DNA from: Lamellibrachia satsuma
Lineage: Eukaryota; Annelida; Polychaeta; Sabellida; Siboglinidae
Direction: 5' to 3'
Assembly: GCA_033239005.1 (NCBI GenBank)
Contig: BSQZ01000108.1
Span: 189,001 to 253,000, forward strand
DNA: 64,000 nucleotides
The notes below the pieces were generated by a model. The model saw only the letters and a program-made list of their open reading frames with translations. It ran no database searches and was not told where the DNA came from. Below are positions 1 to 64,000 of the stretch, one piece after another (the stretch's first letter is position 1; each line of letters begins with the position of its first letter). The position numbers and the translations under genes are program-made.

Positions 1-262
1 GGGCATCAAAGTGTATGAGAAAACTAAAATGATGTTCATTGGTCTATAACCATGTACAACAGTGTAGTTATACACTTTACCATATGGTTTTCTTACATCA
101 GTCCCTGACCAAAGGTGGTACCTCGTGGCTACTACTACGTCAGTCATGTACCTGTACCCCGGAACTTGTCTACCCAAGGACACATCTACCGCTGGACATG
201 ACAACTAATACCACCAGCATTTTTATTGCCATGTTTACTAATGAAGTCTTGTCTTTTCACAG

Positions 263-3200
263 GATTGACCAAGAAGATGTTGCCCAATTCTTCCCTCTTC
301 CCCGAGTCCTTGATGGGCTCTTCAAGCTTGCAAGCAACCTCTTTGGAATCACTGTCAAGGTCAGTGCAAGGTCACCCCAAGCATGTGTCATCTTGATCAT
401 TAAAGTGGTCGGGGTGAATGTTGTACACTAGTTTACTCCATGTTGGTTTAGCCCTTATCCCGCCTATGCGCCTCCGTAACCACCCATCTGGACTGGTTCA
501 CCTAGGGCTCCCCGGGAAAACTGGTGTTGTAGTATTTTAAATTAGCTATAAAAAAACATTCCAGTCACGTTTCACAAAAGAACTGGTAGCCATCTTGAAA
601 ATTATTATTTTATGAATTTGTCATTGGCAGGCAACAATTTTTTTATTTTAAGTAACCATCAGGATTGGATAATTGTTTTACCTGGGCAAAATTAACATAA
701 ATGGCTACGTATGCCACACAGGATTGTCTATGGTGCAGTTGATTATTTGTGTATAGCATGTTGCAGTTTATGTATTATTTTTCTCCATTCCATAAATTTC
801 ACTTCATGATCTGAAAATTAATTAATTGTAACAGCAATTTTAACAGCATATTCTATTCATACTTTAATTTCTGTGTACTGTGTAATTTATTTCAAATCAT
901 TTAATACATTGGTTGTTGAGATATCCTAATTTTAATGCAAGCAACGCGTGACATCAACTAAAATTGGCAACTATCTTGAAATTCCTTGCTCACAGTAGGG
1001 CAAGGAATGAGAAAGGGGCTACCAAAAGTTTGATCAGGACAGCCGTAATTTGTTTATTATTATCTAGCCTGGTATTTGTTGACATTGTTTAATCTGTCAA
1101 TCTGTTTCAGGACTGCTCCGGAAATGTGGACACATGGCACGATGATGTAAAATTCTACAGGATCTTTGACAAACAGAGTATGCATTCTGACAGATCTGGC
1201 AATCACTGTCCTCTTGTTTTGGGTTCTTCCTGACAAAAAAGGGCAACATGAAATAATGGTAGAATGATCCATTACAGATTAAACACTCATCTGCATCTGC
1301 AGATTTATGTCTGTGATAAGTATTTGACTTAATAAGTGGTATATTAGTTATGATGAAAGCCTGGAAGAATGTGGTTTAACAACTCTAGAGACAAGGAGGG
1401 TAAGAGGAGATCAAATTTAAGTTTTTAAGATGCTCAATGGGTATGAAATCATTGATAGAAATTTGTTTTTCTCACTCAAGAAAGATAGTAGAACTGGAGG
1501 ACATGAAGTAACATTAGTAAAGGATCAGTGTAGATTGGATATCAGGAAGTGCTCGGTGTCACAGAGGACAATAAATGAATGGAACAAATTATCTACAGAT
1601 TGTTGACGCATATCTCAGGAGGGCGGGTTACACGTAGATGAACAACTGTTGGACTCTCGATAAGCGAATGGCTTCTTTGTCCACTTGCCATCTTGGCCTT
1701 TGCCTCGGATCAGTCTGATCTTGTTAAATCTTATCAAAATGCTGAGTCATTGTATAACATCACATAAACTTCTGCTAACAAACACAGCCATATTATGATA
1801 CAATTTTCTAAAATGACATTCGCCTCAGAAAGTTAATTCTGTTCTACCTTGTCCAACAACCATTTTTGACCAACATTGCCTGTAAAAGATTCTTACATCC
1901 ATTCTGTAATACTTGTGTTTACAAGAAACACTTCTATTTTCCAAAAGTTGTAGCATAAATATAACTCATTGTCAGGTAGATATTTTCTGATTGAGGAATG
2001 TCTGGAATGGTAACAAAGTAGCTCCCTGTTGATACAATGTTTTTTGTTTAGGTGGGGAGGAGCTGTCAGCCTTCTACCTTGACCCTTACGCCCGTCCCGC
2101 CCAGAAGTTGGGAGGTGCATGGATGGAAGCAGGCCGTGGTACGTTAACCTTGTTATCTCACTGAAATGTAACACAGATGTCTGGTGCACTTGGGAATTCT
2201 TGAAAATTGTACATATTATTATTGAAAGAATAGAGAATTTGTACGTTGCCTAGAATGATTAGATCTGCAAATAAATTTTAATAACATTTTAGAAAAACAT
2301 GTCTCGAACCCACTGACCTGATGGCTCACAGACAAAGACATTTGATCAAGAACAGCTTATTTTCCCTGATATAAAAAATGGGATCTGGTGGAAAACTTCC
2401 AGTATAATTTTATTAGAAATTGTATCCAGGTGGGACATCTCTTAACACCTTTATCTTAACACTTCAGTCCTATTTTATGTCCACTGTCTTGGTTTCAAAT
2501 TTCCGGGACAGAGTTAGACAAGGCCTAAACACCTGGCAACATGTGCTCCCAGTAACATTCACGATAACTGTTAAAAATGGTTTTCACTGGCCATGAAATC
2601 ACTCACTATTGTTGTTGTCCCTTTACAGAACGGAGCAAGCTCATTGGTACAAAGCCGTTCAGTTACATGAACCTCAACCTGGCGCCACCTTTTGGCAGTC
2701 GACCATCCTTGCTGACTGTTGAGGACATGTCGACTGTCTTCTATGAGGTTAGTCAGAGGGCTTGTTGGTTGTTCAATAAGTTATTTCTTGTGAGTCGTTT
2801 CCCCAAATATTATCATCATTTCTCAGAACATCACTGACATTCCTCAGAGATGTCATCATCATCATTCGTCAGGACAATGTCATCATCCTGTAGCACATCG
2901 CCATCATAATCATCATCTCTCGTCATCATATCTCATCATCATCATCATCCCTCAGAACAATATTATCATCATCCCTCAGAACATTGTAACATAATGGACA
3001 AGTTTCAGAGGACTTCCAGATTGGAACCGGAGTATGACAGGGCTGCTTGCTATCTCCACTGCTCTTTCTGATAGCCATAGACTGGACAATGAAAAGATCT
3101 ACAGAACACCATCATACTGGGATCCACTGGAACTTGTTCTCACAACTAGAAGACCTAGATTTTGCAGATGATCTAGCACCACTCTCAGTACCAGATCCTC

Positions 3201-6151
3201 ACAACCCATCTCACTAGAAAGTGGTACTGTTGAGGAAGTACAAGACTTCATCTACCTCAGGAGCAACATCAGTACAAATGGTGGAGCTGACAAAGATGTG
3301 GAACTACGCATCAATAAAGCTCATCATGCCTTCAGAACCCTAAGCCCAGTGTGGCTCTCTTCCCAACTATCCATAAACAACAAGATCCGCATTTTCAACA
3401 CCAACGTTAAACAGTTCTTCTCTGTGGCTGTGAAACGTGGAAAACTACTCAGTCTCTCAACAACAAACTCCAAGTCCTCATCAGCAGTTACCTCCGATAT
3501 ATTTCTAAGGTATGGTGGCTTAACAAAATATCAAATAAAGAGCTCTGGAAACAGGAAGAAATAAGCGGTACAAACAAGAGGAGAAAATGGAGCTGGATTG
3601 GCCACACACTCGGAAAAGATCCAACAAATACAACCAAACAAGCACTGGACTATAACCCACAAGGAAAGAGAAGACAAGGAAGGCCAAAAATCAACTATAG
3701 ATGCTCCACACTACAAGATATTGATAAAGTGGGGGTCACCTGGCAAGAGGCCAAAGCTCTAGCCCAGAAGAGAGTGAGGTGGAGAAACATGGCTATGCTC
3801 CTGAAGGAGCCAAGAGGATTAAGTAAGTTAGTCAGAACATTGTCACCATCTTCATCATCATGTCTACTGTCCTGTGTTCCTCCAGTTTGGCCATGGCCTG
3901 CAGCAGATGTTGACCACTGTGCCTTATAGCGAGGTGGCCGGCCAGCGCAACGTGGAGTGGGACGCCCTGCAGGTGTGTGCCCGCCTCATGTCCCTGTTCC
4001 TCTACACTCCCGAGACACTGCGTTCTCTCAGCTCACATTACGACACCGGAGAACACATGTCAGACACAATGATCGACACAATCCTCAGGAGTGAGTGCTG
4101 GTCATGCTTCTATCTTCTGACAGTTACATTCGGTTTACTTCAATTTGTCTGTGGCAACACTGATGGAACCATAATTATCACTTCTGTATAATGCTTCCAC
4201 TGGAAGCAGTTGTTGAGGATGTTACCTTTTTAAAATCGTGCTGCCATTAAATGCCTATTATTAGGTTTTAAAACTTACACCTATTTTTAAATTAGCACTT
4301 TAACAGTAATGGTTTTGCTAATGATTTGTTTACTTAGTGTCATGACAGATAAAAAGATTGCCCAAGCCATTGTACTCTTGAATTACTTATTTAGAATTTT
4401 GCTCTGAATATTAAATGAAAATCTGTAAAAGATATAGCATTTAAGCATGGATAGTGATTTGTTGTAGTAGACATCTTCGTGATAAAGCTCTATGTTGTGA
4501 ACCAGTGTCCATTAGTAATAAGCATGGCTGATTAGGGAGGATGTCATAAAACGTATTTGTTATGTACTTGTTCAAACTCTGCCATCACTCATCAGTTTCT
4601 AGCGAGCAGGTGACTAGTAACCACCACTGTGAAGTTGTTCTTAGAAATGGTTTTGGCACACACTTATTGAGTCTAACATTGAATGACTGATTGATTTGTT
4701 GAAATTTGATTTTAGTGCAAAAATACATGTGTGGCTTTGACATGATGAGACAACTCTACTACAGTGCCTACGACATGGAGATGTATGTGAGGTAGGTGTA
4801 CAGATGTATGTGAGGTGAGTACTTGGATGTGTGTGTGTGTGTGAGGTGTGTACTTGGATGTTTGCGTGCAGTGGGTACACGGGTGTATGTGAGGTGGGTA
4901 CATGGATGTGTGTGTGTGTATGTCTGAGGTGGGTACATTGTGAGGTGAGTACACAGTAGTATAGGGGTGTATGTGAGGGGGGTACACAGATGTGTATCAC
5001 TGTATGTCAAGTTCATGTTCCTGTTCCCAGTGATGACCATTGGTATGCGACAATGCAGCGACTGTGGCCAGAGTTTGTCCCGATGCCCCTCCACGAGGAG
5101 GACAACCATCCCTGCTCCTTCACGGCCATCTTCTCCGACCAGTATCCCGCCGCCTACTACTCCGTCAAATGGGCTGAGGTGGCGTACCCTTCTCTTCCAA
5201 ATATATTACCTTATGTTCAAGTAGAATTGTTCAAGTTGAGACCAGACTTGCATGATGTACTTTCACCAAGTTGACTGGATAAATAGTGTAAGAACTGTGT
5301 TAGTCGTCAGTTAACTCTAGTACCATATATATATATTTTTATTTTTTAAATGCAAAAAAATTTATAAATGTTAATGGAAATTGCATATTATGGAGTAAAG
5401 CCACATACGAGTGCGATTTAATTTTCAGGATATTTTTAATGCTTGTAGTAGTTTATAAATGCAGATATTGAGTAGTTTGTTTGAATATACGAATCATTCC
5501 ATAGATGGTAGCAGCAGACGTCTTCAAGGCCTTCACAGAGGCAGGTCTGGACAATCCTGAGAAACAGGCGGTGGTAGGACAAAGGTCAGTGTTGAACAAC
5601 ATTTAGATGACTAGATGTACAGACTTATGTTGAATCGTTAAAGGTCAATTTACATGAAAAATATTTGTAAATTTTTTTTTGTTTGCCAACCCAGAGTTGC
5701 ACCAGCAAGAATCAGGCAAGTAAACACTCACACAAGACTGATTAACAAGGTCGCTAACGATTGTTTTGAACCAGTGGCCTATCAGCGACTTAAACACGTG
5801 CATCCCATCAGCGATTTTCATCAAAGCTAAAATCTAGGCAAAAATCACTCATGTAATCATAGTGTATGTGTATTTGTGGCTGTTCATGATTGTCCATCTG
5901 GTGTTCATGCCATAATTATGTGCAAGATAACATTATTTATGAAGTGTGACTGAAATAACCAAACATGCTATAATTATCTCATCTCTGATTGGCGAATAAA
6001 TTCTCAGTGATTTGTTTTATTCTTTTGCAGGTTTCGTGACACGTTCCTGTCACTAGGTGGTGGTGTTCCAGCCGGAGAGGTGTTTAGGAAATTCCGAGGT
6101 CGTGACCCTGACCAGGAAGCTTACATCGAGTACTACAAATCGCAGTCGTGA
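263..6151 (+). CDS. M3-family oligopeptidase A-like protein, C-terminal exons; probable pseudopeptidase
   Basis: Nine coding exons can be joined in phase with GT-AG borders: 263-359, 1111-1177, 2052-2138, 2629-2747, 3886-4090, 4716-4791, 5031-5178, 5505-5584 and 6031-6151 (TGA). The 5' exons lie left of the window. The joined product aligns with the C-terminal half of bacterial oligopeptidase A: WHDDVKFYRIFD, AFYLDPYAR, GGAWME, then FGHGLQQML, HYDTGEHM, AYYSVKWAE and the C-terminal FRGRDPDQEA. This family normally cleaves short peptides with one zinc held by HExxH and a downstream Glu. Here the motif across the exon 4/5 junction reads YEFGH (TAT at 2742), the third zinc ligand Glu is Gln (CAG at 3970), and the substrate-binding His before the Tyr pair is Ala (GCC at 5125). 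The frame is intact over all exons, so the protein is probably made but is unlikely to be an active peptidase. Family assignment is sure; loss of activity is inferred. Confidence 0.88.
1355..1735 (+). mobile_element. LINE 3' fragment in M3 gene intron
   Basis: Translation gives broken pieces of the non-LTR C-terminal region: TRRVRGDQI, LFFSLKKDSR, DQCRLDIRK and INEWNKLS, with stops between them. The same family occurs in the opposite orientation at 35634-35912, 38342-38850 and 39270-39590. It lies in the intron between exons 2 and 3 of the M3 gene and is non-functional. Confidence 0.75.
2825..2987. repeat. Imperfect (ATC)n / CTCAGAACA repeat
   Basis: Simple TCA/ATC triplets alternate with copies of a CTCAGAACA motif in the intron after M3 exon 4. 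The LINE fragment that follows has inserted into this repeat. Confidence 0.7.
2988..3831 (+). mobile_element. 5'-truncated LINE reverse transcriptase with 12-bp target duplication
   Basis: Translated pieces in shifting frames show RT and C-terminal blocks of a non-LTR element: QGCLLSPLLFLIAIDW, LDFADDLAPLS (the FADD box), VQDFIYLRSNISTNGG, then WKQEEISGTNKRRKWSWIGH and the final KALAQKRVRWRNMA. The 12-bp sequence TCAGAACATTGT lies at 2976-2987 and again at 3832-3843, as expected for a target-site duplication. Stops and frameshifts make the copy dead. It sits between exons 4 and 5 of the M3 gene, directly before the exon holding the second half of the zinc motif. Confidence 0.8.
4781..4990. 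repeat. Minisatellite derived from the exon 6/intron junction of the M3 gene
   Basis: Degenerate units with the core ATGTATGTGAGGTGGGTAC and (GT)n runs repeat about five times, beginning with the last bases of exon 6 and its donor site at 4792. Several units contain a donor-like GTGAGT or GTGGGT. Confidence 0.7.
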
Positions 6152-7936
6152 ATCTGCAATTTTCAAGGAAAAATTACAATTGACTTTATATAGCACGTGA
6201 CACTGGAGGACAGGTTGTGGTGTTGCAACTGAAAAATATATTCAGATCGTGTAACAATGCTCACAGTATCCTCTGTATGGATGAGAGCATATTGGAACTG
6301 TACAGCAAGTTATTGTAACATAGAAATGTGTTGCACGTCCATCATCCAGAATTCCTTGTAGGAAAATAATGTTGTGTGTATCTGGATAAACGTATCGTTA
6401 GACTAACTTCTTTCTAGAAGATTCTAATGAGCGATTACGATATACTTGGTACTTTAGTAATATGCATTTGTTGAAAATTTTTTGCATTACACAAAACGAG
6501 TAACTGAAGAGTGCCACATTCACAGAATACGTGCAATGACTTCAGCTGTGATATCATGTTGAAGTTTGTAGTGAAAACAAGTTAGAAAATCTTGACGTGT
6601 AGCGATGATATGAAGCAAGATTTAAAATAATGCATATTACAAGGTTACACCAACACAGACAGATGGCTACGTGTGACGCCATGAATTGTGCTGTTTTGTT
6701 GATGATGAGGCTGTTAATTAAAGAGAAAGTGGAAATCAACCGAATGGAGGTTTTTACAAAACATTGAATGCACTTGTTAGTTATGCGCTTCATTAAAAAA
6801 TTTCTTTATTATTTTCACTTTTTGCAGCAATAACAGACTGTGATTGAAACTGGTGTGCAGCTTTAAATGGATTTTCATAAAAGAACGTCCAACATGGTAT
6901 GTGTATTTACACAGTGTGTTCAAGTTGATTCACATTTCTCTGTTTTGTGGCATCAAAACATAGAAACAACCTTTCTCTCCTATTTTACACTCATAATAAA
7001 TAAATCTGATGTGCTGGAAAGAAATTTGGTACTTAACTTTATGTATGCAAAAATAATATGTTATCAGTTCTAAATAACCAGAGATTTATGAAAACTTACA
7101 TCTTGCTTGGAGCACGCTTGTACATGCAAATCAAATCAAACACAGTGTGTTCGTATCATCTTTGAGCAACTGTTGTTTACCTGTCATTGCCAACAAGTTG
7201 AAGGACTATCTATAGCAACTCATGTCAAAATGTCATGTTTTAACCAAAGGGGCCATGTCAAAATGTCATGTTTTAACCAAAAGGGTCATGTCAAAATGGC
7301 ATGTTTTGTCTGAGTGCAATTGATTTAATCCCACCATCCATTTCAGCACAATTTATTAAAAAGTACAATATTAGGATATATACAATCCAATTTATCTTGG
7401 TAATTTGTAAGAGAAGTTAAGCCAGGACTCATCATTGAAGCAAATGTTTGAAATAGTGTGTGTAAAATAATATTAATCGTGTAATAATAAAATAATTAGT
7501 AATGATTTTTATCTCATTAAACTGATTACACTTCGTGTGTGAACTGGTGTGTGTGAACCAACGATATGACCCCCAAGATTCGTTCTAGATCCAACATTCA
7601 ATTTACTGCTGGGGGCTGGACCAACCATGACATCACACTTCAAGTACAACTCAGGTGTCCACATCAGATGCACATCACTCGTGATGACGTCACTATTTTC
7701 TGTACAGGTCAATTAATCTATACTGCATTACACAATGTGTTTGATACCACTGCTTATTAAACGTTTGTAAATATCATACTGTGTTTATTGTTTACATGAG
7801 CCATGTCAGATAATTGTGAAGAATATAATTACGTGACTGAGTGTACATATATCTATGCAGGCTTGCATATAAATGTATTAAGAGCTATATAAAAACGATT
7901 CATTCTTCGACATGTGCATTAAGAAATAATGGATAA
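6152..7936. other. 3' flank of the M3 gene and convergent intergenic stretch
   Basis: AT-rich sequence with no supported coding region. It should contain the M3 3' UTR; a possible AATAAA lies in the run ATAATAAATAAATC near 6990. A 33-bp tandem repeat is at 7221-7305. The M3 gene and ADSL converge here. Confidence 0.5.
7221..7305. repeat. 33-bp tandem repeat, about 2.6 copies
   Basis: The motif CATGTCAAAATGTCATGTTT followed by TAACCAAAGGGGC is repeated, with the last copy partial. The period is divisible by three, so a short ORF reads through it; that ORF has no other support. Confidence 0.75.
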
Positions 7937-7942
7937 TTTATT
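7937..7942 (-). terminator. Candidate ADSL poly(A) signal
   Basis: TTTATT on the + strand reads AATAAA on the - strand, about 380 bases after the ADSL stop codon. It is the right orientation and distance for a 3' UTR end, but no transcript evidence is available. Confidence 0.4.
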
Positions 7943-8319
7943 AAAGTATCACACCACCAGCACACCAGCAATACTGACAAGGAAACACAACTTACACTGA
8001 GTAGTCTTCATACAATTCACAGGTAAATCAAGTCCATATATCAAAGAGGGAAGACATAAATCTCTAACTTGACAGGAATTCATACCAAGATGATTTTTTC
8101 TTAACAAACATAGTTGTGAGAATTCAAAAAACATGCACATAAGTAAACCCATGTTACTGATATGGCAGACCATCTTGTTGCAACAAAACTTTATCAAAGA
8201 CAAAACAAAACCGGTTTTTGGCAATGTTAGGGCATAAACCCTGAAGTATCAGTCTTGTCATACATCTTAGGTCCAGTACTGAATTTTGGTCCAATTGATG
8301 ACAAACGAGCATGACTGTG

Positions 8320-11300
8320 TCAGAGACTGAGTTGCGCGACGGGTGTGAGGGCAGCACAGAACGGCTGCAGGGCTGGAGTGACCTCTTCCTTCAGGAACCT
8401 CTCCACCTACAGGTGCAATGGCAATCTGTTAGAAATCACAACTAAACAACCAAACTGGTGTTGGGAGGTAATAAACATATCACTTGTCCCCTTGTCATGT
8501 TGCTATATCAATGTATCACTTTGTCACCCTTACATCTCACCTGCTGTGGGGAGCGTCCAATGAAGGTGCTTGCGTCAAGCAGGGAGTCAAGAATAGGGAT
8601 TATGGGAGCAAAGTAGGGATCTGCGCGGATCCTTGCCACCAGATCATTCTCCCCTCCTTCTTCCTTCACAACCCGGGCTGCTTCCTGGGACAACTGCCGG
8701 ATCTTTTCATGGCACGTCTGCCGGGAAACAGCAACACAGACCATGTCACACATTGACAACACAGACCATACGTCACACACAGACAACACAGACCATACGT
8801 CACACACTGACAACACAGACCATACGTAACACACTGACAACACAGACCATACATAACACACTGACAACACTTCTACTGAGAGAGACCTCAATGTATAGCA
8901 GTCAGACATGCTATTCTGAAGATATTATTTATATGGCCTTACAGATTGAGAACAAAATAACTACTTAAAGAAAAAATTATAGGCCATTGAATGAAAGATG
9001 ATGCAAAAAATGTATATATATATGGAATTTTTTCAACAAGATTTAATGAAAATTGGCATAAACATTATGTAAAACTACATAACTTCATCACAATCACCTA
9101 TCTGTTGCCCCTATTTTCACCATGATTACCGTCAACTGCCCTGTACTTTCACCACAATAATTATTACCTGCCCCCTATTTTCACCATGATTACCTGTCTG
9201 TTGCCCCCTGCTTTCACCATGGCCATGATGATGTTTTCGGTTGCCATGAAGGGAAGCTCCTGGTCAATGTGTCTCTGGACCACCTGGTGACACACGTGTG
9301 ATGTGGGAAAACAAACTGCACAGGATGGTTTCATAAAATAAATGATATCATGCCACAATCTGAACAGTCCTTTCTTTCACTCTGAAGATATGCCAAACGA
9401 GTTAAAAGTTCCTGGTTGTGAAAAAGCTGATCACAATATCCAGATTTACAAAGTGATGAACTTATTTAATGATACCATGTTACCCTTAAGTACTGCCGAA
9501 AAAACAGATCTACCAAACAATGCATAATTTTATTTTATCCAACTAATTCTTTCACTATTTCCGTATGAAAGCATGAGTGAGTGAGTGAGTGAGTGAGTTT
9601 AATTTCGGAATTGAATACAGAACATAGATGAAAGACAAAAATATACAATGCACAGTCGAGCCTCGATTTTAGACCACACTGCATGCGAGGTGCATTAGGT
9701 GTCTACTAGCATCAACGAGCATTACTTTTAAATATCACACCCTGTTGAATTTTAACTGAATAAAATACATGTACGTAAACCGTTATGGAATAGATCTGCT
9801 ACGATGATGATGTGCTGGACCAATAGGCCTACGAATAAAAAATAATAACCTGGATCTGAGCAGCCGAAAACATGATTTGACACAGGTAGTATGTAAACTG
9901 ATAAAACATAGAAAACGTCATGAAAACGATGCAATGGAAGCATGCCATTTCACCCTAGTGTTAAACTGGTATTGCATACTAAATGCATTTGTGAATCTTG
10001 ATAGCGGTTTACAAATACAAACCATCAAAGCGAAGCCAGCAACAGTGATTGATGTCGGCGGCAGAGCAAAACAAACAACACGTTGACACTCGTTTATTTA
10101 CATTGTTCACCTAATGTTTCTTGAGAATTGTCGAACAATTCTAAGTAGGTTTACACAGACCCATTTGGCATTTCCCCCTGGTGGCAGAAAATTGGGGTTA
10201 ACGACCGACTGCCTTATATCCGAATCTGTGTAATAACGAGGCGCAACCGTATGAACATAACCATCGAGTTCAGCAGAAGAGGGGAACAGCTAGCACACGT
10301 ACAATGAACTATTTTCATGTAGTCACAACAGCTGTAGTATATTGTTAAACTAATAGTTCCTTCACCTTGGGGTAGACAACCATGCCCTCGCAGATGTTCT
10401 GCAGTGTGTTGAGCATCACGTCAGCTGTGAGGAAGGCTTCAGACAAACACAATCGTCTGAAGAAATGAGAAACATGATCAACAAACAGTTCAACATTATT
10501 CATCAGTTGGGGAAAATTGTAAGAAAAAAGTCTCACTGACAAGACTGAACGATACGAAGGGCATGGTAGAGGGTGTGGTACAAAGCATGGCACAGGGTGT
10601 GGTAGAGGGTATGGTATACAGTATGGTCCAGGGTGTGTTATAGGGTGTGGTACAGGGCATGGTCCAGGGTGTGGTACAGGGCATGATCAAAGGTGTGGTA
10701 CAGGGCATGGTCAAAGGTGTGGTACAGGGCATTATCAAAGGTGTGGTATAGGGTGTGGTACAGGGCATTATCAAAGGTGTGGTACAGGGCATTATCAAAT
10801 GTGTGGCATAGGGTGTGGTACAGGGCATTATCAAAGGTGTGGCATAGGGTGTGGTACAGGGCATGGTTAAAGGTGTGGCATAGGGTGTGGTACAGGGCAT
10901 GATCAAAGGTGTGGCATAGGGTGTGGTACAGGGCATGATCAAAGGTGTGGCATAGGGTGTAGTACAGGGCATGATCAAAGGTGTGGCATAGGGTGTGGTA
11001 CAGAGCATTATCAAAGGTGTGGCATAGGGTGTGGTACAGGGCATTATCAAAGGTGTGGCATAGGGTGTGGTACAGGGCATGGTCAAATGTGTGGCATAGG
11101 GTGTGGTACAGAGCATGGTCAAAGGTGTGGTATAGGGTGTGGTATAGGGTGTGGTACAGGGCATGATCAAAGGTGTGGTATAGGGTGTGGTACATGGCAT
11201 GGTCAAAGGTGTGGTACAGGGCATGGTCAAAGGTGTGGCATAGGGTGTGGTACAGGGCATGGTCAAAGGTGTGGCATAGGGTGTGGTACAGGGCATGGTC

Positions 11301-13566
11301 AAAGGTGTGGCATAGGGTGTGGTACAGGGCATGATCAAAGGTGTGGCATAGGGTGTGGTACAGGGCATGGTCAAAGGTGGGGTATAGGGTGAGGTACAGG
11401 GGATGGTCAAAGGTGTCGTACAGGGTGTGGTACAGGGCATGGTCATAGGTGTGGTATAGGGTGTGGTACAGGGCATGGTCAAAGGTGGGGTATAGGGTGT
11501 GGTACAGGGCATGGTCAAAGGTGTGGCATAGGATGTGGTACAAGGCATGATCAAAGGTGGGGTACAGGGCATTATCAAAGGTGGGGTATAGGGTGTGGTA
11601 CAGGGCATGGTCAAAGGTGTGGTACAGGACATGGTTAAAGGTGTGGTACAGGGCATGGTCAAAGGTGTGGTACAGGGCATGGTCCAGGGTGTGGTACAGG
11701 GCATGGTCCAGGGTTTGGCATTGGGTATGGTAGAGGGTGTGGTACACAGCATGATACAGGGCACGGTAGAGGGTGTGGTACACAGCATGGTCCAGGCACG
11801 GTAGAGGGTGTGGTACACAGCATAATACAGGACACGGTAGAGGGTGTGGTACACAGCATGATACAAGGCACGGTAGAGGGTGTGGTACACAGCATGGTCC
11901 TGGTACGGTAGAGGGTGTGGTACACAGCATGATACAGGGCATGGTAGAGGGTGTGCTACACAGCATGGTCCAGGTATGGTACACAGCATGATACAGGGCA
12001 CGGTAGAGGGTGTGGTACACAGCATGGTCCAGGTACGGTAGAGGGTATGGTACACAGCATGATACAGGGCACGGTAGAGGGTGTGCTACACAGCATGGTA
12101 CAGGGCACGGTAGAGGGTGTGGTACACAGCATGGTACAGGGCACGGTAGAGGGTGTGGTACACAGCATGGTCCAGGGCACAGTAGAGGGTGTGGTACACA
12201 GCATGGTCCAGGTACGGTAGTGGGTGTGGTACACAGCATGGTACAGGCCTACAGGGCATGGTAGAGGGTGTGGTACACAGCACGGTACAGGGCACGGTAG
12301 AGGGTGTGGTACACAACATAATACAGGGCATGGTAGAGGGTGTGGTACACAGCATGGTCCAGGGCATGGTAGAGGGTGTGATACACAGCATGGTCCAGGG
12401 TGTGATACACAGCATGGTCCAGGGCATGGTAGAGGGTGTGGTACAGAACATGATACAGGGCACGGTAGAGGGTGTGGTACACAGCATGGTCCAGGGCATG
12501 GTAGAGGGTGTGGTACACAGCATGGTCCAGGGCATGGTAGAGGGTGTGGTACACAGCGTGGTTCAGGTACGGTAGAGGGTGTGGTACACAGCAGGCCCAG
12601 GGTGTGGTATAGAGCATGATATAGAGCCTGCTTGAGCATGAACCTGTTGGCGCTGTCGTCCAACGTTCTCTCCATCCACTGGACGGAGTGAGTCATCAGA
12701 GGGTCCTGGACAAGTGTCATCAAGTGTCTTCCCAGGGCGCAGCACCGTTCTGATCGCATCGGGTTACGCTTGTATGGCATTGCACTGGACCCTGTATAAC
12801 AGAACAATATTATCACTATAGTTTCCCTTTGAGGCAAGGTATAGCTATACACATAATTTAATCCTACCCATACAATATTGTACATTTTACAGTTTTGAAG
12901 TGTCATATTTTTCATTGCATTTTTAAGATCCAGACTACAGAAAAAGGCCTTAACATCAAAAATAAAAAAAAATGTTCACAAGTGATCCAGACATAATCAA
13001 TAAAACATAAGGAGATTAAATATAACAACTATACTCATGTAACTATAATAGAGCAAACATATGTTTGTATGTGGTTATGTTAACGTTTTCCTCCTAGACC
13101 TCAGGTGCCAAACTTCCAGGAATTAATCTACGACCACACGAACGAAACGTAGCCTTTATTTTTTCGAAATACCCTGTATATCAACGGTACTTAGTGGTTT
13201 TTATGGTAAATCAAATGTTCGCTACGTAAAAATATTAACTTTCAACAATCGCAGAAACCATGTGCGCGTGTGGTGAATGCTTCGGTACATAAACCGTTTG
13301 AAAGTATGTAGCGCCATCTGGGTGGTTTATATTAATTATAGTAAAAAACATGCGTAGCAATTGTACATAACATCGACTAAGTTGCTTGGTGTGTATATCA
13401 CTTTCTGGGGACAGGCATTTTTGCTAGTTTAAATAATGCCATGTCACTAGGAAGCAGAAATAACAATGCTGTCTTATAATAAACATCTATATTCACCAAT
13501 CTGGTCCTTTTCAAAGGGCTCCTCGAGTTCCTTCATGCTGGCCAGCAGACGGACATCACTGCAGAT
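8320..13566 (-). CDS. ADSL: Adenylosuccinate lyase, last six exons
   Basis: Six minus-strand exons join in phase with GT-AG borders: 13566-13497, 12791-12644, 10456-10366, 9283-9194, 8717-8541 and 8406-8320 (TGA at 8322-8320). The product reads [20 protein letters not shown], then [60 protein letters not shown] and a C-terminal helix ending AQLSL, almost residue for residue like vertebrate ADSL. ADSL cleaves succinyl-AMP and SAICAR in cytosolic purine synthesis. The [10 protein letters not shown] block is the fumarase/aspartase superfamily signature loop with the catalytic Ser, and it is intact. The exons encoding the N-terminal half were not found to the right of 13566; they may lie beyond the ankyrin gene or outside the window. 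The intron between 12644 and 10456 carries a 2-kb minisatellite. Identity is secure; the gene is partial here. Confidence 0.93.
8735..8868. repeat. 27-bp minisatellite in ADSL intron
   Basis: About five copies of a 27-bp unit beginning ACAGACCATACGTCACACAC lie 18 bases upstream (on the gene strand) of the second-last ADSL exon. The period is a multiple of three, so ORFs on both strands read through it; they are not genes. Confidence 0.85.
9572..9600. repeat. (GAGT)n microsatellite
   Basis: A short run of about six GAGT units in the ADSL intron between the exons at 9283 and 10366. It is followed by TTTAATTTCGG, which may be the tail of a dispersed repeat. Confidence 0.6.
10560..12620. repeat. 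2-kb minisatellite built of 12-bp modules, in ADSL intron
   Basis: The array has two domains. From 10600 to about 11740 the 12-bp modules GGTGTGGTACAG, GGCATGGTCAAA and GGTGTGGCATAG combine into 24- and 36-bp units. From about 11740 to 12610 the dominant unit is GGTAGAGGGTGTGGTACACA plus GCATGGTCCAGGGCAT. Because the period is divisible by three, several frames stay open for up to about 530 codons on the minus strand, giving low-complexity products such as [12 protein letters not shown]. These are not supported as genes: composition is purely periodic, there is no start context, and the array sits entirely between two in-phase ADSL exons. Confidence 0.92.
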
Positions 13567-14789
13567 CTGAATGACAAACTATTACTTTACGCATGCATCA
13601 TTTTAGTTGTATTATCATTTTAATTTTTAGGCTAATGTTGGTCACTGCTTCTGCCATAAAGAAGAAACAGCGTCAATATTAATCTTGTGGACACCGACTC
13701 ATGGCAAGAAAAACAGTAAGACAAAGAGAAATGCACACCAAACTTATCTGCGAAAAGTTTCCCCTAAAATATAGTCACATGAAACAAAACACAAGCTACA
13801 AAATTTCATTCAGTTAAATCAAACTTAAATTTGATATTAATCGCTGTCCTAATCATAAGGAATATGTTATTATTTACAAAACATTTGTCTAAATTCAATG
13901 AAAAAAACCTGTCAACCAAAATTATTAGCACAGCCAGGACTAGGATTAAAATATCACAAATATAGTTAAAGTATAAAAACCAGGGTTGAAATATTACAAA
14001 CAGGAATAAGTATTATCCCATGCTACAGTATTATCAACAGATGTGTGTAACATGATACACCCAATGAATGCACTGCTTTTTGCCATGCCAGGAAGTTATT
14101 TATAGCAACTGCCATGCAACATCTGGAAGATTTCTGGGATCCAGGAAGGCATTGGTATAACAAGTTATAAATAGCAGAGGCACAGCATCAGAACTAGTAA
14201 GAGGCTGGTAACTAGCATCTACAGGCAGGACTCTCTCTCAAGTGGATGGAGGCAGAATCTCTTAGAACAGGTCGGTCTATGTGCCAGCTATAAACACTGC
14301 GAGACATCAGCTTCCTGGACACAAGAGTTGAGTTGAGAAACGTCTTTCACACACACACACAGAGTAGAACACAAGCCGTACTGTACGTAGTTTTCTTCCG
14401 TGCTTTGGTATGATGTGAGCAAACCATGTTATTTTACCACCATCAGTTGCATAACTTCAACACCTATGCAACATACATCATGTAGAATATCAGGTGTTTT
14501 TCAAGTAACATTAGCCTGATAAATGATAACTGCTTTATGAGAAAGTAACTGATCCTGGTTATGCATGTATGTAGCAAACTGTGTTCACACACTGATTACA
14601 ACTGAGATTGCCACTGTGTTCCAGCAGCAGGAAGGACAAGAAAGACCACAAGCCAGTGCCAGCAGCCTGCCAGGCTATAACAAGACAGTGTATTCAGCCT
14701 GGTAGACCAAGAAACTAACTTATGTGGACTTTAAAAAACTTTATGCTTATCGCAGGCAATGAGTAAAATATGCAACGTTTGAGATTGTC
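13567..14789. other. Stretch between the ADSL exon and the ankyrin-SOCS gene
   Basis: I searched both strands here for the missing upstream ADSL exons and found no recognisable coding block. A short CA run lies near 14350. The last few hundred bases are presumably the 5' leader of the + strand gene that follows. Confidence 0.45.
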
Positions 14790-16307
14790 ATGATTAAGAG
14801 GACAGACAGTGGGATTACAGGAACAATGGAAGATTCCAGGGATACCAAGGCAGGGGAGAAGCTGCTAGAACGTGTGGCAGACAGCTACGTAGACGCAGCG
14901 GCCGAAGATGCAGTGAGGTCATTGGTACAGTTTGGAGAAGACGTCAACTACGTGGGAGCACCAGGGAGTAGGTACGAGGGAATGTTTCCGCTGATTCTCG
15001 CTGCTGCCGTCGGCAACATAAGCATCACCACAGTGCTGATAGATGCCAAGGTGGACGCAAAACAGTGCATCGCTGCAAGGTATTTCCATGAGACAATTGC
15101 CGCAACAGCCATACAACAGTGTTGTGTTGATGGGAATGTAGACCTAGCACGATTACTGGTTGACAAATCCGACCTGGAATGTGTCAACTGCAACGGTAAA
15201 ACTGCATTCTTACTGGCTGTTGAATCAGGCAATGCAGAACTGGTTGAGTATTTGGCACAGTCCGGATGCAACGTTAACAGTATTGATGAACTTGGAAACA
15301 ATGCTGTACATCTAGCAAGCAGGCTTCCAAGGAACCTATTCAGTAATATGGTACGCATTTTACAGCGCTGTCAGGTCAACTTCAACCATGTAAACAATGA
15401 CGGTTTGACGGCACTTAAACACGCCGCTATGGCAACGAATATTGATGTAGTAAAAGCAATGTTGAAAACAGGACTGTGCACTCTCAGCTGTGACAACAAA
15501 CACTTGTCGGAGCTCGAGGTAACTATCATCCTCGGTGAATCTGACAAAACAACACAGCTACTTAGTGACAAACAAGTTGACAACATCGACACGCTATGTC
15601 TGTTCATTCGACACACCGAAGCAACAGTTGTTGACAAACTACTACAGGAACACACGAAACTGCGAGGAAAAATAAACAACCTGGTCACAAACGCTGGTGG
15701 GATCACCCCACTATTAGCTGCTTGCATGATGGGTAGTACCGACATGGCTGAGGTGCTACTGCGTAACGGAGCACATCCCGGCCTGCCCTCTATCGGCGGG
15801 GTAACGCCCCTTAAGAAGGCTGTGCTCCTTAACCATCTACCACTTGTTCGCCTTCTACTGTCACATGAGGGAGCCACAGGTCATGTTGATGGCAAAGATG
15901 CCAAACTATTACAACTTGCGTTGTTTGTGAGAAATGTCAGCATGGCAAAGATACTCATCGGGTCAGGCTGTGTTTTGAAAATAGACGAGACATTACAAAA
16001 CCTGGTAGCCAAGACTTGCAACTACAACCTTCTAGCAGTGATTAATGCGGCTGGCCATCGGAGCTTTCTAGAAGCATTCCAAATCGCAAATGATAAGTTG
16101 AGATTTTCACAACAACAGGAAGACCGAAAATGCCAAGATGAACTTGAACACTGGTTGCAGTTTATCCTAAAGAACCCGACATCATTACAAGCTTCGTGTC
16201 GACTAGCGGTCCGCCAGCGTCTTGGTCGCCACCTGATGGTCAAATTGGGCAAACTGATGCTACCAATTACAATCAAGAACTACATCTTGTTGAGGGAGCA
16301 TGAATAA
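14790..16307 (+). CDS. Ankyrin-repeat SOCS-box protein (ASB-like), intronless
   Basis: A single uninterrupted frame of 505 codons. About nine ankyrin-type repeats span residues 45-410, the clearest being NGKTAFLLAVESGNAELVEY, DGLTALKHAAMATNIDVVKA and GGITPLLAACMMGSTDMAEV. The last 43 residues form a SOCS box: a BC box (SLQASCRLAVRQ) that should bind Elongin B/C, then LPITIKNYIL in the position of the Cul5 box. ASB proteins are substrate adaptors of Cullin-5 ubiquitin ligases, with the ankyrin repeats binding the substrate; the substrate here is unknown. Two starts are possible: ATG at 14790 (G at -3), or ATG at 14826 in a stronger context (A at -3, G at +4). The gene lies head-to-head with the last visible upstream ADSL exon, 1.2 kb away. 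The lack of introns suggests a retrocopy or a lineage-specific gene. Confidence 0.88.
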   Translation: MIKRTDSGITGTMEDSRDTKAGEKLLERVADSYVDAAAEDAVRSLVQFGEDVNYVGAPGSRYEGMFPLILAAAVGNISITTVLIDAKVDAKQCIAARYFHETIAATAIQQCCVDGNVDLARLLVDKSDLECVNCNGKTAFLLAVESGNAELVEYLAQSGCNVNSIDELGNNAVHLASRLPRNLFSNMVRILQRCQVNFNHVNNDGLTALKHAAMATNIDVVKAMLKTGLCTLSCDNKHLSELEVTIILGESDKTTQLLSDKQVDNIDTLCLFIRHTEATVVDKLLQEHTKLRGKINNLVTNAGGITPLLAACMMGSTDMAEVLLRNGAHPGLPSIGGVTPLKKAVLLNHLPLVRLLLSHEGATGHVDGKDAKLLQLALFVRNVSMAKILIGSGCVLKIDETLQNLVAKTCNYNLLAVINAAGHRSFLEAFQIANDKLRFSQQQEDRKCQDELEHWLQFILKNPTSLQASCRLAVRQRLGRHLMVKLGKLMLPITIKNYILLREHE

Positions 16308-18488
16308 ATCTGAAGTGCTCTTATTATGGAAACCTGTGCAATTTTCGTAAGAGGTTTGTTTGGCTGCTTATAATCTTTGGAAAACAAGTTTTTAAATCAG
16401 CATTTGAGTGGGACTGTGGTTGGTAGTGTGCAGTTAAATAACTGTGAAATACACTGTTTGTAAATTATATATAAGTTCTGACAATTACTGGAATGATTGT
16501 CTGTGAACTATTTCAAGGTATAAGTAAACTGAGTCAGTGTTATGCAAACTCTATAGGCAGTCCACTGATCACAAACAACAGCACACCTCTACCTATGCCC
16601 CACAAACATGTAATCAATCAATAAACAAACTATTGCATATAAACTATTGCGTGCACACACACACGCACGCATGCACACACACAGTCCCACACACACCACC
16701 AATGACCCCCAAATGCTTGAACTTCTCCGCATTCATGCACCCACTCCTCTACCTATACTAATAATAAATATCCTGTTTAAAAATGTTTACATAATATTGA
16801 CGTGCCTAGAGGAGACATCAATGCAGAGTTAGCATCTAATGTCAACAAGGCAGTCTAGAAGGCTTACAGCCACATAAATCCCTGCCACAAGACCTGAAAG
16901 TCATATTTGGCTAGCAACAACAGTGTGTTGAATTACACTGCACCGCCCATACAGATCGCATTACTATCACGCATACTGTTATCACTAATCTGGTTTACTG
17001 CGGAGATGCTTGTATGAATGACTAATAGACTTATAAAGGATGAAAGTACCTGGTACATACCACTGGAAGTGTGGCCATCCAGGGGGGTCATTTCACAAAG
17101 AGGCTGTAAATTACCTGAACAGTTGGATTCTTTTTCAAGAACATTAGCTCTTGAGAGGTAAATATGGCATATTGAATGAGTTGAATTGATTTGTTCTAAG
17201 TAAAACTTAGAATCTAAGTTAAACAATCTTTATTTATAATCCCCCAAATCACTACTTGTGTAAAATGTAATACATCAACCTTGTCATTTTAGAAACATAA
17301 TCAAATTTATTGGCTAAAATATTTAATTACTGCCAAAGACAAAAAACACATACATCATGTAGTTTTGTTAATTAAAAGTTGTGAATGTCAAGTGTAAATA
17401 TTCATCGAATTGACATAAAGTTGGTATTCTGACAGCTCATGGTCTAAAATTAGGTTTTTAGTCCATATTGGTAGAATTGTATAACACTTTTGACCAGTAC
17501 GTGTTTCAACATAATGAGTTTAATCAAACTTGATTAAAAATAAGTTAACCAATTACTTAAATTATTCTTAAGTAATTAGTGCACCCATCCACGTCCCACA
17601 CCCCACCTACACAAGAAATAGGGCTGGCCCACAGACAGACAACCATTACCAGGCTGCCCATAAAGTCTACACAGCACAATGGACACCTCCATAATCCTGC
17701 CAGGACTTGCCCACTTCAACCCCCACTAGCATAATCTCATACAGTCACTGTTGACAGCTTTGACTGGGTCAGAGGTTATCTCTATGGGGACAGGTAAACA
17801 CTATGCCTAACTGAATGCTGCCTTTCAACATGTGCACAGCAGTGCAATTAACTAGGCAGTGGAGCAATTAAACAAGCTGTTACTGGGAGTTCTCATGCTG
17901 TCATGCTATGAAGGAACTTGGCACAGAAAGACAGAAAGGTAGGCATTGGCACACATTTGTTTCAATTAAACAGGCATCGATATGAGGTGTCATACCACTG
18001 AAGTAACTTGGCAAGAAACTAGACAAGGCTGGTCTGGGACCTTGATCAGCAATCACTAGTTTCAATGAAATAATCAGCTATGAAGTTTCTAGATAAATTC
18101 TTTGCCACGGAGGAAATTGGCAGAGAAACACAGTTCAACGGTGCATTTCAGCAAACAGTCTTAGCAAATTTGCTTCAAAGTTATAAAGTCTCTCGGCAGC
18201 TAGGCCATTTATAATAATTATGACAAACATGACAGATGGGCCTATGGCTTGACCGTAGGTACTACTACTAGGACATTCCACAAGACAAAATAGTCCCACA
18301 AGATAAAATAGCATTAAACCGGACGTAGTGGACTGTATAATATACCATATGGGTCAATGGTAACCTTGTTAAATACTGACACCATATCTTCCACATTTGT
18401 CAACGTCTGTAGCAGGGAATTTTTTTCATTGTGGTATACAGACGGTAATTATTTATTTCATCAATGAAGGTTTCCCATTCTACAAAAT
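16308..18488. other. 3' flank of the ankyrin-SOCS gene and intergenic DNA
   Basis: No coding region is supported. It contains a (CA)n/(CACG)n run at about 16650-16695 and an AATAAA at 16763. The remainder is AT-rich unique-looking sequence. Confidence 0.5.
16763..16768 (+). terminator. Candidate poly(A) signal of the ankyrin-SOCS gene
   Basis: AATAAA about 455 bases after the stop codon, following the CA-rich run. It is the right strand and a plausible distance, but unconfirmed. Confidence 0.35.
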
Positions 18489-18498
18489 GATGCTATCA

Positions 18499-19547
18499 GA
18501 CTTGATAAAAAAAAGCAATAAGATACGGCAGACAGGAGATTGGCCTACTTCATCACACTTCCAACCTACAACTGTACCAAAACTACCGGACAATCAGCCT
18601 CATCAACCACACAAGCAAAGCCATGTTAAAGGTCATCCTTAACAGCCTCAAGCCACAAAGCGGAGAACATCATCGCTGAAGAACCAGCCAGCTTTCGAGA
18701 AGGACACAGTATTAGAATAAATTTTCAACCTAAGAATCCTCTGTGAAAAGTACATGCAGCACCAACAAAATCTCTACCATGTCTTTTTTGACTTCAAGAA
18801 GGCATTTGACAGGGTGTGGCATGCAGCCTTATGGGCAACCATGAGGAAATACAACATTGGGCTGTCTTCTCTCACACACTCTATTTAACATATTTGTGGA
18901 GAGGATCATGACTGACGCCCTTGAAGATCACGTAGGAACTGTCAGCATTGGAGGCAGGACAGTAACAAATTTATGCTTTGCAGATGATATCAATGGCTTA
19001 GCAGGGGATGAACAGGAGATAGTCAACCTAGTGAGATGCCTCAACAAAACAGCTGCGTCCCACGGGATGGAAATTAGTGCTGAGAAAACCAAGCCACTGA
19101 TCAACAACATCAATGGCGTCCACAAGAAGATCAACGAGAGGGGACAAAGATTAGAAACAGTGTCCAACTTCAAGTACCCGGGTTCAGTTGTCACAGACGA
19201 GGGCTCCAAACCTGGGATCATTTCAAGGATTGTCCAGACAACAGCAATGCTGACAAGACTGAAACCAATATAGAAAGATAAAAACATCACCCTTCAATCC
19301 AAAATCAGACTGATGCGATCACTTGCCATATCAATATTTCTATATGCATGCGAGACATGGACTCTTACAGCCGAACTGCAAAGAAGAGTACAAGCCATAG
19401 AAATGAGGTGCTATCGAAACAGGCCTGGACTTCTCAGACACAAAGGGCAGCAGGTGGCAGGCAGAGGTGGAGACAGCTGGTTGCGAGGTCATCGGTGGTG
19501 CCCCAACAACACTCCAGGTTACGGGATTGATGATGATGATGCTATCA
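18499..19547 (+). mobile_element. 5'-truncated LINE (non-LTR) reverse transcriptase remnant
   Basis: Frames around 18580-18850 give NYRTISLINHTSKAMLKVIL and FFDFKKAFDRVWHAALW. The frame 18857-19273 gives LCFADDINGLAGDEQE (RT box C with FADD) and GMEISAEKTK. The end, 19313-19530, gives FLYACETWTLTAELQRR and WRQLVARSSVVPQQ, the usual C-terminus of this LINE type, followed by a (GAT)n tail. The 10-bp GATGCTATCA occurs at 18489-18498 and again at 19538-19547 and may be the target duplication. Frameshifts and stops show it is dead. Confidence 0.82.
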
Positions 19548-20852
19548 CAAACATCCTCTTGGATTTATGAACTTTAACAAAACCAATTCTATGGTTGAAT
19601 TTCTTACAGTTAACCTACCTGAAGGCAAGAAGACCTGGTAACAATTTAGACCCATGAGGGTTGACATTAGAATTGTATTAGTATGACATATTGTAATATA
19701 TTACATTACATACAACAGTAACCCACCCTGAGGAATAAGACATTAGTGTTGACGACTTAACCAAACCCTAACCCTAAACACAACTTTTTTTACATAGAAT
19801 TCTACACCTCAGGTTCCCACTGTCAGCATTATGACAAGTACACAAAGGCTACAGAAACATGAAGCCTGGGTGCTTTAAAGGCACACAATGTACACAATGT
19901 GAATAATGTACTCCAAATAATTTTACCAGAGTCCAAACTACAGATATGTGATTAACAGGCACAGACTTGTATAATTCATACCAGTGTCTACACCAAACCA
20001 CCAACATGTGCTAACAATACTCCTGCTGTTTTTATTAACGCATAGTTGGCATTTCAACATGTCCAAAACAGTACATGTAAACATAAAGAAATCATTACAA
20101 ATGTTATGGTGAAAGGTTATTACAAGAATCACAATGTTATAGTTCATGGCAGTGTTAACACTTTATTACCACAGCACATAGGGAGGCCATTCAAGATACT
20201 AAAATGTCATATTTTTGCATAAGAACAGTGAAATTTGCATTTAATAATTTTACTTATTCTGGCATAGGACTAGGTATGTTAAAGAATAATATCCCTTGCT
20301 TTGCAGTGAAAAAAAACCAACACACTCTTTACGAGACTGTTCGACTTGACTAAACTTGTAACCAGATGATAATGGTGGCCATGACAATTGGCCATGCTAT
20401 GCCATATCTGCATGTATTGACATTATCATTGCCTAGAGTCTAGACTAATAAGTATATCTTTTTATACCTCCAACAATAATGTTCATGGCTTTTGAAACAC
20501 GCGCACCCATTTAATTTTTGTAAACATATATGCCATATTTCACTTTTAACTAATTTAACTTTATCAAACGAAAATGTAGACAATTATGCCTAAGAATCAC
20601 CACAGGAAAATTAGTAGTGGCACTAGTGCTAGCAATGCCGGAGCTCGTTAGGCAGCGTTAGTAGTGCTATGATCAGCAAGTCAACCAAAACGTGTACCCA
20701 GAGAGGCCCGTTTATAGGGCCTATATTCACTCAACGATCCACACATATTGATATGATACTTGTAATGACGTACATATTTATAGTAGTTGTTTCTTATTTT
20801 AACTACTAATACACCCAGATAATGCAATAAGTATGACAATAAAAGCTTACAT
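19548..20852. other. Intergenic stretch with no recognised feature
   Basis: AT-rich DNA read on both strands; only short spurious frames and no repeat structure or splice-bounded coding block that I can support. Confidence 0.45.
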
Positions 20853-22444
20853 TCATCCTACATGATACAGCTGTGGAAAGGCTTCTGTCAAAATCTGCAT
20901 AATAGTTCACAGTTAAAACCTTGTAAACAATATTTTCATATACATAATAATGCTAATGACCTATACATGTCAATCATGCTTAGAACTAGACACCAAGTTT
21001 TAAAATGTCTCTGTAGGGTATATATTGTTTTTTTTTCTTTTTACCAACTGCCCCTGTATAAATGTGCAAAATAAGTGAAAAATAGCACTGTTTACAGATT
21101 TCTTGCAACCAAAATAATGGATGCACTGGTGTGAATGGCCCCCACACAGGTTGAGAACATTTAGTACTTCCACAGTATGTCAAAAAAATTACATTAACAT
21201 TAGTAATTTTTTTAAGCCAGGTACACTTTTAATCAAAATAGAAAAACACGTGTTTTGGAAATGTTGACGGGGGTGTCTTTAAAGTGCTCTAACATTAAAA
21301 CTACCGTACAGCCACACAACTGATTCCATGATGCATCTTAATAATATATCTTTCCAATGATCATCATCCTACATGATACACATGTCAAATATTCATCTTG
21401 CATCAGCATGTCTTCAGCTGTGAACATGCTTCTGTAAAGACACATAAAAGTTTGCAGTTTAAAAAAATCTTGTAAAAACTATTGTTCACATATATAATAA
21501 TGCTAATGACCTATACATGTCAAACATGCTTAGAAGTAGATACTGAGTTTTAAAAATGTATCTGTAAGGTATATACTGTGCTTGTTTTTTACTTTTTACC
21601 AACTGCCCCTGTAAAAATGTGCAAAATAAGTGAAAAATGGCACTGTTAACAGGTCTCTTGCAACAAAAATAATGGATGCACTGGAATGAATGACCCCCAC
21701 ACAGGTTGAGAACATCGAGTACTTCAACAATATGCAAAAAATACATTAACATTAATATTAGTAATTTATTTAAGCCAGGTACACTTTTTTAATCAAAATA
21801 GAAAAAAACGTGTTTTAGAAATGTTGACGGGGGGTGTCTTTAAAGTGCTGTAACATGAAAACTAATTAACCTACAGCCACACAACTGATTCCATGATGTA
21901 TCTTAATAATATGCCTTTCCAATGATCATCATCCTACATGATACACCTGTCAAATATTCATCTTGCATCAGCATGTCTTCAGCTGTGAAAATTTTTCTGT
22001 AAAGATACATAAAACTTTGCAGTTTGTAAAAATCTTGTAAAAAATATTGTTCACTTATATAATAATGCTAATGACCTATACATGTCAAACATGCTTAGAA
22101 GTAGATACTGAGTTAAAAATATATATCTGTAGCTTATAAATGTAAAAATGTGCACAATAAGTGAAAAATAACACTGTTTACAGCTCTCTTGCAACAAAAA
22201 TAATGGATGCACTGGTATGAATGACCCCCACATTGAGTACTTCCACAATATGTAAAAAAAATACATTAACATTAATATTAGTACATTTTTTAGACCAGGT
22301 ACACTTTTTTGATCAAAATAGAAAAAAACGTGTTTTGAAAACGTTGACGGGGGGTGTCTTTAAAGTGCTATAAAATGAAAACTAATTAACATACAGCCAT
22401 ACAACTGATACCATGGTGTATCTTAATAATAGACCTTTCCAACG
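20853..22444. repeat. Three-copy direct tandem repeat, units of about 510-565 bp
   Basis: The landmark TCATCCTACATGATACA recurs at about 20853, 21363 and 21927. Each unit then repeats the same order of blocks: AATGCTAATGACCTATACAT, AATAATGGATGCACTGG and GTTGACGGGGGTGTCTTTAA. Units differ by point changes and small indels. No transposon proteins or terminal repeats were recognised, so the class is unknown. Confidence 0.85.
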
Positions 22445-23960
22445 ATGTATAATACTTTGCAATAACTTAATTATCTCAAAATGGTCCAGCATAGCTACTA
22501 GTGCATTTGATGAGTTGCATATTCACATTCACTGAATACAACTTACTTGAGGCTGAGCTGTTGTAACAATTTATTTGCACTCAATGACAATGTCAATGCC
22601 ATGATGAAATAACTGTTAATCATTTATTATTATCGATCCTTCGCGCTAGTTTCTTAAGATTTTTTGGGTAACGGCACAGTATAGTCTATAGACGGAACTC
22701 CTCCGACCAGCGACAGTATATAATGTGAACGACGAACGTATTATCGACCATGCGCTAGCAGACAGCGAACTCAATACTTTTTCTCAAAAACTGTCATTGA
22801 CAAAAGTTAGCTTTATAGTTGCAGGTGATTTAAAGGCACACATATTTTTAATGACAGACAACCTTCAAATCTAAAGGAAAGTCAGCTAAAGCAAAAGGCC
22901 TACCACGTCGAACCAAACAGATTTACCACACTTTTGCGCACGCGCTGATTTGATCGAACGCCGCGCGTGTCCGACTTTTAAGTTTTAGGTTAGCATTTCA
23001 TAGAATCATACTGTTTTTTGTTCGAAAACATGATTACGTTTAAATTGACGCATGCAAACCTTCTCGAGTGCGACATTTCGAATGTGAAAAGTAGTCTCGC
23101 GTTTACCGCTAAATGAACCATGACACGTGAATTTTGCAATTTTTAGGGGGACAGTCTAAGTAACGTAACGGCTAACGCTAGTAACGGAGTAACGCTCGTC
23201 ACAAGACACAGCCACAAGAAGAATATTTAAAAATTGTCGTTGTAAAATGGGGAATGGCCAACGATGTTGATAACTTAACAATGTACACCATTTTAAATTG
23301 ATGTACAGAAGCAAATGACACAGATACTAAAGCGCGAAAATACAAACTAGGGAGGTGAGCAAAACTCCCCACAGGCACAGTACAGCGCCGCCTACGCTAC
23401 GGCTACGAAATGGCCCCATAAAAAAACAACTTGGAATAAGTGATATTACTCATAACGCAGGCGTAGTCGGTGGGCCACATGTTGGCTATCACTATGTTGC
23501 CTAATTACGTCATTGACCACTCGAGTAATAGTAATTATTATAGTCTGAGTATTCAATATACACCTATTCTATGACTCCTCCACTATTTTGCTTTCGCAAA
23601 TTTATCCACACAGTTTCTGTAGGCACTTAAAAAATAGATATCATTTTAGAACATTGGCAAGACCAGCTCAAAGGCTACTAGCCTAGAAGAGCAGAAGAGG
23701 ATGTATGTATGTATTGGTAATTGATTTAAATGAAAGGTGACATGTAAAGGAATTCAAAACTGTTTATTTTATTAATATATTTTATCAAACCAAAGATATA
23801 GCAATTTTAATACAGTAACAATTTGAAAAATTTGTGTATCTGGGATACAGCAAAAGATTATAATTTTTGTTCTTTCAATACATGTATGATTAGAATGGCA
23901 TAACTTCTTTTTGTACATACATTTTAATAATTGTTTCAGGAGTTGCAAGCACCTTAAGTA
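22445..23960. other. Intergenic DNA with a CpG-richer segment (22660-23420)
   Basis: Between 22660 and 23420 CpG is clearly more frequent than in the flanks, for example CGAACGCCGCGCGTGTCCG near 22957. No coding exon was recognised on either strand. It could be a promoter or first non-coding exon of a gene whose coding exons lie elsewhere; this is speculative. Confidence 0.3.
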
Positions 23961-23984
23961 GGGTCATAGATATACAAATCAAAT

Positions 23985-25990
23985 CAAATCAAATTTATTG
24001 TAACTCTTTACAATATATTCAAATCAAACCAAGGTAAACCCTATATGATAATGTAAAGAGAACAATAGGGGAAGAACATTATACAATGTTATACTCCCTA
24101 GTATATATTTCAATACATATATCATAGTATTAAAAAAAAATAGCGTGCAGGTGTAGAAAACGAACAAATTGTGATACACGTTATGTATTGACATCATTGT
24201 ATAATATAAATTGCTTAAGTATACATTTGTAGTTTATTATTGAATAAGAAGTAAAGTTGAGTCTTGTGTTAAAATAATTCCAAATTATAGCATCCTTAAT
24301 TCTTACAGAACGAAGTCTTATTTCTAAAGTTGCCATGGATATGTGTATTTGTGTAGATTGTCTTGTATTGTAGCTATGAACATCTTGATTAAGTTTAAAC
24401 ATATTACCAAAAATTTTTGGTAGAAGACCACTGTTGTATTTATACATAAACATTTGTATTGAGTAGACATATAGTTGTCTAAATGTTAAGATGTTTAGTA
24501 GTTTAAAGATAGGTTTTGTATGAGTTGATATATTAGCTGACACGAGCATTCTCACCGCTTTCTTTTGAACCTTTATAATACTTGAACAATATGAATCAAA
24601 TGCACCACCCCACACTTCAATACAATATGTCAAATGAGGGAATAGAAACGAGTAATATAAGGTGACCAGGCATGGTCTAGTTAAAAATCTTTTGGCTTTG
24701 TTGATAATGCCTACCCCTTTAGAGATTTTACATTTAACTTTGTTAATATGTTCAGCCCAATTAAGTTTGTTATCAATAGTAACGCCAAGAAATGTTGTAG
24801 AGGATACTTGTTTAATAGCATTATCATTAATTTAAAGTTTTGTCGGTTTGATAAGTTTTCTGTTAGAAGTTCTAAATATCATGTATTGGGTCTTATCAAT
24901 GTTTATAGATAATTTGTTAGCATTTAACCAAGCTACAAGTTTTTTTAGTTCAATATTCATTTTGTTAGCTATATCATCCAATTGATCACCCTGTATAAAT
25001 ACAGTGTCATCGGCAAATAATAAGGAGAAAAGAATATCTGAGACATTAGCAATATCATTGAAATAATATAATAGAAACAGCAGTGGCCCCAGTATGGAAC
25101 CTTGAGGCCAGAGTTGGCGTTGATTTAATCAAATTGATTAAATCATCGATTAAATCATCGATTAAACCAATATGAAAAAATCAAGATACTGATTTTTTTA
25201 GATTTTTTTTCAGATTATGTGATCACCGAGGCATGACTTTGACTGAATGGGAAGAGGGCAGAGAAGCATACCTTTATCTTTATCTGCGTGCTACTGCCAG
25301 TTGATTTAACTGTACATATTTTTTAATAAAGTTTAAATTTGTACATAACAACTTTGTTTTTCTTTAGAAAGGCTAGGAATGAAATGTTCCGCCCATTGGG
25401 TATATTATGATATTCCACATATTTATTTATTTTCAGAACTACATATTATTTCTTATAAGATTTGTCGAGAATGTTGAGAAAAATAAATAAATCGATTTTT
25501 TCGAAAAAATCCGATTTAATCGATTTTTTCGAAAAAATCATGATTTTTTTCAACCCTGCTTGAGGCACTCCACAAGTAATAGAGAGTTTAGTTGAGCTAG
25601 TGTTATTGTAATACACATATTGACTTCTATTACATAAATAACTTTTAATCCAGTCATTGGCTAAGCCACGTATACCATAACATTGAAGTTTTTGACACAG
25701 TATCTCATGGTCAACAGTATCAAATGCTTTAGATAAATCTAAGAACACCCCTAGCACAAATTGTTCGTTTTGTAGTGCTTCTGATATTTTGTCTACAATG
25801 GTCATTAGTGCCATGCTAGTGAAGTGATTTTTTCGAAAACCAAACTGATATTTGTACAGAATGTTATACTTATTAATAAAATTTATCAGCCTGTTATACA
25901 TTAGTCTTTACAATATTTTAGAGAAAGTTGGTAATATTGAAATTGGTCGGTAGTTAGAAAATATTTTTTTTCTTTAGATTTGTAGATAGA
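23985..25990 (-). mobile_element. LINE remnant interrupted by a MITE
   Basis: On the minus strand, pieces read NYRPISILPTFSKI, then YKYQFGFRKNH, VFLDLSKAFDTVDHEILCQK and SITCGVPQ. After an insertion (25109-25558) the text continues SILGPLLFLLYYFNDI, FADDTVFIQGDQ, INIDKTQYMIF, FLGVTIDNKLNW and LTYCIEVWGGA, down to a (TTTGA)n tail near 23985-24000. This is the RT and C-terminus of a non-LTR retrotransposon. Stops and frameshifts, for example near 24830 and 25900, show it is inactive. The 5' endonuclease part is missing. Confidence 0.88.
25109..25558. mobile_element. hAT-type MITE (450 bp) inside the LINE RT
   Basis: The element begins CAGAGTTG and ends CAACCCTG, imperfect terminal inverted repeats. 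It is flanked by the exact 8-bp duplication CTTGAGGC at 25101-25108 and 25559-25566. The interior near both ends is rich in AATCGATT-like runs that can pair with each other. It carries no transposase. An 8-bp duplication with CAGRGTTG ends is typical of the hAT superfamily. The insertion splits the RT codons for the PQG-SILGP motif. Confidence 0.87.
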
Positions 25991-26029
25991 TATTACCTTA
26001 GCTATTTTTAACATAGTCCAGTCATGTAT

Positions 26030-26480
26030 TATTAATAGTAACTCAGTTAATGCAATTAATAAGTCAATATTGGCTCATTAGTGTGTGAGGTCAACAGACT
26101 GACACATTTTGATAAAAGGCCATAACTTCCATGATTATGAAGATATTTGTATAATTTGTTCTGGGTTTACAAACTCATTAACCAGGGTCATAAAATATAC
26201 ATCACAAAGTCGTTTCATAACTCAGTTGATGCAATTAATAAGTCAATATTGGCTAATTAACGTGCAAAAGGTCATAACTTCCATCATTATGAAGATATTT
26301 GTATAATTTCAAGACACATTAAGTTGGGTCATAAATATGCATTACCGGGTAGTAATTTATCATTAATAGTAACTCAATTAACAAGTCAACAATGGCTAAT
26401 TAGCATGTTACAGACCAATACATTTTAATAAAAAGCCCTAACTTCCATGATTATGAAGATATTTGTATAATTTAGGTAGA
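26030..26480. repeat. Degenerate tandem repeat, three copies of about 150 bp
   Basis: Each copy carries AACTCAGTTAATGCAATTAA or a variant, then a CATAACTTCCATGATTATGA block and AGATATTTGTATAATTT. Copies start near 26040, 26218 and 26370 and differ by indels. Function unknown. Confidence 0.7.
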
Positions 26481-26649
26481 CACTGGCTGAGATCGCATAA
26501 CCAAAATCGATGGAAGAACCTAAGACTTAAGCCAGAACGTCTTGAAAGTGGCACATGCAAAACTGTCCCCACAGTTGCACCGTTGCAATATATATGCGAC
26601 GTTGCCAAATTGTACAAACAACAACAAGTTGGCTCCAGTCATCTATAGT

Positions 26650-28335
26650 TCTTTATTTTGGTTTATTTGCTAAGCCTAGAGAAAATATAAAAAATAAATA
26701 AAAACCTGAAACACTCAACAGAGTGTGTCAGTTATACAGTATCACTCAAAGTACAAACATGGAAATAAGATGGTGTGAAAACACGCTCTATGCACAATAT
26801 AATTTTACCAATACAATGTAAAGTATGTTAAGAAATATATATGATGGTTATACAAGATACACCATGATTACCTAAGAGTTATTCAAGATAAACCGTGAAT
26901 ACAATTGTATGTAATTTAACAAACACAATAAGTCTTTGCATCTAATGAATGCAATAATTACACAATCCACCATAACCATGCTCACCCAACACTATGCCAT
27001 TTCACTCACTACATGAGGCTCATTAATGCTAGTCCTATCAACTGTCAATGATACTCAGGCATAACCCCTCCTGCAACAGCATGATGAAATATGTCGTTTA
27101 GCCTTATCTGCTAAACTTATGATAGAAATTCACCTGTATCGTCTAATTAATGCATTTCACCTCAGTTTTGATGCAATTTTAATCAAAAACAGACGACCAT
27201 TAAAAGGAACTTACCGCCATCCAATCTGTCCTGTAAGTCACGAAAAATAACAGAAACAGCCAACAATACAAGACGTAAAACAAAAGGAGACCCCGGGTGC
27301 CAGGAGTAGGCATGGCTAATGACACAATTTTTGGGTACGTGGCATGAGCAGCTCAGCGGATTTTGTTGAAGTGCTTAGTTTGGGACCAAACTACTTACCA
27401 CTCGCACAACAAAAATCAAAAGTACAATAAGTGCTATTTGTCACAATGGTCCGAAAATGTGAATTAAAAACATGTTTTTTGAAACTTTTGGTGATTTTGA
27501 TTAATGTATGCTGGTGTGCAAACAATCAACGAATGTGACGAGACTTTATTATCTGTGCACTCAAAAATTATTTAACTATGCACAGGGAAGAGGATTATTT
27601 ACATCACTTCACACATTAATGAGAAATTAATAAAAAAATCTTATTTGTCAAAACAATGTGGGTTAGTTGAGCAGCGGATAAAGATTGAAGAGGAATGTTC
27701 TTTACCCCAAAATACATCAAGGAATTAATTTTTCCAAACAAATTGGGACATCGAATTGCTACAAGGCAACATATTAGCAGTTAATTACACTGGTTGCGAT
27801 TGGTCTATAAGTCTGTATTAATTGTGTCGACTTATTAATTATGCGTGTAGACTTGTCAGAGATGTGTTGTACCCATTGGGTAGACGTGTTGGCTGAGTTG
27901 TTATTAAATTTTAGTACAAGGCCTACGTAAATTGTACAAATAAAGCGTTTACCCAACTTATGCTACATTGTGGCTCAACTTACCCTACACAAAGTGTTAG
28001 CTGAGCCAGAATACCAACCCTATTTGAACTGGCTACATATAATTATCTATGCATACTAGATATATTATTATCTTGGTATAAAATTATCTACTAATAATAG
28101 TTTATGTGAATAAAAACAATTTTGACATATAAATATGACTGTACCCTAGACATCAAAAAGAATGAAAAATGGCTCAACTAACACTGCCTTTCTCTAATGT
28201 GTCGGTTGTGTTCTGGTCATAAATGACCTGCATAAAAATATAACAGCAATTTTTTCATTTGCAGAATTTCATGACGATGATGGATATTACTGAAAACTGA
28301 TCACTGAAGTCGTGCAAACATCACTGAAAGACAAC
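26650..28335. other. Intergenic DNA upstream of the transportin-like gene
   Basis: No coding region is supported. A pyrimidine tract ending TTTCATTTGCAG at about 28263 looks like a splice acceptor, so the following gene may have a 5' untranslated exon upstream. An in-frame TGA at 28291 precedes the start codon. Confidence 0.4.
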
Positions 28336-30807
28336 ATGATGCAAACCGCAGGATTTGGTGACCAAAACGATGCAAAAATCAACAGAAACAACAAAGTTAA
28401 TTTTCTCATGCCCACAACTCCAGAGTGTGGTGATCACCTGAGGCAGATTCGGAAACTCGACAAGACAGAGAGCGAGACTGCAGAGAATGAAAAGACAAAG
28501 AGCGAGACAACAGAGAGCGTGAGCCAAGAAGTGTCAAATACGATCAGTTTAGATCAGCTTGCAGTCGTATTAGAAAGCAATGATGAGGACGATGTGCGGC
28601 AGACACTCCAGCAGCTTGCGAGCCGCAAGGAGCCACTAGGTGGGATCGCAGCGAGTTCCGTCATTCCACAATGCCTTGAGCGGCTAGACCATCAAGACAT
28701 CGCTGTGCGAGCGAGTGCAATGCAGGTCATCACACAACAGTTGAACAGTCTGTCGATCGTAACTCACATCGAAACATTGTGCAAGCAGCTTGCACTGTCC
28801 ACTCTTCTTAATCTGAAATGCGGCCATGAGAACCAGTCGGACTTCGTGTCACTGCACACCAACATCTGTTCAGTTATATGTGATCTGCAGGCAAAATACC
28901 CAGACAAACTGATGCTACACTTCCGTCCAATATCACAATACCTGCTTGAGGCAACCAAGCAGAAGAATGATGCGATTGCAACAGCTGCGTGCAACTACTG
29001 GGCAAAGCTACAGTTGCCACCAGTTCCCATTAAGCCTACCAATCTGATGGAAAAGTGGATCCCTGCAGTGATGTCCAAACTACCAAGGCTGATTCCAGCC
29101 TTCATCAACTGCATGGTATACAAGAAGGAGCACATCACCAACTTGGAGGCGTTAACGAGCAGTAAGACCGGCGTCGTTGGCAAAAGGAGTTCGCCGGAGG
29201 AGATGGAGGCGTGCACAAACCTGCGTAACTTTGCTGCGCTCGGATTTGAGAACATCTGCCGGCTCTTCCAGAAGGAGGTGATTCCGATGTTTCGCACACA
29301 GCTCAAGAAGTGGCTCTTCAGCGAAAACTGGCTCAAGGTCGAAGCAATGGTCCTGGCGATTGCTGCATTCACAGAGGCACTTGGTACACCAAGTGACATG
29401 CAGGACATGTACAGCATGCTCATACCTCGCCTGCTTGATCTGTACTCGCATGGGAAGCCACTTGTGCGATCCATCACTTGCTTTGCAATGCAGCATTTCA
29501 TCAACATGCCAATGAAGCAAGTGAAGGACCCGTACCCCAAGATGTTGCGCTGCACGCTAAACCTACTGCGCGACAACTACTGCGAGGTCCAGGAGATGGC
29601 GCTGCAGTCACTGGCGTTGTTGCTGAAGCATCCACAGCGGGACATTGCTCCGTACGGGAAGAAGATCACCGAGGTGCTGATTAAGACCAATTCGTACATT
29701 CATGGCCAACTCAGGATCCTGTACTATGAATGCATCGCGCATGTCTTCGGGCGTGTCGGTGTGCTCTTGGATACATCACTGGCGATGAAGCTGGCCGAGT
29801 CTTTGATCAGTAACTGGGAGTCACTGAAGTGTAAGAGTGACACGCTCGAGGACACAGTGGACATGATGCAGCTGTGTCAGCCGCTGTGCGTCGTTGCAAA
29901 GTTCTCACCTGCGTTTGGAGGCAACAACGACATAATTCTAGAGAAGGTGGCGGCATACATGCAGCAGGTGGCCAAACTGGGGACTAACGGTTATCGCGAG
30001 GCGAAGAGCGACATGGTCACAGGACAGATGGTCGGCTATCTTGACCTGACGAGTGCAATGTTCGAGGGACAGCGTGACCAACTGACAGATGCCATTGTCA
30101 AGCACAACATGATACAACACACACTGGACATCCTCAGCAGCAGCAAGTTCGACGAGTCAGTTCAACAGAGTGCACTCGCACTGCTCGGTCACATGTGTAT
30201 CAACTGCTACAGTGCCATGGAAGACAAAATTGACAGCATCATCACAATCCTTATGCGACACGTTGAAAATGTCAACTGCTCGATAGCCATCATGAATAAC
30301 ACGTTGTGGACGCTGTCGTTTGTCATCAATAACTGTGACGTGGAGAAAGGCAAAGAGCTGCAGCGTCTGACTGACAACATACTCTTGCTGTTCATGAACA
30401 CAAACGGTGACGAAGGCGTCATCATCAACGCAGCCAATGCACTAATGAATATCGCTCGTAGGTGGCCCGAAGATATGCTCAAGGTGGTAGTGCGTGACGA
30501 TGTCTTCGTGCACCTCTGTGTGTTGCTGCAGAACGATTTCCCTGGACGCTATGAGAAGGCAAACATCTTCTACTGCCTATGCGAAGTCCTCACGCCGAAT
30601 GTGCGCAAGATCCCACGTATCGGTTGGATGTACTTCTGTATTGCGGCGGCCTTCCTAGATGACAGAAGTGCCAACCTGAACCATGCACTCAAGGTGTTGT
30701 TGCGCAACGTGCGTGGTTCGCTGGGTGATAGCGGCTGGAAGAAACTCAGCGAGGAACTCGGAAGTCAGTGTTCTTCAATACTGCGCAGGCGCTACCGGCT
30801 CTATTGA
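28336..30807 (+). CDS. Divergent intronless transportin (karyopherin beta-2)-like protein
   Basis: One open frame; the first in-frame ATG is at 28336 (A at -3), giving 823 residues. From about residue 110 it follows transportin-1 HEAT repeats to the C-terminus: LVRSITCFAMQHFIN (TNPO1 LVRSITCWTLSRYAH), VQEMALQSLALL, DESVQQSALALLGHMC, NNTLWTLSF, and LGDSGWKKLSEEL near the end. Transportin carries PY-NLS cargo into the nucleus and releases it with RanGTP. Two tryptophans that align with cargo-site tryptophans of TNPO1 are present (codons at 29815 and 30307). The N-terminal arch, about 180 residues that help bind Ran, is replaced by an unrelated charged segment, and the acidic HEAT-8 loop is replaced by a short stretch containing SSKTGVVGKRSSPEEME. 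Animal transportin genes have many introns, so this is probably an old retrocopy kept under selection. Confidence 0.85.
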   Translation: MMQTAGFGDQNDAKINRNNKVNFLMPTTPECGDHLRQIRKLDKTESETAENEKTKSETTESVSQEVSNTISLDQLAVVLESNDEDDVRQTLQQLASRKEPLGGIAASSVIPQCLERLDHQDIAVRASAMQVITQQLNSLSIVTHIETLCKQLALSTLLNLKCGHENQSDFVSLHTNICSVICDLQAKYPDKLMLHFRPISQYLLEATKQKNDAIATAACNYWAKLQLPPVPIKPTNLMEKWIPAVMSKLPRLIPAFINCMVYKKEHITNLEALTSSKTGVVGKRSSPEEMEACTNLRNFAALGFENICRLFQKEVIPMFRTQLKKWLFSENWLKVEAMVLAIAAFTEALGTPSDMQDMYSMLIPRLLDLYSHGKPLVRSITCFAMQHFINMPMKQVKDPYPKMLRCTLNLLRDNYCEVQEMALQSLALLLKHPQRDIAPYGKKITEVLIKTNSYIHGQLRILYYECIAHVFGRVGVLLDTSLAMKLAESLISNWESLKCKSDTLEDTVDMMQLCQPLCVVAKFSPAFGGNNDIILEKVAAYMQQVAKLGTNGYREAKSDMVTGQMVGYLDLTSAMFEGQRDQLTDAIVKHNMIQHTLDILSSSKFDESVQQSALALLGHMCINCYSAMEDKIDSIITILMRHVENVNCSIAIMNNTLWTLSFVINNCDVEKGKELQRLTDNILLLFMNTNGDEGVIINAANALMNIARRWPEDMLKVVVRDDVFVHLCVLLQNDFPGRYEKANIFYCLCEVLTPNVRKIPRIGWMYFCIAAAFLDDRSANLNHALKVLLRNVRGSLGDSGWKKLSEELGSQCSSILRRRYRLY

Positions 30808-31244
30808 TTGCCCATAGTAATTTTTGTGACATTATATATATACTATTTGTACATGCTATATGTCATTTATACTACATGGGAAACCAATTGTATGATACAG
30901 GCATATTACGTTCTCATGCTGTTACCCAGTGTCAGTGTCTCGCATCGCTAGAACCATTTGATGGAACTATGGACTATTGCAAATTTGCAGCTGATGGAAT
31001 TATTTTCTTTGCAAGTGGTACTAGTATGACAGTATGTAATGCCTGTGAGTCACTTATATGCAAGTGTGGTAGGACTGTCGGCCAACATACTGCCCAGCCA
31101 AATTCAATGTACATGTTGCTTCATTGAAAACAGCTTGTCGCATCCATATATTGTTTGCCATGGACAGGAGCGTTGGATGATTGAAAGGTCAACAGCCATA
31201 CAAAACTGATGCCTCGTAGTGATATGTCGGCCTTGATGTCTTCC

Positions 31245-31250
31245 AATAAA
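31245..31250 (+). terminator. Candidate poly(A) signal of the transportin-like gene
   Basis: AATAAA in the context CTTCCAATAAATGTTATG, about 440 bases after the stop codon; plausible 3' end, unconfirmed. Confidence 0.4.
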
Positions 31251-31861
31251 TGTTATGTTGTAATTTCAACACATCAGCTTGGTCAGTAAAAGATTCAGCA
31301 TATCTACAGCTTTATTTTTTGACGACCACATTATATTATCATGAACGATATGATGATTAAAGTCCTAACTTTGGCCCAGTAGTTACATTGCTTGGTTACT
31401 GATAATGCATGGCATCTTGACATCCTGTGTGAAACCCTCTTCTTACTCCCAGAAGCTTTCCAAATATGTTGGATCAATGCCAACATTTATAAATATATGA
31501 TGCCATCTTTCAGATAAATGCGAACATCACTATAGACAATGCCACTGTAAGCGTAGCCTTGATAGGATTGTTTAGTTGGTAAGCTATAGTCAGCACATGC
31601 AGAATTATTTATATTAAGTACCTGGTAATTAACTACCTCCAGCATGACTGCAAAGTCATTAGCTATAATAATTTGATTTTAAATAATTAATAGGTTAATT
31701 ATCTTTCCGTACACTGAGACCTTGTCAGTATGCTGGGAATTTTTGTAAATTAATAGCGGATGCAACAGCAGCATTTGCTAGTCACAAGAATTTGTAAAAA
31801 AAATATTTTTTTCAACCATATTGTGACTTGGGGTTAGTTACATCATATCAATTCCAAAATA

Positions 31862-31926
31862 CCAATTCCCATTCTAATTATCAATTCCCATTCTAATTAT
31901 CAATTCCCATTCTAATTATCAATTCC
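31862..31926. repeat. 19-bp tandem repeat, about 3.4 copies
   Basis: Nearly perfect copies of ATTCTAATTATCAATTCCC in a row. Confidence 0.9.
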
Positions 31927-32429
31927 ATATTAAAATAAAAGTCTATGAACAGAGCAAACACAGACATACGCAACACCCAAAATAACATCTGTTTAAGAGC
32001 AGCTTTAGTTATGTTCTGCATGTTCTGATACATAATGGCAAACAAATATGATGTACACAACATATTATATTTTATTTACTATTTGTAACAAATAACTTCA
32101 GTTAAAAAATAATGTTTACGTAAGAATTCATAATGAGATTTATTGAAAAATTTGGTTATGGATGAAAATACAAAAAGTGGTAAAAATTACGATGGGGTTT
32201 GATGGGGTTGTAAAAGCCACTAGCAACATGGGCTGGCATGCAACCAGCCCGAATGCATAGGTACTGGCTGCCAGGCTGGTGTTAGCTTGCTGCCCTAGTT
32301 TGGTTCGTGATTCATAGTTTTTACATCCAGGGTTGTACACTGTGTGGTATGTAATTATGTATACTGGAAGGGCTACAACTTGGTCATGGTTGGGTGGCTT
32401 CAAGCAACTCAGCAATACTGCAGTGGCCA

Positions 32430-32700
32430 TATTCACACCAGAACATGACAATACTGGGGGTGTATCCACATACACGAACACAGTTATACTGTGGGGGCCG
32501 TATCCACACTAGAACACAGTAATACTCTTGGGACTGGAAGACAGCAATACTGCAGGGGCCGTATCCACACTAGAACATGGCAACATTGGGGGCTGTATCC
32601 ACACATGAACACAGCCACACTGTGGGGGCCGTATCCACACTACAACACAGCAATACTATGTAGATTGGAAGATAGCCACACTGTGGGGGCCATATCCACT
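32430..32700. repeat. Minisatellite of about 36 bp, about seven copies
   Basis: Degenerate units with the core GGGGGCCGTATCCACACTAG followed by AACACAGCAATACTGT. A 98-codon frame at 32491-32787 runs through it and is not supported as a gene. Confidence 0.8.
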
Positions 32701-33032
32701 TATATTTCCCACTTAAAGTCAATAAACAAATCTTCCATGCATTGTATGAATAAATTTCAGCTGAAACTGAAGCTCGGATTCCATTAATCCAAAAGAGCAG
32801 TACTTCAGAATGTTGTCCTGTAATGACCTATGTAAGAAAAGAAATTGTTTATGAACATCGAACCCTTATCCTCCATATAAAGACAGCCTACTTGCTGGAT
32901 TAGCAGTTTTTTGATTGGTTGATAAAAGCAACACTCGAGGTCAAGGTGGGCTGAAGTAAGCATTGACCACTGACTTCCCAGGATGGGCAGGAACTTGACA
33001 GGTGTTTGTGTTTGTTTAAGTTATCAGATAAA

Positions 33033-33068
33033 ATCACTCTGATAAAACTATAGTTTTATCAGAGTGAT
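33033..33068. promoter_or_regulatory. Perfect 36-bp palindrome upstream of EPDR gene 1
   Basis: The half ATCACTCTGATAAAACTA is followed at once by its exact reverse complement, with no spacer. It ends 31 bases before the TATA-like box and 125 bases before the ATG. It could be a regulatory site or a cruciform-forming sequence; no binding protein can be named. A chance perfect 18-bp arm is unlikely. Confidence 0.6.
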
Positions 33069-33098
33069 GCGGATTAGTCATCATCCTCAGCTGACGGG

Positions 33099-33106
33099 TA
33101 TATATT
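33099..33106 (+). promoter_or_regulatory. TATA-like box of EPDR gene 1
   Basis: TATATATT in GGGTATATATTGGG, 87 bases before the ATG, consistent with a transcription start near 33130 and a short leader. Confidence 0.5.
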
Positions 33107-33192
33107 GGGCATGGATTGAACGAAGTGGCAGACCTATGTACAGCAGTAACAGCGGTGACATCTTGTGACACTTCTCAATTGTCATATCGACC

Positions 33193-33888
33193 ATGGCAGC
33201 CATGTTGTTATTGGTGCTAGTTGTTGTGTCGGTGAACGTTGCTGCGTCTGTTGAGCCGTGCTGTTATCCCGAGAAGGGAGAAGGCTTTGTACATTTCCTG
33301 GCAGAGATCAGCTCATCAAAGGTTGCTGCTGTCGCAAACTTCTCTGTCGATTACACTGCTCTCCAAGTGGCGGTGTCTGAGCGTGTGTACGTGAACGGTG
33401 CAATCAAAGACTATAAATTGACCCAAGACTACAAGGAGAAGAAAAGCTACATCATTTACAAATTTTTCGGTAAGCGAAAGTGCTTTGTTCAGACGATGTT
33501 CAAAGCTCTCACCCCGCGCTGCAGTCTCAGAAACGCTACCTACCTGGGCAGTAGCTACTACGGGGTAGGGGCATCCGCCCTCAAGACAAACACTTGGGGG
33601 TTTAATTTGACGAGAGGAGACCTAACAGCTGCTGGTGTAGCGGTGATCACACAGAACAACTGTATTCCCGTCAGTGAATTAATGAGGGGAACACGTCGCA
33701 ACAAACCATTCACTGAGGTTTTGGGGTTCTACAATTACACCTTGGGCATCAAGGACCCCGCAGTTTTTGTCCCACCGAAGATTTGTAGCAAGATGACGTC
33801 TACGAGAGCGCTCAAGATCCAATTGCCTGTGACAATGCAACGCGTCCTTGACTTTGTCACCATGCCAAGCGAGGAATTTAGGTGCTAA
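33193..33888 (+). CDS. Ependymin-related secreted protein (EPDR copy 1)
   Basis: 231 residues in one exon. Residues 1-20 are a signal peptide (MAAMLLLVLVVVSVNVAASV). The mature part starts with EPCCYPEKGEGF and carries the family's Cys pattern (CC, PRCSLRN, NNCIPV, KICSK), the block SSYYGVGASAL and N-glycosylation sites (NFS, NAT, NLT, NYT). Ependymin-family proteins are secreted, disulfide-linked glycoproteins with a lipid- or ligand-binding fold; the exact role here is unknown. This is the most diverged of the four intact copies and lacks the C-terminal tail (about 25 residues, ending ASDLKL) found in the others. ATG at 33193 fits the signal peptide and has a good context (ACCATGG). A poly(A) signal follows at 33935. 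Confidence 0.9.
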   Translation: MAAMLLLVLVVVSVNVAASVEPCCYPEKGEGFVHFLAEISSSKVAAVANFSVDYTALQVAVSERVYVNGAIKDYKLTQDYKEKKSYIIYKFFGKRKCFVQTMFKALTPRCSLRNATYLGSSYYGVGASALKTNTWGFNLTRGDLTAAGVAVITQNNCIPVSELMRGTRRNKPFTEVLGFYNYTLGIKDPAVFVPPKICSKMTSTRALKIQLPVTMQRVLDFVTMPSEEFRC

Positions 33889-33934
33889 ATGTGGCAGAAC
33901 TACATAACAGAAATCTACTGTCAGAGGCTGGTGA

Positions 33935-33940
33935 AATAAA
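33935..33940 (+). terminator. Poly(A) signal of EPDR copy 1
   Basis: AATAAA 47 bases after the stop codon, correct strand. Confidence 0.55.
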
Positions 33941-34701
33941 CATTCTATAATTGTCAGAAATGAAAAATCTTCGCAATAATCCATATTACTGTATAAATGG
34001 TGAACTGTACAGGTAAAATGAAAGGTGAACTATACTTGAATGAGGTATCACTGCTCAGAAAATGTTATTACAGCTATGTATAAGTATGTACTGTAATTGT
34101 TGTAGTTTTATTGTACTTGTTGTTACAAAAATTTGAATTAGTATTATACGGATTTAATACTTAAGTATTAAGTCATGACATGCTGTTTAGTAAAGATTAT
34201 CTACTGTTTTTATTGTTAAGGCCAGTCAGATCTTTATTGTAATTTCTTGTATAAACTTGATCAACTAAAAATAAGATGTGTTGCATCCATTTTCTGACTT
34301 AATTTAATATACTTATTGTCTGAAATAAAAAATTATTATACCGTGAAAGAATTTGAAAACTTTCTTCTGGGTTCACTCTGTATGCACGCTACACATCTAT
34401 CATCATAGACAATACTAAAGGTAATTTGATGAAGTCATTTGTTATATCTTCATCAATTTAACTAAGAAGAAAATGGTAAAATATGCAATCAAATTAATGC
34501 TTACTTCATAAGATTTTAACAACGGCTAGCCATGCTGATGTCCACTCTACATTCACAAACGTATGTTTAACATAGGACTCTCAGAACAAGGCAGTTATGT
34601 AACCTGCGTCAAACGTCTGCATCACTTCCTTCGTATGGTACGAATGCTCAAGTGTTAATTTGCCGTTATACAACGGGAATAACCTACTGTTTGTTGATGT
34701 C

Positions 34702-35633
34702 ATTCGAGTGTCACCAGCCATATAACATCACAAGTGTCACCAGTCATATAACGTCACGAGTGTCACCAATCATATAACATCACAAGTGTCACCAGTCATA
34801 TAACAACACGAGTGTCACCAGTCATATAACATCACGAGTGTCACCAGTCAAATAACATCACAAGTGTCACCAGCCATATAATATCATGAGTGTCACCAGC
34901 CATATAATATCATGAGTGTCACCAGTCATATAACATCACGAGTGTCACCAGTCATATAACATCACGAGTGTCACCAGTCATATAACATCACGAGTGTCAC
35001 CAGCCACATAACATCATGAGTGTCACCAGCCACATAACATCACAAGTGTCACCAGTCAAATAACATCACGAGTGTCACCAGCCATATAACATCACGAGTG
35101 TCACCAGTCATATAACATCACGACTGTCACCAGTCATATAATGTCACGAGTATCACCAGTCATATAATATCATGAGTGTCACTAGTCATATAACATCACA
35201 AGTGTCACCAGCCATATAATATCACAAGTGTCACCAGTCATATAACATCACGAGTGTCACCAGCCATATAATATCACGAGTGTCACCAGTCATATAACAT
35301 CACGAGTGTCACCAGTCATATAATGTCACGAGTGTCACCAGTCACATAACATCACGAGTGTCACCAGCCACATAACATCACGAGTGTCACCAGCCATATA
35401 ACATCACGAGTGTCACCAGCCACATAACATCACGAATGTCACCAGTCATATAACATCACGAGTGTCACCAGCCACATAACATCACGAGTGTCACCAGTCA
35501 AATAACATCACAAGTGTCGCCAGCCATATAATATCACGTGTGTCACAAACCATATAACATCACGAGTGTCACCAGTCATATAACATCACGACTGTCACCA
35601 GTCATATAACATCACGACTGTCACCAGTCATAT
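34702..35633. repeat. 26-bp satellite, first block
   Basis: About 35 copies of GAGTGTCACCAGTCATATAA plus CATCAC, with frequent CGAG/CAAG/TGAG and GTCA/GCCA variants. It is broken at 35634 by a LINE fragment and resumes at 35913. Confidence 0.93.
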
Positions 35634-35912
35634 AGCCTTAACCAAATTATGTCTTAAGATAGTGTTTTCTTGGGGATGATCTCTATATACGGCAATATAC
35701 AAAATCGACGCCATTCAACCTCAGACCTCCCTCCTGCTACATGAACGTTGAATTACATCGACTTGTATTTGGTACACAATGTTTTGATTTAAGATTTAAC
35801 AAGATCATCTATGTGTAGCCCGCCCTTATCAGATATCTGTCAATTCTATTTTTAAACATATTCACATTATTAGCGTTAACACAATTCTTGGGCAGTTTGT
35901 TCCATTCATTTA
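35634..35912 (-). mobile_element. LINE 3' fragment inserted in the 26-bp satellite
   Basis: The sequence from AGCCTTAACCAAATTATG onward is nearly identical to 38342-38620. It is the 3' end of the LINE family whose C-terminal coding part is seen at 39270-39590. Satellite resumes immediately after TTCATTTATCAC. Confidence 0.85.
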
Positions 35913-37455
35913 TCACGAGTGTCACCAGTCATATAATATCATGAGTGTCACTAGTCATATAACATCACAAGTGTCACCAGCCATATAATATCACAAGTGT
36001 CACCAGTCATATAACATCACGAGTGTCACCAGTCATATAATGTCACGAGTGTCACCAGTCATATAACATCACGAGTGTCATCAGTCATATAACATCACGA
36101 GTGTCACCAGTCATATAACGTCACGAGTGTCACCAGTCATATAACATCACAAATGTCACCAGCCATAAAATATCATGAGTGTCACCAGTCATATAACATC
36201 ATGAGTGTCACCAGTCATATAACGTCAAGAGTGTCACCAATCATATAACATCACGAGTGTCACCAGCCATATAACATCACGAGTGTCACCAGTCATATAA
36301 CAACACGAGTGTCACCAGTCATATAACATCACGAGTGTCACCAGTCATATGTCATGAGTGTCACCAGTCATATAACATCACAAGTGTCACCAGCCATATA
36401 ATATCACGAGTGTCACCAGTCATATAACATCACGAGTGTCACCAGTCATATAACATCATGAGTGTCACCAGTCATATAACATCACAAGTGTCACCAGTCA
36501 TATAACATCACGAGTGTCACCAGTCATATGTCATGAGTGTCACCAGTCATATAACATCACAAGTGTCACCAGCCATATAATATCACGAGTGTCACCAGTC
36601 ATATAACATCACGAGTGTCACCAGTCATATAACATCACGAGTGTCACCAGTCATATAACATCACAAGTGTCACCAGTCATAATATCACGAGTGTCACCAG
36701 TCATAACATCACGCGTGTCACCAGTCATAACATCACGCGTGTCACCAGTCATATAACATCACGAGTGTCACCAGTCATATAACGTCACGAGTGTCACCAA
36801 TCATATAACATCACGAGTGTCACCAGTCATATAACAACACGAGTGTCACCAGTCATATAACATCACGAGTGTCACCAGTCAAATAACATCACAAGTGTCA
36901 CCAACCATATAATATCATGAGTGTCACCAGTCATATAACATCACGAGTGTCACCAGTCATATAACATCACGAGTGTCACCAGTCATATAATGTCACGAGT
37001 GTCACCAATCATATAACATCACGAGTGTCACCAGTCATATAACAACACAAGTGTCACCAGTCATATAACATCACGAGTGTCACCAGTCATATGTCATGAG
37101 TGTCACAAGTCATATAACATCACAAGTGTCACCAGCCATATAATATCACGAGTGTCACCAGTCATATAACATCACGAGTGTCACCAGTCATATAACATCA
37201 CGAGTGTCACCAGTCATATAACATCACAAGTGTCACCAGTCATATAATATCACGAGTGTCACCAGTCATAACATCACGAGTGTCATCAGTCATATAACAT
37301 CACGAGTGTCACCAGTCATATAATGTCACGAGTGTCACCAGTCATATAACATCACAAGTGTCACCAGCCATATATCACAAGTGTCACCAGTCATATAACA
37401 TCACAAGTGTCACCAGTCATACAATATCACGAGTGTCACCAGTCATATAACATCA
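35913..37455. repeat. 26-bp satellite, second block
   Basis: About 59 copies of the same 26-bp unit, with some shortened units reading GTCATATGTCATGAG. Larger segments recur in the same order, indicating secondary block duplications. Confidence 0.93.
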
Positions 37456-37604
37456 TGAGGGCAAACAGTTTATTATTACCTATATATTACATTAGTTGAT
37501 TATTGTGTGTTGCCTCAGTGACACACTTAACTGTGGGTGTGTTAGAAATATGAGTTCAACCAGTACAGTGTACCTGACTATAGACAGTGGTGGATATTTA
37601 TACA

Positions 37605-37606
<2 letters not shown>

Positions 37607-37649
<43 letters not shown>

Positions 37650-37650
37650 G
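37607..37650. repeat. (TA)n microsatellite
   Basis: An uninterrupted TA/AT run interrupted once by TTA. About 60 bases further on, GGGCGCTATATAAGAATGT resembles a common SINE tail. Confidence 0.85.
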
Positions 37651-37659
37651 TGAACAAAT

Positions 37660-38341
37660 AGTCTTCATGCAGTATTGCAGCAAGGCTGAACGCTTCCCAG
37701 AGAAGTTGGGCGCTATATAAGAATGTACCTTGATGAAACACTTTCTAAGCCCAACCAAGTTCTGAAAGTTCTGAAGCTTGTAGTATGATATTTAACATTC
37801 ATCTTCATTTAACATCATATGTCTGTTGTGAGATTTTAAACTAATAAGCTGGAGTAAAATAGGCAGGTGGGGGGAGGTATATTTATAGGAGACTTGATAG
37901 AATGTCTCTAGCATGGGAATCACATTAGTTAGCATCACAACATTAACCGTAGTGAACTGAATATGGCAAATCATGTCAAGATCAACAAAATATTGCAAAT
38001 CAAGTACAAATTTAACTGACTGCTATGTTCAACTACAGATGGACTTATATTTTGTCACCAGTCATGTGAAATTGTCACACAGAGTAGGATTTAATGTCCC
38101 AGTTAGTGGAGTTGATGGCAGCAAGGTATTTCTGTCACGGTGATTTTTATTTGCATTTCCAACATTTGCATATGAATTGCATCGCTGGGTTGTGTTTGTG
38201 TGGATATTCTCACTGGTACATGTACAGGAGTAATAAATAAGCTGCTTGATGACACAAGCAATGTCTGGAAGTGTCTGGCTCAAAGTCAACACAGTGTTCA
38301 TCATGACATCTATGTGCAAACCTTCCTCCAGAAGCAAGCAT
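37660..38341. other. Intergenic stretch, no supported gene
   Basis: A minus-strand frame at 38337-38062 (GLHIDVMMNTVLTLSQTLPD and so on) looks mildly protein-like, but I recognise no family and no clear splice sites bound it. Confidence 0.35.
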
Positions 38342-38850
38342 AGCCTTAACCAAATTATGTCTTAAGATAGTGTTTTCTTGGGGATGATCTCTATATACGG
38401 CAATATACAAAATCGACGCCATTCAACCTCAGACCTCCCTCCTGCTACATGAACGTTGAATTACATCGACTTGTATTTGGTACACAATGTTTTGATTTAA
38501 GATTTAACAAGATCATCTATGTGTAGCCCGCCCTTATCAGATATCTGTCAATTCTATTTTTAATCATATTCACATTACTAGCATTAACACAATTCTTGGG
38601 CAGTTTGTTCCATTCATTTATCACTCTCCGTGAGAAAAGAGTACTTTCTCATGTCCAACCTACACTGCTCCTTAACTAATGCTGCTTTGTGTCCTCTGGT
38701 TCTACTGCCTTCTTTAAGTTTGAAGAACATATTCCTATCAACATCCTCACTCAACCGTTCACTATTTTAAACACTTCTATTTGGTCTCCTCTTAGTCTCC
38801 TGGTCTCTAGCATTGTTGAACCACACTGTAATAAGCGGCTTTCATAACTA
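38342..38850 (-). mobile_element. LINE 3' end, copy of the GYED family
   Basis: The minus strand shows DRNMFFKLKEGSRTRGHKA and EQCRLDMRKYSFL in broken frames, then a 3' UTR ending at 38342. It shares its 3' end point with the copy in the satellite at 35634. Confidence 0.82.
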
Positions 38851-39269
38851 AGGTTTGAGATTATCACTTAGCATGTGTTTAGCAAATAAACATGAACACT
38901 GTTCCCACAACTGAAATGACAGGACAGTGGCCAGACATTCACTAGGTGACAGATCAACAATTTGTCTGACCACAGTATGACATTCAATGGGACTCTTTTG
39001 CTTCTATTAACTAGGCCTAGGTACGGTTTAAAAAAAATTGTTTTACATTGTTACTCTCACAAGATGTATGAATTATGCACAATTTGTCCAATGAACACCT
39101 TTTTTTTGGTCCAGCATATACATCCATCATATACACATTCTGAGTGCATGGATACACAGGTTATATGAATATTTGCATGGAATGTGTTTTTATTCACAAA
39201 GATATGTACAAAGCCCCCACAATAGTTGTATACATATATGTAATTTGGAAGCATGATTAAATTAATTAA

Positions 39270-39590
39270 CCCGCCCTTATCAAATATATGTCAATTCTAT
39301 TTTTAAACATATTCACACTACTAGCATTAACACAATCATTGGGCAGTTTGTTCCATTCATTTATCACCCTCTGTGAGAAAGGGTACTTTCTCATGTCCAA
39401 CCTACACTGCTCCTTAACTAATGCTGCTTTGTGCCCTCTGGTTCTACTGCCTTCTTTAAGTTTGAAGAACATATTCCTATCCATATCCTCATAACCATTC
39501 ACTATTTTAAACACTTCTATTTGGTCTCCTCTTATAGTCTCCTGGTCTCTAGTGTTGTCAAACCACATTGTAATAAGCGACTTTTGTAAC
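39270..39590 (-). mobile_element. LINE C-terminal fragment, best-preserved copy
   Basis: A minus-strand frame of 100 codons reads DQETIRGDQIEVFKIVNGYE, then FKLKEGSRTRGHKAALVKEQ, FSQRVINEWNKLPND and FKNRIDIYL. This is the typical extreme C-terminus of many invertebrate LINE RTs. Only this piece is present, so it is 5'-truncated. Confidence 0.85.
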
Positions 39591-39594
39591 TAAG

Positions 39595-40459
39595 GTTGCA
39601 CACAGCCATAGAGTTACATCATTAATCATCCCTCTAAAAACTAACTAAAGGATGTGCTATTTATGTCTGTGCACACAGCTCACTTTCACATGCTTCTGAC
39701 TGTACATTTACGTTAAAAAATTACTTCTTTCCCAGACAGGGTCTTGTGACATGCATCAACAAACTAAGGTGGTTAGCTTTCTTCAGGCAGAAACCTATTT
39801 CTTCCAGGGTTCAGAGTATTGGCTTACAGTTTATAACAATGATACCAGGGTCCAATATGGCTATTATCAGTGTGTTGTTAGAGTTGACAAAATCACCTAA
39901 ACCTACTAATCGACAGACCACAGCAACTAGGTACTGCATAAAGTATTGTGAATCAAGGCACCACATTATCTAATGTTCAAATTCATGTAATTTTGTGGAG
40001 ATTCATATCTATTGGGCAGCAGTTATGTAGGTATAAATTCGTAATGTGCATGACACGTGGACAAATCTGCAGTATTTAAGTGCATAGGAAATATAATAAT
40101 ATTTCACCGTAAACTAAACGCTATTTCTTCTAGGGTTCAGGGTACTGGCTTACAGTTTATAATACCACGGTCCAATTTTCTGAGAAAATTGACGAAGGTC
40201 CAGCATGCCTAAAATCCAAGACCCATGGCGGATAGGCAAGTTTAAACAGGTGGGTTTTTAGTTTACATTGAAATATTGTTATATTTCCTATGTACTTAAA
40301 TGCTGCAGATTTGTCCAAGCGAGATGTGTGCAACATAATGGGAGGGTGGTGGGGTGGGTGGGGTGAAAGGGTGGAGGAGTGGGGTGGGGTGGAATGGTGG
40401 CGGGTGAAAGGGTGGTGCGGTGGAGGTGTGGCGGGGGGACTGTTATGTATAACTGTGCT
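39595..40459. other. Flank before the EPDR pseudogene
   Basis: No gene is supported. A G-rich run of GGGTGGTGGGGTGGG type lies at 40340-40440. From about 40460 the sequence matches the upstream regions of the intact EPDR genes. Confidence 0.45.
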
Positions 40460-40642
40460 CTTTAATACAGCAGGCCAGTCACAGTCTGACAGTTCTTGCA
40501 CTGTGTCTTTCTCCGAGTGACGACAGTTGAATATACAGTATCATTAGTTTGCTGCGTCTGTTTCCACAGTTTGAACTAGTAGTGCAGCAAGTTTGGCAGT
40601 ACACATTGATGTAATGTCAGCAACACATTTAAGAAATCAAAC

Positions 40643-41337
40643 TTGCCGATTGTGTTGATGGTATTGTTTGTCACGGTGATGATGGTGACTGTCACGGCAA
40701 CTGTTGCTGAGACGGAGAAGCCTTGTTGCTGTCCTGAGCAGTATGAAGGCACCCTTGGCTTGGTGTCACATTCACTAGGGTTTAAACAGTCGCAACTAGC
40801 ATTGGCGAACTACTGGTCTGTGATCCTGGATTTCAAGGCAAAGAAACTGTGTTATTGGGAAAAGTGATGGTGCTCTGTTAGCAACATTCTTGATGTCGTC
40901 TCAATGTGCCCTCAATAACACCACCTTCACGGGGAGTGCCTACTTCGGGGTGGGAGTGTCAGTGCTTGCTACCACTGCCTGAAACACTGATGCGTACACC
41001 TTGTGATATCGCACATTTCCAAGAGAATTTGTTGTCACACAGAAAAACTGTGGTACTGTCAAGCAAAGGAGATTGTAATAGGACGGATATTCCTCTAAAT
41101 CACATCCTACCATAACAACACCATGGGTATCCAGGACCCGGGGTGTTCACCCTACCAGATTTCTGCAAGAAACAGGTGCAGGCCTATGTCATGACCATGG
41201 ATTTGCCCGCAGCAATGCAACATATTACATTATTGATTTCTTTACCATGATGACAGAGAATCCTGAAATGAGAAGTGACCTGCTGGAAACAAAATGAGGT
41301 TCTCAACAGAGATGGCCCATCTGACATGAAGATGTGA
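40643..41337 (+). pseudogene. Ependymin-related pseudogene
   Basis: The start ATG has become TTG. The frame then reads VLMVLFVTVMMVTVTATVAE and EKPCCCPEQYEGTLG, but the part equivalent to the NFSIDY...HTMNMS segment is deleted, a TGA follows YWEK near 40866, and later frames shift (stops after TACYHCLKH and elsewhere). Matches to TFTGSAYFGVG, the FCKK region and the final ASDLKL-like codons continue to 41337. The upstream 180 bases match the promoter region of the intact genes, but the TATA position reads TTTAATACAG, the same variant seen before the minus-strand gene at 62930. Confidence 0.85.
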
Positions 41338-41540
41338 TTGGTACTGTTCTGATTTGATAAAGATGAGCAATGTGTGTGCTGGATATGTCATGCTTTGAAA
41401 CTGTTGACAATGTATTTTGTCGACATTTGTATTGATGATGAGTGACATTTGTGTGTGATCCGAACAAATTTCAAGACAACTATGGTGGAGCAGTCATACA
41501 TTGATAACATTTTGACAATGCTGCATGTTAGTGTTTATTC

Positions 41541-42382
41541 TGATTTGCTAAGTCTACTCATGGTGTTGAGTTACATGTATCTTGATTAAGTCTACTCATG
41601 GTGTTGAGTTACATGTATCTTGATTAAGTCTACTCATGGTGTTGAGTTACATGTATCTTGATTAAGTGTGCTCATGGTGTTGAGTTACATGTATCTTGAT
41701 TAAGTCTACTCATGGTGTTGAGTTACATGTATCTTGATTAAGTCTACTCATGGTGTTGAGTTACATGTATCTTGATTAAGTCTACTCATGGTGTTGAGTT
41801 ACATGTATCTTGATTAAGTGTACTCATGGTGTTGAGTTACATGTATCTTGATTAAGTCTACTCATGGTGTTGAGTTACATGTATCTTGATTAAGTGTACT
41901 CATGGTGTTGAGTTACATGTATCTTGATTAAGTCTACTCATGGTGTTGAGTTACATGTATCTTGATTAAGTCTACTCATGGTGTTGAGTTACATGTATCT
42001 TGATTAAGTGTACTCATGGTGTTGAGTTACATGTATCTTGATTAAGTGTACTCATGGTGTTGAGTTACATGTATCTTGATTAAGTCTACTCATGGTGTTG
42101 AGTTACATGTATCTTGATTAAGTCTACTCATGGTGTTGAGTTACATGTATCTTGATTAAGTCTACTCATGGTGTTGAGTTACATGTATCTTGATTAAGTC
42201 TACTCATGGTGTTGAGTTACATGTATCTTGATTAAGTCTACTCATGGTGTTGAGTTACATGTATCTTGATTAAGTCTACTCATGGTGTTGAGTTACATGT
42301 ATCTTGATTAAGTCTACTCATGGTGTTGTGTTACATGTATCTTGATTAAGTCTACTCATGGTGTTGAGTTACATGTATCTTG
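41541..42382. repeat. 38-bp satellite behind the EPDR pseudogene
   Basis: About 22 nearly identical copies of TCTACTCATGGTGTTGAGTT plus ACATGTATCTTGATTAAG. The same unit follows the EPDR genes at 43836 and 53440. Confidence 0.95.
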
Positions 42383-42552
42383 CGGAGGCTCAGCTTTGAC
42401 AGCTTTCATAGCACTAATTAACATTTGTAAATGTAGCTGGTAATCAGATTATTGGTACAATGTTTATTGATGCTGGCCACCTAATGGGGGCAGGAATATA
42501 TTACCCGTGATATAATACGTAATATACTCTCTGTTAACACCTTCTGGTAGAT

Positions 42553-42592
42553 GGAAGATAGCCCATCTGACTTGAAGCTGTGATTGGTACTG
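42553..42592 (+). pseudogene. EPDR 3'-end fragment
   Basis: GCCCATCTGACTTGAAGCTG followed by TGATTGGTACTGTT matches the last codons and stop of the intact EPDR genes, with 3' UTR-like sequence after it. Nothing of the rest of the gene is present. The following 280 bases recur inverted at about 60190-60480. Confidence 0.7.
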
Positions 42593-42964
42593 TTCTGATT
42601 TGATCAAGTTGAGCAATATCTGTGCTGAAACTGCTTTGCTTTGATGAAGTCTTCAAACATTTTGGTCAGATCTGTCAAGCTTTGATGGTTGTTAATGTTG
42701 AATAATGTTTGTGTTTTGATTGCATAGAGAGAGTATATTAAATAGATATGTAGGTCCCCCATATGATTGTTGTATGCATAATTAATATGCCTTGTTATGT
42801 AAACAGTTGATGTGAAAGTGCTGAAGACAGAATGTGAAACACTTCAAATGTTTCCTCCGTGTTTCATGTGTCTGTGTCAAGGGTGACCACAAAATGGTAC
42901 TCATGTAACTTAATGTAACTTCTTTATTTTATTTCAAATGATATATTCTTTAGTACATGTTTAT

Positions 42965-43400
42965 TTTACTTGATTCATGATCACTGCAGAACATTTTGGA
43001 TGAATATCTTTAACGTATTTGATTAGGTTTGAGCATATGCACCAGATGTTGGCCTCAACGCTGCCGACACACATGAATTTGATGCACTCACCTGATCTGT
43101 CACCTCCAGACTTCATCTTTGGGGCTATCTTAAGGACAATGTCTAACAAGGAAGGCCACAACCCATAGCTATCTCAAACCAGCAATAACTGACAACATCC
43201 ATTCAATCACTGCAGCTGAATGTGTTGCTTTCACATGTCTGCAACGCTGACACAGATATCTGAAGCATTTCCTCAAACTCAACCAAATCAAGTACATTAA
43301 AAATATTCATCCAAAACTTTCCAAAATTATCATGGATCATGTGAAGCAAATGTATACCAAAGAACATGTCATTTGAAACAAAAGTAAGGAAGTTATGTAA
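42965..43400 (+). mobile_element. Mariner-like transposase C-terminal remnant with inverted arms
   Basis: The + strand around 43090-43150 gives SPDLSPPDF then, after a one-base shift, LWGYLKDNV, a pattern typical of Tc1/mariner-type DDE transposase C-termini. From 43240 it reads LKHFLKLNQIKYIKNIHPKL. The segment 42965-43085 is an inverted, diverged copy of 43240-43345, so the remnant forms a large hairpin-like arrangement. Related pieces lie at 47439, 52440 and 59985. All are dead. Confidence 0.65.
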
Positions 43401-43634
43401 GGTTTAGGTAACATACAGCTAATCAGAACATGCACATAGCTGAGACTGGGAGGGGTCAAAGGTTGTAGTGTTGGTGATGACCCGAGTATACAGTTTGAAC
43501 TTGATGTGGTCATTGTAATTCATTGACCTGACAATGCATGTCTCAAGCCTTGGCTGGGTTATTTTTGACTGTACAGTCAGAAGCATGTGACATTCAGTCT
43601 TGTGATCGGGTGTGTATAATGCACAACTGTGCTC

Positions 43635-43640
43635 TATAAA
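43635..43640 (+). promoter_or_regulatory. TATA box of EPDR copy 2
   Basis: TATAAA in GCTCTATAAAACAACAGG, about 200 bases before the ATG and identical at the matching position of copy 3. It suggests a start near 43665. Confidence 0.6.
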
Positions 43641-43835
43641 ACAACAGGCCAGTGCAGTCTCTAACAGTTCCTGCACTGTGTCTTTCTCCGAGTGACTGAC
43701 AGTAATATATACAGTATCATTAGTTTGCTGTGCCTGTTTTTACAGACTTAGGACAGTTTGAAGTCATACTGCAGTGAGTTGGGCAGTATACGTTGACGTA
43801 AACAGACAACAATATTTAACGTCAACATCACAACC

Positions 43836-44594
43836 ATGGCAGCCGTGTTGATGGTAATCTTTGTCACGGTGGTGACTGTCGTTGTGACGGAGAAGCCTTG
43901 CTGCTTCCCTGAGCAGTATGAAGGAATTCTTGGCATGGTGACACAAACATTGGGGCATAGACCATCGAAAATCGGTACAATGGCGAACTTCTCCATCGAC
44001 TACAAGAACGAGAAAATTGCAGTCTACGAACAGATCTATGCACATCGTCATACAATGAATATGTCATTGTTCATGGATTTCAAGGCAAAGAAACAGTATA
44101 CTGTGTTTTGGGAAAAGAAATGGTGCTGTGCTCTGAACGTGTCCCAGGTGATGCAGCCTCGATGCGCTCTTAACAATGCCACCTTCATGGGGAGTGCCTA
44201 CTACGGGGTGGGGGCGTCAGCGCTTGCTACAACAGCCTGGGGCATTCTTGTCTGTAAGCCTGGTCTCAAAGCGTCTGCAGAAATTGTTGTCACACAGAAA
44301 AACTGCATTCCTTTCAACCAGATCGTGATGGGACGATCTCATTTCACCCCTTTTCTCCAGATTGTGTCCTACTACAACAACACCCTGGGCATCCAGGACC
44401 CCGGGGTGTTCACCCCGCCAGACTTCTGCAAGAAAGAGGCGCAGGAATGTGGCCAGACCGTGGAGTTGCCAGCAGCAACGCAACATATCGTTGATTTCGT
44501 TACTGTGAAATCAGAGAACCCTGGGATGAAAGATGACCCTCTGGAAACAAACAAGGTTCTCAATGAAGATGGCGCATCCGACTTGAAGCTGTGA
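43836..44594 (+). CDS. Ependymin-related secreted protein (EPDR copy 2)
   Basis: 252 residues, single exon. Signal peptide MAAVLMVIFVTVVTVVVT, then EKPCCFPEQYEGILG. Further landmarks are ANFSIDYKNEKIAVYE, DFKAKKQYTVFWEKK, CCALNV, PRCALNNATFMGS, AYYGVGASAL, QKNCIPF, NNTLGIQDPGVF and FCKKEAQECG. Conserved Cys residues and N-glycosylation sequons (NFS, NMS, NVS, NAT, NNT) fit a secreted disulfide-bonded glycoprotein of the ependymin family. The C-terminal tail NPGMKDDPLETNKVL...ASDLKL is acidic. It is nearly identical to copy 3, flanks included, so the two arose by recent block duplication or are kept alike by gene conversion. A 38-bp satellite starts 250 bases after the stop. Confidence 0.92.
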   Translation: MAAVLMVIFVTVVTVVVTEKPCCFPEQYEGILGMVTQTLGHRPSKIGTMANFSIDYKNEKIAVYEQIYAHRHTMNMSLFMDFKAKKQYTVFWEKKWCCALNVSQVMQPRCALNNATFMGSAYYGVGASALATTAWGILVCKPGLKASAEIVVTQKNCIPFNQIVMGRSHFTPFLQIVSYYNNTLGIQDPGVFTPPDFCKKEAQECGQTVELPAATQHIVDFVTVKSENPGMKDDPLETNKVLNEDGASDLKL

Positions 44595-44842
44595 TTGGTA
44601 CTGTTAACAAAGCTGAGCAATATCTGTGCTGGATATGTCATGCTTTGGTAGTCTTGACAATGTATTTTGTTAACATTTGCATCGTAACTGGTAACTTTGA
44701 TAAAGTCTCAATGATGTTGATTAATATTTGTGTGTGATCCAATTTGCCTTGATAAATTCTTAAGACAACTTCAGTGGAACTGTCATACTTTGATAAAGTT
44801 TTGACAACATTGCATGTTTGCGTTTAATGTGGTTTGCTTTGA

Positions 44843-45947
44843 TTAAGTCTACTCATGGTGTTGAGTAACATGTATCTTGATTAAGTCTACTCATGGTGTT
44901 GAGTAACATGTATCTTGATTAAGTCTACTCATGGTGTTGAGTTACATGTATCTTGATTAAGTCTACTCATGGTGTTGAGTAACATGTATCTTGATTAAGT
45001 CTACTCATGGTGTTGAGTTACATGTATCTTGATTAAGTCTACTCATGGTGTTGAGTTACATGTATCTTGATTAAGTCTACTCATGGTGTTGAGTAACATG
45101 TATCTTGATTAAATCTACTCATGGTTTTGAGTCACATGTATCTTGATTAAGTCTACTCATGGTGTTGAGTAACATGTATCTTGATTAAGTCTACTCATGG
45201 TGTTGAGTTACATGTATCTTGATTGATTAAATCTACTCATGGTGTTGAGTAACATGTATCTTGATTAAGTCTACTCATGGTGTTGAGTTACATGTATCTT
45301 GATTAAGTCTACTCATGGTGTTGAGTTACATGTATCTTGATTGATTAAATCTACTCATGGTGTTGAGTAACATGTATCTTGATTAAGTCTACTCATGGTG
45401 TTGAGTTACATGTATCTTGATTAAGTCTACTCATGGTGTTGAGTAACATGTATCTTGATTAAATCTACTCATGGTGTTGAGTTACATGTATCTTGATTAA
45501 GTCTACTCATGGTGTTGAGTTACATGTATCTTGATTAAGTCTACTCATGGTGTTGAGTTACATGTATCTTGATTAAATCTACTCATGGTGTTGAGTCACA
45601 TGTATCTTGATTAAGTCTACTCATGGTGTTGAGTTACATGTATCTTGATTAAGTCCACTCATGGTGTTGAGTAACATGTATCTTGATTAAATCTACTCAT
45701 GGTGTTGAGTCACATGTATCTTGATTAAGTCCACTCATGGTGTTGAGTAACATGTATCTTGATTAAGTCTACTCATGGTGTTGAGTAACATGTATCTTGA
45801 TTAAATCTACTCATGGTGTTGAGTAACATGTATCTTGATTAAATCTACTCATGGTATTGAGTTACATGTATCTTGATTAAGTCTACTCATGGTGTTGAGT
45901 AACATGTATCTTGATTAAGTCTACTCATGGTGTTGAGTTACATGTAT
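44843..45947. repeat. 38-bp satellite behind EPDR copy 2
   Basis: About 29 copies of the TCTACTCATGGTGTTGAGTT-type unit. Variants GAGTAACATG, GAGTCACATG and TTAAATC are interspersed, and some units carry an extra TGAT. More heterogeneous than the array at 41541. Confidence 0.95.
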
Positions 45948-47424
45948 CTGGTGGGGGGAGGGCTCAGTTTTGACAGCTTTCATAGCACTAATTAACATTT
46001 GTAACTGTAGTTGGTAATCAGTTTACTGATACAATGTATATTGATACTGGCCACCAAATGCGGGAAGGATATCACCATGATATCATATGTAATATACTCT
46101 CTGTTAGCTCCTGCTGATTTCTTACTGAATGTTGAGATTTTGTGAACAAGTATCATCACTGGTCTGAGTCTGTCTGCTTCTGAAATATCACCATAATAAA
46201 GCTGTGACAAATTTGCTGTGATATGTATTGATATTATGGTGATGTTGTCTTGCTTATAAAGCCAACATGAAGCCAAACTGACCACCATAAGTCCATAACA
46301 TATCATTATTTTCTGTTTTCTGATGTCATGCATTTTAATAATATTTTTCAAGCAAAAATAAATGTTGCACGGTAAAAATGGGATGAGTCCTTGTTTAAGC
46401 AAATTTGTCCTAATGTTGTGTCATGTTTGGTCCTGGGAGGCTCGTAAGTGGTAACCCTTGAAACACTGCCTGAATCTCCACCGTAGGCGCACTACTGTAT
46501 GTGCTGTCTAATTTACTGTTCATTGCAGTGCTTCAAACATCCCTCAGAGGTGTACCAACCCCCAGGGTGCATCAACTCATGAAATGTGTACCAGCCCCCT
46601 GGGGGTTTTAACCACCCCTTAAAGGTATTGTAGTACCCTAGGGTGTATGTACTGAAAGTATTGTTAATATCCAGATGACAAAATTTTTATTATCTTACTA
46701 CCTTTTTTAATTCATGGAAGTCTAGTTCTAGTGATACATTTCACCTGTAGTTATGTTCAGTCGGGATGAACTGGCCACCTACATTGGGGTTGGCATTGAG
46801 GGGGCAGCCCTAACAGAATATTTAGGGGTGTGTATGTCATGTGGCTCAATACAGTATTATTTAAACCAATGTAATTTAACCTCACACACCCACATGAAAC
46901 TTAATTACATGAAACTGTGAAACTGTCCTGATCCTTCTTGTAACTGTCACATACCACACAGTCACACACACACTACCATCATTTACTTTAATTAATTTTA
47001 GTACCATTTTAAGCACCTCTGAATGTACTTTGTCTAGATATACAGCGCTATATAAAGTGTACTTATTATTATTTTAGCAGAGTGTGATTTATTTGTTCCT
47101 CTTTCATCATAATTTAATAACAATAATAATACGTGTTGGTAAACACATGGATATACATTTTATAAAACCTGCAAAAAACTCAACTTAATGCAAACAAAAG
47201 ATTTGTAAATAAAAGAACCACTATCGGAAAATAAGCAAAGATTTTGGGAAAATACATCAGTATACTACACTAAATAAACAGCTACCAACCCTCAGAATCA
47301 ATGTGGAAAGTTTCTGGGTACTGCAGACACATTTAAATTTGATGCGCAAAACTTGAAAATGACACATACGGCTGCAGTGATCAAACGGATTTGATTAGTT
47401 ATTGCTGTGTTGAAATCATCGTTG
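45948..47424. other. Duplicated flank downstream of EPDR copy 2
   Basis: The sequence from GACAGCTTTCATAGCACTAA to about 46880 recurs at 42397-42545 (part) and at 55205-57530. It includes two units of the 40-bp minisatellite (46540-46640) that is expanded in the other copy. CAGCGCTATATAAAGTGTAC at 47044 resembles a SINE tail. No gene is supported. Confidence 0.6.
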
Positions 47425-47438
47425 GATTGTGGCCTCTC

Positions 47439-47560
47439 TTAGTAGACACGGTCCTTAAGATAGCCCCAACGGCAGAAGTCTGGCAGTGACAGATTGGGTG
47501 AATACATTGAATTAAAATGTATCTGCAGCACGGAGGCCAACATCTGGAGCACGTGCTGAA
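47439..47560 (-). mobile_element. Mariner-like transposase fragment fused to the LINE remnant
   Basis: The minus strand reads [25 protein letters not shown] then a stop, matching the piece at 43078-43150. It is joined in frame to the LINE RT at about 47560, producing a chimeric reading frame. Confidence 0.65.
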
Positions 47561-49860
47561 ACCTAATAATAATAGGAGTTCGCAGACTTGGTGAACGGAT
47601 AACTATGGCTTCTGACTTGTTCTCATTGATGACGAGTCCGTTGTCACAGAGCCATGTTTTTACTTCCTGTATGCAGGCCTCCATACGTGTGAGAGCTTGC
47701 ATGTGGTCCGTTGGTGGGAAAGTGACGTACAGTTGAGTGTTGTCAGCATACAGGTGGTGTTGCATGTTGTGCTGGTGTAATAATTTCGCTAAAGGAGCAA
47801 TGTAGGCATTAAAAAGTATAGGTCCAAGAACCGACCCTTGCGGTACTCCTGCCGTAATTTTATTAACTTCCGACAAGCTACTCTTCACGCGTACTACATT
47901 TGTTCGATTATGCAGATACGATGTCAGCCAAGCATGTATGTTGCCACATAATCCGTAGCCACGCAATCGTCGCAGCAGTATGGTGTGGTCGATGGTGTCG
48001 AATGCCGTAGTGAGGTCTAGCAACACCAGAAGTACACCCCGGCGACTATCTATGGCCTGTGCCACGTCGTTATGGATACGCAAAAGTGCTGTCTCGGCAC
48101 TATGATGTGGACGGTACGCACTTTGATATACTCCGTAAATACCGTTCTCGTCCATGACGTGTTGCAGTTGTTGCGCAACGAAACGCTCAGTTATCTTCGC
48201 CACAAACGTGATGTTAGAGACAGGGCGGTAGTTGGTGAGTACGTTGATGTCAGAGCCTCGCTTCTTTAGTATTGGTGTTATAACAGCGTGCTTCATCGAT
48301 GGAGGAACCACAGAAGACATAGAGAGGCATTGACGATACGGGCCAGGACCGGAGACAGAGAATCAATGTGACACTTCAGGAGAGATGTTGGGAGTGGGTC
48401 CAGTTCACACGACTTCACAGCAGATGCCAGCACTATCCGTTTCACGTCCGATGGTAACGCGGGTTCAAAGAAATTTAAACGAGCAGTCACCTCTGTCATC
48501 ATGTCATCGCCTGGCTGTTGAGACCGGTTACGACACAGCGCATCCACTTTGTCTGTGAAGCTTCGCTGGAATAAGGTAGCAAGTGCCGCGTGGGTTGCGC
48601 CTGACCCTTCGGGTAGGGGCTGGTCTACGCCTCGACCCAGAAGTGCTTTGCGATTTCGTAGACCAGGCGTATGTTGCCACCAGCTTTCTCGAATTCTGCT
48701 CGATAGTGTTCAGAACGTGCTTTCCTCAGTGATTTCCAGAAAGTGTTACGCCGGTCCGTATATATTCGTCGATGAACTGTTAAGCCTGATTGTCGCCAAT
48801 GGCGTTCGGCCTGACGCAGAGCTCGTTTTTCTTCGGCCAGTTCACTGGTGTGCCATGGGATCATCGGCCTCACCGTAATAGTCCGTGACATCAGAGGGGC
48901 ATGCTCATCAATGACAGTGCGTAGGCAATAGTCATAACGATAGAGAAGTACTATCAGGTCCAACTCATGAGCAATGAAATCGGCAGCCGCCAGATCAGCT
49001 GCAAACCGACTGTTGTCAATCGCTGCGTACCTCCAATAATTGACGTGGCGCTTCAGGCGTGTTGGTTTTGACTGATACAGTTCGCATTCAATTGCGTAGT
49101 GGTCGGTGATCATAGTTGTAGGCTTAACAGCAGTAGCAATAACGTCTGACGTTTCCGACGTGATGACAAGATCGAGAATATTGCCACGCTCGTGGGTCGA
49201 TCTTTTGACATGTTGCACGAAGCCTGAAGTCCCCAGCAAATTGGCCAAGTTAGTTGCATCAGTGCAAGTCGGATCGCCATATCGCGTGTTAAAGTCCCCA
49301 CACACTACAGTCTCAGTAGGGTGGGCCGCGGCGATGAGCAACACCTTTCCAACATCATCCAGGAAGGAGTGGAAATCGGACGTTGATGGTCGGCAAAATA
49401 ACGCGACATGTCTCACTCACACGGGTGTCAATATTGGCACGTGAAACGAGCTGTAGTGTTTTTCGAAACAGAACTCCCACGCCTCCACCACAGCGAGCGC
49501 TACCACGCGGCTGGTGTACGAACGTGAAGTCATCTCCGCACAGTTCGGACACGGCAGTCGTTTCATCTTCTCCCAGCCAAGTTTCCGTCAAGGCGACGAC
49601 GTCCAATTCGCGTTCGTCGATGTAGTCACGCACGAGCAGTGCCTTGTTGCGAATGGATCTTACATTGATCAAGGCGAATTTCGCACGAAGGTCAGGCGAG
49701 CTTCGCGCAATGAACGACCAATTCCCAGTTCCCCTCGATGTCAGTTGTATCAGGTTTGAATTGTTGACACCAGTTTGTTTGCTCACAGAACTGACCTGAT
49801 GACACAGATGGCTGCAGCACCATGACCCTGCCCTCAATGACGGTCATTAGGGGCAGAGGT
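47561..49860 (-). mobile_element. LINE with endonuclease and reverse transcriptase, inactive
   Basis: Minus-strand frames, each shifted, read in order: apurinic endonuclease start (FALINVRSIRNK, TETWLGEDE, GGGVGVLFRK), endonuclease end (VVCGDFNTRYGD, TTMITDHYAIECEL), a linker, and RT ([77 protein letters not shown]). This order is typical of CR1/L2-type LINEs. The catalytic YADD reads YADN. With several frameshifts and the missing 3' end, the copy is dead. Confidence 0.9.
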
Positions 49861-49879
49861 CAGCACGGCCACATGCATA

Positions 49880-52430
49880 GACCACCGCGATCGGGCTAGT
49901 GCAAACCAGCAATCACAACACGGTGAGTGTGCCAACTGTGGAAGGCGACACAACACAAGGGTAAAGTTCAACTGCCCAGCATTTGGAAAAACATGTCACA
50001 AGTGAATCACTTCTCAGCCAAATGCAGAAGCAAAACAAAACACGGCGCCGGCAGACAGTATGTGCAATCAATGAAGAGGAGGTGTTCACAATGAGTGAAG
50101 TTGCGACAACTGATGCATAGCAAGTATGTACGCTCAAACTTGAGTACGGTAACTACCTCCATGCTGTGGCATTGCGTGTGAAGATCAAAGACACACTCGA
50201 TGGCTTACAAGCTGACCAGATCATCGGTCCTGTGACAAGACCCACCGAGTGGATCAGTTCACTTGTCTTAGTACACAAGAAACATACGAAGAAACCTCAA
50301 ATCTGCCTAGATCCCAAGGATCTTAATCATGCAATTCAACCCAAAACATTATCCACTGCCTAAAATTGAGGACGTGTCAACACATCTGTATGGTGTGAAA
50401 ATATTTTCGATCTTCGATGTACGCAGCAGATTCTGGCACGTGAAGCTCGATGACCCATCGTCTTACCTGACTACGTTCAACACGCACTTTGGTCACAGGT
50501 GGAAGTGACTACCCATCAGCATTTGCTCAGCACTTGAGGTATTTCAGAAGAGAATGCAGGAACTCATCGAAGGGCTGACAGAAGTTAAAGTAATCGTGGA
50601 TGATTTCATTGTTGTTGGGTTTGGCGATACTCTGGTGGAAGCACAACATAGTCATGACCACAACTTGCTCGCATTCATCAAGCGCTATGAGGAACGATGC
50701 ATGACGCTCAACATCGAGAAGATGAAGCTCAGAGTGCAGGAAGTGCCCTTCATAGGACATATAGCAACAGACATGGGTCTATGTGTTTATCCACGGAATG
50801 TGCGAATGTGCGAGCGATAACCAAAATGCCTCAACCGACAGATGTGGCTGTAGTACTGTGTCTGCTTGGCATGACACAGTATCTGGAACTACCTCATTTG
50901 TCAGACATGACAAAACCGTTGCGTGACATGACCCAGAAAGATGCAGACTTTCTGTGAGACAAACCACAGCAGAAGGCATTTGATGCGTTGAAAACCACGT
51001 TTACAAGTACACCAGTGCTGCGGTATTACTACCTGGACGAGGAGGTGACTGCAATGTGACGCATCGCAATCGGGCATAGGTGCAACGATGATGCAAGACG
51101 ACAGCCAGTGACGTACGCTTCAAGAGAACTGACTGCAGCAGAGACTAGTTACGCTCAAATTAATAAAGAACTACTCGCCATAGCGTTCGCATGTCAGTGA
51201 TTTGAGGCATACAGGTGTAAACATCAAAACTGACCACAAACCACTTGAGTTCATCGTGCGCAAACCCCTCAACATGGCCATGAAATGATTGCAGCGTATG
51301 ATGCTTGCACTGCTGAAGTATGACTTGAATGTCTACTACAAGTGTGGAGAAACGATGTTCTTGGTGGACACACTGAGTCAGGCCTACTTATCAGAAGTTC
51401 TTGGTGGACACGCCGAGTCAGGTCTACTTATCAGAAGTTCTTGGTGGACACACCGAGTCAGGCCTACTTATCAGAAGTTCTTGGTGGACACACTGAGTCA
51501 TGCCAGCAGCTGCAGAACATCATTCAGTATGGATGGCCAAACAACACATCAAGAGTGCCCGAATGTGTGCGGCCATTCTTCGATTCGCGAGAGAAGAACT
51601 AATGGCTCAAGACTCGTTGGTCTTCAAAGACCATCTGCTGGTCGTGCTGGCAGCGATGAGCAAAGAACTGCTTGGAGTGGCACATTCAACACATCGGCAT
51701 CAATGGATACCATGATATGAAACAGAGAATGATACGCTTCGTTTGCTGGGCATTAAACAACACTAGAAGCACTATGCCAACCAGAGTGCGAAGTCACACA
51801 AACCAATAAACAAAGGCGAAGCCATGCACGAGGTTGCCTGGTCAGACGCGGTAGAGTGCTGGCCAAATAGTGCCCTGGAGCTACAGAGTCAATGTTCGTG
51901 GTGCCATCTACTGTAGAAACCGATGCCAACTTGTCTGCACAGGTGAGCTGCTGATCGTCGAGCCACAGATTAATGACCCACCAATCAACGAGCCACTGAA
52001 CACCGAGCGACGATCCAGAGAACACCGAGCCGTCGATCATGCCTGAATCGGCAGCAGACAAACCGGATGTGACAGACACAGCAGCACAGTCTGAAATGCC
52101 TGTGAATGTGCCATCAGTGGTGCAAGGTCCCCGGCGATCAGGATGTGTCAACAAACCAAGTCATCTTGGTGACTATGTCTGCCAGTGAACACTATGTTAG
52201 TTAGCTAACTTGGGGCTGTATGATGAACATACTATTGAACACCTGTTTTTGAGAAAAAAGAGATATGACATTATGAATACCTTTTAGGCTGGTGCCGAAT
52301 GCTGCCCTGAGCCCGAGACGCATATAAAATTGTGGTATCTCTGTATGTGTACTTTGCCTTGAGGTCCCACGTCAATAAAGCTATCTTGTTAACTATGTGT
52401 TGTCTGGATACTTACAACATTCAACATAAA
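49880..52430 (+). mobile_element. Ty3/gypsy retrotransposon remnant
   Basis: In order on the + strand with many frame breaks: a CCHC-like knuckle (CANCGRRHNTRVKFNCPAFG), the RT start (TRPTEWISSLVLVHKK, CLDPKDLNHAI), the RT core (KVIVDDFIVVGFGDT, LRVQEVPFIGHIATDMGL), RNase H pieces near 51000-51290, then a short stretch toward an integrase zinc region near 51690. A 40-bp unit is tandemly repeated at 51358-51500. The right end, about 52200-52430, contains GTCAATAAAGC and could be an LTR remnant, but no matching left LTR was found. Not functional. Confidence 0.82.
51358..51508. repeat. 40-bp tandem repeat inside the gypsy remnant
   Basis: About 3.7 copies of TTCTTGGTGGACACACTGAG plus TCAGGCCTACTTATCAGAAG. 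The first copy is the RNase H/connection codons, so it is an internal duplication after insertion. A 40-bp step shifts the frame at every copy. Confidence 0.9.
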
Positions 52431-52439
52431 CATTTTACA

Positions 52440-52665
52440 GTGTCGTTTTCACATTTTGCACATCGTGTTCAAATGTGTCTGCAGCGCTGACACCAACATC
52501 TGGAGCATTTGTTCAAACTCAACCAAATCAAGTACATTAAAAATATTCATCCAAAACTTCCCACAAATGATCATGGATCATGTGAAGCAAATGTGTACCA
52601 AAGAACATGTCCTTTGAAATAAAAGTAAGGAAGTTATGAAAGGCTTAGGTAACATATAGCTAATC
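52440..52665 (+). mobile_element. Mariner-like transposase C-terminal remnant, second copy
   Basis: The + strand gives HFAHRVQMCLQR and, after a stop, HQHLEHLFKLNQIKYIKNIHPKL, a mariner-type C-terminus. It matches 43240-43410 and sits at the same place relative to the EPDR gene, so it belongs to the duplicated block. Confidence 0.65.
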
Positions 52666-53238
52666 TGAACATGCACATAGCTAAGAATGGGAAGATTCAA
52701 AGGTTGCAGTGTTGGTGATCACCCGAGTATACAGTTTGAACAGAAAAGTATTCATATAGATAAATAATAATATGGGCACATACACACACACACATGCACA
52801 CACGACATCAGTATCATAGCACATTACAAAAAGAGAATCTTGGTAGATACAGAGAGGGTGGCCTGACAAAGGGTGAGTTATGCCTTGGAGTGGCAACATG
52901 AGGAAGGTTTATTGCTCAGATCTGCCTGCCCTGACTAAATAAAGCAAGTTATTGTTTATGTTGTCAAGGTCATTTTCATCAGCCACCCAGTTATCCCTTT
53001 GAATTATGTAAAAGCATACTCGTTGAACTAGTATTAGGATGGTGAGGGCGAGCTATATGCCTTGGAGCGGGGACATTACGACTCGCTCTTTAACTTGAGA
53101 TACGGTCGTTGTAATTCTTTGACCAGACAATGTGTGTCTCAAGACTTGGCTGGGTTATTTTTGACTGTACAGTCAGAAGCATGTGACATTCAGTCTTGTG
53201 ATCGGGTGTGGGGGTGGCTATTATGTATAACTGTGCTC

Positions 53239-53244
53239 TATAAA
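53239..53244 (+). promoter_or_regulatory. TATA box of EPDR copy 3
   Basis: TATAAA in GCTCTATAAAACAACAGG, about 200 bases before the ATG, same sequence and distance as in copy 2. Confidence 0.6.
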
Positions 53245-53439
53245 ACAACAGGCCAGTCGCAGTCTCTAACAGTTCCTGCACTGTGTCTTTCTCCAAGTGA
53301 CGACAGTTGAATATACAGTATCGCTAGTTTGCTGTGTCTGTTTCTACAGACTTAGGACAGTTTGAAGTTGTACTCCAGTGAGTTGGGCAGTATACGTTGA
53401 CGTAAACAGACAACAATATTTAACATCAACATCACAACC

Positions 53440-54198
53440 ATGGCAGCCGTGTTGATGGTAATCTTTGTCACGGTGGTGACTGTCGTTGTGACGGAGAAGC
53501 CTTGCTGCTTCCCTGAGCAGTATGAAGGAATTCTTGGCGTAATGACACAAACATTGGGGCATAGACCATTCAAAATCGGTGCAATGGCGAATTTCTCCAT
53601 CGACTACAAAAACGAACGAATTGCAGTCTACGAAAAGATCCGTGCACATCGTCATACAATGAATATGTCATTGATCATAGATTTCAAGGCAAAGAAACAA
53701 TACACTGTGTTTTGGGAAAAGAAAAGGTGCTGTGCTATGAACATGTCCCAGCCGATGGGCCCTCGATGTGCCCTCAACAACGCAACCTTCATAGGGAGTG
53801 CCTACTACGGGGTGGGGGCGTCAGCGCTTGCTACAACAGGCTGGGGCATTCTTGTCTGTAAGCCTGGTCTCAAATTGTCTGCAGAAATTGTTGTCACACA
53901 GAAAAACTGCATTCCTTTCAACCAGATTGCGATGGGACGATCTCATTTCACCCCTTTCCTCCAGTTTGTGTCCTACTATAACAACACCCTGGGCATCCAG
54001 GACCCTGGGGTATTTACCCCGCCAGACTTCTGCAAGAAAGAGGCACAGGACTGTGGCCAGACCGTGGAGTTGCCTGCAGCAACGCAACATATCGTTGATT
54101 TCCTTACTGTGAAATCAGAGAACCCTGGGATGAAAGATGACCCTCTGGAAACAAACGAAGTTCTCAACAAAGATGGCGCATCCGATTTGAAGCTGTGA
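53440..54198 (+). CDS. Ependymin-related secreted protein (EPDR copy 3)
   Basis: 252 residues, single exon, the same length as copy 2 and differing at a limited number of positions (for example MTQTLGHRPFKIG, RAHRHTMNMSLI, QPMGPRC, CKPGLKLSAE). Signal peptide, CC start, YYGVGASAL block, NCIPF, FCKKEAQDCG and the ASDLKL tail are all conserved, so it should be a secreted ependymin-family glycoprotein. Most changes from copy 2 keep the frame and the Cys and sequon positions, which suggests selection. Promoter, leader and 3' flank are also shared with copy 2; a degenerate 38-bp satellite begins about 230 bases after the stop. Confidence 0.92.
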   Translation: MAAVLMVIFVTVVTVVVTEKPCCFPEQYEGILGVMTQTLGHRPFKIGAMANFSIDYKNERIAVYEKIRAHRHTMNMSLIIDFKAKKQYTVFWEKKRCCAMNMSQPMGPRCALNNATFIGSAYYGVGASALATTGWGILVCKPGLKLSAEIVVTQKNCIPFNQIAMGRSHFTPFLQFVSYYNNTLGIQDPGVFTPPDFCKKEAQDCGQTVELPAATQHIVDFLTVKSENPGMKDDPLETNEVLNKDGASDLKL

Positions 54199-54428
54199 TT
54201 GGTACTGTTAATAAAGTTGAGCAATATCTGCTTTGGTAATCTTGACAATGTATTTTGTCGATATTTGCATAGGAATTGGTTTACATTGATAAAGTCTCAA
54301 TGATGTTGAGTAACATTTGTGTTTGATCCAATTGGTCTTGATAAAGTCTTAAGACAACTTCGGTGGAGCTGTCATACTTTGATAGTGTTGACAATATTGC
54401 ATGTTTGTGTTTAATGTGATTTGTTTTG

Positions 54429-55188
54429 ATTAAGTCTACGCATGGTGTTGAGTTACACGTATCTTGATTAAGTCTGCTCATGGTGTACAGTTACATGTAT
54501 CTTGATTAAGTCTATTCATGGTGTTGAGTTATATGTATCTTGATTAAGTCTACTCATGGTGTAGAGTTACATGTATCTCAATTAAGTCTACCCATGGTGT
54601 TGAGTTATATGTATCTTGATTAAGTCTACTCATAGTGTTGAGTTACATGTATCTTGATTAAATCTACTCATGGTGTTGAGTTATATGTATCTTGATTAAG
54701 TCTACCCATGGTGTTGAGTTATATGTATCTTGATTAAGTCTACCCATGGTGTTGTGTTACATGTATCTTGATTATGTCTACCCATGGTGTTGAGTTACAT
54801 GTATCTTGATTAAGTCTACCCATGGTGTCGAGTTACATGTATCTTGATTAAGTCTACCCATGGTGTCGAGTTACATGTATCTTGATTAAGTCTGCCCATG
54901 GTGTCGAGTTACATGTATCTTGATTAAGTCTACCCATGGTGTCGAATTACATGTATCTTGATTAAGTCTACCCATGGTGTCGAGTTACATGTATCTTGAT
55001 TAAGTCTACCCATGGTGTCGAGTTACATGTATCTTGATTAAGTCTACCCATGGTGTTGAGTTACATGTATCTCAATTAAGTCTACCCATGGTGTTGAGAT
55101 ATATGTATCTTGATTAAGTCTACCCATGGTGTTGAGTTACATGTATCTTGATTAAGTCTACCCATGGTGTCGAGTTACATGTATCTTG
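54429..55188. repeat. 38-bp satellite behind EPDR copy 3
   Basis: About 20 copies of the same 38-bp unit, here diverged: CTACCCATGGTGTCGAG variants dominate the right part and ATATGTATC variants the left. The most heterogeneous of the three arrays. Confidence 0.93.
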
Positions 55189-55719
55189 ACCAACTAAGTT
55201 TCGACAGCTTTTGTGGCACCAATTAACATTTGTAAATGTAGCTGGTGATCAGATTACTGGTACAATGTATATTGATACTGACCACCTAATGGGGGAAGGA
55301 ATATATTACCCGCGATATCACATGTAATACCCGTTACATCTGTTATCACCTGCTGGTTTCTTACTGAATATTGAGATTTTGTGTGAAGGTTCTCAGCCTG
55401 TCTGCTTCTGAAGTGTCACCATATAAAGCTGTGACAAATTTGCTGTGATATGTATTGATATTATGGCGATGTTGTCTTGCTATGTGAAGCCAAGCTGACC
55501 ATCATAAGTCCATAACATATCATTATTTTCTGTTTTCTGATGTCATGCATTTTAACAATGTTTTTCAAGCAAAAATAAATGTTGCACGGTAAAAGCAAAT
55601 TTGTCCTAATGTTGTGTCATGTTTGGTCCTGGGAGGCTCGTAAGTGGTAACCCTTGAAACACTGCCCGAATCTCCACCGTAGGCGCACTACTGCATGTGT
55701 TGTCTAATTTACTGTTCAC

Positions 55720-57292
55720 TGCAATGTTTCAAACACCCCTCAGACGTGTACCAGCCCCTAGGGTATATCAACAACTCATTAGAGGTGTACCAGCCCCTGG
55801 GGTGTTTCAACCATCCATCAGAGGTGTACCAGCCCTCTAGGGTGTTTCAACCATCCACCAGAGGTGTACCAGCCCCCTAGGGTGATCCAACCATCCATCA
55901 GAGGTGTACCAGCCCCCTAGGGTGATCCAACCATCCATCAGAGGTGTACCAGCCCCCTAGGGTGTTTCTACCATCCATCAGAGGTGTACCAGTCAGTCAT
56001 TAGGGTTAATCAACCTGTCTACATGCTTGTTATGATTAGCTATATATAAACTACCAGGTGACCATAAAAACATAGACATTGTCTGAATCTCCACCGTAGG
56101 CACACTACCGTATATGTTGTCTAATTTTCTGTTCATTGCAATGTTTCAAACACCCCTCAGACAAGTACCAGCCCCTAAGGTGTATCATCAACTCGTTAGA
56201 GGTGTACCAGCCCTATGGTATTTCAACCACCTCTCAGAGGTGTATCAGCCCCCTATGGTGTTTTAACAACCCTTTAGAGGTTTACCATCCCCCTATAGGT
56301 TGTTACAACCAACCCTTAGAGGTGTACCAGCCCCCTAGGGTGTTTCAACCATCCATCAGAGGTGTACCAGTCAGTCACTAGGGTGTTTCAACCATCCACT
56401 AGATGTGTACCAGCCCCCTAGGGTGTTTCAACCATCTATAAGAGGTGTACCAGCCCCTGGGGTGTTTCAACCATCCATCAGAGGTGTACCAGCCCCCCTA
56501 GGGTGATCAAACCAACCATCAGAGGTGTACCAGCCCCCTAGGGTGTTTCTACCATCCAACAGAGGTGTACCAACCCCCTAGGGTGTTTCAACCATCCATC
56601 AAAGGTATACCAGCCCCCTAGTGTGTTTCTACCATCTGTCAGGTGTGCCAAACCCGTAGGATATTTCAACCATCCATCAGAGGTGTACCAGCCCCTAGGG
56701 TGTTTGCATCATCCATCAGAGGTGTACCAGCCCCCTAGGGTGTTTCTACCATCCATCAGAGGTGTACCAATCCCGTACGATGTTTCAACCATCCATCAGA
56801 GGTGTACCAGCCCCTAGGGTGTTTGTATCATCCATCAGAGGTGTACCAGCCCCCTAGGGTGTTTCTACCATCCATCAGAGGTGTACCAATCCCGTACGAT
56901 GTTTCAACCATCCATCAGAGGTGTACCAGCCCCTAGGGTGTTTGTATCATCCATCAGAGGTGTACCAGCCCCCTAGGGTGTTTCTACCATCCATCAGAGG
57001 TGTACCAATCCCGTACGATGTTTCAACCATCCATCAGAGGTGTACCAGCCCCTAGGGTGTTTGTATCATCCATCAGAGGTGTACCAGCCCCCTACGGTGT
57101 TTCTACCATCCATCAGAGGTGTACCAATCCTGTACAATGTTTCAGCCATCTATCAGAGGTGTACCAATCCCTTACGATGTTTCAGCTATCCATCAGAGGT
57201 GTACCAGCCCCCTAGGGTGTTTCTACCATCCATCAGAGGTGTACCAATCCCGTACGATGTTTCAACCATCCATCAGAGGTGTACCAGTCAGT
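55720..57292. repeat. 40-bp minisatellite with a 119-bp higher-order unit
   Basis: The unit is GAGGTGTACCAGCCCCCTAG plus GGTGTTTCAACCATCCATCA. Between 56740 and 57110 three variant units (CAATCCCGTACGATG, CAGCCCCTAGGGTGTTTGTA and CAGCCCCCTAGGGTGTTTCT types) repeat together with a period of 119 bp. An internal non-repeat segment lies at 56000-56130. Short ORFs across the array are artefacts. Confidence 0.9.
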
Positions 57293-58292
57293 CACTAGGG
57301 TTAACTACGTCAACCTGTCTATGTGCTTGTTATGATTAACTATATATAAACTACCGTTTTAATTCACGGAAGTCTAGTTCTAGTGATACATTTCACCTGT
57401 AGTTATGTTCAGTCGGGATGAACTGGCCACCTACATTGGGGTTGGCGTTGAGAGGGCAGCCCTAACAGAATATTTAGGGGTATGTGTGTGTCATGTGGCT
57501 CAATACAGTATCATTTAAACCAATGTCATTTACCCTCACACACCCACATGAAACTTAATTACATCAACCTATCTACGTGCTTGTTATGATTAGCTATATA
57601 TATAAACTACCAGGTGACCATAAAAACACAGACATACAACTTGATTAATAACGTTTTATTTTCAAATGTCAAAAAGTTAACCCATCGCCAATATGACGCT
57701 GTGTGGAAAATTTGGCAGACGGTGAGCGATTGAACAAACACTGCACGAGACAAGTTGCAAGACAAAACTATCTAAAAATAAAATCATGAATCATGCCATA
57801 ATTAATATAGACTAAAATAAAGAGTCAAATCTAAACGTTAGGCTAATCCTGAGGCCTAACCCAGGCTAAGGCTAAGCCCTAACTAAGCGATTCGAAAGTC
57901 AGCAATCTTATTATGTTTGTCATGTTCATTTACAGCATTGCACTTTTTCAATGAATACAAGTCTTAATATAACATCAATTTTGTCACAAAATATATCATA
58001 TTTATGTTGTGAAAGTTAAAAAATAATTTCATTGCCTAAATCTGTGGTATATTATAATGTTAGATTTTTATATTTCACTAGAATGTCCATTGTCCAAATG
58101 TGTATAATGATATATACTCCTGGAAAGAGGAGTACAAAACTAAACATTCTGTGAGACAAAGTTCAGTTTCATAGTTGTGATCATTCTGTGTGTACTGAAT
58201 AAGGAAAAACTACTCTGTTTAGATCATAGTGTACCTAACTATACATTTTTCATTTATGGTGGAACCATATGTCAGAGTCATTTACAAAACTC
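57293..58292. other. End of the duplicated block and AT-rich DNA
   Basis: 57360-57530 matches 46720-46880 (AAGTCTAGTTCTAGTGATAC and following). After that the sequence is AT-rich with no supported feature up to the MITE. Confidence 0.5.
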
Positions 58293-58300
58293 TGTGTGGT

Positions 58301-59077
58301 AAGGGTTGAAAAAAAATCATTATTAAAAAAAAATCGGATTTTTTTTTAAATCGGATTTTTTTTTTTAATCTGGTATATAGATATTTATATAGATGTTTAA
58401 ATTTGTAAACTCTTTCAAACGTGTTCTATTCAAATCGATGTGGGTTCTTGTCTTAACAGAGGGTACATGATTTTTGCTTATATAAAGACATTAGACAATG
58501 TCCACAAGGCCTCACACCCTGTAGTTGCATAATCTGTCTTGGAAAGGAAAGCATGCTGTGTGTCTGAGGCTGTAGCAGTGGTAATTATTGTTTGTCTATA
58601 GGGTGGATTAGCACCTGTACAGGGCTCTGTGTACTCTAAGGGTCTCTAACCAGAATACAAACTGGTATAGCATTAAACAACTGAGTCAACATACTGAATC
58701 AGTAACAACTAACACAAGCTCTAAGGGGACTTTAACTCAGGGCTTCTGAGTTGAAAAGATACTTCCTCTGGAAGACAAGTTTGTGTGGCTTCACTGCATT
58801 CAGAAAGGGAATAGCTCAAATATACACAATGTCATAAAATATTTGACTATCAGGCTATCTGGTGTCAATACAGCTACACAAGTGTGCGCACTTTGTGTTT
58901 TGTATTAAAAAACATACAAAACTGTGATCTCGATGCTTATAAACAATTATTTGTGCTAAATTCACATAAATCAGCGATTAAAAAACCAGAAGTCAAAGAA
59001 AAAAATCATAAATCAATGATTTTTTTTGAGTGATTTAAATCATGATTTAAATCAATGATTTAAATCAAACAACCCTG
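58301..59077. mobile_element. hAT-type MITE (777 bp), second copy of the family
   Basis: It begins AAGGGTTG and ends CAACCCTG, with long A/T-rich arms near each end (AAAAAATCGGATTTTTTT on the left, AAATCATGATTTAAATCAAT on the right). The 8-bp target duplication TGTGTGGT lies at 58293-58300 and 59078-59085. No transposase is encoded. Ends and arm sequence match the 450-bp element at 25109. Confidence 0.87.
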
Positions 59078-59739
59078 TGTGTGGTACACAGTAATGTATT
59101 CAGATTGTTGTGCAGTAAACCCAGAAACTGCAATGTTAGTCATATGTGATACATCAAATTAAAACTAAGAAATACCTGTTTCTGATGGTGTGAATAACTC
59201 TTTTTTTCCCCTTAAATGTCTTATGGCTGGTTTTTATTTTGGGTGTCACATATATTTATGTTTGCAGCGACAAAATTATGTGGCTGTATCAACAATTTAT
59301 GAAATAATTTTATTTTGCAGCACACATACACTTCACATATATCGCATTGATATGGCTTAATGTCGATTATGGCATTTTATAATTCGTCCAGCTAAACCAG
59401 ACAGTTTTAACTTTCTTTTGTAGACATGTTTCATATGAATTGTGCTTCGGCAGTTTATCGTGAAATTTTGTCGTCCTGTGGCAGCCATAAATGAATGGTT
59501 CCTGTAGTCAAAAAGGTTGCCACCAAAAGTAAACCAGCACTTGTTTGTCGCTGCTGTGGTTACATTTGGCAAATGGTCATTAAATAGTGCAGTTTGAGGC
59601 ATAAAATAAAAACTTTCATAAATGTCATATTCCATCAGTTCTCCATACAGATAAAACTCGGAAACTCAAATCGGACAGTCTCGAAAAACTAACTTTCAAC
59701 AACTTCAATACATTTATTCATGAGTTGCCATTTTTATTC

Positions 59740-59800
59740 ATGCTTGAGCACGGCGTTGAGCACGGCGTTGAGCATGGCATTGAGCACGGTCCTGAGCATA
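59740..59800. repeat. 12-bp tandem repeat TTGAGCACGGCG
   Basis: About five imperfect 12-bp units, starting at a natural TTGAGCA. Scattered TTGAGCA copies continue to about 59930. Confidence 0.75.
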
Positions 59801-59984
59801 CTCAGGATTTCAGCATTTTGGGCTCCACACTGAGCATGATTTCGTGCTCAAGATGTTTGATAACCTCGCCTCGGTTTGAGCACAGTGTGAAAGTGAGGCT
59901 TGAGCATGAAACTGTATTGAGTTGAGCTCAAGTATGGTTTATAACCGTGAGCCATGATTGGACAGACAAATATATAGAACTAAA

Positions 59985-60165
59985 CTGTGTCTGCAGCACC
60001 GAGGAAAACATCTGGAGCTCAAACGTCAACTAAATCAAGTACATTAAATATATCCGTTCAAAACAGTTCACAGTAATCATGCATCAAGTAAAGGAAATGT
60101 GCGCCAAAAACGATTTGATTTGAAATAAAAATAAGGAAGTTGCATGTGTAACATTTTTTGGGGTC
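59985..60165 (+). mobile_element. Mariner-like transposase C-terminal remnant, third copy
   Basis: It matches 43250-43400 and 52480-52660 (CATCTGGAGC..., AAATCAAGTACATTAAA, GAAATAAAAATAAGGAAGTT) but is more diverged and ends in GGGGTCACACTAT. Confidence 0.6.
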
Positions 60166-60568
60166 ACACTATATAACTTTATTACATAATGTGAAATAGT
60201 TACCTGCAACCTTTAACATGAATGGCATGAGACACATGAAACACGTAGGAAACATTTCAAGTGGTCCACATTCTGTCTTCAGCACTTTCACATCAACTGT
60301 TTACATAACAAGGAGTATTAATTATGCATTCAACAATCATATGGGGGACCTACATGCATATCTATTTAATACACTCTCCATGCAATCAAAACACAAACAT
60401 TATTCAACATTTACAACCATCAAAGCATGACAGATCTGACCAAAATGTTTCAAAACTTCATCAAAGCAAAGCATTTTCAATGCAAATGTCAACATAAACA
60501 TTGTCAAGACTATGAAAGCATGACATATCCTGCACAGATATTGCTCAACTTTATTAAATCAGTATCAA

Positions 60569-60784
60569 CCACAGTTTTTAGTTGGATGCACCATCTTCCG
60601 TGAGAACCTCGTTTGTTTCCAGTGGGTCCTCTTTTGTCCCAGGGTTCTCTGATGTCAGGTAACAAAATCAACACGTACGTTGCATTGCTGCTGGAAACTC
60701 CATGGTCTGGCACAGTCCTGGGCCCCTTTCTTGCAGAAGTGTGGTGGAGTGAACACCACAAGGTCCTGGATGCCCAGGGTTACA
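60569..60784 (-). pseudogene. EPDR C-terminal fragment, inverted
   Basis: The minus strand matches the last ~70 codons of the EPDR genes, from LGIQD through FTPP and FCKKGAQDC to the tail, but the stop codon position reads TGG and a stop interrupts the frame after VDFVT. It begins abruptly at about 60784, so only the 3' part was copied. Confidence 0.75.
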
Positions 60785-62165
60785 GTAGGATGCCATATGG
60801 AGAAGAGGGATGGAGTGAGAAATTATTACCCACGACCTTTAACATGGGTAACATGACACACACATAAAACACAATGAAACATTTCAAGTGATTCACATCC
60901 TGTCTCCAGCACTTTCACAGCAACAGTTTACATAACATAGAATATTAATTAATTGTGATATCTTTGTTTATCCAGTCTCCTGAAGAGGTTTGTTTATTTG
61001 TTTAGAGTGTGTATGGCAGTCACCACAGGCAGCTTGTGCGAGCAGCTGGTTCTTACCCAGCATACACTGCTTCCATTCAATTGCTTTGTTTAGTGTTCTC
61101 CACTTGGTCCTAGTCTTGACGATCCATTGCAACAATATTCCTTGAGTCTGCCAGTTTGGAAAAAATGCAGACACTACTTGGTTTGTTGGCGCCTTCTCAT
61201 TTGTTTAATCATTCATTTAATCATGCAGCCAAATTAAATATGCATGTAACAATCATGGAGCCTACATACATATTTATGTTAATACACACACACTCAATGG
61301 AATCCACAAACAAAAACACAAAACAGGAAAGTTGTCACGCAATGTCATAAGACTTTATAAAGACAAATCACACAGAAATATTACTCAACATAGACTTTAT
61401 CAAAACATCCAAACAAAATGTTTCAAGACTTCATCAAAAACAAAGCAGTATCAATGCAAATGTAGAAAAAAAAAATTGTCAGGACTATCGAAGCATGACA
61501 AATATTACTCTATGCCGACAACTACATCAAATCAGAACAGTACCAATGGCAGCTTCAGGTCGAGGTCGGACAGTAAGTGCCATGAAAGCTGTCAACACTG
61601 AGTGGTACAAGACACAGCAAAGCAAACCTGATGAAACAAAAAAACATTATGTAATGTCATCTAGACTTTATCAAAGCATAACAGCTCCAACAAATTTGTC
61701 ATTCAATGTCATAAGACTTCGTAAAGGTAAAAAAGCATGTTTTAATATAGCGCGGTATCCATTCCTTGGGACTGTTCAGTGCATTTTACACTTCACCCCC
61801 TGGCCGACGATCTGGTCAATCCAACACCACCTCTGTCTGTAGCCAGGTACTCATTTATACATCTGAGTGAACTGTGGCAAATTTCCAAAGCTTCGAAACA
61901 GCAGGAGGAGGAGTCAAACCCGGGTTTTCTTGATTCAGAGTTTGTCATTCTAACTGCGAAGCCATAAAAGCAAACCAAATCATGCAGAAATATTACTCAA
62001 CATCATAAAAACTTTATCAAAGCTTGGCAGATTCGACCAAAATGTTTTTCAACATTTTCAAGACTTCACCAAAGCACAGTAGTTCCAACTCAACAATATG
62101 CACTGTCAAGACTATGACAAATATTGATCAACTGTGACAACTTTATCAAATCAGAACAGCATTAA
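60785..62165. other. Repeat-rich flank between the EPDR fragment and EPDR copy 4
   Basis: Degenerate copies of a motif like CATAAGACTTTATCAAAGCA recur at about 61350, 61395, 61425, 61665, 61705, 62010 and 62140. They resemble reverse complements of the EPDR 3' UTR (TTTGATAAAGTCTTGACA). A SINE lies at 61743-61980. No gene is supported. Confidence 0.5.
61743..61980 (-). mobile_element. tRNA-derived SINE
   Basis: On the minus strand the head reads ATGGCTTCGCAGTTAGAATG (box A-like) and CCCGGGTTTGACTCC (box B-like). A central block follows (CAGTTCACTCAGATGTATAA, GAGTACCTGGCTA), and the tail contains GCGCTATATT. The order and boxes fit a pol III tRNA-type SINE; the family is not certain. Confidence 0.6.
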
Positions 62166-62930
62166 TCACAGCTTCAAGTCGGATGCGCCATCTTCATTGA
62201 GAACCTCGTTTGTTTCCAGTGGGTCATCTTTCATCCCAGGGTTCTCTGATGTCACAGTAACGAAATCAACGATATGTTGCGTTGCTGCTGGCAACTCCAC
62301 GGTCTGGCCACAGTCCTGCGCCTCTTTCTTGCAGAAGTCTGGCGGGGTGAACACCCCGGGGTCCTGGATGCCCAGGGTGTTGTTGTAGTAGGACACAATC
62401 TGGATGAGAGAGGTGGAATGAGATCGTCCCGTCACGAACTGGCCGAGAGGAATGCAGTTTTCCTGTGTGACAGTAAGTACAGTGGAACCTCTGAAATCAG
62501 GCGTAGAGACACGAATGCCCCAGGATGTTGTAGCCAGCGCTGACGCCCCGACCCCGAAGTAGCTGCTCCCCATGAAGGTGGCATTGTTGAGACCGCATCG
62601 AGGCTCCATGGGCTGGGACATGCTCTTTACACAGCAATGTTTCTTTTCCCAAATCACAATATACTGTTTCTTTGCTTTGAAATCCATGAACAATGACATA
62701 TTCATTCTTCGACTATGTGCAAAGATCTGTTCGGAGACTTCAAGTTGTTTGTTCTTGTAGTCGATGGCATAGGTCGCCATTATGGCGGTTTTCGATGGTT
62801 TATGCCCCAACATTTGTGTGATCATACCAAGAATGCCTTCATACTGCTCAGGGAAGCAGCATGGCTTCTCCGTCACTGCGACAGTCACCGTCACCATCGT
62901 GACAAAGAGTGCCATCAATATAATTGCCAT
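62166..62930 (-). CDS. Ependymin-related secreted protein (EPDR copy 4, inverted)
   Basis: 254 residues, one exon, minus strand. I take ATG at 62930 as start because MAIILMALFVTMVTVTVAVT aligns with the signal peptides of copies 2 and 3; the frame stays open further upstream but has only a GTG there. The mature part has EKPCCFPEQYEGILG, ATYAIDYKNKQLEVSE, KKHCCVKSM, PRCGLNNATFMGSSYFGVG, QENCIPLGQF, NNTLGIQDPGVF, FCKKEAQDCG and the ASDLKL tail. The region around RVSTPDFRGSTVLTVTQ differs most from copies 2/3, while the C-terminal 70 codons are almost identical to them, suggesting gene conversion. It replaces NFS by a non-sequon (TYAIDY). The TATA position reads TTAATACAG. Confidence 0.92.
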   Translation of the reverse strand: MAIILMALFVTMVTVTVAVTEKPCCFPEQYEGILGMITQMLGHKPSKTAIMATYAIDYKNKQLEVSEQIFAHSRRMNMSLFMDFKAKKQYIVIWEKKHCCVKSMSQPMEPRCGLNNATFMGSSYFGVGASALATTSWGIRVSTPDFRGSTVLTVTQENCIPLGQFVTGRSHSTSLIQIVSYYNNTLGIQDPGVFTPPDFCKKEAQDCGQTVELPAATQHIVDFVTVTSENPGMKDDPLETNEVLNEDGASDLKL

Positions 62931-63700
62931 GCTTGAGATGCTGATGTTAACTCTCACCTTGCTGTCTGTTTATGTCAATGTGTACTGCCCAACTCACTGC
63001 AGTATGACTTCAAACTGTCCAAAGTCTGTAGAAGCAGCCAACTAATGATACTGTATATTCAACTGTCGTCACTCAGAGAAAGACACAGTGCAAGAACTGT
63101 CAGACTGTGACTGGCCTGCTGTATTAAGGAGCCCAGTTATACATACAGTCACCCCCCCACCCCGTACGGTCACATAGCTCACTGTCAGAGTCACACATAA
63201 CTACAGGCTGTACCTAAAAAATACTTCTTTCAATCCAAGCCAGGGTCATGCTGCACGCATGAATTATCATGAACACAATCCTAATACTGACCCACTGAGT
63301 GGGCCGCACATAATTCAAAGTGACAACTAGTTGACTGTTGAAAATTGCCTAAAAGAAACCAATGTCATTTCTGACCATCATTTACCGTACAGCTTAATTA
63401 CTACATAATTATGGCAGAATGTGACTTGTTTATGACCATTATTTACTACATCATTATAGCTGAATGTCATTTATTGAATCTTTTTTTATCATAATATGAA
63501 CAATGATGTTTTTTTGCAAAATATATCGGATGTTTGACCCTAAATGAAACAGGTGCTGTTTAGTACCAAACATGGAGGTTTTGAGGCATTCCCTAATGAC
63601 AACGGAGACAACACCATCCAGGGACCTGCTATATTTAGTCAGAGCAGACAGATCTGATGCAGTCAACCTCTTTCATACCACATAAAGGCATACAATACAC
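62931..63700. other. Upstream flank of EPDR copy 4
   Basis: To about 63130 it is the inverted counterpart of the leader and promoter of the other EPDR genes (ACTGTCGTCACTCAGAGAAA and so on). Beyond that no feature is supported. Confidence 0.5.
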
Positions 63701-63707
63701 CCATAGT

Positions 63708-63721
63708 CCTGTGTGTGTGTG

Positions 63722-63753
<32 letters not shown>

Positions 63754-63800
63754 TGTGTGCAAGAGTGCATGCATGCATGCATGCTCATGCATGTATGCAT
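63708..63800. repeat. (GT)n(GCGT)n(GCAT)n microsatellite
   Basis: A compound run of GT, then CGTG, then GCAT repeats. From about 63890 the window end repeats the sequence seen at 60905-60990 (ACATGGAATATTAAT, CCAGTCTCCTGAAG). Confidence 0.9.
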
Positions 63801-64000
63801 GTACTATTAACACTGCAACGTTTGAATCCACCCATACATAGGTATGTGCATGTTATAATTCGTTATATTATGTTTAACTATATATATAATGTGAAATTGT
63901 TACCAATGTATGTTTATATAACATGGAATATTAATAATTGTGATATTATTGTGCATCCAGTCTCCTGAAGGTGAGGTTTGTGTATTATGCTAAACTATAT

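What the first reader, a model, noticed from the sequence alone, without database searches (positions are those of the whole stretch)
2629..5178. M3 oligopeptidase homologue with three substituted active-site residues: a probable pseudopeptidase
Seen: the HEFGH motif reads YEFGH (TAT at 2742-2744, across a clean exon junction), the third zinc ligand in WDAVELPSQ reads WDALQVCAR (E to Q, CAG at 3970), and the His in SHIFAGGY reads TAIFSDQY (H to A). Known: in family M3 the two His of HExxH and the later Glu bind zinc, and the later His/Tyr group binds substrate. Inferred: a protein kept open over nine exons with all these sites changed has probably been kept for a non-catalytic role, such as peptide or protein binding.
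Basis: partly seen in the sequence, partly recalled or inferred. Interest (0 to 1): 0.8.

Follow-up and report, generated by a model that had tools for sequence, protein, structure and literature searches.

The report
Protostome-wide inactive oligopeptidase A
A tubeworm gene that databases would name as a peptide-cutting enzyme has lost residues that hold its zinc, and its relatives in molluscs, annelids and arthropods have lost such residues too, often different ones, which suggests that these animals kept the protein for a job other than cutting.

Summary
Window 263-6151 carries the last nine exons (332 aa, all GT-AG) of an oligopeptidase A (OpdA/OOP-type, family M3) gene. HEFGH reads YEFGH, the third zinc ligand Glu reads Gln, and the His of SHIF reads Ala. 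The Ridgeia piscesae orthologue (94% identical) has the same changes, so they are not a sequencing error.

Of 117 labelled related rows, all 30 non-protostomes keep the zinc/catalytic set H-E-H-E; of 87 protostome rows, 85 lost at least one member, one is gapped, and only Priapulus keeps all four. All 25 lophotrochozoan rows lost the third ligand; 57 of 58 arthropod rows lost the catalytic Glu, while 45 of 58 have Glu at the third ligand. Shared older changes (LPSQ Pro lost; an N-terminal YYVLLPEIPPDT-like motif) mark one long protostome stem. The fold of the Ridgeia orthologue is predicted intact.

Best reading: a functional shift in the protostome ancestor, then separate decay of catalysis; probably a mitochondrial peptide- or partner-binding pseudopeptidase. 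Loss of activity, location and new function are inferred. dN/dS could not be run.

The parts
263..359 (+). exon (1st in window) of the oligopeptidase A-like gene; earlier exons lie left of the window
   Evidence: GT-AG borders and open frame; Ridgeia tblastn 88%
1111..1177 (+). exon 2 in window
   Evidence: tblastn
2052..2138 (+). exon 3 in window
   Evidence: tblastn
2629..2747 (+). exon 4 in window; ends in Y-E of the YEFGH motif (TAT 2742-2744 replaces the first zinc His)
3886..4090 (+). exon 5 in window; FGH of YEFGH, and WDALQVCAR with CAG at 3970-3972 replacing the third zinc ligand Glu
4716..4791 (+). exon 6 in window
   Evidence: tblastn
5031..5178 (+). exon 7 in window; TAIFSDQYPAAYYSV, substrate-site His replaced by Ala, last of four Tyr by Val
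5505..5584 (+). exon 8 in window
   Evidence: tblastn
6031..6151 (+). exon 9 in window, with TGA stop
   Evidence: tblastn 97.5% to Ridgeia

Best explanation
This is the siboglinid tubeworm member of a protostome orthologue group of oligopeptidase A (M3, plant OOP-like), apparently mostly single-copy in the capped listings, that no longer works as a zinc peptidase. Shown by sequence: two of three zinc ligands are lost here, the loss is shared with Ridgeia and, in lineage-specific forms, with 85 of 87 labelled protostome rows, and the fold is predicted intact in Ridgeia. Inferred history: on the long protostome stem the protein took on a second, non-catalytic job (new N-terminal motif, LPSQ rewritten, new conserved residues in the N-terminal half), after which the catalytic set decayed separately in lophotrochozoans (third ligand first) and in arthropods/tardigrades (first His and catalytic Glu first). 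Inferred mechanism: a basic leader (seen in Ridgeia and other orthologues; the window does not reach it) takes it into mitochondria, and the two-lobed channel still captures short peptides, such as cleaved presequences, without cutting them, or the protein docks to a partner through the YYVLLPEIPPDT-type motif.
Against: No activity, zinc content, location or partner was measured. Substrate-site residues also changed, so peptide holding may be lost too. 73 of the 202 columns fell below 50%, and the loss is not centred on the active site: 16 of 26 such columns in residues 121-240 against 22 of 50 in 481-560, so part of the pattern could be relaxed constraint. Priapulus keeps all four zinc/catalytic residues. 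The parsimony state Asp for the third ligand at the arthropod+tardigrade node means that the Glu of most arthropods is not simply shown to be retained. Several of the 30 non-protostome rows lack their N-terminus in the alignment, and other animals also show basic leaders there, so the leader is not special to protostomes. The start of the Ridgeia model, residues 1-33, has pLDDT under 50, so a docking role of the motif at 30-40 is a guess.
Confidence: 0.62

Rival explanations
1. Structural or regulatory partner only (nested in the best reading, so the odds overlap): like MPP-alpha, the protein keeps its fold to complete or regulate another, active peptidase or import component, and its own channel need not bind peptide.
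For: MPP-alpha is a mitochondrial precedent for a lost zinc motif kept as an essential subunit (PMC9291397 section 11; PMC11266112 section 13). Conserved protostome-only N-terminal motif at the edge of the confidently modelled body.
Against: No partner known. The motif could instead be an import or processing feature.
Confidence: 0.35
2. Still an enzyme: an altered metal site (second His, VEWD Glu/Asp, the new Cys) supports weak or different chemistry.
For: The second His is kept in 22 of 25 lophotrochozoan rows and 43 of 59 arthropod rows; Cys replaces the LPSQ Pro in 25 of 25 lophotrochozoan rows; EWD is kept in all but a few protostome rows. The window keeps the catalytic Glu.
Against: The window has lost the first His and third ligand; in arthropods the catalytic Glu becomes Lys or Arg in 52 of 58 rows with a letter. 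Replacements vary widely within clades, unlike a rebuilt active site.
Confidence: 0.12
3. Relaxed constraint: the function is simply being lost, and the gene is on its way to a pseudogene.
For: Protostome root-to-tip paths are longer (2.17 against 0.80); Sinanodonta has lost all four site residues and Haliotis three of four. No row named as a vertebrate is among the 120 listed, though amphioxus is.
Against: Full-length proteins of about 720-750 aa in annelids, molluscs, a nemertean and arthropods; 35 invariant columns across 26 diverse protostome rows; new residues conserved at 85-100%.
Confidence: 0.1

Closest known systems
Plant organellar oligopeptidase (OOP) / TOP2, and E. coli oligopeptidase A (OpdA/PrlC)
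   Same: Same subfamily by sequence and predicted fold; the tree roots it on OpdA-type bacterial and algal rows. OOP is an organelle enzyme that cleaves 8-23-residue peptides (PMC9291397, passages); Ridgeia and other orthologues have a basic leader.
   Different: OOP keeps HExxH, the third Glu, the LPSQ turn and the substrate His; here these are Y, Q, VCAR and A.
Mitochondrial processing peptidase alpha subunit (M16B pseudopeptidase)
   Same: Lost zinc motif, kept fold, mitochondrial peptide pathway (PMC11266112 section 13; PMC9291397 section 11).
   Different: Other family and fold; MPP-alpha works beside an active homologous subunit, whereas no active paralogue of this subfamily was listed for Ridgeia.
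Gone early (Goe), Drosophila M13 pseudopeptidase
   Same: Invertebrate metallopeptidase homologue with its active site replaced, suggested to trap a ligand (PMC11266112 section 13).
   Different: Membrane protein of family M13; this one belongs to M3 and is spread over protostomes.

Membership tests
Peptidase family M3 (homology) | Pfam PF01432 domain and M3 fold | tested here: met
Oligopeptidase A / OOP subfamily | nearest to OpdA/OOP, apart from TOP/neurolysin and Dcp | tested here: met
   4ka8 278.6 bits against K-26 dipeptidyl carboxypeptidase 149.6, neurolysin 131.7, Dcp 114.2; NCBIfam oligopeptidase A 230.5 against Dcp 148.3. The tree holds no TOP or Dcp rows, so it does not test this
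NCBIfam oligopeptidase A equivalog NF008159 | score above curated cut-off 927 bits | tested here: inconclusive
   230.5 bits, but the window holds only 332 aa of about 720
Active M3 metallopeptidase | HExxH with later Glu as zinc ligands | tested here: not met
   YE..H and Gln; catalytic Glu itself kept. That these residues bind zinc in M3 is recalled knowledge
Active M3 metallopeptidase | peptide hydrolysis | not testable with these tools
   needs protein
Pseudopeptidase | substituted metal or catalytic residues shared by orthologues, with the fold kept | tested here: met
   85 of 87 labelled protostome rows; Ridgeia model
Pseudopeptidase | purifying selection by dN/dS | not tested
   no orthologous DNA reachable; protein conservation only

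The most novel reading that the evidence does not exclude
In the protostome ancestor, oligopeptidase A gained a non-catalytic mitochondrial job before it lost catalysis. Lophotrochozoans and arthropods then each disabled it at different residues, giving a mostly single-copy pseudopeptidase, named as an enzyme in databases, that captures presequence-type peptides or couples to a partner through a protostome-only N-terminal motif.
Probability: 0.35. Interest if true: 0.75.

Novelty: new member of a known kind. Interest (0 to 1): 0.6.

Why it matters
If right, a protein that several annelid, mollusc and insect records name oligopeptidase A (names) does not cut peptides, so inferences about mitochondrial peptide clearance in those animals drawn from the name are wrong. 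Two large clades would have reached the same inactive end by different first substitutions in one orthologue, a natural experiment on how a second function releases an active site. It is testable in insect models and with recombinant echinoderm and annelid proteins side by side.

Tried and rejected
Rejected: sequencing error or wrong exon (Ridgeia has the same residues; no alternative HE exon found). Rejected: a change unique to this worm. Not shown: peptide trapping; it remains inference. A 34-aa stretch with the N-terminal motif found no match in PDB sequences at E 10. Ten paper searches (listings only) listed no paper whose title or shown abstract describes an inactive animal oligopeptidase A; of the papers listed I opened two, in part. 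A word search of the pseudometallopeptidase review PMC11266112 for 'M3 family', 'M03', 'oligopeptidase', 'thimet' and 'neurolysin' gave 0 each. The OOP paper of 2013 (identifier recalled) is not held. MEROPS, as I recall, lists M3 non-peptidase homologues; not checked. No Rfam match at gathering scores in the window.

Rows are not species: Babylonia and Batillaria appear twice. Tree rows were thinned by me to 78 of 118 before (quick; careful), and no unlabelled protein is in it. Rows are not independent events; least changes per site, on the quick tree, were first His 10, catalytic Glu 7, second His 8, third Glu 5, LPSQ Pro 1, substrate His 7. Priapulus falls outside all other protostomes (97/91), not with arthropods as the species tree would have it. 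P0055 and P0119 lack the LPSQ Pro yet keep the full set. Tardigrades (3 rows) lost catalytic Glu, second His and third Glu. No row named as a nematode or Drosophila was listed.

Full report
Observation. The window carries the 3' part of a gene on the plus strand, nine exons between 263 and 6151, all GT-AG, in phase, 332 codons and a TGA. Pfam gives Peptidase_M3 at E 7.6e-85, NCBIfam ranks oligopeptidase A (230.5 bits) above Dcp (148.3), and the best solved relatives are Arabidopsis organellar and cytosolic oligopeptidase A. The three substitutions are as described: YEFGH, WDALQVCAR, TAIFSDQY. Three of the four later Tyr positions are kept; the last is Val. The catalytic Glu of HExxH is kept; lost are two of the three zinc ligands and the substrate His (their roles are recalled knowledge of family M3).

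Source. The best protein match is Ridgeia piscesae, 94% identical over the whole piece, 20 of 332 residues different. The window is therefore probably another vestimentiferan tubeworm; the species was not determined. Ridgeia shows the same three substitutions. The full-length Ridgeia protein is 722 aa.

Relatives. Three protein searches gave 324 distinct proteins; each lists only its best 120. From the names in the listings I labelled 117 of them (87 protostome rows, 20 other animals, 10 bacteria and algae) and aligned them with the window. All 30 non-protostome rows have H, E, H and the third E. Of the 87 protostome rows, 85 lost at least one, one (Panulirus) is gapped, and one (Priapulus) has all four but Gln at the substrate His and ICST for LPSQ. 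Over all 324, unlabelled ones included: 179 have the full set with the LPSQ Pro, 141 have lost part of the set and the Pro, 3 have the set without the Pro (Priapulus, P0055, P0119), none has lost part of the set while keeping the Pro, 1 is gapped.

Two routes. In 25 lophotrochozoan rows (window included) the third ligand Glu is gone in 25, but the catalytic Glu remains in 20 and the first His in 11. In 59 arthropod rows the catalytic Glu remains in 1 of 58 with a letter (Lys 31, Arg 21), but the third position is Glu in 45 of 58 with a letter. On a tree of 78 rows built without the site columns (quick, careful) protostomes are one clade (100/100) on a stem of 0.65, lophotrochozoans one clade (100/100), arthropods plus tardigrades one clade (99/96). 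Single-site parsimony, by a simple script, puts H,E,H,E at the protostome node, HE..H with the third Glu already lost at the lophotrochozoan node, and QK..H with Asp third at the arthropod+tardigrade node. That Asp is against a simple story in which arthropods just kept the ligand; Glu in most of them may be retained or regained. The least numbers of changes on the quick tree were 10, 7, 8 and 5 for first His, catalytic Glu, second His and third Glu, against 1 for the LPSQ Pro. So the rewriting of LPSQ looks older and shared, and the loss of catalysis looks separate in the two clades. The early Priapulus branch (97/91) helps this inference and may be misplaced.

What was gained. Protostome rows share features that the intact rows lack: an N-terminal motif such as YYVLLPEIPPDTPETNPL (pattern in 75 of 87 rows, 0 of 30 others; of the 12 misses five have Phe for the first Tyr, one has Gln for Glu, six are models without it), and residues conserved at 85-100% that differ from the intact set: C270, W277, W280, M326, R382, A648, M657 in Ridgeia numbering. 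Some of the 30 other rows are partial at the N-terminus. The window does not reach this part of the gene. The stretch before the motif is basic: median 27 aa, mean 5.7 R+K and 0.16 D+E, no D/E in 65 of 73 leaders, against 18 of 1500 pieces of 27 aa of the rest. That looks like a mitochondrial presequence; no predictor was run, and non-protostome animals show basic leaders too. Against a pure gain story: of 202 columns invariant in the intact set, 73 fell below 50% in protostomes, 16 of 26 in residues 121-240 and 22 of 50 in 481-560, while 66 stayed at 90% or more.

Fold. AlphaFold on Ridgeia P0001 with 26 protostome rows gives pLDDT 88.5 and pTM 0.87, with residues 1-33 under 50. Foldseek and VIA-align place it on Arabidopsis TOP2 and OOP, neurolysin and thimet oligopeptidase over nearly the whole length, with ACE/ACE2 chains far lower. 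The two-lobed M3 body is therefore predicted intact in the orthologue.

Function. Loss of zinc binding is a strong inference for the window. Plant OOP with the catalytic Glu changed to Gln was crystallised with an endogenous substrate (title of 4ka7; HQFGH in its sequence), so a dead M3 channel can hold peptide. Mitochondrial precedents for inactive metallopeptidases kept as partners are MPP-alpha and, in some cases, the bc1 core proteins (PMC11266112 section 13; PMC9291397 passages and section 11). My preferred mechanism is peptide capture or partner docking in mitochondria; both are inference.

What is known. PMC9291397 treats OOP across eukaryotes; the passages and the section I saw do not mention inactive animal OOP, but its supplementary logos were not seen. 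PMC11266112 (outline, passages and section 13 seen) reviews inactive metallopeptidases; the words 'M3 family', 'oligopeptidase', 'thimet' and 'neurolysin' do not occur in its main text. The ten paper searches are named under Tried and rejected. I file this as a new member of a known kind (pseudopeptidases) in a family for which my searches of the held library showed no described case.

Noticed in passing
window 33193-33888 +, 43836-44594 +, 53440-54198 +, 62166-62957 -: Four single-ORF ependymin-family genes in one window (PF00811); by eye three of them are close copies: a local expansion.
   Followed up: partly
window 10564-12609: Minisatellite of 36-bp units, 58 copies, beside what reads by eye like adenylosuccinate lyase exons on the minus strand (about 8330-12900; name recalled, and ORF 11959-12915 gave no Pfam match). 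It makes long spurious ORFs.
   Followed up: partly
window 14790-16307 +: Uninterrupted 505-aa ankyrin-repeat plus SOCS-box ORF.
   Followed up: no
window 28312-30807 +: 831-aa ORF with HEAT repeats.
   Followed up: no
   Followed up: no
window 47439-48320 -: Reverse transcriptase ORF (PF00078).
   Followed up: no
P0010 and P0015 (Babylonia areolata): Two copies in one snail, one HE..H and one RE..H, both with the third Glu replaced by Gln: a place to compare decay after duplication.
   Followed up: no
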